The translations under genes were made by a program, and so were the position numbers. A DNA stretch of 64,000 bases from Daucus carota subsp. sativus (Eukaryota; Streptophyta; Magnoliopsida; Apiales; Apiaceae). This document shows positions 1 to 64,000 of the stretch, piece after piece. The stretch's first letter is position 1; the number at the start of each line of letters is the position of its first letter. Where the stretch lies: positions 26,462,558 to 26,526,557 of the forward strand of contig NC_030388.2 of assembly GCF_001625215.2 (NCBI RefSeq), given 5' to 3'. The notes below the pieces were generated by a model that worked only from the letters and a program-made list of their open reading frames with translations, was not told where the DNA came from and did not search any database.

Positions 1-111
1 TTTGAGAAACACGATTGAGATTGTTGAAATATATCATAAGATCCATTTGGGGCTTTTCTCTAACACCTTAAGGTTTTAGATGGACTGGTTCTTAACATGG
101 TATCAGAGCTC
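1..111 (+). mobile_element. LTR-retrotransposon fossil: LTR end plus primer-binding site
   Basis: The stretch ends in ...TTAACA (92-97) and is followed at once by TGGTATCAGAGC (98-109). That is the usual primer-binding motif of plant Ty1/copia elements, complementary to initiator methionine tRNA, so 1-97 reads as the right end of a 5' LTR whose start lies outside the window. A short phrase (ACCTTAAGGTTTTAG, near 67) recurs in similar form near 162. No gag or pol frame follows; an RNase H relic of LINE type comes next instead, so this is a small, old fragment. Family assignment rests on the primer-binding motif alone. Confidence 0.5.
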
Positions 112-199
112 AGGACCACGGGAGACCCGGAACATGGGCTTCCTGGTAAGCTCTTCTTCCAACACCTTGAGGTTTTAGGAGAATTGGTCACTTAGCAGA

Positions 200-652
200 G
201 ATCAATGTTGCTGCCTCCATTTTCTACGACGAGGGATGGTATGGGTGGGGCTAGGTGGCAAGAAGTTCCTCTTGGAAGGTGCCTGAGGCTCGTAATGGTT
301 CCACAGCTGGTAGAGTGAGACTGATGGAGGCTGAAGTAATAGGTTTAAAGGAAGTCTGGAGTTGAAGGTCAGTTTCAATCGTTTATGCATGGTCGAAAGT
401 GATTGTTTACAGGTGGTTAAAGGAGGGTCTACTTTATTCTTTGATTCTGGTTTCTTGATCAGAGAACAGAGACTATCAAGGTCTTCTAGCTCAAATGGGT
501 TAAATTTCCACTTGATTTGTTAAGCGATTCGGGGCCAAGTTAGCTCATGCTTTAGCATGAACATCTGGTTCTTATGCTCGTTCTTTTTTGTGGGGGATGA
601 CTTACCCCCGCTTCTATTTTCTATTACCCAAGCTAATTTGATTTAGTGACGA
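200..652 (+). pseudogene. RNase H (RVT_3-type) relic of a LINE
   Basis: Three blocks in neighbouring plus-strand frames match the plant LINE-type RNase H domain. EAEVIGLKEV lies at about 327-356 (usual family form EAEALALREAL). ESDCLQVVKGG lies at about 394-425 (usual TDCLSVVKAL). VKRFGAKLAHALA lies at about 518-555 (usual VKRSANxxAHxLA), followed by a stop and a short tail to about 652. The order and spacing fit the C-terminal end of the domain. The frame changes at least twice and there is an internal stop, so it is not a working gene. It sits in what is probably intron 1 of the dymeclin-like gene. A stand-alone RVT_3 gene is the alternative source. Confidence 0.6.
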
Positions 653-1085
653 AGAGAATAATGTATGGAATTATAGTTTAACTTTGGAGATAACAACAGT
701 TTGCTCTTACAAACAATACAGGCATCCAATGCAATTTTCAAGTGTAACTACACCTTAGATAATCTAACTTCACAACACAACTTTAATTAGTATGTAGTTT
801 TATACTCAAAAACTTCAATAAATGCTAACATATTTGAGAATATAAGTACCTGAATAAGCATTTTTATCAGCTAAATTGTTTTAGAGATGAGGAAAACGAC
901 TAAAATTGCATCAAAATTCGCAATTTTAATTTAAATTTAGCGAAACAACTATAATTACACGACGTAAAAAGCACTTTAATTACTAAATTATTGAAAATGA
1001 GCAGACAGCTATACACTAGCAAAATGTGAGCAAACTAACAAATAAAAACACGAATTTCACGGAGCGAAACAAGAATTGAACTAAC
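653..1085. other. AT-rich stretch, probable intron 1 of the dymeclin-like gene
   Basis: No exon or repeat was recognised. It lies directly downstream, on the minus strand, of the first exon of the dymeclin-like gene, whose splice donor GT falls at 1085-1084. The next exon is probably outside the window. Confidence 0.5.
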
Positions 1086-1275
1086 CGAATACTTGGCAAG
1101 CTTGTTGAACACGATTCGACGGCCAATGAAGATCAATCGGAAGCTCGAGCAATTTGTTCCAGTAATCAGAGGTGATCGGCAACGATATCTCGCCGACAAA
1201 TCTTCCGATCAAATACTCCGCCGTGTCCGGCGGCTGCGCACCGCTCCGGCGCGGCGAGGATGGCACAACTCCCAT
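1086..1275 (-). CDS. Dymeclin-like protein, first exon only (partial)
   Basis: The exon starts [10 protein letters not shown] and continues through [10 protein letters not shown] and [10 protein letters not shown] to an end near QQACQVF. This matches the N-terminus of plant dymeclin (DYM) proteins, and human dymeclin has the related NEYLKKLSG...FWNQLL block. Dymeclin is a peripheral Golgi protein involved in Golgi organisation and trafficking; that role is family knowledge. The exon ends TTCG and is followed by GTTAGT, a good donor, in phase 1. Only about 63 of an expected 600-700 residues are here; the rest runs off the left edge. Upstream of the ATG the DNA is GT-rich and leader-like. The start is the first in-frame methionine and fits the family N-terminus. 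Confidence 0.75.
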
Positions 1276-1737
1276 ATTTCACCAATTTCACACACTAGTG
1301 CGTGTTAGTATGTGTATAATTGTGTGTAATTATGTAATATTATGAGTGTGTGCATAAAATTAAGCGATCTGAATGGCAATGCGATCAGATTTGAAGGTGA
1401 ATCAGGGAAATTACAATGTGTTTGTGTGTATATGTGTATGTATAGATAGAAGGTGTAAGTTTTGAACACTTCGTTCATTCATCAGCATTGTTGTCCGGGG
1501 ATGATGATGACAAGCTAACTGAGGGAAACATTTTTTGGTTTGACAAAAATGCCCCTCCAGTTTTTTTAAATTGTTTATTTTGTAGTAGTAGTTGCCATGT
1601 TTTTTTTTCTCACGCTTCTCCCGACTTAAATATAAGAGTATAAAAAAAAATATATAAGAGTATTTAAAAAAAAAAAAGTAGAAAGTTGGTGGAAGATAAT
1701 TTATCTACGAAGACAAAATAAATATATATATATATAA
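1276..1737. promoter_or_regulatory. Upstream region of the dymeclin-like gene
   Basis: This holds the 5' leader and proximal promoter of the minus-strand dymeclin-like gene. It contains GT-rich runs (about 1300-1450) and an A/T-rich patch (1625-1735). No clear TATA box was picked out. A 4.6-kb transposon begins at 1738, so the space for a promoter is about 460 bp. Confidence 0.4.
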
Positions 1738-1780
1738 GTGACACTCTAGGGAGGGCTCCTTACATAGAGTTACATAGCAC
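1738..1780 (+). repeat. Left terminal inverted repeat
   Basis: Pairs with 6267-6312 on the opposite strand: a perfect 14-bp core plus about 70% agreement over the outer 30 bp by eye. Marks the left end of the 4.6-kb element. Confidence 0.65.
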
Positions 1781-1923
1781 ACTCCAATCTGAACCATTGA
1801 TCTCATTAAAAAAAATACACGGTCAAGATTAAAAGATATTATTCTATAATTTAAAACACAATTACAACCCTCCAGAGAATACACACGGTGATACACACAT
1901 ACACACGAAGCTCTCGAGATTAA

Positions 1924-3242
1924 AGATCGAAGAAGCAACTTCACAAGAACAAATCAAGCTTGCTGCAAAAGCAAATCGAAGCTTTGAAGGTCAAAATCGA
2001 AGATATCCGCAGGTAATCCATGTATTTTTCGTTCTATAAATTAGGGTTCTAAGATGAAGCATTCAGATTCGTGTTTTATTAAAGATATTTATGAGATACA
2101 TACCTTATTTTCGTTATTTCTAGTCGACTGAAAAGAGAAATCATAATTACAATTTACAAGATGCTAAGATGAAGAGGTATGAGAAGAAATCTTTTTTTTT
2201 TTTATGTTTTTTGTATTATTTGTGTTCCGTAATAGAATATATCTAATTTTGTGTGTATCATGTATATTTTTTGATTCTAACAAGAATCTTTTTCTATTGT
2301 GGAATCATGATTAATTACATTGTAGAATATATTAATAATTTATTATATTATTTACATATATTCTGCTGTAGAGTATATGTGGCTTATATGGTTGAGATGG
2401 TTCTTTAGTAGAATAAAGTATTAGTATATTTTAGCTTTTTTAAATAATTTTTCTGTAGTTTATGATTCTGTAATAGAATATATATGATTTTCAGTATTTT
2501 GTTTTGTATAGCGGAAATGACATTCCTCCTGTTGTTTATGTAGAAGCATAAAGTTTTGTTTTATAGAATTTTGGTGTAGTTTTATGATTCCATAGTAGGA
2601 TAAATCAGATTTCTTCGGTGTTGTTTAAGTATTTTATGCTCAATATTGGAGTAATATTGGATCTAATTCTAGTGTTGTTTATGTTCTTTTTTTGTTATGT
2701 ATTCTCTAGTAGAAGTATACATTAGAAGTTCAATTTAGAATTTGGTGTAATAATTATGTGATAATATGAATTTGAGTTGTTTTTATGTTAGTTTTACTCA
2801 AAAATTTCTTATGACTGTTGATGATAATAGTTAATAAAGGATAAGTCATTTTACCTCCTTGTTAATTTGTGAATTTATGAGATTGTAAGCCCTGTAGCTG
2901 GCTAATGGATTTAGTTTAAGTGATTTAATTATATAAAATTCTTTTTCAATTTTACATCATATGTAATATGAACACAACATGAATTTATATAAATGTGTTG
3001 GTATTTACATATACAACGTCATGGTTTAGACCAACCTCTTTACAAGTTCTACATTTACAATTGAACAAGTCCTGCCTGTGTAACTTTTTAATTCACTTGA
3101 TCATGACAGGTACACACTTAAGATGGAACAAATAGAGATTCAAAAGATCATGATCGATGAAAGATACTACAAAATAGTGTGTACTGCCTTTGGAAACCTT
3201 AAAAGAGCAGCGATAGATATGTACATTCCCATAGTCAAATAA
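1924..3242 (+). other. Two exon-like segments at the left side of the TIR element
   Basis: Segment 1 (1924-2012) is open and ends GATATCCGCAG before GTAATCC, a good donor. Segment 2 (3110-3242) follows ATCATGACAG, a good acceptor, and closes with TAA at 3240-3242. Joined phase to phase they encode a lysine- and glutamine-rich, coiled-coil-like stretch (LLQKQIEALKVKIEDIRR) continuing into MEQIEIQKIMIDERYYKIV. There is no ATG in segment 1 after the preceding TAA, so translation would begin at MEQ in segment 2 or in a missing exon. I do not recognise the family; it could be captured host sequence or element-encoded. The matched phase and clean splice signals are the only support. Confidence 0.35.
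2223..2720. repeat. Left array of degenerate ATTCTATAGTAGAAT-like palindromes
   Basis: A motif of the form (G/T)ATTCTRTAGTAGAATA recurs with variation at about 2225, 2292, 2357, 2400, 2464, 2586 and 2700. Examples are GATTCTGTAATAGAATATAT at 2464 and TATTCTCTAGTAGAAG at 2700. Each copy is itself an imperfect inverted repeat (ATTCTA-N3-TAGAAT). Spacing is irregular, roughly 45-120 bp. Subterminal repeats of this kind are transposase-binding sites in several plant DNA transposon families; that role here is inference. Confidence 0.6.
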
Positions 3243-3445
3243 TGACCAATTTTAGCATCTGCCAAAAAGCCACCAAAGAGTACAAGGATGTTAGAGTGTC
3301 CATGAAGTTTGTCACTATATTTACAGATTTTGACAAAAATGGATGCAAAAGAGGTGTAGTTAGTAACTGGGAAGCTACAAATAATAGGCTATGTGAATTT
3401 TATATGTGGGAATGGCTAAGAGAAGAAGAGCTGGTTAGTTATTGA
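3242..3445 (+). CDS. Unrecognised 67-residue frame inside the TIR element
   Basis: The frame begins at ATG 3242, overlapping by one base the stop of the preceding segment. It encodes a basic, aromatic-rich peptide with FTDFDKNGCKRG and EFYMWEWLREEEL. Codon use looks more like coding sequence than the flanking AT-rich DNA, but I cannot match it to a family. It may be one more exon captured by the element, or chance. Confidence 0.25.
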   Translation: MTNFSICQKATKEYKDVRVSMKFVTIFTDFDKNGCKRGVVSNWEATNNRLCEFYMWEWLREEELVSY

Positions 3446-3882
3446 GCTTCCATATTACATGTAACAACTTTATTTCACATGTGGCTTTACTGTATAAATA
3501 TTTGGATTGTCAATAAAGCATGTTTTTATTCTTTTCAAGGACAAGTTACAGATTATTTGCAGATTAAAAATCAAAGTTTTACTTTATAGATAAATAAACA
3601 AAGTTTGAAGTGATTGCACTTATCTTATACTGCATGTCGATTTGAAAATTACAATATTTTGTGAAAAAGATTAAAAAAAGGAATTGATTTGAAATAGACT
3701 ACATATTTGGAAAGATCATTTCACCATCAAGGAATAAAGAGTTAGAATACTCTTCAAAGAGTAAAACTCTGAACTCTAATGGTCTACCACACCCCAGAAT
3801 ATACAAGGATGATAAAAGAATCGTAATGTTATTAGTAGAAACAACTTTTGTTCACACTCAATATATATACTCTATTTATATG

Positions 3883-4385
3883 ATTTTTATACTTGAGAAT
3901 CACGAATTCCCTCCAGATGAGTTTCTTGATATTCTCTTCGGTGCAGGATTGTTGCTCAAAGTCGAAACTAAAAGGCTGAGGACAAATAGGCTCCTCATTG
4001 ATGTCGTGAAGAGGTGCCAAGTATGGGAAAAAGTGCCTCATCAACTGCAAAAAAAAAAAAACAATTGTCATTACCTAAAATATGTACAAAGAAATTTAAA
4101 TTTCGGGCATGAGTTTAAAATTGCAAGTGCCCTATTAATTTTCTTTAACGGGATCATTAAAGCTCTAAATACCATTAAAGAATTAAAATAACTAATATAT
4201 AAGGAGACCTGTGACTGTGATACGCATGTTGAGATCAAAGATGAACATTTTTTCCAGCAAATCTAAAGCTCCAGGAGTAAAGAAATATAGATAAGAATTA
4301 TTTTCTTGGATGCTGGGAAAGCTGCCTTACGTATCTTCGAGCATTACCACTTTTGAAAAACTCAAGACATGGCATCGTCAGGCAA
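3883..4385 (-). pseudogene. Captured MAP kinase fragment (two C-terminal exons), broken
   Basis: On the minus strand, 4385-4209 encodes the C-terminal lobe block of a plant MAPK: SPDDA-like start, NARRYVRQL, then GALDLLEKM and RITV. It ends with donor AG/GTCTCC. After a 164-bp intron with acceptor TTTTTGCAG, the next exon (4044 down to about 3883) encodes [20 protein letters not shown] and [12 protein letters not shown]. This is the classic end of plant MAPKs of the MPK4/MPK11 type ([14 protein letters not shown]...FDFEQP...IKELIWRES). The join needs a 2-bp loss after VDEAL to reach the PYLAPL frame, there is another shift just before NARRY and a stop after QHPRK, so no functional kinase is made. 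The catalytic loop and TEY motif are absent. It lies inside the TIR element, so capture is the natural explanation. Confidence 0.85.
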
Positions 4386-4999
4386 ATCTATAAGCTTTTA
4401 AACAAAAAGAGTAACATATGTTGTCACGAAAATTCAGATTGCAAGTGGAAAATCAAAAGCTTTTAAACATTTATTGAATTTCATAATCGCTAACAACAAA
4501 AATACAAGTTTGTTTATCTCTAGATTGAAGGAGATCAAGCTGATTAGTCTAAGTTTTTAAGTGTTTTGCTCTTGAGTCTGTACAGATCGAGTTATAGCCT
4601 ATTTGTTATTATGTTCTAATTTAGGAGCTTGAAGTGAGTTGTTCAATATATTCCCGTCCAATTTTTGTAGGATTTGGATTAGAGCATCTAAACTCAATAA
4701 AAAGAATTACTAGAAAATGCAAATTAAAATATGACCATGCAACTGTATCTACTATTATAGTATTCTGAATTTCGTAATACTTGCATTTCTACTGACTATG
4801 CATTGCATATTGTCTGCAAGACTGCAATTCTCACCACCACCGCACTGTGTTGCATAACAGAATCCGCATAATGTGCAAAGTTGGAAGAATTTTATAGAAG
4901 TGAATGCTCTTACACAATAAGTGTGACAACATAAATACCTCATAACCACTTTAATTCAGATCATCTACGAAATTTAAAGAGAAAGGTTAATTAGTTTAC

Positions 5000-6049
5000 C
5001 TCGACGATATTCCACAGAGTTTGACGGTAGATTAGTGGCATGGGTCTCAAAAGGCTTGCTCTCTAGCATCATTCAAACCATCATGTCAACAAATTAGATC
5101 CAGAATATCATATATGATATAGTTCTAACCGAAACCAATTAAAAAAAATTAACTATACCAGGTAAATAATTAACTAATTGAGTATTTATGATCCAGAGTA
5201 GAATCTATGATCACAACTTTGTTCTATAATAGAATCCTAAAATAAAGATATTTTGGCAATAAAAGGAACAAATTGATTACAAGCATAAAAATCAAGTAAA
5301 AAAAATTAAAACAAGAAAATAACAAATATTACACCATTCATAGATAATTTCTGCTTCTTAACTATAGCAAAAACTTTATTCTAATGCAGAACATAAAATA
5401 ATTCTAATAGTGAATAGAAAATGATTATAATAAAGAACATAAAAACGATTCTTTTAGAAATATAAACATGATGCTAATGCAGAACATAAAAGTGAATATT
5501 AATGAGTAGCACTAAGAGCAAGTATTGATTGGAGAACACATTTATTCTATAATAGAATATATACAAAAACATTCACAATATATTACTAATTTGCTCTAAA
5601 ATATAGACAACATTTATTCAATCGTAGAACATATGCGAAATACTCTAAATACTTGTATTATATTAAATCAATTTTGTAACTATTCTATAGTAGAATATCA
5701 AGAAAGTGATGAACAATAGAATAATCAAGAAAGATCATATATTCTGTAGTGGAATAAAAATGAATCAGCAAGTTTTAACTATATCAATTAATTTTGTCAA
5801 AAAAAAAAAAAAAAAAACTATATCAATTAATGAATTAACAAATCGAGTATTTATATTCAATAATAGAATTAAAATCACAATCAAAATCAGTAAATCGACA
5901 AGTTATGAATGTAAAATCACAAATTTTTAACAATTAAACAAATTTGATAATCAAAACAGATAGAAATAGCAAGAATTAACGTAAAACCTGATAACATCGA
6001 ACATTCGGAGTTGATTTGGTAATTTGAGTTCATTCAAGAAAGAAGCCAT
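5000..6049 (-). other. Two exon-like segments at the right side of the TIR element
   Basis: An ATG at 6049 begins MASFLNELKLPNQLRMFDV, ending at 5988 with donor CAG/GTTTTA. A second open segment, 5060-5000, follows an AG acceptor and ends GTCGAG/GTAAAC. Its phase fits the first, giving ...IRASLLRPMPLIYRQTLW... as a continuation. I do not know this protein. It could be captured host sequence or a remnant of an element gene, and no further exon was found. It faces inward, as do the exon-like segments at the left side. Confidence 0.35.
5180..5880. repeat. Right array of the same palindrome
   Basis: Copies of the same motif appear at about 5191, 5221, 5376, 5541, 5611, 5680, 5739 and 5851. Examples are CTATTCTATAGTAGAATATC at 5680 and ATATTCTGTAGTGGAATA at 5739. 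A poly(A) run of 18 lies at about 5799. Together with 2223-2720 this brackets the captured kinase sequence symmetrically. Confidence 0.6.
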
Positions 6050-6266
6050 GGTTTATTGTGTGCGCCACAAAGACAGGAGGGAGAGAGGGAGAGGGAGGGA
6101 GCAATAGAAAACGTAGAGAGAGAGCGCGCCCGCAAAACAAGCCAGGAGCGTAGAGGGAGAGTAGAGAGACACACGACAAGGAACAGTAAGCATCAATGTG
6201 TTTTTTTTCAAAATATTACAGTCGTTAGATTAGATTAGATTGAACGCTGGAGATTTAATCAAGGGT

Positions 6267-6312
6267 TTACTATGTAACTCTATATAAGATGTCCCTTCAT
6301 AGAATTTTGGCC
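6267..6312 (-). repeat. Right terminal inverted repeat
   Basis: Inverted partner of 1738-1780. The run of TA dinucleotides just outside (6313-6324) mirrors the TA run left of 1738 and may be the target site. Confidence 0.65.
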
Positions 6313-7360
6313 TATATATATATATCTTTGCATCCTGGCTCTGCATATATTCTTTTCATTTCACCAATACAAATATAATCATCACGACAAATTTAATATT
6401 CCTTGAACCAAAATAAAATATCATAATAAATAACAAATTTTTAGTCTAGGGTCAGAATCTTTTGCCTTTGTGTTTCAACATTTCTTCCTTCGATCAGATT
6501 TTGTTCACACAAATTTGCTCTATAAAAAAAGTCAACATGAAAATTATAATTATAAGTCCAATTTATACACAAAAGAAGAAGATACATTTATATCACTTTT
6601 TATCATCCTCTCCACCAGCTTGCAGTTTCGCGTTTTTATTGCTTGATATAATTCATACTTTTTACAGGAATCTAAATTAAAAATAAATCAATAAGTAGTA
6701 GGGGAATATCCAAAAAATGAGACTACAACTACAAAGCAACACATTAATCACAACAAGTTTTCTCCCTAATTTGAATTAAGTAAATAAAAAACATTTGCTG
6801 ATATATTAATATTTAGATGTACAAGTAAAGTACCTCTACCTGTAGTTTTTTACCAGTGCAGAGCAAGATTAACATGTAGTTAGAACACTAATCTTTGTGC
6901 CAACCATCATCCCTTAAAATGCCTATAATGATAGCATCACAGTAGCCTGCAGATGAAGTTGTAGTTTGTAAGTTATTGATTTGGATTTTTCTTTGCTAAG
7001 TTGTGCAGTGATGAAGCAATATGTTAAATAAATGTACGTGATTGACAAAATTTGTTGCTCTACTGGAATATTGACTTGAACGTGGAACATCAGTGTTGCT
7101 TGTTGAACCAGTCTCATTGAGTTCTTCATTAAATAAAACGTACAGTTTCAACTTGCCTGCTTCGACTAGAATGAGCTCCAACGACTACTTGATTGCTTGC
7201 CCTGCCATCTCAAGATCGACAAGAACAAAAGCATATTTGAACCAAAACACATATAAAATAAGAATTAATCAAACATTTAAGTTGATAGTATGGAGTTGTA
7301 TAGTTAATTATACGGAGTTTTAAAAGATACTGATGTAATATATGAATAATAATTCGGAAG
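6313..7360. other. Intergenic DNA without a supported gene
   Basis: AT-rich. The only notable stretch is on the minus strand at about 6996-7181, open and ending LNETGSTSNTDVPRSSQ; it has coding-like composition but no start context or family I recognise. It may be a decayed transposon or gene exon. Confidence 0.3.
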
Positions 7361-8228
7361 GTCTAACCTGTGCCCTTAGGGCACATGATAAGCTGTAGTC
7401 ACAGTCATTAAATATGCATGAGTATCAGTGTATTTTTATAAAATTAATTAACGCCTTATTGATATTAACTGTATATTCATTTTGTTTTATCTTTCAAAAT
7501 TTTGTTTTTATACAAAACTTTTATTTTATTTCTAAAAAATGTCATACAATATAGAATAATTTTTTTTATCAAATTTTATATGACAACTTTTAGTTGATTT
7601 CCTCCTACAAATAATAATGAGGCCCCCCTGCATATACACTAATTTTCTAATTAAAATAAGTCATCTAACTAAAATCAACCAAATTGATATTTATAATAAA
7701 TTTATTGTAATTTTAATATTATTAAAAAATATATAATAATTAAAATTATAATACAAGTATACAACACATTAATAAATAAACGTTACTCCCTCCGTCCCCT
7801 TTTACATGTCCCTTTTGAAAAAAAAATTTGTCCCAAATTACTTGTCCACTTCTCTTTTCAAAGCAACTTTTTGTATGTTTTTTCAAAATGTAACAACTTC
7901 CAATGTTTGACTAGCATATATATATACATAACTCTATCTAATTCATTACATTTATTAGGGATATGTATGAAAACAAGATATCCACCTAACATTTTCTTAA
8001 GATGCGTTATTTTTTCAAAAGGACAAGTAAAAAGGGACGGAGGGAGTATTTGATAAATGTAAATTTTCAATTACCTTGTTAGTAATTAATGTATTGTTAT
8101 AATAATGATGCATTATATACAAAAAACTAGATGTAATAAATGCTTAAAACTTATTCAGATCAGCTGTCAACCACCACCCGGCTGTATTAAATACACACTA
8201 ACCTGTGCCCTCAGGGCAAAGGTTAGAC
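7361..8228. mobile_element. 868-bp TIR element with GTGCCC...GGGCAC ends, interrupted by a MITE
   Basis: The left end GTCTAACCTGTGCCC (7361) is matched by the right end read inverted, GTCTAACCTTTGCCC (8228). Each end contains a small palindrome, GTGCCCTTAGGGCAC and GTGCCCTCAGGGCA. No coding frame was seen. A Stowaway-type MITE sits inside at 7786-8046, so this element is the older of the two. Related ends (GTGCCCATGGGCAC) occur near 18200 and 28680. Confidence 0.6.
7786..8046. mobile_element. Stowaway-type MITE (nested)
   Basis: It begins CTCCCTCCGTCCCCTTTTAC and ends with the inverse, GTAAAAAGGGACGGAGGGAG, flanked by TA on both sides (7784-7785, 8047-8048). Length 261 bp. Ends and TA target fit Tc1/mariner-derived Stowaway MITEs. 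Confidence 0.85.
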
Positions 8229-8254
8229 AGGCCCATAATAATTATAATATTATA

Positions 8255-8489
8255 CTCCCTCTGTTTTTTAATATATGACGTTTGACTTTTTGGCACACAC
8301 TTTTAAGTGCTTTGACCGGATAGTTAAAAGTATTATTTTTGAATTTTTCTTTTTCTGAATAAAAATATACAATCAAAATTTTAATTCACAAAAAAAATCA
8401 ATCAAAAATAATGTTTTTTATTATCCGGTCAACCCACCTAAAGTTACGTGCCCAAGTCAAAAGTGTCATATAAAAAAAAACAGAGGGAG
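8255..8489. mobile_element. Stowaway-type MITE
   Basis: Begins CTCCCTCTGTTTTTTAATAT and ends AAAACAGAGGGAG, with TA on each side (8253-8254, 8490-8491). An interior arm (TTTGACCGGATAG / TTATCCGGTCAA) also pairs, so the whole unit can fold into a hairpin. Confidence 0.85.
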
Positions 8490-10226
8490 TATACAAATAA
8501 TTAAATTTTGATAATCTTGATATTATAGTACTTTCAACAAAACTCGGTTCCAAGTTTAAAGATTTTCATAACAAACAAATTGGAGATTGAGATCACCCCC
8601 GGTTGGGACTTGACTAGTGCCAGCAACCCACGCCCCCACATCCATACGGACTCTCGCATGCGCTCCCCGCACGTGTGCACCCTTTCTCCATTTCGCCTTT
8701 AAATTCTTTTTACTTGCTCATTGGATTCTTTCTCTGTCAAATGAAACAGGCTAGTATGGTTAAGGTACCAAAACATTTATTTATATATATATTAGCTCAG
8801 AAGTTAAATTTTGATATACTATATATGTTTTTAGGGTGGAGTGGAATCAAACAAAGTTTAATTAGAAATTTAAAAAAATATAGCAGAGATGGGAGATTGT
8901 GTAAAGAAGGCATGGATCAAAGATTTTTATGATTAAATTCATATATATGTGAGCACAATTGGGTAGTAGAGTTTATCTTTTGTTGGCCCAGAAATGTAAA
9001 AATCATTATTACAATAGAGGAGTGAACTCTAAAGTAGGCTGTTAGAAGATAGAAATTAAAAAATGTTATTAATAAAAAGAAATAAATAATACTTTTGAAT
9101 TGTGCATAATATATTTTAAACTTCTTTTTTATACTTTACTCGTTCATACACCCAAGTATAACCAACCAACTATAACGTTAACATGGAATAATCTGTACAA
9201 TCACAACAAATTTGTTATGCAAGTAGATTTTATTTATTCGTAAAATAACTATACGTCAACGTAGATATAATATACAGAGAGTTTTAAAAGTGAGTATCAA
9301 AAAACGAATGTGCCAAAAAAATTGAGCAACATATATGCATGTTGCGGGATCTCGAGTATACAAACGTGGCATAATTATAAAAAAACACGTATATGATGAA
9401 GTAAATAATTACTACCTTCATTCCAATTATTGCTTTACACTTTCATGTCCCATCCAATTATTAATATTTCAAAAATTATTAATTATAATAAAAAAATCAT
9501 ACTATTTTTAGTTTATTCACTATATTTTTTTTATACATCAAATATCAACCCGTCCCACTATTATCGTCATTTTATTTATTTTTTCACTTTTATTTTATTC
9601 AATTTCTTAAGTCCAATTAAGAATATTTGGGTCGGACTAAATACGGGCTAAAAATACCTTTTAAGATTTTGCCAAGAATTGGTAGGGTATAGTTGTTTAC
9701 GGAGGGGTTCGCGATTGAGCTTGACATATTTTGGACAGTTGAACATGACACTACAGCAACGTGTGGGGGATAATACTTGATACGTTAGCTCGGTTGTCTA
9801 AACCATGTAAAATATATTCAAAAAAAATTATTTTCCCCAACTTCTATTTTGTCACAACATATAATAAATTAATAATATCGTTTCAAAAAAAATTAATAAT
9901 ATTAGTTGACACTTTTTATTATAATGTGTAAGAAAAAGAGCGCCTTTTATGCTAAAATCAGAAACAATAATTGTTAATATTGAAAAATAGGACCAGCATA
10001 TATGCATAATCACAATGTATGGATAAAAATTCACAAACAATATATACGTGTCCTGTGTCCAAAATACGTAAACTGGTGAATGTGAAGGAAGAGCCGAGGA
10101 AAAGGTTGCTCCAGCTGTAGATTTTTAGCAGTTAGCATACAATATTGAGACTAATCTTAGGTCCATGCATGTCTTCTTGTCTTGCTCAGGTTGATACTGA
10201 AAAACCGGGTTTTTTGCCAATATTTT
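8490..10226. other. Intergenic DNA; GC-rich patch and a decayed MITE
   Basis: Mostly AT-rich with no supported gene. A short GC-rich patch at 8590-8690 stands out from its surroundings but has no frame. At about 9413-9640 a sequence starting ACTACCTTCATTCC and containing CCGTCCCACTATT resembles a decayed Stowaway copy, but only one end is convincing. Confidence 0.4.
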
Positions 10227-10531
10227 GTTGTAAAACAAAGTGTGCATATGTACATATAGGTGTTGAATGTATAAGAAACGGAGAACAATAATACGTGAAG
10301 CTCTATCTTGTCATTGATTCATGCAGTACAATATATAGAATGCAGATAAGGAGTGATGGCTAAAAACAAGGCCACTAAAACAGGTACACCCACGACTCCT
10401 ACAACAGTTATACTACTAACTTCTCCTAAATGCTTTCCACGACTCATTCAAACATGCATTATACTAAACTATCAGACTTATACTGAAATTTTAAAACAAT
10501 AAAAACAATTATATTTAAGATTATTCCAACA
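10227..10531 (-). repeat. 3' LTR of the short copia element
   Basis: Terminal TGTTG...CAACA; near-identical partner at 11639-11944. The element reads on the minus strand, so this is its downstream LTR. Confidence 0.9.
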
Positions 10532-10564
10532 ATCACCCCCTTAATCTTAAATTTGTCATCAACC

Positions 10565-10745
10565 TATTTGGTTTAGCCCGTCTGACTTTCATCCTTGCCC
10601 GTTTGGCTTTCAAATTCTCTGTCCATTTGACACTTAAACTCAGCCCATTTGGCTTTCAGAAATTCTGTCCATCTGACCCTCTTTTTCTTGCCCATCTGGC
10701 ACTTTTATCTTGCCCATCTGGCACTTTTATCTGCCCGTTTGGTTC
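10565..10745. repeat. Degenerate short tandem repeats near the 3' LTR of the short copia element
   Basis: About eight imperfect copies of a 20-28-bp unit with the core GCCC(A/G)T(C/T)TGGC lie end to end. Two consecutive copies of CTTGCCCATCTGGCACTTTTAT are identical. The array fills most of the space between the gag stop and the purine tract. It looks like repeat expansion in the 3' untranslated part. Confidence 0.6.
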
Positions 10746-10756
10746 CATACTTCTGT

Positions 10757-11569
10757 TTATAACAAAGCTGGCTCATCATCCTCCATCTGTGTGAGGTTAG
10801 CTTCTTGTCTCTGCTCCTTGTCTCGTGGTGGTTTATTACATTCTGAAGCGTAGTGTCCAAAGATGTTGCAATTATAGCACTTAATTTTACTTTTGTCACG
10901 TCCACCATTTCTGCCATGTGCTCCTCCTTGACCTCTTGTCTTCCATTTCTGAGTCAGAAGAAGTTGTTCTCCTCCACTCTCACACTTGCCTTTCATTCTT
11001 TCTTCATGAGCCTTAAGTCGACCCACTACTTCTTCAATTGTCATAGCTTTCATATCTCCAAATTGCTCGATATTTGAAGCTATTTGAAGGAACTTGTCAG
11101 GAACAGCACGTAATATTTTCCTTACCACACTCGATTCTTCCAGCGTTTCTCCAAGTACCCGGATATTGGTCACAATGCCGCTCAGCTTCATACAAAAATC
11201 ATCTATTTTTTCTGATTCCTTCATCACAAGAGACTCGAATTCTCCCTTCAATGTTTGCACCTTTGCCTCATTTACACGTTCCACTCCCATGCACATTGTT
11301 TTAATTGCCTCCCAAGCTTCCTTAGCAGTTTCTTTGTCAGCAATGGTCAGCAATATATCCTCTGGCACACCTTGATATATCGCTGCAAGAGCCATCTGCA
11401 CCGTTCTTTCATCCACGGCTACTTTAGGATCCTTTTGTTCGATTGCTCCCCAAACTCCTTGCGCCTTCATAAACACTTTCATTTTGAGGGACCATGTTGT
11501 GTAGTTACTTCTGGTAAGCATCGGGTAGTTTAAACCCACAAAACTTTCTTTTGTTTTGATTGTTTCCAT
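10757..11569 (-). CDS. Copia-type gag (UBN2/DUF4219 and CCHC zinc knuckle)
   Basis: Starting at METIKTKESF, 270 residues follow without interruption. The N-terminal part has the YTTWSLKMKVFM block of copia gag (DUF4219), the middle the long helical UBN2 region, and near the C-terminus CYNCNIFGHYASEC gives the C-x2-C-x4-H-x4-C knuckle that binds RNA. The same frame stays open upstream through the primer-binding site, but METIK is the usual start for this family. The protein ends soon after the knuckle, so nothing of pol is present. Mobilisation would depend on a related element elsewhere. Confidence 0.85.
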   Translation of the reverse strand: METIKTKESFVGLNYPMLTRSNYTTWSLKMKVFMKAQGVWGAIEQKDPKVAVDERTVQMALAAIYQGVPEDILLTIADKETAKEAWEAIKTMCMGVERVNEAKVQTLKGEFESLVMKESEKIDDFCMKLSGIVTNIRVLGETLEESSVVRKILRAVPDKFLQIASNIEQFGDMKAMTIEEVVGRLKAHEERMKGKCESGGEQLLLTQKWKTRGQGGAHGRNGGRDKSKIKCYNCNIFGHYASECNKPPRDKEQRQEANLTQMEDDEPALL

Positions 11570-11638
11570 GATTACGTTTGTGTGTTTGGGTTGATATTTA
11601 GGCATACAATAACCTAAACACAAGGCTCTGATACCAAG

Positions 11639-11944
11639 TGTTGTAAAACAAAGTGTGCATATGTACAGATAGGTGTTGAATGTATAAGAAACTGAGAACA
11701 ATAATACGTGAAGCTCTATCTTGTCATTGATTCATGCAGTACAATATATAGAATGCAGATAAGGAGTGATGGCTAAAAACAAGGCCACTAAAACAGGTAC
11801 ACCCACGACTCCTACAACAGTTATACTACTAACTTCTCCTAAATGCTCTCCACGACTCATTCAAACATGCATTATACTAAACTACCGGACTTATACTGAA
11901 ATTTTAAAACAATAAAAACAATTATATTTAAGATTATTCCAACA
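11639..11944 (-). repeat. 5' LTR of the short copia element
   Basis: Near-identical to 10227-10531. The primer-binding site adjoins its inner edge (about 11622-11636). Confidence 0.9.
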
Positions 11945-11949
11945 TATTT

Positions 11950-13138
11950 CACGTAAATCTCGCATATATTAAAGTGGGTTTGTGTGATTTTGTAGTTAAT
12001 ATAAGCGATTGTGCTATGCTTTACAAGTTACAACTTACAAGTACACGATAGACATGCATAAAATTTAAAATTTCACTTGAACTCAGGCAAGTTGAAAATT
12101 GAAATGTACAACCTAGGAACACTACAGACGTTACAGACTTACAGTATTGAAGTTCAGAAGCTTTCGTCCTTACGAATACTACACTGTTCAGTAATATTAA
12201 TATTAATATTATAAAATATAACGATGTCATGCTTAATTAGCAATCAACTAATCAAAGTAAGATAGCTAGGTCCAATTTTAAAGTTTTTTTTAACTAAAAT
12301 TATAGTTTTTTTTAACTGATTTCGACGATCATGCTCTAAATTATAATAACCTAATATATTCATAATTGATAATTTAGTACGATACATTATAACTATTAAT
12401 TATATCAGTTAAAATTTCAACTCAGAATCATATGAATAGGTAGATATTAATACTTTAATAAATTCATATAAATGTCAAAAGTTCGATTTCCAACATCATA
12501 TATATATAATATTTATTTTATTATAAATATAAACTCTTGATAAATTCATTATTATATTTTGTACTTGTTAACAATTACAATATATAAGAAATTGTTAAAA
12601 AAATAAATATTTAATATTGACAGGTGCTTTACATGACTTCTAAATAGACTATATAGTAAAATTGCAAGGGTGCAATCTGGTTTTTAAAAAAAATAACCAT
12701 GACCACCGTACGCTAAAGTACATAATACAGTAACTGGGGTCTCTACTCTCTAGCCTACTTTAATATTTTACCCTAGCAATAAAGGAAAAAAGTGGTGAAT
12801 ACAAAAGCTAGACATAAAGTGACATTATTTCTTCTCGCTCCATCATATATTCAATTACAAAACCCCCCTGTGTCATCTTGTAACGCAAGTAGCAGCTAGC
12901 TAGTATTTGACTTTGACTCTTGGCCACACGAGATGAGAACCAGATTCTACTAATAATATCAATACCCTAAGCAATAATAGATATCTTCCCCCACTGTATT
13001 TAGTATTCACTTACTCTTGCTCCTCTCAGGCTTGTTGCAGTACTAAATCTTCATCTTCTTCTGAACTCTTCCAGTACTCTTAGTAATTAATTCACTCATC
13101 AATCTCTCTGTCCACTACTTATACTCTAGTTTTCATCA
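11950..13138. promoter_or_regulatory. Upstream region of the EPFL gene
   Basis: AT-rich to about 12650, then more mixed. The last 130 bp (13010-13138) is a CT-rich leader typical of plant 5' UTRs. No gene was found. Confidence 0.4.
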
Positions 13139-13629
13139 ATGGGTGTCTTACACCGCCGCACTGTATTTTTTTCTTATATTATTGCTCTCTTTTTCGTCGT
13201 TTTCGCGGCGTCTGCTGTCGCAACTCGCACCTCAACTCATCGAAAACTCGGTAAGAAACTCCGCTAATAATTTGAGTAAAATTCAAGTTTAGCACATTTT
13301 TTAACAATTTTTTGCCCTGGTTATATATATTATTAATTATATTAAATAGGATTGTGTTAATTTTCTAAGGGTTTTTAATGAATGTTTTGTTAGGCGGAGG
13401 GGTGGTGGAGAAAGGAGAAGAGTGGAAGGAGGAATTTGAGCGAGAGATGATGAGCCGGAGAAAACTGAGTGGACCGGGATCATCGCCGCCGTCTTGTAGA
13501 TCCAAGTGCGGGAGGTGCACGCCGTGTAGTCCGGTTCACATACCGGTTCATCCCGGTTTCACTCTACCATTAGAGTACTACCCTGAAGCTTGGCGGTGCA
13601 AGTGTAGGAACAAATTGTACATGCCTTAA
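13139..13629 (+). CDS. EPIDERMAL PATTERNING FACTOR-like secreted peptide, EPFL4/5/6 (CHALLAH) type
   Basis: Exons 13139-13250 and 13394-13629 join at GT-AG sites to a 116-residue precursor. Residues 1-28 form a signal peptide (MGVLHRRTVFFSYIIALFF...). After a variable, acidic and basic propart comes the mature domain: GSSPPSCRSKCGRCTPC, then VHIPVHPGF, then LEYYPEAWRCKCRNKLYMP at the C-terminus. Six cysteines are present in the family spacing. EPFL4/5/6 peptides are apoplastic ligands of ERECTA-family receptor kinases that regulate stem growth and stomatal patterning; the assignment rests on the GSSPP and YYPEAWRCKC blocks. The CRNK before LYMP is CGNK in members I remember. The start is the first ATG of the signal peptide, just after a CT-rich leader. 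Confidence 0.93.
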
Positions 13630-15047
13630 ATTAATTAGTTCTGTCAAATATGAATGAATTTGATATATATTAATTAATTCATAGTCTTGAATATATATGT
13701 GCATATACCTATTTAATTAGCTAAGTTTATTAATTATCAGAATATATTATATTGTATAGCTAGTCAAAAGATAAAGTTCGTGTATACCCTTGATGAATTC
13801 ACTCCTCATCTGCATTGTATATGTACTTCAACATTAACTTCACTTCCTCTTTAATCATTACATGCTCTTTTATGTAGTAAATAAATGCAATGTTTTCAGT
13901 TATTGATTTGTTTATGTTGCTTTGGAAATGTAAGTTTAGGTTGTGATTCTCAGGAGGAATCTTTGTCCCCTTATCTATAGCTTTAAAAATTCTAGCTCAA
14001 CTGATTCTTCAGTTCAAACTTTTCTTATTAATCTTCTTAAAATTTAGGAATCTCGGTCTGATGAATTTGTTAGAATATAATGTGATCGTGGTAAACATGA
14101 TATCGGAAAAATCACTTATTTAACATGGTATCAAAGCATTGAGTTTATATTCGTTAATTTTAGTTGAGTCGTCGATAACTTAACTCAACTCAACTCGGGA
14201 ATTATATACATTTTACTTTCGTATTGTTTATTTTATTTTCCTTAAAAACCTTAAGTTAAGTGACAGTCTGAGAGAAGAAAATGAAGGAACTGGTGCAGGG
14301 AAATTAGCAAGCGAAAAATCTTTGAAATCGGTGAAATGTAAAAAGATGACCAAAGGGGGATGAAGTTCTCGGAGAGCAAACACATTTGTTTCATACAATC
14401 TTAATCTTACCGTGAATATATACATCAGTAGTTTAATGTACTTTTATCTCTCTGTCTCTGCCCTCTGCTTTCACATTTCTTTTTAACTTAACGTTTCTCT
14501 CTCTTCTGTGTAAAGAACATGGGGTGTGGGAAGAGGAAAGGGGGAGGTAGTTTTCGAAAAGAAAGATTTGATGGTTCACATGTGAACCAGAGATGGATTT
14601 CCATTTCTCAACAATGTAAATATGTAATTTGAGTTGAGAAATGAGATGGTGGAGTTAAATTTGGAAGCACATTGTTTTTGCTTTCTCTTTGTTGTTTTCC
14701 TCCAAAAGTTTACCACATCTATTTGCATATATGCAACTGTGAACTGTGCATGTATAATTACTTGTCCTCACCACACGCAACACATATACATGTATTTCAG
14801 GTACGGCTCGTTGTGGAATAAACGTACATTGCAATTATCAAGAGTAATTATAAACTATACTATCATTTACTGTAGTTTTTATGTAAGTGTTGGTTGAGTT
14901 ATTGTTATTAACTTATTATAGGGTTTGTAGTTAGGGTTTGTGTGTGTTATCTCAGCGCAATTATTAACTTCTTAAGTATGCAATAGGGTACACTTATCGT
15001 GGAACTAGCTTACCCAAATTTACATAACCTGGTGATCAGGTGTTCAG
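13630..15047. other. Intergenic DNA downstream of EPFL
   Basis: The EPFL 3' UTR probably occupies the first 200 bp. At about 14067-14140 TGTTAGAATATAATG leads to TTTAACATGGTATCAAAGC, which resembles an LTR end and a copia primer-binding site; it is at most a scrap of an old LTR element. No other gene is supported. Confidence 0.4.
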
Positions 15048-15422
15048 TGTTGAAATTTTATAAAGATAATAATAAGACTACCAATATAATGCAGAAAAAC
15101 TAACACTTATATTTACAAACCAGAATACACTTAATGGCTATATTGTGTTCTCTTTGTTGTAAAATAAAACTGAACGTACATTTAGGATATATATACCATG
15201 ATAGAAACTGAATGCAAGAGAAACACTAGCTAATAACTACTTCCTACACATACTCCAACATCCCCACTTATTCAAAACTCCTCCTGATATTATTACTGAA
15301 ACAAACAAATAACTTATTCTATCTCCTATTAACCTGGTTACGTGATTTAGCACTAACCCAAATAAATAAAACATAATAAAAATATTATTATCTAAAAACA
15401 TGTTTTAGATTAAATCCCAACA
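15048..15422. mobile_element. Solo LTR of an LTR retrotransposon
   Basis: A 375-bp unit begins TGTTGAAATTTT and ends AAATCCCAACA, so it has TG...CA ends with a short inverted repeat (TGTTG/CAACA). A perfect 5-bp direct repeat, TTCAG, flanks it (15043-15047, 15423-15427). No internal region is present, so it is what remains after recombination between the two LTRs. The ends resemble copia LTRs. Confidence 0.85.
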
Positions 15423-15821
15423 TTCAGAACCTATTAAGGAAATATTTGCACTTCCGCATAGTTGTGTAATGGGCTTGGTCATGATATTTGTATGTTAAAG
15501 ACATATGGTGAGCGGAAAAAATTGTTAGGATAATTTAATCCCGAATTTTAGATGCATATCTGAGGGGAGCTACACTGTCATCTAGTGAAAATTGATTATC
15601 TTAAAAAGAAAGTCGTCCAATATTTATTTTCCAACAGACATATTATCAACGTATATTTTCGAGTTCGTGTAGTGAATACTAAAAACCAAACTCCAATTTT
15701 TCGTGTTTGTGTACCAAATTGTCAGGTCTAATAACACCACAGGAAGCTAAAGCTGATCTGTTTTCATATCATTCGTGTGGTAGGAATTGCACGGACGGGT
15801 AGAAAATAATAGTGAAAGCTA

Positions 15822-16394
15822 CTCCCTCCGTCCCCGTAGATTGTATACATTTGGTTTGGACACGGAGACCAAGAAAAAGTGTAAAAAGTGAGATGAAAAG
15901 TGAGTAAAGTGGTGGGACCCATTTATATTTAAGTGAGTAAAGTGGTGGGACCCATTTATATTTAATGATAGATTTGAGATAGTGGAGGAAAATAGTGGGT
16001 GTAATAGTGTTTATATTATTATAGAATGGAGATAGTGGAAGAAAGAAGTGGGTGTAATAGTGTTTTATATTATTAAAAGTTACTCCCTCCGTCCCATTTT
16101 AACTGTTTTTGACTTTTTTACACGTATTTTAAGATGTTAAAAAAATCACATCTAAACATGATTATTTTTTATAAAATTTATATCAAATAAAAGTTTAGAC
16201 TCTAAACTTTTATTTGATATAAGAATTGAAATTTTTTATTGAGTGTAGATATTGTTTTTTTACACCTCAATATACGTGTTAAAAAGTCAAACATCAGTTA
16301 AAATGGGACAGAGGGAGTACAATATTTGGAATGTATAGAAATGATGGGACGTCCCAAAAAGGAAACTGTATAGAATTGATTGGGACGGAGGGAG
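15822..16394. mobile_element. Stowaway-type MITE carrying a second MITE
   Basis: The left end CTCCCTCCGTCCCCGTAGA and the right end TTGGGACGGAGGGAG match as inverted repeats. TA precedes the left end, while the right flank (CATA) has changed. The interior repeats a 33-bp unit, GTGAGTAAAGTGGTGGGACC and following, twice in tandem at about 15899-15965. Another MITE at 16083-16317 has inserted in it. Internal sequence is shared with the MITE at 20072. Confidence 0.8.
16083..16317. mobile_element. 235-bp Stowaway-type MITE nested in the older one
   Basis: CTCCCTCCGTCCCATTTTAA opens and TTAAAATGGGACAGAGGGAG closes it, with TA on both sides (16081-16082, 16318-16319). A perfect inner hairpin (ATCAAATAAAAGTTTAGA / TCTAAACTTTTATTTGAT) lies in the middle. 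A copy of the same length, about 95% identical by eye, sits at 27860-28094. Confidence 0.9.
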
Positions 16395-16999
16395 CATATA
16401 ACAATGAAAATGAATAAAAAATTAAAAAGCTGCATTATTTTACACACACAGCCCACAAGAGTTTCCACTTGTAACCCTGTGTTCCAAAATGTCTAAAAAG
16501 AAACAATATTCAGTATCATGTCACGGTCTGAAGCTCACTCGTGCAGTAAAACAGGCACCAATCCTATGTAAAGTCAAAAACATATAAATACACACTACGT
16601 GTTTCTTATTCATTGTGTTTCTGTTACACTCCTTCTCCATTCGTCAGTCTCGTCCATTATTAGGTTCCTTGCTACATCTCAAATTTCTCTACTAGGCTTC
16701 CCTATTTTTGTAGAGATATTGTTCATGCACAGTTTATGTCACAACTCACAAGTAATGGATGGGTGTTCTTCACCTTACGAATTACACCCTTCTCATTGTC
16801 TTTTGCGGTATTCTCTCATGTGAAGTGATGGTTTTTTATCTCTTGGGTTGCGAAATATGATAACGAGTGATTGCTGCATTTGAAAATTTAAGTTTTTTTG
16901 TGCGAGTAATGCTACATCGACAAAATTAGTTAGAGAATGACGTGTTTACATGAGCTTGTATCTGATGTCTTTATTTGGAATTGAACAATTGTGCTACAT
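16395..16999. other. Intergenic DNA, nothing recognised
   Basis: Mixed composition. An open plus-strand frame at 16599-16823 has no start context or family resemblance and is not supported as a gene. Confidence 0.4.
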
Positions 17000-17635
17000 A
17001 GGAGTGTACACGGTTCGGGTTGGGCGGATTAACGGAATTTATCGACCCAACCCAATTAAATCGGGTTGTCAAAATTTCAACCCAATCCGAACCGTATAAA
17101 TTTATAACCCAAACCAATTTGTATTACTTCGGTTTGGATCGGTTCGGATTGGTTTGGTTATAATCGTCGGTGTCGAATAGGTCTTCAACATCAATTTTTT
17201 ACACTAAAAATTACTTTAACAATCTTGTCAAAGACATAAAATTGAATTTAGTTAAAAAAATAAGTTGTAACAAATAATAAACAAATATATTCATAAATTT
17301 AATCTCATATTCTCACTCATAAATTTATTCTCATATATATTTAAATAGCAAACAAAAATTAATATATTAAATTTAGAGCACACAAATACAATAAAACTAA
17401 TTGGATTAGGCTAATATGTGGTGAGATGGATAAATTCAATATGTTCCCATATTTTTCAATCGGGTTGGGTTGGATCGGTTCATAAAACCCGAAACCCATG
17501 TCCAAACCAATTAAATCGGGTTAATACTATTTCAATCCAATTACTAATCGGGTTAAAAAAATTCGGATTCGATCGGCCGAAATATGATCGGTTTGGATCG
17601 GGTTGGTCGGTTTCGCCAAACCGTGTACACCCCTA
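17000..17635. mobile_element. 636-bp TIR element with GTGTACACGG ends
   Basis: The left end AGGAGTGTACACGGTTCGG and the right end read inverted TAGGGGTGTACACGGTTTGG are near-identical. A 9-bp direct repeat, GTGCTACAT, flanks them (16991-16999, 17636-17644). The interior near both ends is built from GGTTCGG, GGGTTGG and AACCCAACC words. No coding frame. The 9-bp duplication favours a Mutator-type origin; hAT elements make 8 bp. Confidence 0.8.
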
Positions 17636-18077
17636 GTGCTACATGCAACTTTGTGATTTATTGTTTAAAGTTGTGTTTGGGGCTCTTTATACTGTGTAAA
17701 CATATTACAGTGCATATATACAATGATCACGAATTCAAGATGGGAAATGGTGGATATGGTCCCCAAATTAAGTCAATCTTTTATGCCTGAATAAGCTTTT
17801 TACATGTTTCCAGTGACTTAAGTCAAGATGGGAAAGTATTACTTAAGTCGTTGTTAATCTGGAAAGGTGTTTGACAATTGTGTTGTTCGCATTTGTCTTG
17901 GGCTTCACATCTGTCATTAAGCTGCTCTGCTAATGAACCTGCGGTTGCCACAGTGTTTGTTAACGTACGAGTCCATATTATGACTTTCAAGTTTAGCTCC
18001 AAAAGTTAATTAGGTGAGATGCAAATGAATGCATATTTACTGGACCTATTTAGGAAGAAAATTTTTTTGTCTACGCG

Positions 18078-18224
18078 AAAATTTTTGTATTTAGGAGATT
18101 TTGATTGGGGTGGTTGGTGTATTTGCAGGGGGGGTCCACCATTATCAAGAGAGAAGAACCAATCAAAATGATCTAAACACAAAATTTTTCGCGCTTAGCA
18201 TGTGCCCATGGGCACACCATAGAA
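18078..18224. mobile_element. Truncated MITE, GTGCCCATGGGCAC family
   Basis: The right end, read inverted, is ACGGTTTTTCTATGGTGTGC followed by CCATGGGCACATGCTAAGC. The interior, with GATTTTGATTGGGGTGG and GGGGTCCACCATTAT, matches the MITE at 28674-28855. The left terminal repeat is missing. Confidence 0.65.
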
Positions 18225-18735
18225 AAACCGTTTATATAAATATGTAATGGATCTTCAATATTTTGTATTTACAAAAATAAATCATTTATTTTCATAAGAA
18301 AATATAAATTTATATATATATTCAAGAATAAATTATTTATATTCAAAAAGTAGATAAATCAAACGAGACCAAGATTTTTTTTTTGAAAGCAAACGAGACC
18401 AAGATTTGATCCAATCAAGTTGACCCTAATTCTTTTTTCTTTTCAACCAATTCAGCTGAGCTAAATTTAAAGTATTGTTCTTAATTTCATATAACTCTCA
18501 AAACCAAATGTTATTTATTTCTTAATCTAAGTATATTTGAAATTATATTCCAGTGCAAAGTGTGTTAGTTTTACACGATAAAAAATAAATGATACGTTTT
18601 CTCAGTTTTTTTCTCATATGACGCAATACGAATAAGGTTTTACAGTAGTAATTTATAATTGTAGAAGGAGGCTCTATTTCAACAGTTAATTGACAGCCCA
18701 AGACATAAGATAAGATAGAAAATATGACAACATAC

Positions 18736-18787
18736 TTGGTGTGCTTTTGGGTGGCAGCGACAGCACGAGCACTAGATCTTGTGAAGC
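18736..18787 (-). other. Isolated exon-like segment
   Basis: A 52-bp open segment on the minus strand lies between acceptor ATGCATTGCAG and donor CCAA/GTATGTTG. One frame reads FTRSSARAVAATQKHT, which looks like coding sequence with an alanine- and arginine-rich, organelle-targeting flavour. No neighbouring exon was found, so this is only a candidate. Confidence 0.25.
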
Positions 18788-20071
18788 CTGCAATGCATAT
18801 TGGTCAACAAAATCCCGCTACCTTTCATATTCGTATATAATGTAAATTTTAATTTCATTTAACAAACAAAATCGGAGTCATTTCAACACAGTTCTGGCAT
18901 CTGGCTCATATTTTTAGCAGTATTACAAAAAACGTGAATCATAATTAATCGATTAAAACATGAAAAAAGAATTAATTAAATTAATTAATGATAATCAGGA
19001 GATTAATGAGATAATTTTCTGATTCAATCAGTTCGACAAGCTAAGAAACCTGTATCGATCAGATCAATCAGTGATTAATCGGGATTAATAACCGACTTCT
19101 AGAATTGCTTGCGAGGCAAAGAGCTAGCCCACCTTAACTACTACAGTATTAGAATTAGTGACAATATTTTCGAATGCAAACTGTTTAAATAGTGGGAATA
19201 AGTATGATATGTGTAAAACCAAAATACATACAACAAACTGTAAACTGTAAACCACTGTGAAGTTGGAACTGAGAATAGATGAAATAGGCATTACAATTTG
19301 GGCGAATCAAATGTAGCAGAGGCCAGAGGTCGTGGTTATCTCATGATATGACTACTCCATATCATTTGTTAAATTGATTATGTTTAGAATAAAATATTTA
19401 TATTCTGATTAGATAATTCATTACTTCAGTGTTCTCGTTCTCTTTGTCGGTCTGGTCTTAACTTCACTCCGTAATTCTCGAAATTTTAGCATAAATTCCA
19501 TTTAAATTAGTAGATTTAAACATAAATTTTGCTATAAAATAATAAGCTTTATACACTAAAATCATGCCCTCGAGGTTAATACTACAGAAGATTTAAATGA
19601 TGATTTTATGGTTCGTGCAAAGTGTTTATGGTACACACGCGTGAGGAGAAACTACAATTAAGTTGGTGGAGTCAAAAATGAAAGATTTACGGAGCTGAGC
19701 ACTTTAGAGCAAAGCTGGCAAGGAATAGAGAAAAGGAGAGATGATTTGAAGTGATGTTTGATTTGACTCTGTTTGTTTTGTATTGCTGGTGAATTTCATC
19801 CAAGGGTATAAACAGACAGAATGCTGCATGTGTTCATTATACTCCACTTCATTATGCTACCCTGCCTGCAACATGCACGACTGTCAAACTGTAATTCTAG
19901 CAGTAACTAGTGTAGTAAATAATTCTAGTAACTGTAATTATGTTTTTCAGTGAAATCTTGCTTCATGAAGTGTCTCTGAATAATTCTCTGTAAACTTGCG
20001 TGAATTATATTATCATCCAAAATCGACATCAGAAAATGAAGGTAGGACCCAAATGATGTACAAATCTATTA

Positions 20072-20351
20072 TTGCCTCCGTCCATCCCATTTCTTATCGA
20101 ATGGGTTGAGCATGGAGGTTAAGAAATATGTATAAAGCATTAGAAAAACGAAAAAAAATAGGTGAAGTGGTGGGACCCATTGATTTTTTAATATATAAAA
20201 AGAAGATAGTGGAGTAAAAGTAGTGTGAAAAGGAAAGGAAAGTGGAGAAGTGGTGGGATCTATTGACTATTTTTGGTAAGTTTTGAAATGTAAAGAATTG
20301 GGTGGGACACCCAAAAAAGAAAGTGTAAAGAAATGGGTGGGACGGAGGGAG
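20072..20351. mobile_element. Stowaway-type MITE
   Basis: Left end TTGCCTCCGTCCATCCCATT, right end AATGGGTGGGACGGAGGGAG, TA on each side (20070-20071, 20352-20353). The interior GTGGTGGGACCCATT word is shared with the MITE at 15822. Confidence 0.85.
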
Positions 20352-21608
20352 TATAACTAATAAATTCAACTTTTTATCTCATTTAACTCCACAATAGTCA
20401 TTTTTCCACAAAATAACTCCACTCAAAAAAATAAAAAAAATTCTCCAATAAAATATTATAATTTATTGAATAAAAATCTAAATCAATACAAACTATAATG
20501 AAATATGAAAATAAAATCATGTAAAATATATTCTATTAGTATGTCACGCCGAATTGGGCATTATGAGTACTATCAGTTACATTCCAAATTAACTTTTATA
20601 AAAAATTTAATGAAAATAAATAGTTACAAAATTCAAAATTCAAATTAAAATATAAATTAGAATAAACAATATGATAATATGCTTTACAAATGATGGACCT
20701 GGCCACGGGCATTCTACCCTAGTTTGGAAATTGGAAGTAAATGAGAATGGATTGACCCATGCTGAATTCTTGTGCTACAGGCAATTCATTACTGTTAGTT
20801 TTTGTTACCTTGAGATATGGGTCGCTCTTATTTTAAAGCCCATCTGATAGATAATAGCTGGGCGGCAGTAATCCGTTTCATGCGTGTGGGCTTTAATATT
20901 GGATTAGCATAGTGTTGTCTGATCCATTTGATTTATTTAGTGTTTATAAATAAATCGAAAAATATGTAAATATCTATATTTCTGAAATTAATCAACTTAT
21001 TTCTGCATATAACGAATATTAAACAGTTATTAAATATTTACATTTAGTTATAAAATGAATAATATAAATATCAGAAAATTCCTCAAATATACTCTTATTA
21101 CAATCAAATAATAAGGAAGATCTGAATTACTAATTCGAAAAATGCAATTTCACGATGGTGTCAATTAGACTAGCCTTTTATTTCATAACTCGAAAGTGCA
21201 GATGAAGTTCCAAATAATGAGCTGAAGTTTCTTTGTTACTACGTACCTGATTTTCAATAATTTCCGTTTTACTTTTACCGAAATCAACCCGTTAGACACG
21301 TAATTTCCATTTAAAACAAAGTTTCCCGCGCTTTTCCAATTCTGTCGAGACACCATAACCGTAACAAAGAACTCTTGAATAAACCACCACCATCCAAACA
21401 CATCCCATTAATAGCATCCTCTCCGCGTGATTTCATGAATCCACAAATATCTATACATACAAACATACATACAAATCCAAAATTCTGAAACAACCTCCTC
21501 TCTCTCCTCTCTCTAAACCCTAACCTAACCGCCATTGATACACACATACACACACGCGAAAACATAAAAACAAAATTCGAATTGAATCATTGTGGAAATC
21601 AATAATCA
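20352..21608. promoter_or_regulatory. Upstream region of the LFG gene
   Basis: AT-rich to about 21170. The last 130 bp (21480-21608) is a CT- and CA-rich leader (CCTCTCTCTCC, ACACACATACACACACGCG) typical of a plant 5' UTR. No other gene is seen. Confidence 0.4.
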
Positions 21609-23705
21609 ATGGCGTTTGATAGCAAAGCTCCAGGATTCGATCTCGAGGCGCAGAACGGCTACTTGTACCCTGGAATGATGGAGAATCCTGAGCTTCGTTG
21701 GGGATTTATACGTAAAGTTTACGTGATTCTGTCTCTGCAGTTGCTTCTCACCGTCGGTGTCGCTTCTGTCGTTGTTTTCGTTGAGCCGATCAACGATTTT
21801 GTTCTTCATACGCCTGCCGGCTTCGCTATTTATATCCTCAGTGTCGTTCTCACCTTCATCAGTACGTTCTCCAAACCTACCTAATTTTATCGACATTTAT
21901 TGATTCGATTCAAGCAATTGATCATGATTTTTCTATATTTTGTGTGCAGATTGTTGTGATTTAGTTGACGCTGTAATTGAGATTTTTCAATTAATTTGAC
22001 GATGTTGATAAAAAGTGTGTGTTTTGTAGTTTTGCATTTCGGTGTTCTATGTATATTGTATTGATTATTGTGATTTGTTGATTTGATTGACGATATTGAT
22101 CATATGTATACTTTGAGTATCGTCCGCACCTTCATAAGTCTGTTTTCGATTCCTAGGATTTATAGAGATTTATCAGTATATGTTATTTATGTGTTTTTGT
22201 ATTTTAGAATTGCGCAGCTCTGTTTTCATATTTGTTTGTAATATTTTGGAATTGTTCTTTTCTCTGCGGATTGCGCGTGATTGATATTCGTATATGTATT
22301 GATTATTATGATATCATGATTTGATTTAAGCATGTGTTGTTCTATGCATTTGTTAATTGATTGAGGTTTTTTCTTGAATGGTGCAGTTCTGTGTCCGTTG
22401 CATATCTATCAGAAGCATCATCCAGTGAATCTGATTCTGCTTATGATATTCACCGTGCTCATTTCTTTCTCTGTCGGTTTGTCTTGCTCTATGCACTCTG
22501 GTAAGTTATCCTTATTTTTGTTTCTGTTTCTTGTGATTTTTATGTTATATATAGCATGTATCATTTTTTATTCCTTTGTAATTCTTTATATGGTGTGGTA
22601 ATATATAGAAGGCATTATATACGCTAGTCTGCATGTATAGTTTTTTTAAAGAATTGCCCTGTTCAGATAGATTCACAATGTATAGTCTGCATGTAATTTA
22701 ACCTCTTTTAGGATTTTTGTAAGCGAAGAAAATAGTACAGTAGATGATAATATTTTGATTAGATATGTTAATTTGTTAATACTAAGAATTAAGATTTTAA
22801 ATCTTAAGGTTTGTTAGGATTTGAGGCAATACAAACAATGGTGGTTGGTGTTTTCATACAAGGTTTGCTGGCCTTTCCAGTGTTTAGTTTGCTTGCAGTC
22901 TGATCAAATTTCTATAGAATAACTTTGATCAAATTTCTATTGAATAACTTTCTGTGTGTTTTGATCTTCTTCCTTATCTGTTCACTCCTGATACAATCAC
23001 AATTCACAAACCTTGATATAAACTCAAATATACCCTAGATTTTGTATTCTCTGTTCCTATTCCCGACTTTGTTGCTTAAAACTCATATTGAGGATCTACG
23101 AGGCCAGTTTAGTCTTCATTACAATATTCGAATGCCGTCTACAAGGAATCTTTTACTGATTGTTACTCAAGCGAGAAATATTTGGTGATCGGGGTTTGGT
23201 ATTGTAAAACTGACATGCTTATGTAAATGTGGGTTAATGTTATCAGGGAAAGTCGTACTCGAGGCTGGAATATTGACGTGTGCCGTGGTATTTAGCCTCA
23301 CTCTCTACACATTCTGGGCAGCTAAGAGCGGACATGATTTTCAGTTTCTCGGGCCATTTCTATTCACTTCTCTCTTGGTGCTCTTCCTTTTTGGCTTGAT
23401 GCAGGTCATTATAACTTGTCTCATTACCAGTCATTTTCCTATCATTTTCCAGAATGTCATTTCTAGACAAATTGATTACTGTAATTTGTTTGCGAATACA
23501 GATGTTTTTCCCCATGGGAAAACTAGGGACCATGATCTACGGATGCATTGGAGCCATCATATTTTCCGGATTCATCATATATGACACTGACAATCTCATC
23601 AAACGCTATAGTTACGATGAATATGTGGCAGCTGCATCAGCTCTATACTTGGACATAATCAACCTGTTCATGAGTATACTTGCCATTCTACAAGGGGATG
23701 ATTAA
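21609..23705 (+). CDS. LFG: LIFEGUARD / Bax inhibitor-1-like membrane protein
   Basis: Four exons (21609-21861, 22387-22500, 23247-23404, 23502-23705) join at GT-AG sites to 242 residues, the usual length for plant LFG (TMBIM) proteins. The N-terminus has YPGMMENPELRWGFIRKVY, the family signature before the first membrane helix. At least six hydrophobic segments follow. LTLYTFWAAKSGHDFQFLGP and YDTDNLIKRYSYDEY (from about residue 202) are the diagnostic blocks; the two aspartates in DTD correspond to the proton- and calcium-sensing pair known from BI-1 structures. Family members sit in endomembranes, dampen cell death and, in plants, affect powdery-mildew susceptibility. It is a single gene with no neighbour of related function. 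The start is the first ATG after the leader. Confidence 0.95.
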
Positions 23706-24733
23706 CTAGAATATGCTTTGCCAATCCTGCCACTTATAAGAATGGATGATGATCATTATGTACATTCTGATTAGACTATAATGGCTTTCCAACTGTTCTC
23801 GGAATATGTAACTGATACTTGGATATCACCCGGAGTTCAGCAAACGTTTGGTATATATATATGATGAACCTTGTAAAAAGCAGAATTGTTGAGATTATAT
23901 GTTGCTATTTGGTCGCTGTAGTAGATTCCCTGTTTGCTTATTTACCGTACGTAGCTCATAAAAGCTTTCGTGGAGCTATAGCTATGAATCCATGCCCTTT
24001 AAAGGAGAAAAACATACAAATATATCTCAACCTATTTATTCATGTTATATTTCAATTGGAAGTGAAAGATGAATAGTATACGAGGAAGTTTTATGCGGCT
24101 TATAAAGTTTATAGTACAGGTATTTATCACATCAATGAAAATATATTTGTTTCTGAGTAAATATTCAAACATTGTATTCAAAAAGAAAAAGAATTTTACA
24201 ATACTTTACAGGATTATATCATGTAAAAAGCTTTAAAATACGTGTCGAATTCTAAATCCCAAATATAAACAACTCAGTAGCGAGTACTGAGTAGCTATAG
24301 GACTCCAGAGTCCAGCACACTGAAGCTCAATGGTTCTCTTAAAACTTTTCATTTTATGCTCCTCTTTTTGACCAGCTTCCAGTCCAATATAGCCCTTTTC
24401 ATTTCATAACAAGTTTTGCTATCAAAGAAGACTTCAGTCACATGACTAGTTTCCTTTGAAACATAAAACAGAGGACAAAAATTCATGTTCTCCGAGAAAA
24501 GACTGAAAAATGCCTTTTGATAACTTATAATTTCCTTTCACCTTTTTACAATAGCAAGGCCTTCCTTGACATAGGAAAACAACGGAAGGAGGAACATAAA
24601 ACAAGAAAGAAAGCACCCCTACTATGTTTAAAAACCAAATAGTTAATTCAAAAGCTCGAACTAGAGTTCACTAGACCATAACATTCTACCAATATACCCC
24701 ATCTGCCAGTTCTTACCCTTTCTTATATTCATC
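23706..24733. other. Convergent 3' region between LFG and the VAN3-binding gene
   Basis: Holds the 3' UTR of LFG on the left and of the minus-strand gene on the right. No additional gene or repeat was recognised. Confidence 0.5.
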
Positions 24734-27700
24734 CTATAATCTATGTTTATTGTTCTTTTCAGCAGCGAGTACCAACAAGCTTGAAACACCCTGAGTCCAG
24801 ATATTGTGCTCCTTCTGGTTGCTGCATTCGAATTCAACCACTCCACGCGATACTGTTTTCAGCGCAAAGTATCTCCTGTCTTCACCACCCTCAAGCAAGT
24901 GCCGTCCCGGCCAAGCTGGCATATCTTTCAGCACCTCCAACACTATATCTACACAATTCAAAACGTAAATTAGAGATGAAATCATGATATTAAATACTTT
25001 GCAGGTGAAGAGCACCTCCAGTTCTCTAACATGATGATACAGTGGAAGTGCAGTAACAACTTACTCTTTTTCTTTTTAGTTATGGTCCCAGCAATATGTG
25101 TACTCTTCATCTTCAGTATAACCTGAAAAAAAGAGTATTTTAAGTTTTTAACTGCTTCAAGATACAATATATTAGGCATAATTTACAATGAATGATATAT
25201 GAACAACACATAAAGCAGCTTCATTCATTTCAATCATGAATAACTTCATTTTTTTATCTCAAAATATTTTTGACTGGTCCACCTTTTTTTTCAAGCCTCG
25301 AATGATCATGATGTAAAAGTCCAGTCTGTTAATTCAACCAATCTTAAAAGGATACTTGAAAACTTTTCTTTTTCAGGCAAGGTTTGACAAATAATCGCAA
25401 TTAACTCAATTCTTAAGCAGGAAAACGGAAAATTAAATATTAAAAAAATATATATCAACCTGGCCCATCTTGTTAATATAGACGGACACTTTCTTCCAAT
25501 GAAGATCACCTGCATGATCCAAAACCATAATCAGCTACCACTATCATTAACATGCCAATAATTATTTTACAGCTGTTGTGATTTTCCAGCAATTCAATAA
25601 AAAATATATAAACAGGGGTCAGATGTGTCTAGATTTTACACTTTACTCAAACCAAACACCTGCCATAGTGCCATTTATATAGTTATGTTATATCTTATGG
25701 AAGTTTAATCTCATATGATCATATGACATAAGCAGAAATCAATTGTACAACAAAATATATATACACCTTTGCGCGTGCGCTTGAGGAGCTCACAACCTCT
25801 AGCAAGTAATTCTCGACTACAAATATCAACAAAATTCCCTTCAGAAACAAGCTCTCCACTGCATATACCATTACTTCCATGATTGCCACCAATATTAGTT
25901 CCTTTCTCTACAGGTATTACAGCAGCTACATTCCAGACATCCTTCAGTGCTCTAGCCTTCAATGTAGCAACACCACGCAGAGCTGCAACACAAAAACAGA
26001 AATTTGTTTAAACGTGGCTTCCAATACTAGTAGTCAATTACCATCTTCTAAACAAACACAAAATAAAGCTGAAAACTAATAGCAGTTAATTATCCTGCAT
26101 ACTAACTCTGCCTCCAGGATTTCCACATGCAAAGACTACTAAATACAATTTACATAGTCACCTGTAGCAGCAACTGCTGTTAAGGTCATAATGTCTCCAG
26201 CTGACCGTACACTAACTGCCGAACCAACAATTGTAGCCAGATGATCCCTCTCTGCACCCATTGCTTCGGCTGCCTCAACACACTGTGCAGCAACCAGTGT
26301 AGCTGCAGAAGCCACTGCCATGTCAGTTTTCGCCATCTCTTCATCTTTTCCAGTACCGGAAGAGGCAGCTGTAGCAGAAGCAATCGCTGCAACAGCTGCA
26401 GCAACCCCAGCCACTGAAACAGCAGCATGAATCTTAGCATTATGAGCTCTAGCTTCCTCTTTCTTTTTCTCTCGCCTGTCTTTTAACCACCTTCCCACTG
26501 TTTTTCCTCCCACAGAAGGGGCACCACCACCAGCATTTATACTCCTATACTGTGTGTTTACAGGATTATTCGCACGAAAATACTGCACAGTTCACACACA
26601 CACACATATTAGTGTTAGTGGATAGTTCTGTAGACTGTCAAAGTGCAAACAACACAATTATCTTGAAAGCAATATTCCACTTAATAATGTCCTGATGAAC
26701 ACACCACAGCCAAGTTATATGACTTGCAACTTAGTGTGCCAGATTTGTCACCACTACAAAGTTGGTGCAATTTCATAAATGTTGTGATAAAGTGGGACCT
26801 ACACCGCAACAATTGACTTCCGCTTGTTTATCTTCTTAGAACAATAGGGACCAATATGGGTCGTCTATTCATCATTCTAAACAGCATCATTCTTTGAAAT
26901 CAAGCACATATTTTGAAGTTATGGAAAATAATCAATACATGTACAACCAAGTGACAAGTACTATTAATTTCTTACACTAACACAGATTTGTTAAAACAGA
27001 AGTAAAATTTTATATCAGTAAAGCGAGAACAAAATCATTAAAGATATAGAAAAATAGTGTTTTACAGTTCAGTCATAATGATCAAAGATATGATAAATAT
27101 TCTTATAAGATTACAACTACAGAGGGAAGAGGGAAAGCATCTAATGTTTATACGGATCTTGGTTCAAAAAAAAGCTTCAACAGATTTCAAAATTTCATCT
27201 CTGATTTGAAGTTATAGCACTTCCATATCCATCAAAGCATGCAATTTTTGCACAATGAGAATTAGGCAAAAATCATAATAGTTCATATATGGGCGCGAGC
27301 ATATGCATGTAACATATAGAAAAGATATTATTAAATATTTGAAGGACCTTGAGATCATGGGATGGGGAAATAGGAGGAGTATCAGTAACAGAGCTATTCA
27401 GAGGACCACTACTGTGTGATAATCTTCCAGATGTCCTTGGTGATACCTCCTGTTTTTTACACAAAACCAAAAATAAGAACCACTTTTTCAAAAAAAATTA
27501 GCTACAATCACTTTAATCACACCACTGTATAAGAAACAAAACCAACAAACAATCTATTTAATTTTGAGGCAACAATAGTAACATGATTCTTGAAGAACAC
27601 CAAAAAATACTTATGCATAAAAAACCCAGAGAATACAACTTCACTTTTACCACAACTTGTGCATTTTCAAACTTTAATCTCCTTGGAAACATAAGTACTA

Positions 27701-28560
27701 CTAAAGTCTGTGTACACAAAACACTGAAAGTAAATGTTTTTCAGATATTGATAGTTCCCAGATCACTTCATAAATCTTTTGATTTTCCCCAGAACACAGC
27801 CAATTTTTAGGCCTTATTGTCCATTGGATCAAAAATTTATATCCCAGATAAAAAATTTACTACCTCCGTCCCATTTTAATTGCTTTTGACTTTTTTACAC
27901 GTATTTTAAGATGTTAAAAAAATCACATCTAAACATAATTATTTCTTATAAAATTTATATCAAATAAAAATTTAGAATCTAAACTTTTATTTGATATAAG
28001 AATTGAATTTTTTTATTAAGTGTAGATATTGTTTTTTTACACCTCAATATACGTGTCAGAAAGTCAAACATCAGTTAAAATGGGACAGAGGGAGTATTTT
28101 ATTTATTGAAAACCATTTTTATGATCAAAAAATCAAATAAACAGTCAGAAAAATCCAAGAAGGTGGAAACAAAGCATATGTCAAACCAAACAAAAACTGA
28201 ACTAAACTCAACTCAAACCCATAAATAACTTTGTCTGTATCTACAACAAACCAGAAAATACATACAAACTTATGTATGTATATATGTACATGCAAAAGCA
28301 CTTACAGACATTATACGCTCCATAAGCTGCGAGGTTTCCGAGGAAGCAAACGAAAAGGGGTTGCCGGAAACAGTGGCCTCTTCATCGTCGGCGCCGGAGA
28401 TATTCTCCAAAATGGTGCCGGAGGGCTTAACGGCGTCGTCGGTGACGGCGTTAGCTTTGAGGGTTTTGGAGACTTGGACGGAAGAGGTGCTCCATGAACG
28501 AGATAGAAACTCCATGAGCTCCATTGGAGTTTCTGGTGGCCGGAACTGAACCGGGTTCAT
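24734..28560 (-). CDS. VAN3-binding / FORKED-like protein (DUF828 plus PH domain)
   Basis: Seven minus-strand exons (28560-28306, 27449-27348, 26582-26162, 25982-25767, 25509-25460, 25122-25065, 24948-24734) join in phase to 438 residues. Exon 1 begins [20 protein letters not shown] and contains FLSRSWS, the DUF828 start. Exon 3 has [20 protein letters not shown] followed by a long alanine-rich helix ([12 protein letters not shown]). Exons 5-7 form the PH domain, with [12 protein letters not shown], then [18 protein letters not shown] and WTQGVSSLL near the end. In Arabidopsis such proteins bind the ARF-GAP VAN3 and steer vesicle traffic and auxin transport during vein patterning, with the PH domain binding phosphoinositides. 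A 235-bp MITE sits in intron 1, and another MITE begins 114 bp upstream of the ATG. Confidence 0.92.
27860..28094. mobile_element. 235-bp Stowaway-type MITE in intron 1 of the VAN3-binding gene
   Basis: CTACCTCCGTCCCATTTTAA to TTAAAATGGGACAGAGGGAG, with TA on both sides (27858-27859, 28095-28096). Same length as the MITE at 16083-16317; about a dozen differences between them by eye. It lies between splice sites and should be removed with the intron. Confidence 0.9.
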
Positions 28561-28673
28561 TTTGGGAGAGATGAACCGGAGAGTTTTACAAGTGTGAGAG
28601 AAAATATAGCGGCAGATAAAATATATAGGAAGAGAGAGAGGGTGAGAGAGAAAAGTGTTTGCAATTACTGTAT

Positions 28674-28855
28674 GGGTGTGCCCATGGGCACATGCTAAGC
28701 ATTAACATTAATAAAATTGGAGGGTTTTGATTAGTGTGGTTGTTGTAATTGTAGGGGGGTCCACCATTATTAAAGAAGGTAAACCAATAGAAACCTTTCA
28801 ATTTTATAAATTTTGGTGCTTAGTGTGTGCCCATAGGCACACCATAGAAAAACCG
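28674..28855. mobile_element. 182-bp MITE, GTGCCCATGGGCAC family, next to the VAN3-binding gene start
   Basis: Ends GGGTGTGCCCATGGGCACAT and, inverted from the right, CGGTTTTTCTATGGTGTGCC. A perfect 9-bp direct repeat, TTACTGTAT, flanks it (28665-28673, 28856-28864), which suits a Mutator-type element. The left end lacks about ten bases present at the right end. It lies 114 bp upstream of the start codon, so in the leader or core promoter. Confidence 0.8.
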
Positions 28856-28864
28856 TTACTGTAT

Positions 28865-31800
28865 ATATAATGTGTGAGGGGAGTTCAGTGATTATGTATT
28901 TATGTGGGTCTTTCTTTTAGATATTATATAATAATAATAAAATTAAATGAAATTGGAGATTGAGAGGTAATGTGATAGGAAAAATTTATCTTTTTCTTAT
29001 CTAAAATTATAAAACATTTATTATTATACTTGTCCAGACTCCATTATTTTAAAATTTTCCAATTTACTCGATTATTCCCGATTAATCCTTTGCAATATTG
29101 TCAAGTGATTCGATTTTTAAAATTCAATTAATCATTATAAGTTTTTCTTAATCAAAATACATATAATAATTTACTAAACTTAAAATACTATATCACTTTA
29201 AATATAAATAATTATAGAATTTATGATATATTAAATATATATTTGTTAACCAACAATTAATATAATAATGATTATATATTAAATAATATTTTAATATCAT
29301 CTCCAATTTCCACTCTGATTAATCCTTCTGATTAGTGTCCGATTTTCGATTAAACCTAAAAACGATAGATCAACCAATTAATTAGGTTTGATTACCGATT
29401 TTTGTGATATTATATTTGTCTAACATTCTGTACCTAACTCGAAAAATTATCAACAAATAAAAATTCAGTAATGTACTTAATAGGTACTTCGACTATTGAA
29501 GATCAAGATATTAAAATCAACAAATACTCAATTAAACAAATGAGCTGATATCCCGGATATTTCAAAGTAGGATAATAATTTAATAATAAAATCCTATACA
29601 TCATATAATGATTTTTTAAATAATTTACCTTTTCTCCAAGAAAAATATATTCATAATTGAGTATTACTTGTTGGGAACTCTACCGAATGGCAGCGAAATG
29701 GGCATTACGCTCGTATAATGATACTCCCCTAGAGCATGCTAGCACAATAATTATTGCAAATCATATGGAGGGGATTACAAATTATATGCTTATTGATGAT
29801 TTAATGACCTCTATAAGGATATTGAGTTTTTATATTTAAATGGTTGAGAAAATATAGAAAAATATCATGCGGAGTCATTTCACTATATCTTGCACAATCG
29901 TGAATAGATGTATGTAATTATTGTAAGTTTGAAGATTATTATTTTTATCCTGAAATAAGCAAACATAGATATGGCAGTATGATTGCATAATTTACTTCTG
30001 AAAGTAGAGATGTGGGTTTAAATAGGGAGAAATCTTAACCAAAACAAATTCTAAAAAGCTATGATAAATTAAATGTGCCAAGTGCTAAATGTAACATCAC
30101 ATGTTGATCTTTCTTTGACAAGCACTCGACATCTCACGGTGATCAGATTCGAATGTTTATACAAATAGCAGATCGTAGATATTATTATATTGTGGATTCG
30201 GTTTCATCAAACAATAGTTTAGCACTCATTTTAACTGTGTTTCACGTGATTTAAAAATAATTTAATTTATCTTTTTCTGAAATATTTTAAATTATTTTTT
30301 CACAATTTAAAATCAATTCTACAACACTTTATTTGAACTATCAATGAAAAATTGAATATGCATGATCTCCATATATATAATCAAATAAAGGAGTAATGTT
30401 TTTTTTTTGAGCAAAAAGGAGTAATGTTTTAGTGAAAAGTTCAACTCTATAATGATTCTAAAGAAATTTCTTCTTTTTCATAATATAAGAACCTATTTTC
30501 TTTAAAAATACATTTTTAACGTATTTTTATCGAATTAAACAGTTAGAAAGTGGAGTTTTGATGGCTAATATCAAACTCCGTTTGTATTTATTTGCATGTC
30601 TTCTTCAGTCAATTGCGCTATGACTTAACCAAACAGGTCTGAACGAAGCAATGGATGACGGATGGGCAGCTTATTAATACAAACGGGGTTGGAAGTTGAA
30701 ACAATGAAATCAGATTGGGAAAGCCTACTACATCAACATGGCGCGCCTATTATTCCCCGTATCCACCTCCATTTGATCATCGTTACTCATTTTGTAAGGC
30801 CATAGAGCACGACACACTGTTCAGATTCATAGTCATATTCAATGCATAAAGTTAACACAGTCGGCACATCTACTAATCCATTACACATAGAATCTCACGA
30901 TAAAATATTTACAAGTATCCTTTTTTCCACATTTAGTTGGATGCGGAGAAAAAAGTACTTTTCTTAATACATATTATTATCAATAAATATAATATAGTGG
31001 ACGAAAATAATGAAATCAAGTAATATTTTTATATTATAAAATTTTATTATTATTGAAAAACTTTAAATATGAAAAAATGATAAAAACATCCAAAAAGAAA
31101 TGGAAAAGAATGGTTAGGACAAAATTGGAACTGAAAAAATTTACTACATAACTTTGACGATGAGTCCCATCTAAAAAGCAAAATTGGTACAAATTTTTAG
31201 GGAAATGTCAAAGTCGACTTCCATCCCTAACCTAACTAGAAAAAAGATAACCTTAATCGAAAATCATCTTAAATTTCCTTCATCGGCAAATCCGTGGGAC
31301 TCGACTCCACCGACTCAAAGCTTGTGAATTGCACTAAATCTGAATAATGTTAAGAAATGGGCCATGGTCTTGAGACAAGTCCAAACAGTCGAATGGGTCA
31401 TCAGAAGGGCCGATTCTCATCTGGACGGACTCATTAGTCAACCTCAAATATGCTGAGTGGATAACGTCTCCGAATTGAACAGCTTTACTTTGTATTTTCT
31501 CTATTTACTTTATTTTGCCGTACATTATCATTGTTTTTCTGTCTTATATCTGGTATTTCAAATATTTTTAATTTATTTAAAAATTCTTGATTAATCTTCG
31601 ATCAATACCTAAAAAATATTTTATTGATTATATTTCAATATTACTAATGAATAATCATATGTTAATCAATTAGTTTCGATTTTTTTTCTTACAACCATAC
31701 TTCTAACATTCTTCTTATTTAAAAGAGTAAAATACTAACAATAAATAAAAACGAACGAAAGGAGTGTATGTACATCATCTTCGAGAGATGAGAATGCAAT

Positions 31801-34600
31801 TTAATTTCATACGATGTAAAGAATAATATAATGGATAGATCCACGTGAGCATGGGTCCGTCCGTACAGCTGTAGCATTGGCAATGGGTCGGAGGTTTTAA
31901 CAACTACGTAGGCGGAAGGAAAGTGTGAGTGTCGCATTGTAGTGTACGTCCGTCACGTGGGCATTTGCCCCCAAGCTTATCGCCGAATATTAATGGCACT
32001 TGCATTATTAGTACTACTTACATCTCCAGCAGTTCAGAAGCTGCTGCAGGTTGTATATCACACATCTCAGACCGCCAACTGCTAAAGGATGACACCTGAC
32101 ATTATATCGGGACATGCACTTTCCTTCTTTCTTCCTTCCCAATGTTCACTACTCTCCGGTGTGGTGTTTTAGCTCGATTCTTAAACTCAATTTTTTATTC
32201 AGAAATCAGAAATAATTTATTTTTATTTGTATAAAAAGTTTATAGAATCTAAAATTTACAACGTCTAATCCCCAACAGCGTTCGTTATAATTGTTAGTGA
32301 AATTAGACATGTAAGACATTATATAAAATTTGCTCATGTAAGACATTTTGTTTCAATGGTATTGACTATATTGGTTGGCTATAATTTAGAAATAGTATAT
32401 TATTAATATTTTAGAGTGTTAAAATAGAATATATCAATTAAATATAATAATAAATGATGTGCAATCTTCCTAAAGATTACGTACACACCTGTACAGGTTC
32501 GATAAATATAATCCTTTTCTCCAGAGAAGGTTGACTAAAATTATAGGTATGATAGGTATGATTGGAAGGTGAGTTTTTGGAGAGGTCGGCTGTATTTTTT
32601 AATTTTGATATGTCAACTCCCAATTTAGCCAAGGACCTTATATGGTTTGAAGATGCTCTGGGTTAGAATGTGAAAAATTAAAAATTCTATACTTTTTAGG
32701 CGACTTATTATTTTTAGAATTTGATTTTAGAAATGTAAAAGATCGTTTTAAAAGATAATCTATAAATTTTATTATTATATCAATTAATTTTATATTTGAT
32801 ATATATAATTTTCAAAAAAGTTATATAAATACGTAAAATAATTTAATTTTCATTTATAAATAATTTCTTACTTATAAACATAAAACATTTTTTAAATTAA
32901 ACCAAGTAACTAGTTAACTCTAACACACGTTAAATGCCCTCATTCTTGTTCATTTAGTTGATAGTTCGAAAGTGACGGAACGGAGATTTTAAATAATAAG
33001 CTGATTCTAAATCTTTTATTCGAATTAAAATTGTTCACAAGGAAAAAAAATTCTTCAAGCCAGTCCAGACAAAAATACAAATCAGTCTCACACATGATTC
33101 CGCACTTGCAAAAATTAGTTGCATGATATCCCATCATCGTTCAATTGAGTTTTTTTATCATATGGTTAACAGTGAATTAGTTATAAACAATTCAAAGTGA
33201 CAGTCCATGTTGGGAAAACCACACCATATTTTTTCCACTGGCGTTGCCTGGAATGTATAGAACACCACTCATTCTGTTTTCTTCATATGCAATGCCCAGA
33301 AACATAAAACACATTGCATTGAAACAGTGACTGACAATCCACAGAAATTATACGGACATTATTAATAACAAGAGAGTGCAGAGGGTTGGAGTATGCGCAT
33401 GGGGGCGTGGCCTGAGTACGTCATAATTTCCCTTTGTGTATTCATCTTCTACTTGCATTTCAAAAGCTGCTTCTTGCACAAAACAAATGCCAGCTTTTGC
33501 TTTTGTCCCTTTCACGTTCTTTAATCTCTTCCTGCACCTGCCATTCAATTCATTTTCTGCTACCTGGAACACTGTAGTGTTCTCCCTCCTTCCCACATGC
33601 TGCATGATCGTTTAGGTAAACTGTATGCATGCATTTTGATTTTTTTAGATTTTTTTTTAATTTATTTTTTGAATGAAAGTTTAAACATAAAACTTTTATT
33701 TGAGAAAAAAATTAAAAAGTATAATCAAATTATATTTTATAGAAAGCTCAAAATACGTGCCAAAAAGTAAGGTAAAGAACCTTTAGGGTCGAGGGAATAT
33801 GGATGTTTAGAATGAAGAGTTCGACACATGTCTTAACATTGTTATAAAATACAGTTTTATAAATTATTATTTTTATGAATAAAAATTAATATATTTTTCA
33901 GAAACAAATATTAAAAATAAATTACTAATTTCTATTTTCTAAAAATCTCATCATATATTTCAAGTAATGTAAAAAACTAATATAAATATTAGTAGAAAAA
34001 AGATGACATTTATTTTATGTCACTCATTTTTTCCTTTACACATGGATGAGTCAACGACACTCAATAATGAAATCATTTTGATAACATATTTTTATGGAAT
34101 TATTAGTTTTCAGAGGCAGCTAGGGTCGGAATCCGTATTACAAAACGAATCGAGCAAGGCGAATATTATGAAAGTCTAAAGTCCACGATGAGTGAAAATT
34201 CGAGACCGGATCATAAGTTGAAATATGAAATTTGCTCAACAATATGACCACAGACGAAGAGAATGGCCGAATTAACAGCACTAAAATTCTGTGATTAATT
34301 AATCTCTTAATCAACGAAGAGCATATGAATCTTGAACAAGAATTTGCGTAATGAATGATGATAGTATAAACAATCGGTGGGGTTGAAATAAGACTAATGG
34401 CACCAATGCATTTAATAGGAGTGGAGCGACCGTCGAAATATACGTGGATATGCATGTAACATCTATTTAAGGGGGAACGCTGGTTGAGTGGAAGTGCGCG
34501 GGACATGCTAAAGTAAAATAGTTATGGTAAGTTGATGATGATATATTAATGGTGATCAAAACATTCCACCAACTTGCTCAGCTCGTGGCACCTCGTGATG
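28865..34600. other. 5.7 kb of AT-rich intergenic DNA without a supported gene
   Basis: No gene stands up. Points seen: CGATTAATC-rich stretches (29035-29400, 31565-31690) that look like decayed hAT-type MITEs; two CACGTG (G-box) sites in a less AT-rich patch (31835-31965); an 85-residue minus-strand frame at 33348-33605 with coding-like composition; a 122-residue minus-strand frame at 34138-34506 that looks like chance; and a decayed MITE-like piece at about 33640-33800. Confidence 0.4.
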
Positions 34601-34966
34601 TAGGGCTGTAATTCGAGTCAAGTTTAATCGAGTCGAACTGAGCCGGCTCGTTTAACTAATCGAGTCTATATCTCTGTCCGAATTTGACTCATTTAATTTC
34701 GTGAGTTGAGTCGAGCTGACTCATTTAGTTAAACGGACCGATTTTAACGAGCCAAGTGAGCCAACTCGTATAATTTTATACTTAATCGAGCCTAAACCTC
34801 TACTCAAACTCGGCTCGTTTATTTTCATGAGTCGAGTCGAGCCGGCTGGTTTAATTAAACGAGCCGAAACCTTTGCTCGAGTTCGGCTCATTTAACGAGT
34901 CGAGTCCAGTTAGACGAGTTCGAGCCGAGGGAGCTCGCGAGCAGCCTTATTCGAATTACAGCTCTA
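34601..34966. mobile_element. 366-bp hAT-like MITE rich in CGAGCCGAG words
   Basis: Left end TAGGGCTGTAATTCGAGTCA, right end inverted TAGAGCTGTAATTCGAATAA. The 8-bp flanks TCGTGATG and TCTTGACG agree at 6 of 8 places, as a decayed hAT duplication would. The interior repeats GAGTCGAGCCGGCTCGTTTA-like words several times, making many small palindromes. Confidence 0.75.
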
Positions 34967-36255
34967 TCTTGACGCCATTGAGCCGGTTTGTTCGGATTTT
35001 AAGTCATTGGTCTAAAATTGTCTCTCATTTGGATATTAGTTTCGGATATCATAAATGCGAGAAAAATAATTTTAAATATTAATCTTAAAGAAATAATGAT
35101 CTTTATTTTTAAATTTGCAATCTAACATAATAGTCCGTTTATCCTTTTTTTTTTTCTTTTTCTTAACACTTATCGTCGAACGTTATTATCCTTTTCTTTC
35201 ACAAATTAAATATTTATCTGACGTTAATAAATGATATTTTAGACTATTTTTCTTAACTTTCTTATTGTGGATATTAACTGTGGGTTTGTGACATTTAGAA
35301 CTATTTTCCTTCTAACTTTAAGCTGAAATACGCTTGTTTGTAATAAGCCAAAAGTTAACTTAAAGTAAAAAAATAAAACAAAAATCGACTTAAAATCAGA
35401 AATAAGTCGAAAACTGAGTTATAACCGGAAGTTAGTTTGAGGTACTTATTTCCGTAACTTAGTTTTTTATTAACCTTTTTTTATAAAAGTTAGCCAAAAA
35501 TCATAAATTATTCATAAATCACTTTTAATTTTATTATTATATTTTTAATAACTCATAAATCATTGATAAATAAAAATTATTCAAATAGACATTTTAAACT
35601 CTCAGTTTATCACATTTGGCTAAGTTTAAATTTGTGATTTATGACTTAAAATCGTATACCACACAATCAAATTATCCTAAACATTATGATAAATATATAA
35701 TTTTATTTTCCGGCTAACCTGCCTATTTTCCTAATCTATATTGAAAATTATTTTGGAGCCTTTCAAAATATCAAACTTCCTGATCAAGATAACATCATTC
35801 TGTGTATGTCAAGCAGTAGTTGTCATCGAATGTTTGACATGTAATATCCAAAAAATTGTTAAGAGTTTATAGGTACTGATTTTAAGGCACGATCCTCAGT
35901 TGCCTTAAACTCGTTCGAGATGGGCCTCCAAAAAGACTACCGGGCTGAACTTAGAATCTTGGTGTCCGATCCAAACATTATGTTAAGTTGTTAATTAGTT
36001 GATGAATTTGGGCCTTCTGGAACAGTGAAGTGAAAGCAAAATCACACATAATGTTTGTGATTATTGTCGTTTTGTTTGATGTAAGGTTCTAGCGGTGGTT
36101 AGAGTCGGCAATTTTATTTCTTGGTGGAGTTGGTGTTAAAATATTACTTTTTTATTTGGTGATCACGCGACCTTTAAGGCCGTACCCATTCTCCCGTTTA
36201 CTTTAGGTAAAATTACGAATCATAAAAAATATTAAAATGTCTAAAAATACTTTGG
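34967..36255. other. Intergenic DNA, with a possible MITE around 35320-35650
   Basis: The stretch near 35330 (GCTTGTTTGTAATAAGCCAAAAG) resembles one end of a common plant MITE type. The partner end is unclear. A 49-bp unit at 36202-36250 is repeated at 41770-41818 on the far side of the copia insertion. Confidence 0.35.
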
Positions 36256-36503
36256 TGTTGTAAAATACTAGCTATAAAAGAATCACCAGAGAAATCTAAA
36301 TTTAACAAGGAGAGTAAGAAGCTGAGCATAGAAAAGAAAGCTCGGAGTAGTTTTTCATTCACTGATACAAGCTCTATTTATAGCAAAGGAAAACACAAGA
36401 GCATTAAATGTTTTGTGATTTGTCTACTCCTATAACATAGCCCTACTATAGCATTACTATTCTATCTTTGAATGCATGCACTCATGACAGTCAATTTATA
36501 ACA
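36256..36503 (-). repeat. 3' LTR of the 5.5-kb copia element
   Basis: Near-identical partner at 41520-41769; TGTTG...TAACA ends. The element reads on the minus strand. Confidence 0.92.
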
Positions 36504-36630
36504 CTCCCCTTTGATTGTCATGATAGTGCGGATCATAGATTGCCTCGTTAAAACCTTGTCAAAGAAAAACCCAGTGGGATAAAAACTTTAACGAAGGAAA
36601 AAGAGTACAATCTCCCCTTGGAAGACAACA

Positions 36631-39600
36631 TCAATCAGTGATGTTTTGTTGCAGCATATCCTTGAGTCGACGCATTCCAATGTTACGTTGTAGCTTTACA
36701 AATGTTGAATTCGGCAACGATTTTGTGAATAAGTCTGCAAGGTTGTCACATGATCGAATTTGTTGTATATCAATTTCACCATTCTTTTGAAGCTCATGAG
36801 TATAAAAGAATTTTGGTGAAATGTGCTTCGTGCGGTCTCCTTTGATATATCCTTCCTTGAGTTGATCAATGCATGCAATGTTATCCTCAAACATAACAGT
36901 AGGACTTCTCGTGATATCCGGTAATCCACACGATTCTTGAATATTCTTGATAATAGATCGCAACCAAACACATTCTCTACTGGCTTCGCGTATTGCAATT
37001 AGTTCTGAATGATTTGTTGAGGTTGCTACTGTAGTTTGCTTCGTGGATTTCCAGGCAATGGCTGTAGCGCAATATGTGAATACATATCTTTATCTGGTTC
37101 TAAAGATCTAACCACCATTGGAGTAGTCAACGGATGAGATTTATCCATGTAAAATCTGCTCAAAACCTTTTCTGTATATGTAGATTGGTGGAGGAAAATT
37201 CCCGATGACAAGTGCTCGACTTGTATACAAAGACAATACTTTGTCTTCCCAAGATCTTTCATTTCAAACTCTGTCTTTAGATATATGACAGCTTCATCAA
37301 CCTCTGTAGCTGAACCTACAAGGTTTAAATCATCCACATATACAACAATAATCACAAAACCAGATTGTGATTTTTTGATAAAAACACATGGACAAATTTG
37401 ATTACTAATATACCCATTCTTTTCTAAATAACGACTAAGTCTGTTATACCACATACGACCAGATTGTTTCAATCCATACAATGATCGTTGAAGTTTAATG
37501 GAGTATATATGACGAGGTTTCTTGAACTCATCCATTTTTAATCCTTCAAGGATTTTCATAAAAATATCACTATCAAGTGATCCATATAGGTATGCAGTAA
37601 CAACGTCCATAAGACGTGTTTCCAATTTTTCTTTAGATGCCATACCTAATATAAAACGAAAAGTAATTCCATCCATTACTAGCGAGTATGTCTCATGATA
37701 ATCAATGCCAGGCCTTTGAGAAAACCCTTGTGCTACAAGTCGGGCTTTATATCTCACAATTTCATTCTTTTCATTTCGTTTTCTTATGAATACCCATTTA
37801 TTCCCTAACAGGGTTCACACCGATTGGTGTCTGGACAACAGGTCCAAATACTTCTCTTTTGCGCAATGAATTTAATTATGTTTGAATTGCGTCTTTCCAT
37901 TTTAGCCAGTCTTTTCTTCGACGGCATTCATCCACACTTTGTGGTTCAGGATCTGAATTTATGTCGACATCCAATGCCGCTGAATACACAAATACATCAT
38001 CGATTATGGCTTTACTTCGATCCCATAATTTCATATCATGCACATAATTTATTGAAATTTCATGATTGTTTAATCCCGAATCTTCAGGGACGGGAATCTC
38101 TTCAGGAGATAATACCACTTCAGGGGTATTTGCTTCTTCTGGAGCATGTGCCACTTCAGGGGCAATTTTCTTTGTTTTTCTTTTTCTTGGTGCAACATCC
38201 TTTGCACCGACCGGTCTACCACGCTTCAGGCGTGGCTTTGATCCTGCAACCGATTCTTTTGTGCTTGATTTCTGAATTGGTATATCTATTCTAGCTGGAG
38301 TGTTTACTGTAGGTATATGAGATTTTATTACATTTCTAGAATCGTTAAATGCGTCAGGCATTTGGTTTGCGATATTTTGCATATGGATAATTCTTTTAAC
38401 TTCAAGTTCGCATTGACCGGTACGTGGATCTAGAAAATGTAATCCTGATGCATTCCATGTTATGTCAGGATTAACCTTATTCACATGTTTATCTCCCCCT
38501 TAAGGGAGGAAACAAAGACTCGTCAAAATGACAATCTGCATATCGTGCAGTAAATAAGTCTCCAGTTAGTGGTTCAAGATATCTAATTATTGATGTTGAA
38601 TCAAAACCAACGTAGATTCCTATTCTTCTTTGAGCTCCCATCTTCGATCTCTGTGGTGGAGCAATAGGTACATATACAGCACTTCCGAAGATTTTGAAGT
38701 GAGAAATATTAGGGATTTGACCAAGTACCAGCTGTAGTGGAGAATGTTGGTTATAGGCAGTTGGTCTAATCCTAATAAGATTAGCAGCATGAAGTATTGC
38801 ATGACCCCAGATAGATGTGGGTAATTTTGCTTTCAATAACAACGGTCTTGCAATAAGTTGAAGTCGTTTGATAAAGGACTCAGCTAATCCATTTTGTGTA
38901 TGTACATGAGGAACTAGGTGTTCAACTGAAATTCCTACAGACATGCAATAGTCGACAAAAGTTGCAGAAGTGAATTCGCCGGCATTGTCTAAACGAATTG
39001 ATTTAATACAATGATCAGGGAATTGAGCTCGCAATTTGATTATCTGGGCAAGTAATTTTGCAAAAGCATCATTACGAGTTGAGAGAAGACAAACATGTGA
39101 CCATCTAGTTGAGGCATCGATTAGTACCATGAAGTACCTAAATGGACCAGATGATGGGTGGATAGGTCCACATATGTCGCCTTGGATCCTTTCTAGAAAA
39201 CTTGGACTTTCAAGCTTAACTTTAGTAGGAGATGACTGGGTAATAAGTTTTCCTAAAGAACATGCTGAACATGGAAGGTCATTTTTAGAAAAAACTTTAA
39301 GATCTCTAAAAGGATGTCCAGTGGAATTTTCTATAATACGACGCATCATAGAGACTCCAGGATGACCTAATCTTTCATGCCAAAGGGTAAATGATTTTGG
39401 ATCTATGAGTTTGGAAGCAATGACATTGTGTGACTCAATGGTTCTGATTTTCATCATATATAATCCTGAGGAAAGTGAGTGAAACTTTTCTAAGATTTTC
39501 TTGTTGCTAGAATTAGCAGAAGTGATAAGGAGATATTCTTTACCAGCAGTCTGATATCTTTAAAACTAAGAAGATTTCTAGTGGACTTACTAGAAAATAA

Positions 39601-39795
39601 TGCATTTGGAATATGTAGGTGTGTACCATTAGGTAAGATGAAACTAGCTTTACCAAAACCTTCGATTATATTAGATACGCCGGAAATCGTTCCAACTTGA
39701 GCTTCAGATTTGGTTATATGGGTAAAGTATTTTCGATTCTGTAGAATTGTATGAGTTGTACCACAATCAGCAATGCATATATCTTCAGTTATCAT
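36631..39795 (-). pseudogene. Copia pol region (protease, integrase, reverse transcriptase, RNase H), fossil
   Basis: Read on the minus strand, the parts in order are: protease with the DCGTTHTIL active-site block (near 39770); GAG-pre-integrase with HERLGHPG and the integrase core with RLDNAGEF and HTQNGLAESF (38489-39457); a linker; reverse transcriptase with ARLVAQGFSQ, YLYGSLD and the catalytic YVDDL (37026-37757); RNase H with FEDNIACI and DLFTKSLP (36631-36963). These blocks are specific to Ty1/copia. The region is interrupted several times and is not one working polyprotein. Confidence 0.9.
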
Positions 39796-39949
39796 TCTGT
39801 ATATAATTAAGAAACATAATTTATAATTTATTTAATAAAAACATATAACACATTACATAGTTCAAAATAAAGCACACAGTACACATTAGTAACTATAGTA
39901 ATTCGGACCATTAATGCTCATTCCTCCGGTTGCTAATAATTCTATGAAA

Positions 39950-40954
39950 CTAATCCTCAGCCTCCCACATGGGAGTTTCGTTAGATTCATTAGGACCATT
40001 AACGCTTATTCCCCCACTTGATATTATAAGAGAATCATCTAAGTTGTTGGCGAAATTGGTTTCCATCATTTTTCCTTTCGATCTTTTAGATGACTGATAT
40101 AAATCAACAAGATGTTGTGGGATATAACAATTATGTGACCAATGCCCTTCCATTCCACACTTGTGGCATACATTGTCAGTTTTCCCTCCTTGTGGTGCCT
40201 TTCTTTTGTTCTGTGTTTCAGGTTGCCACTTCTGGTGACCAGAACTATTATAAGGAGGAAAATGCCCACGACCACGGCCTCGTCCACGGTAGCGACCATG
40301 GCCTCGTCCACCTCTATGCCCTTTTCCACGTACATTCTGCTGGAATGTCGTGTTATTTACTTCTGGTAAAGGGGCAGATCCCGTTGGACGGGATTGATGA
40401 TTCTTAATCACCAATTCATGATTCTGCTCGGCAACAAGGAGGGTTGAAAGGAGATCCCCAAACTTGGTAAACTTCCGCTCCCTGTACATCTCGGCTAAGT
40501 TGATATTATTGGGATGAAAAGTGGATAGTGTTTTGTCGATCTTTCTTTTCTCAGTAACGACCTCACCACACATAATGAGCCTAGAACTTATTTTGAATAG
40601 GGCAGAGCTATATGCCCGAACACTCTTAAAATCTTGAAGTCTTAGATTAGCCCAATCATTTTCAGCCGCAGGTAGATAAACTAGTTTCTGATGATCGAAC
40701 CTATCCTTTAGATTTTCCCATAAAATAAAGGGATCCTCGACTTCTAGGTACTCAGATTTTAAATCTTCATGCATGTGGTGTCGGAGAAAAATAATAGAGG
40801 TAAAATTTTCTTCGACCGTGTATGTGTTTTCTGCCTTTATTGTGTTGCTTAATTTCTTTAAACCCAAGTGCAACTTTACATCTTGTACCCACGATAAATA
40901 ATTCTCCCCAGAAATGTCCAACGCAACGAACGACAAGTTTGTAAGATTTGTCAT
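39950..40954 (-). CDS. Copia gag of the 5.5-kb element
   Basis: A 334-residue frame starts MTNLTNLSFVALDISGENYL. LDISGENYLSWVQDVKLHL and FLRHHMHEDLKSEYL are typical of plant copia gag (UBN2-type). An RG-rich stretch (GRYRGRGRGRG) leads to the zinc knuckle CHKCGMEGHWSHNC, C-x2-C-x4-H-x4-C. This part reads open from end to end, unlike pol. Confidence 0.88.
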   Translation of the reverse strand: MTNLTNLSFVALDISGENYLSWVQDVKLHLGLKKLSNTIKAENTYTVEENFTSIIFLRHHMHEDLKSEYLEVEDPFILWENLKDRFDHQKLVYLPAAENDWANLRLQDFKSVRAYSSALFKISSRLIMCGEVVTEKRKIDKTLSTFHPNNINLAEMYRERKFTKFGDLLSTLLVAEQNHELVIKNHQSRPTGSAPLPEVNNTTFQQNVRGKGHRGGRGHGRYRGRGRGRGHFPPYNSSGHQKWQPETQNKRKAPQGGKTDNVCHKCGMEGHWSHNCYIPQHLVDLYQSSKRSKGKMMETNFANNLDDSLIISSGGISVNGPNESNETPMWEAED

Positions 40955-41327
40955 TATAATCTGAATTTAACACCAAAATTATTAACTTAAACTATCAATG
41001 TAAATATTACATAAAATCCTACTGAATCTGGTGCGTTAACAAGTAAGCAATAATAAATGTGTACATCATTATTATCATCGATATTATGAATAGATCTATA
41101 TATAAAATGACAAATGGATTTTCACCCGCCATACGGACGTCTGCGTATACAGGTTATCTCCAACCAACAATATTTAAGTGGAAAATCCTGCATAAGTTAG
41201 TTAGGGCACAAAATTTATTATCCGATATGCAGGCAATTTATAAATCAAGGTTCCCACTATATTTCGGTATTACCCAAAATTAAATGGTACCGTAAATAGA
41301 CGGTGCTCCGGCCATATGTAGTTAAAA

Positions 41328-41456
41328 TATTAGTAGAGGGTGTAACCACGTCTACTCCAGTCATATTTATAAATTATTAGTAGAGGGTGTAACCACGTCT
41401 ACTAAGGTTATATATATATTTAAATTATTTGTAGAGGGTATAACCACGTCTACTAT
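41328..41456. repeat. Three tandem hairpin repeats in the leader of the copia element
   Basis: TAGTAGAGGGTGTAACCACG, continuing TCTACTA, occurs at about 41331, 41378 and (as TTGTAGAGGGTATAACCACG) 41429, spaced 47-51 bp. Each copy can fold because TAGTAGA at its start pairs with TCTACTA at its end. They lie between the primer-binding site and gag. Confidence 0.75.
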
Positions 41457-41519
41457 ATATATGTACATTTGAATAACATTATACCTTCTCAGTTCCGGCA
41501 GGGCTTCGTGCTGATAACG

Positions 41520-41769
41520 TGTTGTAAAATACTAGCTATAAAAGAATCACCAAAGAAATCTAAATTTAACAGAAGGAGAGTAAGAAGCTGAGCATAGAAA
41601 AGGAAGCTCGGAGTAGTTTTTCATTCACTGATACAAGCTCTATTTATAGCAAAGGAAAACACAAGAGCATTAAATGTTTTGTGATTTGTCTACTCCTATA
41701 ACATAGCCCTATTATAGCATTACTATTCTATCTTTGAATGCATGCACTCATGACAGTCAATTTATAACA
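41520..41769 (-). repeat. 5' LTR of the 5.5-kb copia element
   Basis: Partner of 36256-36503. On the minus strand it is followed by ACGTTATCAGCACGAAGCC (about 41502-41519), a probable primer-binding site of the variant type seen in some copia lineages. Confidence 0.9.
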
Positions 41770-41818
41770 TTTGGTAAAATTACAAGTCATAAAAAATATT
41801 GAAATGTCTAAAAATACT

Positions 41819-42182
41819 TTGACATCAGACTACAGACAGTCAGACAGCTAGTCTAAAGCATATCATACTTCTAGCAAAAAAAACGCTGAACGGGGAAAAT
41901 TCAGGATTCTTTTTCAGCTGAACGTATAGTCGTATACTACTAAAATATGTATGTCAGGGACTCGAACCCCAAACTATATTGGAAATTTGTAGAGCAATAA
42001 TGTCCAGACTATTAAGCATTCTTATAAACTATTCCTCACCTCCCTGGCTCCTTCTGCAGACTGCAGCTAATTTCTATTATTCCATAAGCATCCCATCAGC
42101 TTAACAATAGCAAAGCTATCTACCAAAATCTCAACTATATGCAACACAAAAATGTAACAAACCTCAGATCTTCTCTTTTTAT
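41819..42182. other. Intergenic DNA and 3' UTR of the EGF-like gene
   Basis: Nothing is recognised apart from a GACTCGAACCCC phrase near 41950, which resembles a tRNA T-arm but has no tRNA around it. Confidence 0.4.
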
Positions 42183-44420
42183 TCAACTATATGCTACTTG
42201 TATAATAAAAACCAACAATACCACCATTGTTAACTGTTCGACGATCCCTACTGGCATTGCAGAAGCTGCAAATGTAAAGATCACATTGAATTAAAACCTC
42301 TTATAATGAACAAACCAGTTTCTGTTCAAATGAACAAAACCTTAGGAACTATAATTGCTAAAGATATAGAGAGTGAAAACAGAAAAAGAAAGACATTGCA
42401 GTCATGATATGTCGCACCTCTATTAGAATTTTTATCAGGCAAAGTTGATGGTGAAGCAGATGACGATGGTTTCAATATTGAGATCCCAAGATTTGCACAG
42501 TCCGCTCCAAGTGCACCTTATATGAGATATATTCTTAGTAAATACAATCAAAATTTACGACACTGAGCAAGAATATGATTGAATTTTTTCGGCATATTTC
42601 TTGCTTCTTACAATCTCTCAAGCATGGCAAATAAGTGGCGTTGAGCAGATTATAGTAATCTTTTTCACATTGACAAGTGTATTGAAATTGGGCTGTCTTG
42701 TTACATTTGCCTCCTCCGCAGTCAGCCCAACGACAAGCTACAATAGAGCAGAATCATGGACTGAATATGCTTAAACTAAAGTATAGGAATCAGGAAATAC
42801 ACAAATATAATTAACCACAGATGAAAGAGGTTTATTACGATCAAAAATTGATGCATTAGTTGGTTTGTCTTCATCCTGAACAGGGGCAGGAGCGGGGGCT
42901 TTTGTGTGTGTGCAAGAATAGTCCATGCTACCTGAAAATCAATTCAAACTATCCGCATCAAGATGACAACAAAATCCATCTGAAATTAATAGTTTATACA
43001 TATACTTGAACGATCAGTTCCTGACTACGAGTCTAGTACAGTACAAGATGTCCGGTGACAAATTAAATTATTTTATATTCGACTTTGGCATATAGCAGAT
43101 TAATTATTTATAATCTTCGACTCTGGCTATTATAACTCTAACTTGTGCAGACATAGTAGACCTGATTATGGCATAGCAAGAGTCTTGATCTAAAAGGAAA
43201 TGAAAAATTAATATTAGTTTGGTTTTCTTTGACCTGTTATGATTCATACAAGAATCTGTCCTCTTTAGATATATTTACATATACACAGTCCACATGCTAC
43301 ATCGACTAAAAAACTTGAAAGCAAAAAGTGAAAATGTCTAAAGCGTAAAATGGCTAAAGGTTTTTACACAATCATTTTGAAGGACATACTATAAAGATTG
43401 GGTAATGTTTAAATATTACAACGCCACTGCTAATGCTAGGATAGGGAAATCCACTGGGAATATGACGGAAATATTCGTCACTGCTTGCCCTCAGTTAAGT
43501 ATGATACAAAGCAGTATATTTGAATCAACCAAGGAGTACTTGCTAGCTAATACTCACGAGAAACTACATCCCAGATCTATATAGTTAGGCAAAACCTCCG
43601 TAACTCCACTAGACAATGAGTTTTATTCTGCTTAATCAACATCAGAGATTTGTTTCTCTCTGTTTTTCGAAGCAACCAGTAACTTAACATCTCTATGACT
43701 GTAATGAAACCATACATATTCCTACAAAGATACAATCCAAAACATATGCTGTATTCACTCTCTAGAAACTTTCTAAAATGAAGTTACCTAAACAAGTTGA
43801 CCTCTCAGTCTTATAGTAACATATAGTCATATTCCACTACAATACTTGGCCTATTAATTCTACAAACATTCCAATTCGCGAGCCCAATAATTCCCAAATT
43901 TGATCATCAAGTCAACAAATACATGGATACAGAGATACTGATGCAAACATAAATAATCGGAACTCGAAACAGAGAGAGAGAGAGATTTACAATTGGGGAT
44001 GATACAAGGGAGAAACCTAAAGTCCCCATCATCGTCCGAGAAAGATTGCTTCCAACCAGGCTCACACTCACAACTAAAAAAGAAAGTGCTATTTTGCGAA
44101 GCTTTGCAACTCCCTTTCCCACATTCTACAGCTTTACAAACGTTATCTACACAAAATCATAACAAACACACACATTCAAACTCACACAACCATCATACAT
44201 TTGTAAAAAGCCCATGAATATATAAAACCTCAAAGCATGCATCATCAGAATAAACTGAACTAAACAAAATAAAAATTAACCATGAAGAGATAAACATAAA
44301 GTTACCAAATATAGGAGAGAAGATCGGAGCCAGATTCAAGTCATCAATAGTGTCACACCAGCAAGTTTGCAAGAAAAGAAACAGTAAAGCTACAAAAATG
44401 AAAGTTGTTGTATGTGCCAT
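42183..44420 (-). CDS. Small EGF-like, probably GPI-anchored cell-surface protein
   Basis: Six minus-strand exons (44420-44306, 44146-43991, 42931-42839, 42737-42612, 42516-42418, 42265-42183) join in phase to 223 residues. Residues 1 to about 23 are a signal peptide (MAHTTTFIFVALLFLF). Exon 2 has an EGF-like module, DNVCKAVECGKGSCK ... CECEPGW ... FLPCIIPNC. Exons 3-4 hold a proline- and alanine-rich stretch (APAPAPV) and a second module, PCRWADCGGGKCNKT ... CQCEKDYYN. The last 20 residues are hydrophobic (MVVLLVFIIQVA) with no following charged tail, as in GPI-anchor signals. Plants have uncharacterised secreted proteins annotated as Notch-like or EGF-like with this layout; I know no established function. 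An in-frame GTG lies upstream, but the ATG at 44420 gives the signal peptide. Confidence 0.82.
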
Positions 44421-44512
44421 GGCTGCGAATCTGCAGATCACTTGCTGAGGAAGAGGACAACAAGAAGATGCACTTTGTGTACGTGACTTTATCTATGTGT
44501 GTAATAATGTGT

Positions 44513-44525
44513 ATAAATATAATTT
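44513..44525 (-). promoter_or_regulatory. Candidate TATA box of the EGF-like gene
   Basis: On the minus strand TTATATTTATAC lies about 95 bp upstream of the start codon, a plausible distance for a plant TATA box with a 60-bp leader. Confidence 0.4.
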
Positions 44526-44529
44526 ATTA

Positions 44530-45094
44530 ATGGTTAGAAGTTGCTGTATATTAATGACACTTTTTTTAGACGCGGGATATTAGTTTCTCGTTAGATTTTC
44601 TAGTGTGTAGCTTTCCAACCGTCCCTATTTAATGTCTTTGACATTTTTTTAGCCTTTAGGCCTTTCTTTTTGGATTTTATTTTTTTCCAAACACCACATG
44701 TGTACACATATTTAGAACTGGTATGCAACGTGGCAAATCTACTTTTTAAGGACGGGACATCGAGTGGATGGGAGAGTGTTATAACTTATATCCATCCCGA
44801 TCTCCGAACAAAACCCAATCTTCATTACCGGATCGATCTTCGTCAAGGATTTTTTTTTTTCTCCATCCACGGACCAAACAGGATTTGGGAATATCCGCGA
44901 TGATTCAGGAATTTTAATTTGAACAAAAATTTATATTTAAATACAACTACTCTCCTTTTATTAATGCACACTTTTAAAAATAATTTTAATAAGGCTAGTA
45001 TCACGTTTCTTCCTTTCTTATATTATCTTAGATGAATCACTTAAGTCGGTGAACATGATTGGTGATCCTAATGATCCAGGTCGAAGATGAATTA
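44530..45094. other. Intergenic DNA upstream of the EGF-like gene
   Basis: No gene is supported. A plus-strand open frame (44670-44903) contains words such as ACGGGACATCGAGTGGATGG that look like old repeat sequence, not a gene. Confidence 0.35.
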
Positions 45095-45331
45095 CTACCT
45101 CCATCCCAAATTAGATGAGCTCATTGACTTTGGGCACGGATTTTAAAGTCCATTGACCGCATAACTACATTACTTATTTTTGAAATTTTATTTTTTCAAA
45201 TAAAAATTTAAATATAAAATTTTCATTTACATAAGAAAAATTTTAAAAATAAATTTCGAAACTATACGGTCAATGCATCTTAAGTTACATGCCTAAAATC
45301 AACTAGCTCATCTAATTTGGGATGGAAGGAG
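45095..45331. mobile_element. Stowaway-type MITE
   Basis: CTACCTCCATCCCAAATTAG to CTAATTTGGGATGGAAGGAG, with TA on both sides (45093-45094, 45332-45333). About 30 bp of the arms pair well. Confidence 0.85.
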
Positions 45332-47991
45332 TATATTACATAATCACGATTTTATAGACGACCCAATACAAGATACAACACTGATACAAGTGGTCATCAA
45401 CAGTTTCACCCAATAATAATGCCAATCCCAAACAATGTTTTAATGCCGGAAAGGCCAGGGCCCGGTAAAAAGTGAACCAACTATGTTTTGAACAAATTAA
45501 ACAAACATCGAATGGACCCTGACAAAAGAAAACATGCAATGGACTGGGCTTTAAATAACAGTGACCGGGCTTGAAAGACAAAAGTTGCTGGACAGTTCTC
45601 TTGACCATGGACCTGCTAGAGTGCTAGTGCTCGAATACATTTTCCTAATCAATTTTTTACAAAGTCTTTTTGAAACAAATTTTTTACAGTTAATTATCCA
45701 TTTTTTTTCATACATACCATTCAATTCTATCCAATTTTTTCCATTATTTGATACATATTTTAAGATTTCTACAAATTATAATTTATTTTTTTTAATTTGT
45801 TTTGTTTCTGAATAAAAATGTAAATAATATATTTTTTTTCAGAGAGTTGAAAAACAGTTGAAAATAATTTATGAAACCATAAATTTTAAAATTATTAAAA
45901 TAATTGCTGAATCATCTCTCCTAAAAAATATATACTCCATAATCTACGGAGGGAGTAGCATAATATATGACAAAAGTTTTATCTTACAAGAAAGTTTGAG
46001 TGAATTTTTCTCTGGAATTACGTTTATTATGCCAACCTAAACACGGCATTTTAGGTGATATCAAAATCACGGGCTCAAAGGCCCCTACTAGTATGAAAGC
46101 ATCACGGATTGTAAATTCAAGTACTCCCGTCAACATACAACAATCCTTGTATTTTTGTCAAGTACGTAGCGGGGAATATTTTAGCAAGGATTTATTGATT
46201 ACGATGGTTACATATATGTACACAGTGTTATTAAAGATTTTGGAGAAACCGTAACATTTAGGACCACTCGAATGGAAGACGAAATGTTGGTGGTAGATGT
46301 GGCCAATTTTGAGCACCAAACAACATGTCATTACCCATACAAATTGTTAGAATCATAGAAGAATACCAATGTGCTACAGACACTAATCATCAATCCAGTA
46401 TTGCCAAATATAAAAAAATGTATACGGCGTTTGTGTCGATGTGTGTAGCTTGCTTTATATCACCATCTTATGACAATGTGTTGAAACTCATGGTTTGTTT
46501 GTTTTTTGCTAGACACGTCGTACACTCGTACCCATATCAACTACCGAATCCAATGCACTCCCACCTTCACACCGAAGTTACGGGCCGTTTGGGTGTGCTT
46601 ATTGTTTAAAGTAAAAAAAGTGAAGTAAGAAATTAGAAGTTAATTAAGATTACGAGTGATTAAAGTATTTGAGAAAATAGATTATGAGTGATTAAAGTGT
46701 TTGAGAAAATAGTAGAAGTCATGAAACACCAGCTGTATATTATATTTGAACAGTATTTATCTCATGTATTATCTATATAACAAACTGACTAGTAGACCAC
46801 AAGTTAAATATCAACTTGAAGACCCTCATTTTTCATACCCACATTTTTTACACCACCCATTGGACGGTTTGAAACATTAGCTAGTTACTATGTGATAGAC
46901 TCATGAGCTGTATTCTATGAATTTTCCCCATATTATGTATTCTAAAATTTAGAAAATATATTAGAATTTTAATATTTAACTAGAGTTTTAAATTATTTTA
47001 TTAAATTTATGATATCCAATTAAGATTTTACATCATGTTTAGAAGTTTGATAATTATATAATTTGGATTTTTAAATTCATTAAAATATGATAATATGGAA
47101 ATGTTTGATGAATTTTTTTACACTTACGAGTTTTGTGGGTTGCTCAATATATTTTATATTTTTCTAAATCCCGTCATAAAGCCTACGGTGTTTGTGCCTC
47201 AAATCCTAAGAATTCTACACCAATTTTTTTTTTTTAGAAATCAGTATAAAATCAAAATCAAATATAATTAGTTAAAAATCTATTATTATCAATTCATTAT
47301 ATCAATTAGAAATCCGATTTAATACAATTGTTTTATTTGCAATCCTTATTTTCTTTGAACAAAATTAGAAATCCGTGCTTAAAAAACCAGACACTAGTCG
47401 AAATTTTGAGTAATCATTATCAGCCACCAGCTATCATACTAATATTCGATTTAATTAGATTCGACAGACTATTAATGATTCATCAGTCATTTTTACGTCC
47501 GAATCAACTGCACTTTTAGGACATTTACGGTGAATGATGGATATTAAAGTTGCAGGTTTAAGTTCAATCCTTGTGAGACAAATGAAAATTCATCGGATCC
47601 GATTCTATTGACACAAGAACCACCCCTCATTTCAATAATAATACGGATAAGACAATTTCGGCTCACGCGGATAGAAAAAATTCTACTATAATAGAGTACT
47701 ATTCCAAAATTTATTAATTACGTATCCAAATTTGACAGGCTCCATTTGTATCACATACACTTTACAATGCATTAAAAGCTCGGAATATTATGGTCCTGTG
47801 TTTCTGGCCTTGAGCTCCTTCCATAACATTCTCCTCATAATGGAGTATACTTCCTTTAGTTGTGACCGTTTGTCTCCGACCTGTTTGAGAAAAATATATT
47901 GCATATTATAAGAGTAAAAAATAGAACAGTCATAAAAGTATTAATTTTATAGTAAAACATGATTGGTATTTGATACACATAATTTAAAATC
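45332..47991. other. AT-rich intergenic DNA, nothing supported
   Basis: One end of a possible hAT or Harbinger-type element (GGGCCGTTTGGGTGTGCTTA, about 46580) was seen without its partner. A 32-bp unit, GAGTGATTAAAGTRTTTGAG and following, is repeated twice at about 46649-46712. A CGATTTAAT-rich patch lies at 47280-47500. Confidence 0.4.
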
Positions 47992-48008
47992 AAGATAGAC
48001 ATCTGTGT
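47992..48008. repeat. Left target-site duplication of the LINE tail
   Basis: AAGATAGACATCTGTGT, identical to 48166-48182. Confidence 0.88.
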
Positions 48009-48165
48009 CAAGGAAAAATCATGATTGTCAGAAAAAATGCTAACAAGGTAGCACATGAGGTGGCTAGAATCCCATGTTTATTTTTTCGCGTCTCATCCTA
48101 CGTGTTTGTTGGAGGCTCTTTCTTTTGATTCTTCTAGTTGAATGCAATCCGTTTAATTTCAAAAA
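48009..48165 (+). mobile_element. 5'-truncated LINE: RNase H tail only, with target duplication
   Basis: The 157-bp insert encodes NANKVAHEVARIPC, the C-terminal helix of the LINE-type RNase H (NxxAHxLAR), and ends in TTTCAAAAA, a short poly(A). It is flanked by a perfect 17-bp direct repeat, AAGATAGACATCTGTGT (47992-48008, 48166-48182). Poly(A), long target duplication and severe 5' truncation together are the hallmark of target-primed reverse transcription by an L1-type LINE. Confidence 0.88.
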
Positions 48166-48182
48166 AAGATAGACATCTGTGT
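48166..48182. repeat. Right target-site duplication of the LINE tail
   Basis: Identical to 47992-48008; the A residues before it belong to the poly(A) end. Confidence 0.88.
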
Positions 48183-48951
48183 TATTTTCATCTAAAATAT
48201 AATACAAAATTTTCTCATTAATTTCAAATGTTTACTTTATAAGGGGAATACTCATGATTTTGGTAAATGGCTTCTTTTGACCTAATAATTTGTTTCAAAT
48301 ATATTTTCTTACTTCTTTTATTTAAATTCCTACCTTTATAGTTAAAAATCTTTTTTCCATTAATTTTAATAATTTACATTGCTATTTCTTGACCGATTAT
48401 TCAACTTAATTTACTTATAAAAAATAGTTGGATTCCAATCCAGTATTCAATTATTTTAATTACAAATAATATTTAGTTTATTTCAAATAAGGATACAAAT
48501 ATTTCCAACAAATAGACCTGCCTCCGGCCCCTCGTTTTGCTAAACGAAGTGGGTCAATCCATCCTCTAGATATCCAAAAAACTCGACACAAGAATTTTTG
48601 TCATGCATGGTCTGCACTCACTTACACATGCTTTCTCATCCTCCTCACATTCACAGCCTCAAAATCAATCAAAAAACACATTCTATTCCCCTAAAGCCAA
48701 CTTTAACTTGTTCAATTTTAAACTAAAACATTTCACATGTTTGTCACGAAAACTGCAAAGAAATTTACTTTTTACTTCTTTTCCTGAGAGTCCGTTTACT
48801 GGTGTAACATTTGTAACAGTCATCTGTTATAACCAAAGTAACAATTTTAAGAAGTGCATAAAGAACACAAGGATGGTCTTGTCATAACATTCTCCTCGTA
48901 TCTCCTCTGTTTCTCTCTCGACACACTCTGAATTACAAGGAAGCGACAAAT
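48183..48951. promoter_or_regulatory. Upstream region of the IQD gene
   Basis: AT-rich to about 48500. The last 70 bp before the ATG is a CT-rich leader (TCTCCTCGTATCTCCTCTG). An open frame at 48603-48887 upstream on the same strand has no family resemblance. Confidence 0.4.
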
Positions 48952-50593
48952 ATGGGGAAGGCTAGCAAGTGGATTAAGAACTTACTGACGGGGAAGAAGA
49001 GTTCCAGCCATCAGGCAGTCTTAGTGGATTCTCAGCAGTATCCGAAGACTCCTGTATCTGAATCAATGGCAAGCGCGAAGGATAAGAGAAGGTGGAGCTT
49101 CCGAAAGCCATCAAGTACCACTGAAACATACCTGGACGCAATTTCAAATGTTAAGATAACAGTAGAAGCTGAGGACGAGCAAAAGAGGCGTGCTTTGGCA
49201 GTTGCAGTGGCAAATGCTGCGGCTGCTGATGCTGCAGCCAAGGCGGCAAATGAAGCTGTGATGAGACTGACTTGTTCTTCTTCCCCTTGGACGGCCACTA
49301 CTTTAGTTAAGAACATTGCTGTGGCTGCTGAAGGTTCAGCACAGCCCGCGGATGAAGCAGTGAGGAGACTGACTTGTACTTCCCACCGCGTAGCCACTTC
49401 AGTTGAAGATACTGCTGCAACCAAAATTCAATCCGTTTTCAGGTCTTATCTGGTATGTGCTGCAAATTGTTCTATTGCAAATTATGTCATGATGCATATA
49501 CCGTAGAATATAATTCAAAATCATCCTAATTTTAGGTCAAGCAGTTCAGAGATATACTTACTGAGTCAACATAATAGATCTGAGAAATTGTAGCAGTGTT
49601 ATCTAGAGGAGTCCTATAACAGAAAGGCCATGTGTTACATATGAATTTTGACTAGCACTTATTCGATTTACACAGGCAAGAAAAGCATTGTTTGCATTGA
49701 AAGGACTGGTGAAGCTACAGGCACTGGTGAGGGGGCATCTAGTGAGGAAACAGGCTACTGCAACATTTCGGTGCTTGCAGGCCTTGCTGACAGTTCAGGC
49801 TCGAGCTCGTGCCCGAAGAATCAAAATGATTAACGAACCAAATCCATATAACCCAGAGGTAATTAATGTACACAGAAAATGTTGATTCTTAAGTCTTTTA
49901 TTGTCAGTTGTTTGGTTGATGTTTATCCGCATACTGAAGTTTGTTTACTACTCATGACAGGACGACCACATTAAGATTGTGGAGATGGATATAGGAGTAC
50001 CGAGAGGCAGAGCAAAGAACATAATAGGCTATTTCAACAATAAACCAACAGACAACAGATACTCCACCTATCAGCACCAATACTCGAAACAAAATCATCA
50101 ACAGATTTCGCCAGCACCATCAGCTATCACTGACATGAGCTCAAAATCAAAAAGCGGGCATTTTAATGATTTTTTCCACAAAACTTCATACAGGAGTCCT
50201 CAGTATAATCCATCTATGGATAACTATAAACCTCATCAGTCAAAAGTTCATTTCTCGTATAAACAAGAGAATGACAGGTGTTATGATTACCAGTTCTCGC
50301 CAAATTACATGGCCGATACAAAGTCTTCCAAGGCTAGATTGCGATCACAAAGTGCACCAAAACAGCGTCCTGCAGATACGTTTCAACGCCAACCAAGCAG
50401 GCGGAGAGTATCTCTTGAGGGGAAGAATTTGCAAAGAGCTGTACGGATGGAAAGATCATCTTCACTCGTCTGCTCAACTCCACAGAATTACCACCCTTGG
50501 TCAGAGCTCGATCAATCAGCAATTTCAATGAAAGATAGTGAATGTGGATCAAACAGTACATTGTTGACAAATTGCCGTCACTACAGATTTTAG
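48952..50593 (+). CDS. IQD family calmodulin-binding protein
   Basis: Exons 48952-49452, 49676-49858 and 49961-50593 join in phase 0 to 438 residues. The start [18 protein letters not shown] is the standard IQD N-terminus. The IQ67 domain spans the first intron: [12 protein letters not shown] at the end of exon 1, then [20 protein letters not shown] and [19 protein letters not shown] in exon 2, giving three IQ motifs. A phase-0 intron at this point is characteristic of the family. The C-terminal part is basic and serine-rich, with [12 protein letters not shown] near residue 355 as in DUF4005-bearing members. IQD proteins bind calmodulin and scaffold it at microtubules, plasma membrane or nucleus, often shaping cells. 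Exon 1 carries long alanine runs (about residues 82-105). The ATG is the first of the frame. Confidence 0.95.
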
Positions 50594-53500
50594 CCGAATA
50601 GTCATCCTGTTATTTCTGTCAATACAGGTTCAGGAAATGAATGTTGATTGCCTCTGTTCAGGAAATTAGATACTAATTGACAGAGGACCAGGTGGAATGT
50701 GTACACAACTATAGTATAAGCTACATATATCTGATTATTTGTAAAATTATGACAAAAGCCTTGGAGCATTGACTTCCAAGCTACAGTCAGAAGTGTAAAG
50801 TCTGCAGCTTGATCTTAATACTATGGCTTTGAGTTAAACGCTGTTCAAATGTGTTTTAAAAGGCAGCAAAACAAGAAAAATTGCAAGCTCCTTTTGTTCA
50901 TATTGTCGTGAAATTTTTTATGAAAATTGGTAAAAAATGATCATATCAGAAAATTTATTTCTTTTCTGAAATAAGTAGTTCATTTTTCAAAGGGATTTTC
51001 CTGCTTCAGAAAACATTCTATTCCCCTAGTACCTAACAAACGCGAAAAATTTAGACCAGTAATTTAGCAATGCAATAAAGAAAATTCAGAATACTGAAGT
51101 TTGTAAATCAAGAACAGAGACGAGGAATCAGACTGAGATTCAAGAGAATAGCTGTATAGTGGAAGTTGAGAAGATTAAAGTTAAGAAAGAAGATACGCAC
51201 GATAAATAATCAACAAAGCTGATCCAATGGTAAACACATCTGCCACATTTCTTCATGATTGTTTCTTCCCCTGAAATAATCCTGCAAAATATTAAAAGAA
51301 TGTCAGTCCTCTAGAACACCCTCTGAGACAAGGTTCTCTAGAAAACTAAAGTTACTAAAATTGCTGATGTGTAATCAAACTCAACCTTACTGATTGCAAT
51401 ATTTATAAATAAAAGATTAAACTGAAATTATGTATGAAAAATTGACAACGAGTTGAAAATAGTGATGATCCTCCACTTACAAAATCGAGACTCTGAAAAA
51501 CACCTCAAGTATGGGCCAATGAGTAGAACAAAATACAAGGTGCAAATCTTTTCTATTCCGGAAATTAAAACACCTGGAAGAAATAATATAAACCCATCAG
51601 AACAGGAAGCACATAACGATGGTATTGATGAATCTTTATACTCTCAGCCTTCAGGGTCTGATAAAGGAACACTATATGTACACATATCAAAATGGGACAG
51701 TTCCGATTATTATTACAAGGCAAGAAAGTAATTTAATCATCTATGTGATGTAAGGGATTTTTTGTGTAATTGCTAGCACATCGAAATATAAAAGTAAAAA
51801 CAAAAATTAAGCTACAAAACAACCCAAATAAAAGTGATCATAAATCAAGCATTTAGGCCAGATAAAGCATGGTGGGAGAGAACACATAAGAATGTTTGCA
51901 AAAAGGAATACACAATATAGAAAACACAAATGAAGCACATGTAATCCTGTGCATAACAGTATAAGTAATCTTATAACCAGTGTTCAAAAAAATTGCTATC
52001 CTGAGCAGTAGAAGCTTTTAACGGTTAAGAAAAGTCTGCTTAAGTTCACTTCTAAAACTTAAGCTGAGCATCAATATATGTATTTAATTTTTTTATATAT
52101 TCAGTAACGTATTAGCAAAACTAAGAAGAGACAATAATATGGTAAAAACAATCTAAACACAATCTAGTACTATCTACTAGAGTACTTTCAATCTATTATT
52201 CAAATTTTAATATTAGGAAAAACAGAACTCTACATGATATAAAAAAAACAGAAATTATTTAATCAACACCTCTTTGACGGCTCGATCAGCTTAATGATCG
52301 CTTAATCTCAAACACGCTAAATCACCCGTCTGTTATAAAAATAGAAGCACATTATGCCCTGATTAGAACACTACTCATAACTAGATAATAAGAGACCGTG
52401 AATGAGTATGGATGGCAGAAGAAGGATAGTGATATATGATAACCGAACAGCCCTATCATGTCTAGAACTTAGACAATCCAACTTTCAAATGATTTATGTA
52501 CAGCGTATTGAATGTATCAGCAATAAAATATGCAAGTCGAGTCTAGTTAACTTCACTTCAAACACTTTGATTCAAACTAGGCTCTCAATTCATTGTGATT
52601 TGCAACACAACTAACAAGCAAGTAACTTCCCAGTAACTGCCTAGTAACAAGCAAGCAAGTCAAGTAGTCAACAACAAACGAGTGGCAAAATATTTATGTA
52701 AATTGTTATCTTTGAATTTGATAACTCTGTCATAAGAGTAGTGTTATTGCTTGTACAACATTCTGCATTGTTGCTTCCCTGACACTATTGCTTAATACCA
52801 CCAAGAACATTACCAATAGAGACACATTTTAAATAAAACTTAGTTCAACAATGCAATCTGAAAATATCAGACAACTCTAGAAGAATATATGAGCATGGGT
52901 AGTTCAGATATAAGAAAGATACCGCAGAGCAAGAAGATTAATAAGACTAACAAATTAGTCTTACCTCCAACAATAAGTACTAAGCTACAATAAGTTGCAT
53001 GCTCAGTCAAGTTAATTAATCTCCTTAACAAAACATATTTTACAAAATCATGACAAGTTAAAAGACATAGTAGTATGTTGATATGACACAGGAAACAGAG
53101 ACTTTGATCCATCCAACTAAACATCATTTTTACCTAAATGCAAGAAAAAATCATTCAATACTAATAGTAAGGATAAATATACCAAAATTTCAAACTGAAA
53201 CATACAAACATACTCAAAGCTTAATGACAAAACTAGGATATTCCCCTGTACACGCACACCAACAAACACAACTAGTCCACTCTTAAGCAACAAGTGACTT
53301 AACACCGGGGATCAATTCACTACAAATCCAAGTGTGCTGAAGGTGCAACCTTTAAATAGAGCTTCACCCTATGGCATTGCATATATTACCGAAAGATGAT
53401 ACAGAAAAAAATTCATGTATGAGAAGTTGACAACAAGTAGAAAATAGTGATATACTTCACAAAATCAAGAAAATCTAAAACACCTGAAGTCCTGCACAAT

Positions 53501-54471
53501 TAGTAGAATATCATAATACAAGGTATTAAGGTAAAATCCTTTTATTATTCCTTTATGTTGGATAATTTGATTTTCCCTTTCTTAGTAAAACTAGTTCAAT
53601 AACACATGAATCTTAATTGATCATTCAGCAGAGGACAACGGTATCACGGTAGATCACAAAAATCTATAAACAGATAAATACGTTCCAAGTCCTAGAGTTT
53701 CTGATATATACTACGCAGATTTCAGAGAACAGCTAAACTCAGAAGAACACGTTATCTTCACGACCTTCCTATTCCAGGTATTAGCAATAAAGGAACAATT
53801 TGAACCCATCCAAATAAGAGCAAAGTTATCAGTGGCATTGACAACGGTCTTCTGATTATAATTTCCCTGGTAAAGGAATAACGTAAATGGGCAAAGATAC
53901 ATCACTCACATTGATGACACTGTTCTGACTATTATTTCAGGGCAGAAAGGTATTCTATTACAAGCACATTGTAACATACAAGTCAAAATTTTCGAACTAC
54001 ACAGAATCTAAGAAAATTCAAATAAAAGATCCCAAGGGGATCATGAAGCCCTAATAAGGCGAAGCGGGTCAGAGCACATTGAGAATGTTTGTGGGAAACA
54101 AACAAAAGCGTAAACACAAGCAAAACATCTTCAATCCTAATGTATATTATACTAATAAGTACATTTAAGACCATAAATTAGTAAAATTCTACTGATATAC
54201 TGTCTAAAAGTTAAAACACGGATATATTGCACGTGCAAGTAATACTTATGTATGTAGGTCATCCAACAATTATATAGCTTGATCCATAAATCTAAGTGAG
54301 CTAAATTCACTTGGGGAAATAATTAGATTGAGTTAAGATCTTGAGTCATCTAATTTGACAAATCAATTAGCTATCAAGCCAGTATACTATGAGATTACAT
54401 TAAACAATAACTAGACTTGAAAAGGCAGGGAACAATGAATGTACTAGGTTGAACATCATTTTTTCCCCACT
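50594..54471. other. IQD 3' end and the presumed long 3'-UTR intron of the first F-box gene
   Basis: 50594-50860 is probably the IQD 3' UTR. On the minus strand, 51281 downward resembles the second 3'-UTR exon of the neighbouring F-box copies (acceptor TTTTGCAG/GATTATTTCAGGGG, then GCAGATGTGTTTA). The interval up to the donor at 54698 would be one 3.4-kb intron. Inside it, 51430-51735 and 53410-53955 are diverged copies of one another. No other gene is supported; a 92-residue frame at 51453-51731 lies in the first copy. Confidence 0.4.
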
Positions 54472-54690
54472 ATTTACCACTTTTCTTTTGTGATTCAAAC
54501 CCCTTATGGAAAACAAGGCTTTTGGTGAACTTGACAATTGACTTGACATCCGTGAGATGAGCTGCAAAAGGAAGCTTCTTAGTTTCTTTCTTTCTACGGT
54601 CATAAAATTTGTATCCAAAAACAAGTTTAATCCAACAAACTGCTCAGCACCCAAATAAAAATACGCCCGATCTAACTCCAAATCAGTTTC
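54472..54690 (-). pseudogene. F-box C-terminal fragment (partial duplicate)
   Basis: This repeats the last 70 or so codons of the adjacent F-box gene, including YLGAEQFVGLNLF and a diverged SFLLQLISRM... where the intact copies have LPFPAHLTDV. It ends just before the stop of the intact gene at 54703, so the two lie head to tail. It lacks an F-box and start, and the frame shifts within the duplicated part. It is a partial duplication and not a gene. Confidence 0.75.
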
Positions 54691-54702
54691 AAGATTACCA
54701 CT

Positions 54703-55785
54703 TCACTCTTGTGATTCAAACCCCTCAAGGGAGACAAGGCTCTCAGTGAACTTGGCAACTGACTTGACATCGGTGAGATGAGCTGGGAAAGGAAGCTCCT
54801 TAGTCATTTTCTTTCTGTAGTTGTAAAATTTGTATCCAAAAAACAAATTGAGGCCAACAAAGTGTTCCGCACCCAAATAAAGATACACCTGATCCAACTC
54901 CAGATCCATTTCAAGAATGAACTTTTTAATCCACAAGCCACCTTCATCTAACATCCAAAGACTAAGATCTGATTCATCCCCGGCAGATTTATATACCATA
55001 GCGAGGGAACCTTCAAAATTCAAAATTTCAGACTTCTTTATCCTTTTCTGTTGCACGTGATTGGGGAACGGTAAAACTACAATTTCTCCAAACACATCGT
55101 TCCGCAAATCAAACGGCAATAGCCCACCCTCACCTTCCCAATACAACTTCCCACAGATATCAGGACCACAGAATCTCTTCACCGAATACCAAAAAGATAT
55201 TTTAATAGTATCCGGAATACGAATCTTTTTCCAAGTATCAGCATTTGCCGAATACAACAGTGCTTCTGGTTTACAGATCTTAACTATTAACCCTCGTAGG
55301 TCTTGGGCAATCTTTGTTACAATCCTAAGAATCTTGTAGTCGTTTCCAACGTAATCAAACCCAAACCCTAGACAAGTCACGGCACGATTTGCATAGCTGG
55401 GCACAGAAAGCATCTTATACTGTCTAGTACACGGATTCCAAATACATATACTATCACAACCTTGATTAGAAAGACAAACAAGACCATTACAAGAACGCAT
55501 GTAACGAACCTTACCCTCAAGACGTGATGGCAGTTTAAGCTCAACGGATTCTTCAACACTGTCCATTGAGAAAACCCTCCAATCATAAGAGGCTGCTTTT
55601 AGTACAGATGCTTGTTTCTTCCTGGAATTAGCAAGGTGGGCTTTAACAAACTGTGGGGTTGTTATGATGGATAGCCAGGTTTTGCACACTGATTTGCAGC
55701 GGAGAAGTGATATTACAGGAAGATAAGAAAGTATGAGGAACACCATCTCTTCTGATAAATAATTATTATATCTTTTAGTCGCCAT
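54703..55785 (-). CDS. F-box protein with FBA-type associated domain, intact copy 1
   Basis: A single exon encodes 360 residues. The F-box is at the N-terminus (YLSEEMVFLILSYLPVISLL, then CKSVCKTWLSII). The associated-interaction region follows: MRSCNGLVCLS, IWNPCTRQYK, LGFGFDYVGNDYKILR and LSLWMLDEGG. Such proteins join SKP1 and cullin 1 as substrate receptors of SCF ubiquitin ligases; the target is unknown. The stop is followed by AGTG and a GTAATC donor, implying a 3'-UTR intron. Compared with its neighbours at 58240 and 61673 the promoter lacks the TATA-bearing segment. It is one of three full-length copies, all on the minus strand. The start is the only ATG before the F-box. Confidence 0.92.
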   Translation of the reverse strand: MATKRYNNYLSEEMVFLILSYLPVISLLRCKSVCKTWLSIITTPQFVKAHLANSRKKQASVLKAASYDWRVFSMDSVEESVELKLPSRLEGKVRYMRSCNGLVCLSNQGCDSICIWNPCTRQYKMLSVPSYANRAVTCLGFGFDYVGNDYKILRIVTKIAQDLRGLIVKICKPEALLYSANADTWKKIRIPDTIKISFWYSVKRFCGPDICGKLYWEGEGGLLPFDLRNDVFGEIVVLPFPNHVQQKRIKKSEILNFEGSLAMVYKSAGDESDLSLWMLDEGGLWIKKFILEMDLELDQVYLYLGAEHFVGLNLFFGYKFYNYRKKMTKELPFPAHLTDVKSVAKFTESLVSLEGFESQE

Positions 55786-56120
55786 TGATATTAATAAATT
55801 TGAGGTGGGTGCTGCTAGAATAGGAGAGTTGGAGGCGAGGCGAGTTGCTCAGGATTGGATTCGTGTACGGCTTGTCAGGCAGTCTGAACCTACGAAGTAC
55901 GAACAGACGCCTCCCTCTATTTCTTCACATGGCGACTCGATTGCGGCAAATTCTTTTTCTTTATTAAGAAAAACGTCATCAATCTGCCTAAACAAATCTG
56001 CGGGTATAATAGTAATAATTTTTACCATAACAAGAATTTATTTCTATAAAAGTTATAAATTACTAAATATTTATGAGTTGCTCAAAATTGTTTATAGAAT
56101 AACCATATATTGAGGATAGA
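55786..56120 (-). promoter_or_regulatory. Promoter of F-box copy 1, with a deletion relative to its paralogs
   Basis: GAACAGACGCCTCCCTCTAT (from 55908) and the following 90 bp match 59446 and 62886 closely, so the promoter was duplicated with the gene. Between CTGAACC and the shared block, the other copies have about 28-30 bp including TATTTATA or TATTATATA; here only about 9 bp remain. Confidence 0.7.
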
Positions 56121-58239
56121 AAAAGGCATATGTTTATATATTTTTAATATAGAAATTATTTATTTTTTAAAATAAAATTAAGATATGTCAAATTATGTCA
56201 TAATAGAGCTATTTTTTCCAAGATAGGACTCCCGTGGAAGTCACTTAAATTTCTAAATTTTTATCTTCTTCAAGAAATATAACATATATTAAGCTATTTT
56301 TTTTTGTTTTTCCTATGCTCATATCAAAAAAATCTTTTTACAGATACGAAACTCGAATCTCTTTCCAAGAATCAGCGTTTACAGAATAGTATTACTCCAC
56401 TCTTGAGGAGTTCCAGTATAATCATGTACTACACAAATGTGTTTTCTTACCATCCGAAGAATCTTGTGGTCATTTATAATTGAATCCAAAACCGAAATTC
56501 TTAAAAAAAAAACCAACTAATTTCAACGGGGAAAAAATGTCCGAATTTACTTTTTTCTATTAAATGATAATAAAATATTTTCAAACACAGTCAAACGGTC
56601 GAGAATTGACTAGTTGAAAATACGTTATAATTAATCGGTCATAACTTAAACCTTATTATGTAATTTTCCACCGACGTATATACACACGCCACAGAAAATA
56701 AACATAAATAGAGCAGGACAGGATAATAATATGTGATAAAACTAACTATCTATTCAGTATGTGCAATGAAACTGTTTGTACATTCAGTATGAAACTTAAG
56801 AATTGCATAGTGGAAATGTATGTGTATTTTAGAGCATCACTCCATACTTCACTCTTAAATCATATTTTTAGAGAAAATGTTTTCAAATTTCACTCCAACA
56901 ATTTTCTAAATCTTTCTCAAATAATTAAGATTTAATAATTTATATTAATTTTGAGGAGGATGCTAAGAGATTATCCGAGTTGCTCTTACAAACTATGAGC
57001 TTAATTTCTTAACTTACAAATTCTTTTAAAAACAGATACAACAATGTATAACTATTATCAAAATAATGTTTGAAACTTCTACAATCTAAAATGCAAAATT
57101 AATTCATTTTTTTTAAACTTTGAGTTTAAGATTGATTTGTGATTGCACATCATATTTTTGAAATTCAAACTTTAAAAAACAGAAATTTAAATATACATTT
57201 GAAAAGACAAATTTTCAAAATAAGTTAAAAATGTAAATTTTCACATAGTTTCTCAAAAATTTATTGTTCACAACAAGTGAAACATTAATGTGATCACAAA
57301 AGTGGAGATAATAATATTATTTTATTCATCAATCTCAAAAATATCATTTTAATCACTTACCTTAAAATATATAAGCATTATCTTAAAACCTTTCGAATTT
57401 AAAAAAGAGTAAAACTACTTCAAAATTGTTAAAATTTTAAAAGTTTTGAAAAATGTTATAAATAATATCTTGTCCATAGATGGTATGGTGCTAAAAAAAA
57501 CAAAAGAGTTCACTAGTTTTGATAGCTGTAAATAACAAATCAAATTTTAAAATCTGAATATATTTTCAGAAAAATTAGAATTCATGCACACTGTTTTATT
57601 TGGTTGTGTTAGCATGAAAAAAAATGTGAAAAACTCAATAAAAAATTATTTTAGTAAAGTTATATCTTTACTTCGCTGATCAATTTAAAATTTTATGTCT
57701 AGCAAACTGGAAAACCAATTTGCTTGCTTTGGCTAGCTTTCTGAGGCCAAAAATGACAATAAAACGAATGAGAACAATTAAATCTATGAAGCTCTGAGCA
57801 ACTAATTAATTCAAGCCTACCATGAAATCCAGGGCAAACGAAAGAAAAGCAACTTTTTCCCATCCACCTAAACGTAATAATTCTTATAAGTACAAATCCA
57901 TCCATTACAAGGACGACATATATAGATATATCAAAATTTCAACTTATTTTACAACAAAGCAGTACTCAATGACAAGGCTTTAGAATAATCCCCTTGTCCC
58001 TCTACATGTACAAACATACAAAACAAACAAGCTGGTCTTGTTATAAACACATTTGCCACAAATATGATCGACTCTTCCTTTCCCTTAAATGACCCTGCAA
58101 AGGATTACAAGAATGCCAGGCTAAACACTTGATAACATTTGTAAAAAAATTAGCTCGAATTCTCGAAAAGTAAACAAACAGTAATTCTACTAAATTGAGC
58201 ATTCTTTCTTTCACATTATAAAAGTTACAGCTTACCACT
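56121..58239. other. Spacer between F-box copies, with a decayed F-box middle segment
   Basis: At about 56345-56500 the minus strand resembles the middle of the F-box genes (ATTCTTGGAAAGAGATTCG and, further on, CACAAGATTCTTCGG, matching the TWKKI...NDYKILR part), too decayed to read. 56580-57900 is AT-rich with nothing recognised. 57940-58100 corresponds to the 3'-UTR of copy 2 (second exon begins at 58093 on the minus strand). Confidence 0.5.
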
Positions 58240-59319
58240 TCACTCTTGTGATTCAAATCCCTCAAGGGAAACCAGGCTCTCAGTGAACTTGACAACTGAC
58301 TTGACATCGGGGGATGAGCTGGGGAAGGAAGGTTCTTAGTCGTTTTCTTTCTGTAGTTGTAAAATTTGTATCCAAAAAATATATTGAGGCCAAGAAACTG
58401 CTCAGCACCCAAATAAAGATATATCTTATTCAACTCCAGATCCGTTTGAAGATTGAACTTTCTAATCCACAAGCCACCATCATCTAACATCCAACGACTA
58501 AAGACTGATCCATCCCCGGCAGATTCATATACCACAGCGAGAGAACCTTCAAAATCCAAAATTTCAGACTTCTATATCCTTTTCCGTTGCCCGTAAATGG
58601 GAAACGGTAACACTACAATTTCCCCAAACACATCGTTCCGCAAATCAAACAGCAATAGCCCAGCCTCCCCTTCCAAATACAACTTCCCACTAATATCAGG
58701 ACCACAGAATCTCTTGACCGAATACCAAAAAGATCTTTTAATAGTATTCAGAATACGAATCTTTTTCCAAGTATCAGCCTTTGCGGAATACAAAAATGCT
58801 TCTGGTTTATAGATGCGAACTACAAAACCTCGTAGGTCATGGTCAACCTTTTTTACAAGCCTAAGAATCTTGTAGTCGTTTCCAACAGAATCAAACCCAA
58901 ACCCTAGACAAGTGAAGAAACGATTTGCATAGTTGGGGACAGAGAGCATCTTATACTGTCTAGTACATGGATTCCGAATACATATACTATCACAACAATC
59001 ATTAGAAAGACAAACAAGACCATTACAAGAACGCATGAAACGAACCTCACCCTCAAGACGTGATGGCTGTTTAAGCTGAACTGATTCTTCAACAGTGTCC
59101 ATGGACAAAACCCTCCAAGCATCAGAGGCTTTGAGCACAGATGCTTGTTTGTTCTTGGAATTAGCCAGGTGGGCCTCAACAAACTGTGGGCTATTTATGA
59201 TGGATAGCCAGGTTTTGCACACTGATTTGCAACGGAGAAGTGATATTACAGGAAGATAGGAAAGTATGAGGGAACACCATCTCTTCGGATAAATAACTAT
59301 TACATCTTTTAGTCGCCAT
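58240..59319 (-). pseudogene. F-box copy 2, pseudogene
   Basis: Full length and close to copies 1 and 3 but with at least three breaks. An extra C near 59270 (GTTCCCTCATAC for GTTCCTCATAC) shifts the frame inside the F-box. A TAG at 58572-58574 (KRI-stop-KSEIL, lysine in the other copies) ends the middle. A small deletion near 58308 shifts the C-terminus. Everything between is well preserved (MRSCNGLVCLS, LGFGFDSVGNDYKIL), so inactivation looks recent. The TATA box at 59419-59426 and the 3'-UTR intron signals (donor 58235, acceptor 58094) are still intact, so it may be transcribed. A sequencing or assembly error could account for one break but hardly for three. Confidence 0.88.
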
Positions 59320-59418
59320 TTGAGCCCTAGAAATGATTATGATAAATTTGTGATTTGGTGTTGCAGATAGAGGTGGTATATAAGATAGAGTTGATTCTCG
59401 TTAGGCAGGTCTGAACCC

Positions 59419-59426
59419 TATTTATA
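59419..59426 (-). promoter_or_regulatory. TATA box of F-box copy 2
   Basis: Minus-strand GGGTATAAATAGGG, about 100 bp upstream of the pseudogene's ATG at 59319. Confidence 0.7.
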
Positions 59427-59670
59427 CCCGTTGTACCCTACACAGCGAACAGACGCCTCCCTCTATTTCTTCACTTCGCGACTCTTCGAGTAAATTCCTT
59501 TTCTTTATCAAGAAAAACGTCATCAATATCTGCCTAAACAAACCTGCGGGTAAAAGTTTTATCCGCAGATTTTTGCCATAATAAGAATTTATTTCTAAAA
59601 AATTTATAATTACTAAATATTTAGTGAGTTGCTTAAAATTGTTTATTTTATAAAAATTAACCAAATATGG

Positions 59671-60430
59671 AGGATAGAAAAAGGTATATGTTTATATATA
59701 TTTTATATAGAAATAATTTAAATTTATTTCTTAAAATAAAATTAAGATATGCCAAATTATGTCATAATAGAGACATTTTTTCCAAGACAGGACTCCCGGG
59801 TAGGTCACTTACTTTTCCAAGTAATTTTTAAATTAAAGATTTTATAAATTTTTATCTTTTCAAAGAAATATAATATATATTAGACTTTCATCTAAAAAGT
59901 TTGGAATACTATTTCAATTATGAAATCAAATTATTTAAAAATATGTAGAATTTTATATAATTTGTAATTAAGATTATTCGTATCTCCTCGTAATCTATAA
60001 ACTTTATCTTGAACTGATAATTCATTAAATTATTTACACTAATTTTGGTATTAAAATGTAAAATAGGTCATATATATGTATGTATATTTTATATATTTCT
60101 AATACAGAAATAATTTTTCTTAAAATCAAATTAAGACATGCCAAAATATTATGTCATAATAGAGCTATTTTTTTTTTTTTAATATAGGACTCCCACGTAA
60201 GTCACTTACTTTTCCACATAATTCTAAAGTAATTTTTTTTTAAATTTTTATCTTTTCAAATATATTACACTTTCATCTAAAAAATATTTAAAACGTTATT
60301 TCAATTATGAAATGAAAGTATTTAAAGATAAGTGAAAATTAATATAATTTATAATTAAGAATATTTGTATCCACTCGTAATTTATAAATTTTATTTTGAA
60401 CTAATTAATTCATTGAATCATTTACATTAA
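59671..60430. repeat. Tandem duplication inside the spacer upstream of F-box copy 2
   Basis: 59671-60060 and 60064-60430 are diverged copies of one unit of about 390 bp. Both contain TTATGTCATAATAGAG, then GGACTCCC and GTCACTTACTTTTCC, and later an AAAATGTAAAATAGGTC-type end. The spacer upstream of copy 1 (56111-56330) has only one such unit. Confidence 0.7.
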
Positions 60431-61330
60431 TTTTGATACTAAAGTGTAAAATAGGTCCATATATATATATTTCTTCTTGCTCAACTAATTTATTGTGTTT
60501 TTCCTAGGCTCATACCAAAATTTTTTTAGATAATAACTCGTATCTCTTTGCAAGAAGCATTCACAGAATACAACTCCACTCTTATTTGAGGAGTTCCAAT
60601 ATAATCATGTATTATACGAATTTCTTTTTTTATCATCATAAGAATCTTGTACTCATTTACAATTGAATCGAAATCGGAATAAAATATTTTTTTTTCTATC
60701 ATTACTTAACTGATCATAATAAAATATTTTCAAACACCAGTCAAACTGTCAAAAATTGACTAATCGAAAATACATCCAATTAAACTGGCAAAAATTGACT
60801 AGTTGAAAATACATGATCGGTCACAACTCATTCCTTCTTATCTGTTGTAATGTTCGACCAGCCTATATTATATATCACCTCTGCACAGCCGATAGAAAAT
60901 AAACATAGAGCATAACATGCTTTAGGGCATAGACATGTGCATCAGAAAGATAAACAAGACCATTACAAGAATGAAAATAACGAACCATACTCTTACAGCA
61001 TGATGACAATTTGAACACTATTAACGGCCGGTGCCCTTATTTTCTCTTGCAATTAAGGTGGAATTCAACAAACTGAGGGTTTGTTATAAAGAATAGATAG
61101 GTCTTACAAACTCAAAGCTGAAGGTGATATCACAAGAAGATATGAATGTCGAATATTATATCTTCACATAAATAATAGATAGATCTTTTACTCCTTATTC
61201 AGCTGTAATGATGATGATAAAGTTGCATTTTAGGGTTTCCGTTATCGAACCCTAATATATATATATGTTGTATTTATTCTTAGAAATTCTGTAAATTATT
61301 TTAAACTTTCTTTTCAAAAAGTTTATCAAA
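60431..61330 (-). pseudogene. Decayed F-box remnant
   Basis: Two patches resemble F-box sequence in gene order on the minus strand: an N-terminal part at about 60940-61210 (the GKARSCNGLVCLS-coding stretch is recognisable as TTCTTGTAATGGTCTTGTTT) and a middle part at about 60530-60690. Stops and indels are many. It represents a fourth, old copy in the array. Confidence 0.5.
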
Positions 61331-61672
61331 GAGTTTAAAATTATTAAGAAAATTATATACAAAAATTTCAACCTATTTTACAACAAAGCAGGGTGTACTT
61401 GGTAGACTCAATGACAAGGCATTAGACTTACCCCGTTGTGCTCTCTACATTACACAAATTTACGAAACAAACAAGCTGGTCCTATTATAAACACATTTGC
61501 CGCAATTATGCTGGACTCTTCCTTTCCCAGGTACGACCCTGCAAAAGATTACAAGAATGTCAGTCTAAAAACATCTGATAACATTTGTAAAAAATGAACT
61601 CGAAAAGAAAACAAACGATAATTCTACGAAATTGAGCATTCTTTCTTTCACAATATCAAAGTTACTTACCAC
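61331..61672 (-). other. 3' UTR and 3'-UTR intron of F-box copy 3
   Basis: On the minus strand the stop TGA is followed by GTG and then donor GTAAGTAAC (61669). The acceptor CTTTTGCAG is at 61539-61547, and the second 3' exon begins GGTCGTACCTGGG at 61538. Copy 2 has the same arrangement. Confidence 0.6.
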
Positions 61673-62758
61673 TCACGCTTGTGATTCAAACCCCTCAAGA
61701 GAGACAAGGCTCTCAGTGAACTTGGCAACCGACTTGACATCGGTGAGATGAGCGGGGAAAGAAAGCTTCTTAATGGTTTTCTTTTTGTAGTTGTAAAATT
61801 TGTATCCAAAAATAAAATTAAGTCCAAAAAAGTGTTGAGGACCCAAATAAAGATACATCCGATCCAACTCTAAATCCATTTCAAGATTGAACTTTTTAAT
61901 CCACAAGCCAGCATCATCTAACATCCAAAGACTAAGGACTGATTCATTCCCGGCAGATTCATATACCATAGCCAGAGAACCTTCAAAATCCAAAATTTTG
62001 GACTTCTTTATCCTTTTCTGTTCCACGTAATCAAGAAACGGTAATACTACAAGTTCTCCAAACACATCGTTGCGCAAATCAAACGGCAATAGCCCACCCT
62101 CACCTTCCAAATACAACTTCCCACTAATATCAGGACCACAGGATCTCTTCAGCCTATTCCAAAAAGATATTCTAATAGTATCCGGAATACAAATCTTTTT
62201 CCAAGTATCAACCTTTGCGGAATACAATTGTGCTTCTGGTTTAAGGTTCATGCTGACAATAAAACCTCGTAGCTCACGGACAACCTTTGTTACAATCCAA
62301 AGAATCTTGTAGTCGTTTCCAATAGAATCAAAACCAAACCCTAGACAATGCCATACACCAAATGCATAGTTGGGCACAAAAAGCATCTTATACTGTCTAG
62401 TACACGGATTCCAGATACATATACTATCACAACCTTCATTAGAAAGACAAACAAGACCATTACAAGAACGCATGTAACCAACCTTACCCTCGAGACATGA
62501 TGGCAGTTTAAGCTCAACTGAATCTTCCACAGTGTCCATGGAGGAGAGAACCCTCCAATCATAAGAGGCTTTGAGCACAGATGCTTGTTTCTTCTTGGAA
62601 TTAGAAAGGTGGGCCTCAACAAACTGTGGGCTATTTATGATGGATAGCCAGGTTTTGCAAACTGATTTGCAGCGGAGAAGTAATATTACAGGAAGATAAG
62701 AAAGTATGAGGAACACCATCTCTTCGGATAAATAATTATTACATCTTTTACTCGCCAT
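61673..62758 (-). CDS. F-box protein with FBA-type associated domain, intact copy 3
   Basis: A single exon gives 361 residues from MASKRCNNYLSEEMVFLILS. The F-box includes LRCKSVCKTWLSIINSPQFV. The associated region keeps MRSCNGLVCLS, WNPCTRQYKML, LGFGFDSIGNDYKIL and LSLWMLDDAG; the end is SLVSLEGFESQA. It is close to copy 1 throughout. The ATG at 62758 is preferred because it aligns with the start of copies 1 and 2; the frame stays open three codons further up with no ATG. Expected role: substrate adaptor of an SCF ubiquitin ligase, target unknown. The TATA box is at 62857-62865. Confidence 0.92.
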   Translation of the reverse strand: MASKRCNNYLSEEMVFLILSYLPVILLLRCKSVCKTWLSIINSPQFVEAHLSNSKKKQASVLKASYDWRVLSSMDTVEDSVELKLPSCLEGKVGYMRSCNGLVCLSNEGCDSICIWNPCTRQYKMLFVPNYAFGVWHCLGFGFDSIGNDYKILWIVTKVVRELRGFIVSMNLKPEAQLYSAKVDTWKKICIPDTIRISFWNRLKRSCGPDISGKLYLEGEGGLLPFDLRNDVFGELVVLPFLDYVEQKRIKKSKILDFEGSLAMVYESAGNESVLSLWMLDDAGLWIKKFNLEMDLELDRMYLYLGPQHFFGLNFIFGYKFYNYKKKTIKKLSFPAHLTDVKSVAKFTESLVSLEGFESQA

Positions 62759-62856
62759 TGAGCCCAAGAAATGATTATGAAAATAATAAATTTGTGATTT
62801 GGTGCTGCAGATAGAGGTGGTAAGAAGAGGGGTGCGAGACTAGGCATTCTGAACCC

Positions 62857-62865
62857 TATTATATA
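62857..62865 (-). promoter_or_regulatory. TATA box of F-box copy 3
   Basis: Minus-strand GGGTATATAATAGGG, about 100 bp upstream of the start codon, at the same place as in copy 2. Confidence 0.7.
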
Positions 62866-64000
62866 CCCGCTGTACCCTACACAGCGAACAGACGCCTCCC
62901 TCTATTTCTTCGCTTCGCGACTCTTCGCGTAAATTCTTTTTCTTTTTCAGGAAAAACGTCATCAGTCTGCTTAAACAAATCTCCGGGTAAAATATTTTTT
63001 GCCATAATAAGAATTTATTTCTTAAAAAGTTATAAATTACTAAATATTATATTACTAAATCTGCGGGTTCAATATTCTTTTTTAGAATTTTCTTTGTATG
63101 AAAAAATATTATACTGATAATTTTATTCACAAAAATAAAAATTTCAAATAAGTGATGAAATTACTTGAAAGTACCTGAAAAAAAATTGAGAGACTAACAT
63201 ATCCACAGAATTAATAATTAATATTTGGTCACGTTTCTTTTATGAGATATATCTTTTGAAAATATGAAATAATTAGAGCATGCATCAATTCATAGTAGAA
63301 TATCTTAATGGTATTTGATAAAAAAAATGATAAAGTATTATATAAAAACAATTTTCACATTATTTTCTTGAATTAATTAAGTTCACATTAATGTGAAAAT
63401 TTAATATTAATGTTATTGATATCGAGTAAGCATTCTTTTGATTAGACAATTTCTTAAAAGAATGTCAATCCTCTAGAACACCCAACACCCTCTGAGACAA
63501 GGTTCTTTAGAAAATTAAAGTTACTAAAATTGCTGATATGTAATTAAACTCAAACTTACGGATTGCAATATCTATTTATCTATTTATATAATAATTCCTG
63601 AATGATGCCCAGTCACAAAGTCCACGTAATTCGTTAAAAGCCACGTAAATGCCACATAAAATCCAGCTCAATGGTTACTTTAAATATGTAATCTCATATT
63701 TTCAGCCTTGATTTATGCTTCCTATTCTTTGGATGTTATGACACAATTAATTCGTGTTGAATGGCTGTCATTTTTGGTATGTATCCTATTTTTTCTTTCC
63801 TTTCTTACAATCATTCCAGCTTTTATTTTTAATTGTCTTAACCAATATGTAAAGCATTGATTGTTTTTCAAAATCAAATCAATTCTTATCATCTATTTTA
63901 AAAACTCAAATTCATCGGTATCTCTCTCATCTTTTTTATTTTTCTCCTCCGGTTTCAAGTATGTTAATTGAATAATTAGTATAACTTGCAAGGGAAGTTT
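62866..64000. other. Promoter of F-box copy 3 and flank, with another F-box intron piece
   Basis: 62880-62990 is the shared promoter block. At 63455-63570 the sequence AAGAATGTCAATCCTCTAGA and what follows matches 51295-51410, which is the 3' end of the presumed 3'-UTR intron of copy 1. A further F-box unit therefore probably existed here or continues beyond the window. 63575-64000 is unrecognised. Confidence 0.5.

Follow-up and report, generated by a model that had tools for sequence, protein, structure and literature searches.

In a 64,000-nt nuclear window of Daucus carota subsp. sativus (NC_030388.2; positions are numbered within this window) we identified what is likely an old non-autonomous DNA transposon with ~43-bp arms. 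It appears to have inserted in (TA)n upstream of a likely dymeclin gene, carrying the 3' end of an MPK4-like MAP kinase gene (exon 5, intron and exon 6) copied at the DNA level, with a Mutator-type transposase presumably supplied in trans. The locus has terminal arms, TA runs at both ends, a confined and decayed MAPK fragment that retains its intron, and palindromic subterminal arrays (Table 1). Transposons carrying gene fragments are already known in plants, and through gene capture, transposons with terminal inverted repeats (TIRs) are known to give rise to new plant genes and regulatory RNAs; were the capturing element one that seeks TA repeats, this would tie gene capture to safe-haven insertion near genes.

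Table 1. Coordinates of the element, its flanks and its internal features.
Feature	Position	Strand	Basis
(TA)7 microsatellite on the left flank, presumably the insertion target	1723..1736	.	run count in window
Left terminal inverted repeat	1737..1777	+	31/43 aligned columns identical to right arm
Left subterminal array of palindrome ATTCTATARTAGAAT(AT), 11 matches at least 13/17	1841..2717	.	motif scan
Leader-like stretch reading inward from left end, possible splice donor CAG|GT at 2012/2013	1860..2012	+	inspection; inference
Open stretches 3084-3239 (52 aa) and 3203-3442 (80 aa)	3084..3442	+	ORF inspection
MAPK exon 6 fragment (VDEAL...), with one frameshift; lacks the native C-terminus and stop	3901..4044	-	phmmer, tblastn, frameshift-aware comparison
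Retained MAPK intron of ~170 nt, with an intact acceptor, TTTTTGCAG, and an altered donor region, ATCACAGTCACAGGT	4045..4214	-	tblastn; boundaries by inspection
MAPK exon 5 fragment (LIDLPDDA...GNARRYVRQLSQHPRK*...GALDLLEKMFIFDLNMRIT), with two frameshifts, one stop and an AG acceptor immediately upstream	4215..4394	-	phmmer, tblastn, frameshift-aware comparison
Right subterminal array of palindrome ATTCTATARTAGAAT, 7 matches	5219..5869	.	motif scan
Possible first exon inward from right end: CT-rich leader, CCATGG start, MASFLNELKLPNQLRMFDVIR, donor CAG|GT	5988..6049	-	inspection; inference
Right terminal inverted repeat	6270..6312	-	alignment of arms
Right flanking (TA)6 microsatellite	6313..6325	.	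run count in window

Short inverted arms between two TA microsatellites

The element spans 1737-6312 (~4.6 kb), bounded by imperfect terminal inverted repeats of ~43 bp at 72% identity (31/43 columns). Both arms contain an exact 14-nt core, ATAGAGTTACATAG (at 1764 and 6270), and the element ends are AGTGACACTC and GGCCAAAATT. The first and last 60 nt align with a local score of 36, whereas 19,957 random pairs of 60-nt windows reached at most 34; the margin is clear, though narrow. A transposon-like unit with inverted repeats at its ends had been proposed from the letters alone, and these figures bear it out; of the limits proposed, 1738-6312, the right one stands and the left one is 1737 rather than 1738. 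An earlier end score of 51, reached by 1 of 3000 random pairs of 240-nt windows and by none of 2000 shuffles, overstates the arms because it included the flanking TA repeats. No second copy of the element was found within the 64-kb window, and a text search of open-licence literature with the two forms of the core returned no match.

Longer, ~1-kb diverged terminal inverted repeats around the element are marginal. Their score of 83 was reached by 0/200 first-order nulls (best 82) and 0/289 window pairs (maximum 82), and of 300 order-2 nulls at most 1 matched it, whichever of four scoring schemes was used. When both arms were shuffled locally, 11, 23, 17 and 3 of 300 cases did so under the four schemes, as did 6, 13, 8 and 2 of 200 when the right arm alone was shuffled.

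Only two (TA)6+ runs occur in the 64 kb and each adjoins one element end, so a TA microsatellite was probably the insertion target, as it is for MuTAnT, SaTar, Micron and MiM elements. The start codon of the likely dymeclin gene lies ~0.46 kb downstream of the insertion site. Every tested length of target-site duplication, from 5 to 12, matches, and the duplication is unreadable because the flanks are TA repeats. It is highly improbable that chance explains the inverted repeats and TA runs and that the locus is a resident, decayed MAPK pseudogene. Short inverted repeats are indeed common in the window (10 further exact non-simple 14-nt pairs at 1-8 kb, three of which link MITE-type TACTCCCTCCGTCC ends) and the arm score barely exceeds that of the best random pair, but none of the 19,957 random pairs equals it, and the two ends are where the window's only long TA runs lie.

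Flanks of pure TA on both sides would also arise if the element had reached the TA run through homologous recombination of a circular intermediate with TA ends, not through cut-and-paste. That route was proposed for SaTars by authors who consider many microsatellite flanks a poor fit to cut-and-paste, although they termed it speculative (PMC5907723), and the idea is repeated in a paper on carrot MITEs. Against it, of 218 MuTAnT copies in Medicago only 14 lie outside perfect (TA)n, and those 14 have 9-nt duplications that fit transposase insertion (PMC4486113). We consider a circular intermediate improbable here, and transposase-mediated insertion into the TA repeat the better account.

A MAP kinase fragment copied with its intron

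Between the arms, on the minus strand at 4394-3901, lie the final two recognisable exons of an MPK4-like MAP kinase gene, with the intron that separates them. The exon 6 piece matched plant MPK4 (PDB 7w5c) in phmmer with E 3.3e-17 and had a frameshift-aware score of 193. For the exon 5 piece the phmmer E of the open half was only 0.012, tblastn with an MPK4 protein as query gave E 1.4e-8, and the frameshift-aware score was 154. Control scores were at best 57 for 12 shuffled proteins, 50 for 10 other window regions and 44 for the plus strand of the element. Two C-terminal MAPK exons in order on the minus strand, with an intron between, had been recognised by the sequence-only reading, and the analysis confirms them; the limits of its span, 3883-4385, need correction, homology reaching ~4394 with none significant past 3901. 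A candidate exon 4 upstream (~5000-5090), plausible by eye at the DNA level, had a frameshift-aware score of 18, which 125 of 150 random segments equalled or exceeded, and exon 4 was likewise rejected anywhere in 4397-5990 (best score 29).

The intron is kept, its acceptor T-rich (...TTTGCAG), and the copy was therefore made from DNA and not from mRNA, as the earlier reading had argued. The piece, with three frameshifts, one in-frame stop and the native C-terminus missing, encodes no working kinase, again in agreement with that reading. Any present effect would be regulatory; a putative antisense or small-RNA effect of the fragment is possible.

The fragment is confined to the element. Exons continuing outside the arms as a resident gene, which the earlier reading had named as contrary to its proposal, were not seen by tblastn in the window, nor was MAPK similarity elsewhere in the 64 kb (all other tblastn rows had E of at least 0.47). 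The kinase piece might still have arrived separately, by nested insertion or segmental duplication, with the inverted repeats unrelated to its arrival; only one copy is at hand, so co-mobility cannot be demonstrated. The central position of the piece between arms and subterminal arrays, and its being the only MAPK sequence in the 64 kb, make separate arrival quite unlikely and argue for carriage by the transposon.

Subterminal arrays and mirrored composition

The palindrome ATTCTATARTAGAAT forms arrays in both subterminal regions. Of its 43 matches in the window 20 fall in the 7% of sequence that the element occupies, an enrichment that is partly post hoc, the element having itself supplied the consensus; a stricter form, TTCTNTANTAGAA, has all 6 of its window occurrences inside. 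The earlier reading mentioned neither these arrays nor the TA runs at the ends. The left subterminal region is T-rich (AT skew -0.14, -0.26 and -0.21 in windows from 2037, 2337 and 2637) and the right is A-rich (+0.26, +0.18, +0.22 and +0.31 from 5037, 5337, 5637 and 5937). Composition is thus mirrored about the middle of the element, a pattern that two units reading inward and having T-rich introns would be expected to produce.

The element might instead belong to another superfamily of TIR transposon (hAT, CACTA-like, PIF/Harbinger or Tc1/mariner), lying in a TA run with the MAPK fragment as cargo and the palindromic arrays as putative transposase binding sites. Subterminal motif arrays such as those present here are typical of CACTA and hAT elements, the right end starts with GGCC, which we take to be a Harbinger-like start, and the TA repeats are compatible with any tested duplication length. 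Neither CACTA nor GGCC, however, stands at both ends. CACTA elements have CACTA/CACTG termini at both ends, and the ends here do not. Helitrons have no TIRs, a 5' TC and a 3' CTRR after a hairpin; this element has TIRs and CTRR at neither end, although its last 62 nt fold weakly (-9.4 kcal/mol). A soybean CACTA element does mobilise gene fragments (PMC1947982), but the published families considered here that prefer TA microsatellites are assigned to Mutator, and we regard another superfamily as rather unlikely.

Relation to known elements

The element is probably Mutator-like, judging by its resemblance to published TA-microsatellite MULEs, the superfamily being unproven because no transposase was found and the target-site duplication is hidden by TA repeats. 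Pfam matched no family, and so no transposase remnant, on all six read-through frames of the element, a scan insensitive to short decayed fragments since it missed the MAPK pieces too. The papers on MuTAnT, SaTar, MiM and Ac-mMITE elements all assign TA-flanked elements to Mutator. Like MuTAnTs, the element has (TA)n flanks and TIRs (the MuTAnT mean of 47 bp is close to the arms here); unlike them, mostly 200-300 bp with GGGG ends, it has a different end sequence and a captured MAPK piece, gene capture going unmentioned in the available text of that paper (PMC4486113). MuTAnTs are often near genes, and their autonomous relative, AutoMuTAnT, measures 4.9 kb and has a transposase of mudrA-like type (PMC4486113). 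SaTars of guayule and rice, which include Micron, are likewise TIR-bounded and microsatellite-targeted, often to (TA)n, with TIRs of 40-250 bp in guayule, and are classed as non-autonomous MULEs; they differ in size (~0.4-1.9 kb), a captured gene fragment is not described in the available text, and of the five rice families three carry the label non-Pack-MULE (PMC5907723). Carrot has 15 MiM families, three with related putative autonomous Mutators, and the TA-flanked Ac-mMITEs come from pineapple.

The element works like a Pack-MULE. Pack-MULEs are non-autonomous, carry gene fragments between their TIRs, and, as in Mu and other MULEs, those TIRs hold inward-reading promoters (PMC3276141, PMC3310237); MAPK exons 5-6 here lie, within the window, inside the arms only, and inward promoters are predicted. 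Pack-MULEs mostly have long, similar TIRs and a readable 9-11 bp duplication, long TIRs being a feature of most plant MULEs (libraries require 100 bp at 80%), whereas this element has short, diverged arms and an unreadable duplication. With arms of this length and the 1-kb repeat marginal, we therefore do not file it as a Pack-MULE; the earlier phrase "as in Pack-MULEs" holds for the manner of working, and Mutator membership rests on the resemblance set out above. Pack-TIRs, too, contain captured non-TE sequence inside TIR elements, for which a gap-filling or template-switch origin is proposed, but that paper describes them in animals, in whose reference genomes Pack-MULEs were not found (PMC8277862).

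We suggest that a Mutator-type transposase acting in trans would have cut and pasted the element into TA repeats, the expected 9-10 bp duplication then being hidden within the repeat. Before that, gap repair or template switching would have brought in the kinase piece. It may be read by inward promoters near both ends, with sense transcripts starting from the right end and antisense ones from the left.

More tentatively, microsatellite-targeted Mutator-like elements, which the papers considered here portray mostly as short and free of gene cargo, may also capture multi-exon host gene fragments, with palindromic subterminal arrays flanking the cargo. If so, promoters with TA repeats could receive gene fragments from such elements; a single decayed copy is an example, not a principle. 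Among open-licence literature matches no title concerned MAP kinase capture by a Pack-MULE, and the sole paper among those listed that combined TA microsatellites, Mutator-like elements and host gene fragments, on arthropods, did not link the terms in its available text.

Other internal features

The open stretches at 3084-3442 possibly represent a further captured piece or a remnant of transposon coding sequence; they had no significant match (Pfam best E 0.075, below the cut-off; PDB best E 0.67 and 0.59). An open frame at 1833-2036 had no Pfam match, and the possible right-end first exon had none in Pfam or PDB; a proposed junction between it and a guessed second exon at about 5000-5067 was dropped. 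A scan for bacterial-type signals, irrelevant to a plant, gave 21 promoter-like sites (29.4 expected) and 0 terminator-like sites (1.4 expected).

Probable capture of a MAP kinase fragment

A MAP kinase (MAPK) 3′ fragment lies within the ~4.6-kb transposon-like element, as the sequence-only reading had proposed (Table). Exon 6 matched plant MPK4 (7w5c) at E 3.3e-17, and the open half of exon 5 alone reached only E 0.012. Frameshift-aware alignment to a reference protein in partial agreement with the PDB alignments gave exon 5 a score of 154 and exon 6 a score of 193. The controls stayed lower: none of 12 shuffled proteins scored above 57 and none of 10 other window regions above 50, and the plus strand of the element reached 44. 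By this alignment exon 5 carries two frameshifts and a stop, and exon 6 has one frameshift and has lost its native C-terminus. The acceptor of exon 6 (T-run, GCAG) survives, as does an AG ahead of exon 5; the intron donor region carries a TCACAG duplication-like change. Because the intron is present, the source was DNA, which upholds the proposed capture at the genomic level; gene capture by transposons with terminal inverted repeats (TIRs) is a known kind of event. Elsewhere in the window tblastn revealed no further MAPK similarity, its remaining rows all standing at E 0.47 or worse. Pfam reported no family for the MAPK pieces either, so the absence of a transposase match there is weak evidence.

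Features of the element and its flanks (window coordinates)
Feature	Position	Strand	Remarks
Left (TA)n run	1723-1736		adjoins left arm
Left arm	1737-1777		aligned to right arm
Palindrome matches, left array	1841-2701		11
Possible first exon with donor	1860-2012	plus	
MAPK exon 6	4044-3901	minus	MPK4-type
MAPK intron, ~170 nt	between exon 5 and exon 6	minus	
MAPK exon 5	4394-4215	minus	MPK4-type
Palindrome matches, middle	4167 and 4747		2
Palindrome matches, right array	5219-5853		7
Possible first exon with donor	6049-5988	minus	
Right arm	6312-6270		aligned to left arm
Right (TA)n run	6313-6324, to 6325 counting half unit		adjoins right arm

Termini and classification

The arms agree in 31 of 43 columns, including an exact 14-nt core, unconvincing by itself because 10 more inverted pairs of 14 nt, likewise exact and not of simple sequence, lie 1-8 kb apart in the window. 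Without TA repeats, the terminal 60 nt scored 36 against a best of 34 among 19,957 random same-window pairs, a clear margin, not a large one. Exactly two (TA)6-or-longer runs occur in the 64,000 bases, each directly outside one arm; arms and runs together are convincing as element ends.

A target-site duplication of every tested length (5 to 12) can be read at the TA flanks, and the superfamily therefore cannot be deduced from it. Such flanks are typical of MuTAnT (PMC4486113), SaTar and Micron (PMC5907723), carrot MiMs and pineapple Ac-mMITEs, assigned as Mutator-like through 9-10 bp duplications at non-microsatellite copies or Mutator-like autonomous relatives. Relatives of this sort are reported for 3 of 15 MiM families, whereas the search for them in pineapple found none. 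For many SaTar copies the authors question simple cut-and-paste (PMC5907723). By analogy, Mutator membership of our element is probable but unproven. The suggested likeness to Pack-MULEs holds for the gene fragment between TIRs, but Pack-MULEs usually have long TIRs, whereas the arms here span 43 columns. Within a limited open-licence set of literature, we found no example combining TA-microsatellite targeting with captured exons.

Subterminal regions

Palindrome arrays flank the MAPK cargo on both sides. Matches to ATTCTATARTAGAAT(AT) at at least 13 of 17 positions number 20 in the element versus 23 in the other 59.4 kb (mean 2.35, maximum 6 in 40 first-order Markov versions of the element), an enrichment partly post hoc, the consensus being derived from the element itself; all six occurrences of TTCTNTANTAGAA are inside it. 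The arrays may be transposase sites, host-factor sites or decayed satellite.

On the plus strand T predominates in the left subterminal part and A in the right one, with AT skew of reversed sign in the outermost 300 nt on each side (+0.25 left, -0.05 right). The subterminal composition fits two convergent units with T-rich introns. The left candidate first exon had no match in Pfam, and the right one had none in Pfam or PDB. Convergent transcription out of the TIRs is described for Mu-type elements; if it applies here, the right-end unit would read the MAPK piece in sense and the left-end unit would read it in antisense. Separately, the element contains an 80-aa open stretch (3203-3442, plus) whose one Pfam match was sub-threshold (Cauli_VI, E 0.075); it may represent either another captured piece or what is left of a transposon gene.

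Surrounding sequence

The content of the window marks it as plant nuclear DNA. Nine of the 10 open frames scanned had Pfam matches at E up to 1. Among these, the Copia-type gag and integrase domains passed their cut-offs, as did Auxin_canalis, F-box and DUF4005, and an IQ domain fell below its own. Copia-type retrotransposon coding regions lie at 38489-40966 and 10757-11731 (minus); integrase and gag domains pass the cut-off within 38489-39559 and within 10757-11731, and stay below it in 39950-40966. Three related F-box-type frames stand in tandem at 54703-62839 (minus); the Pfam scan covered the outer two, and the middle one (58041-59336) has an in-frame stop at ~58572. A probable first exon at 1083-1275 (minus; Pfam Dymeclin E 0.062, below cut-off), with its ATG ~0.46 kb from the transposon, belongs to a putative dymeclin-like gene. 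At the left edge of the window, TGGTATCAGAGCT (98-110) is similar to the primer-binding site at which retrotransposons use initiator tRNA-Met. Small elements bounded by inverted repeats, with ends of the CTCCCTC(C/T)GT type that we take to be Stowaway-like, occur at 7784-8048, 8251-8493, 15820, 16081 and 20340.
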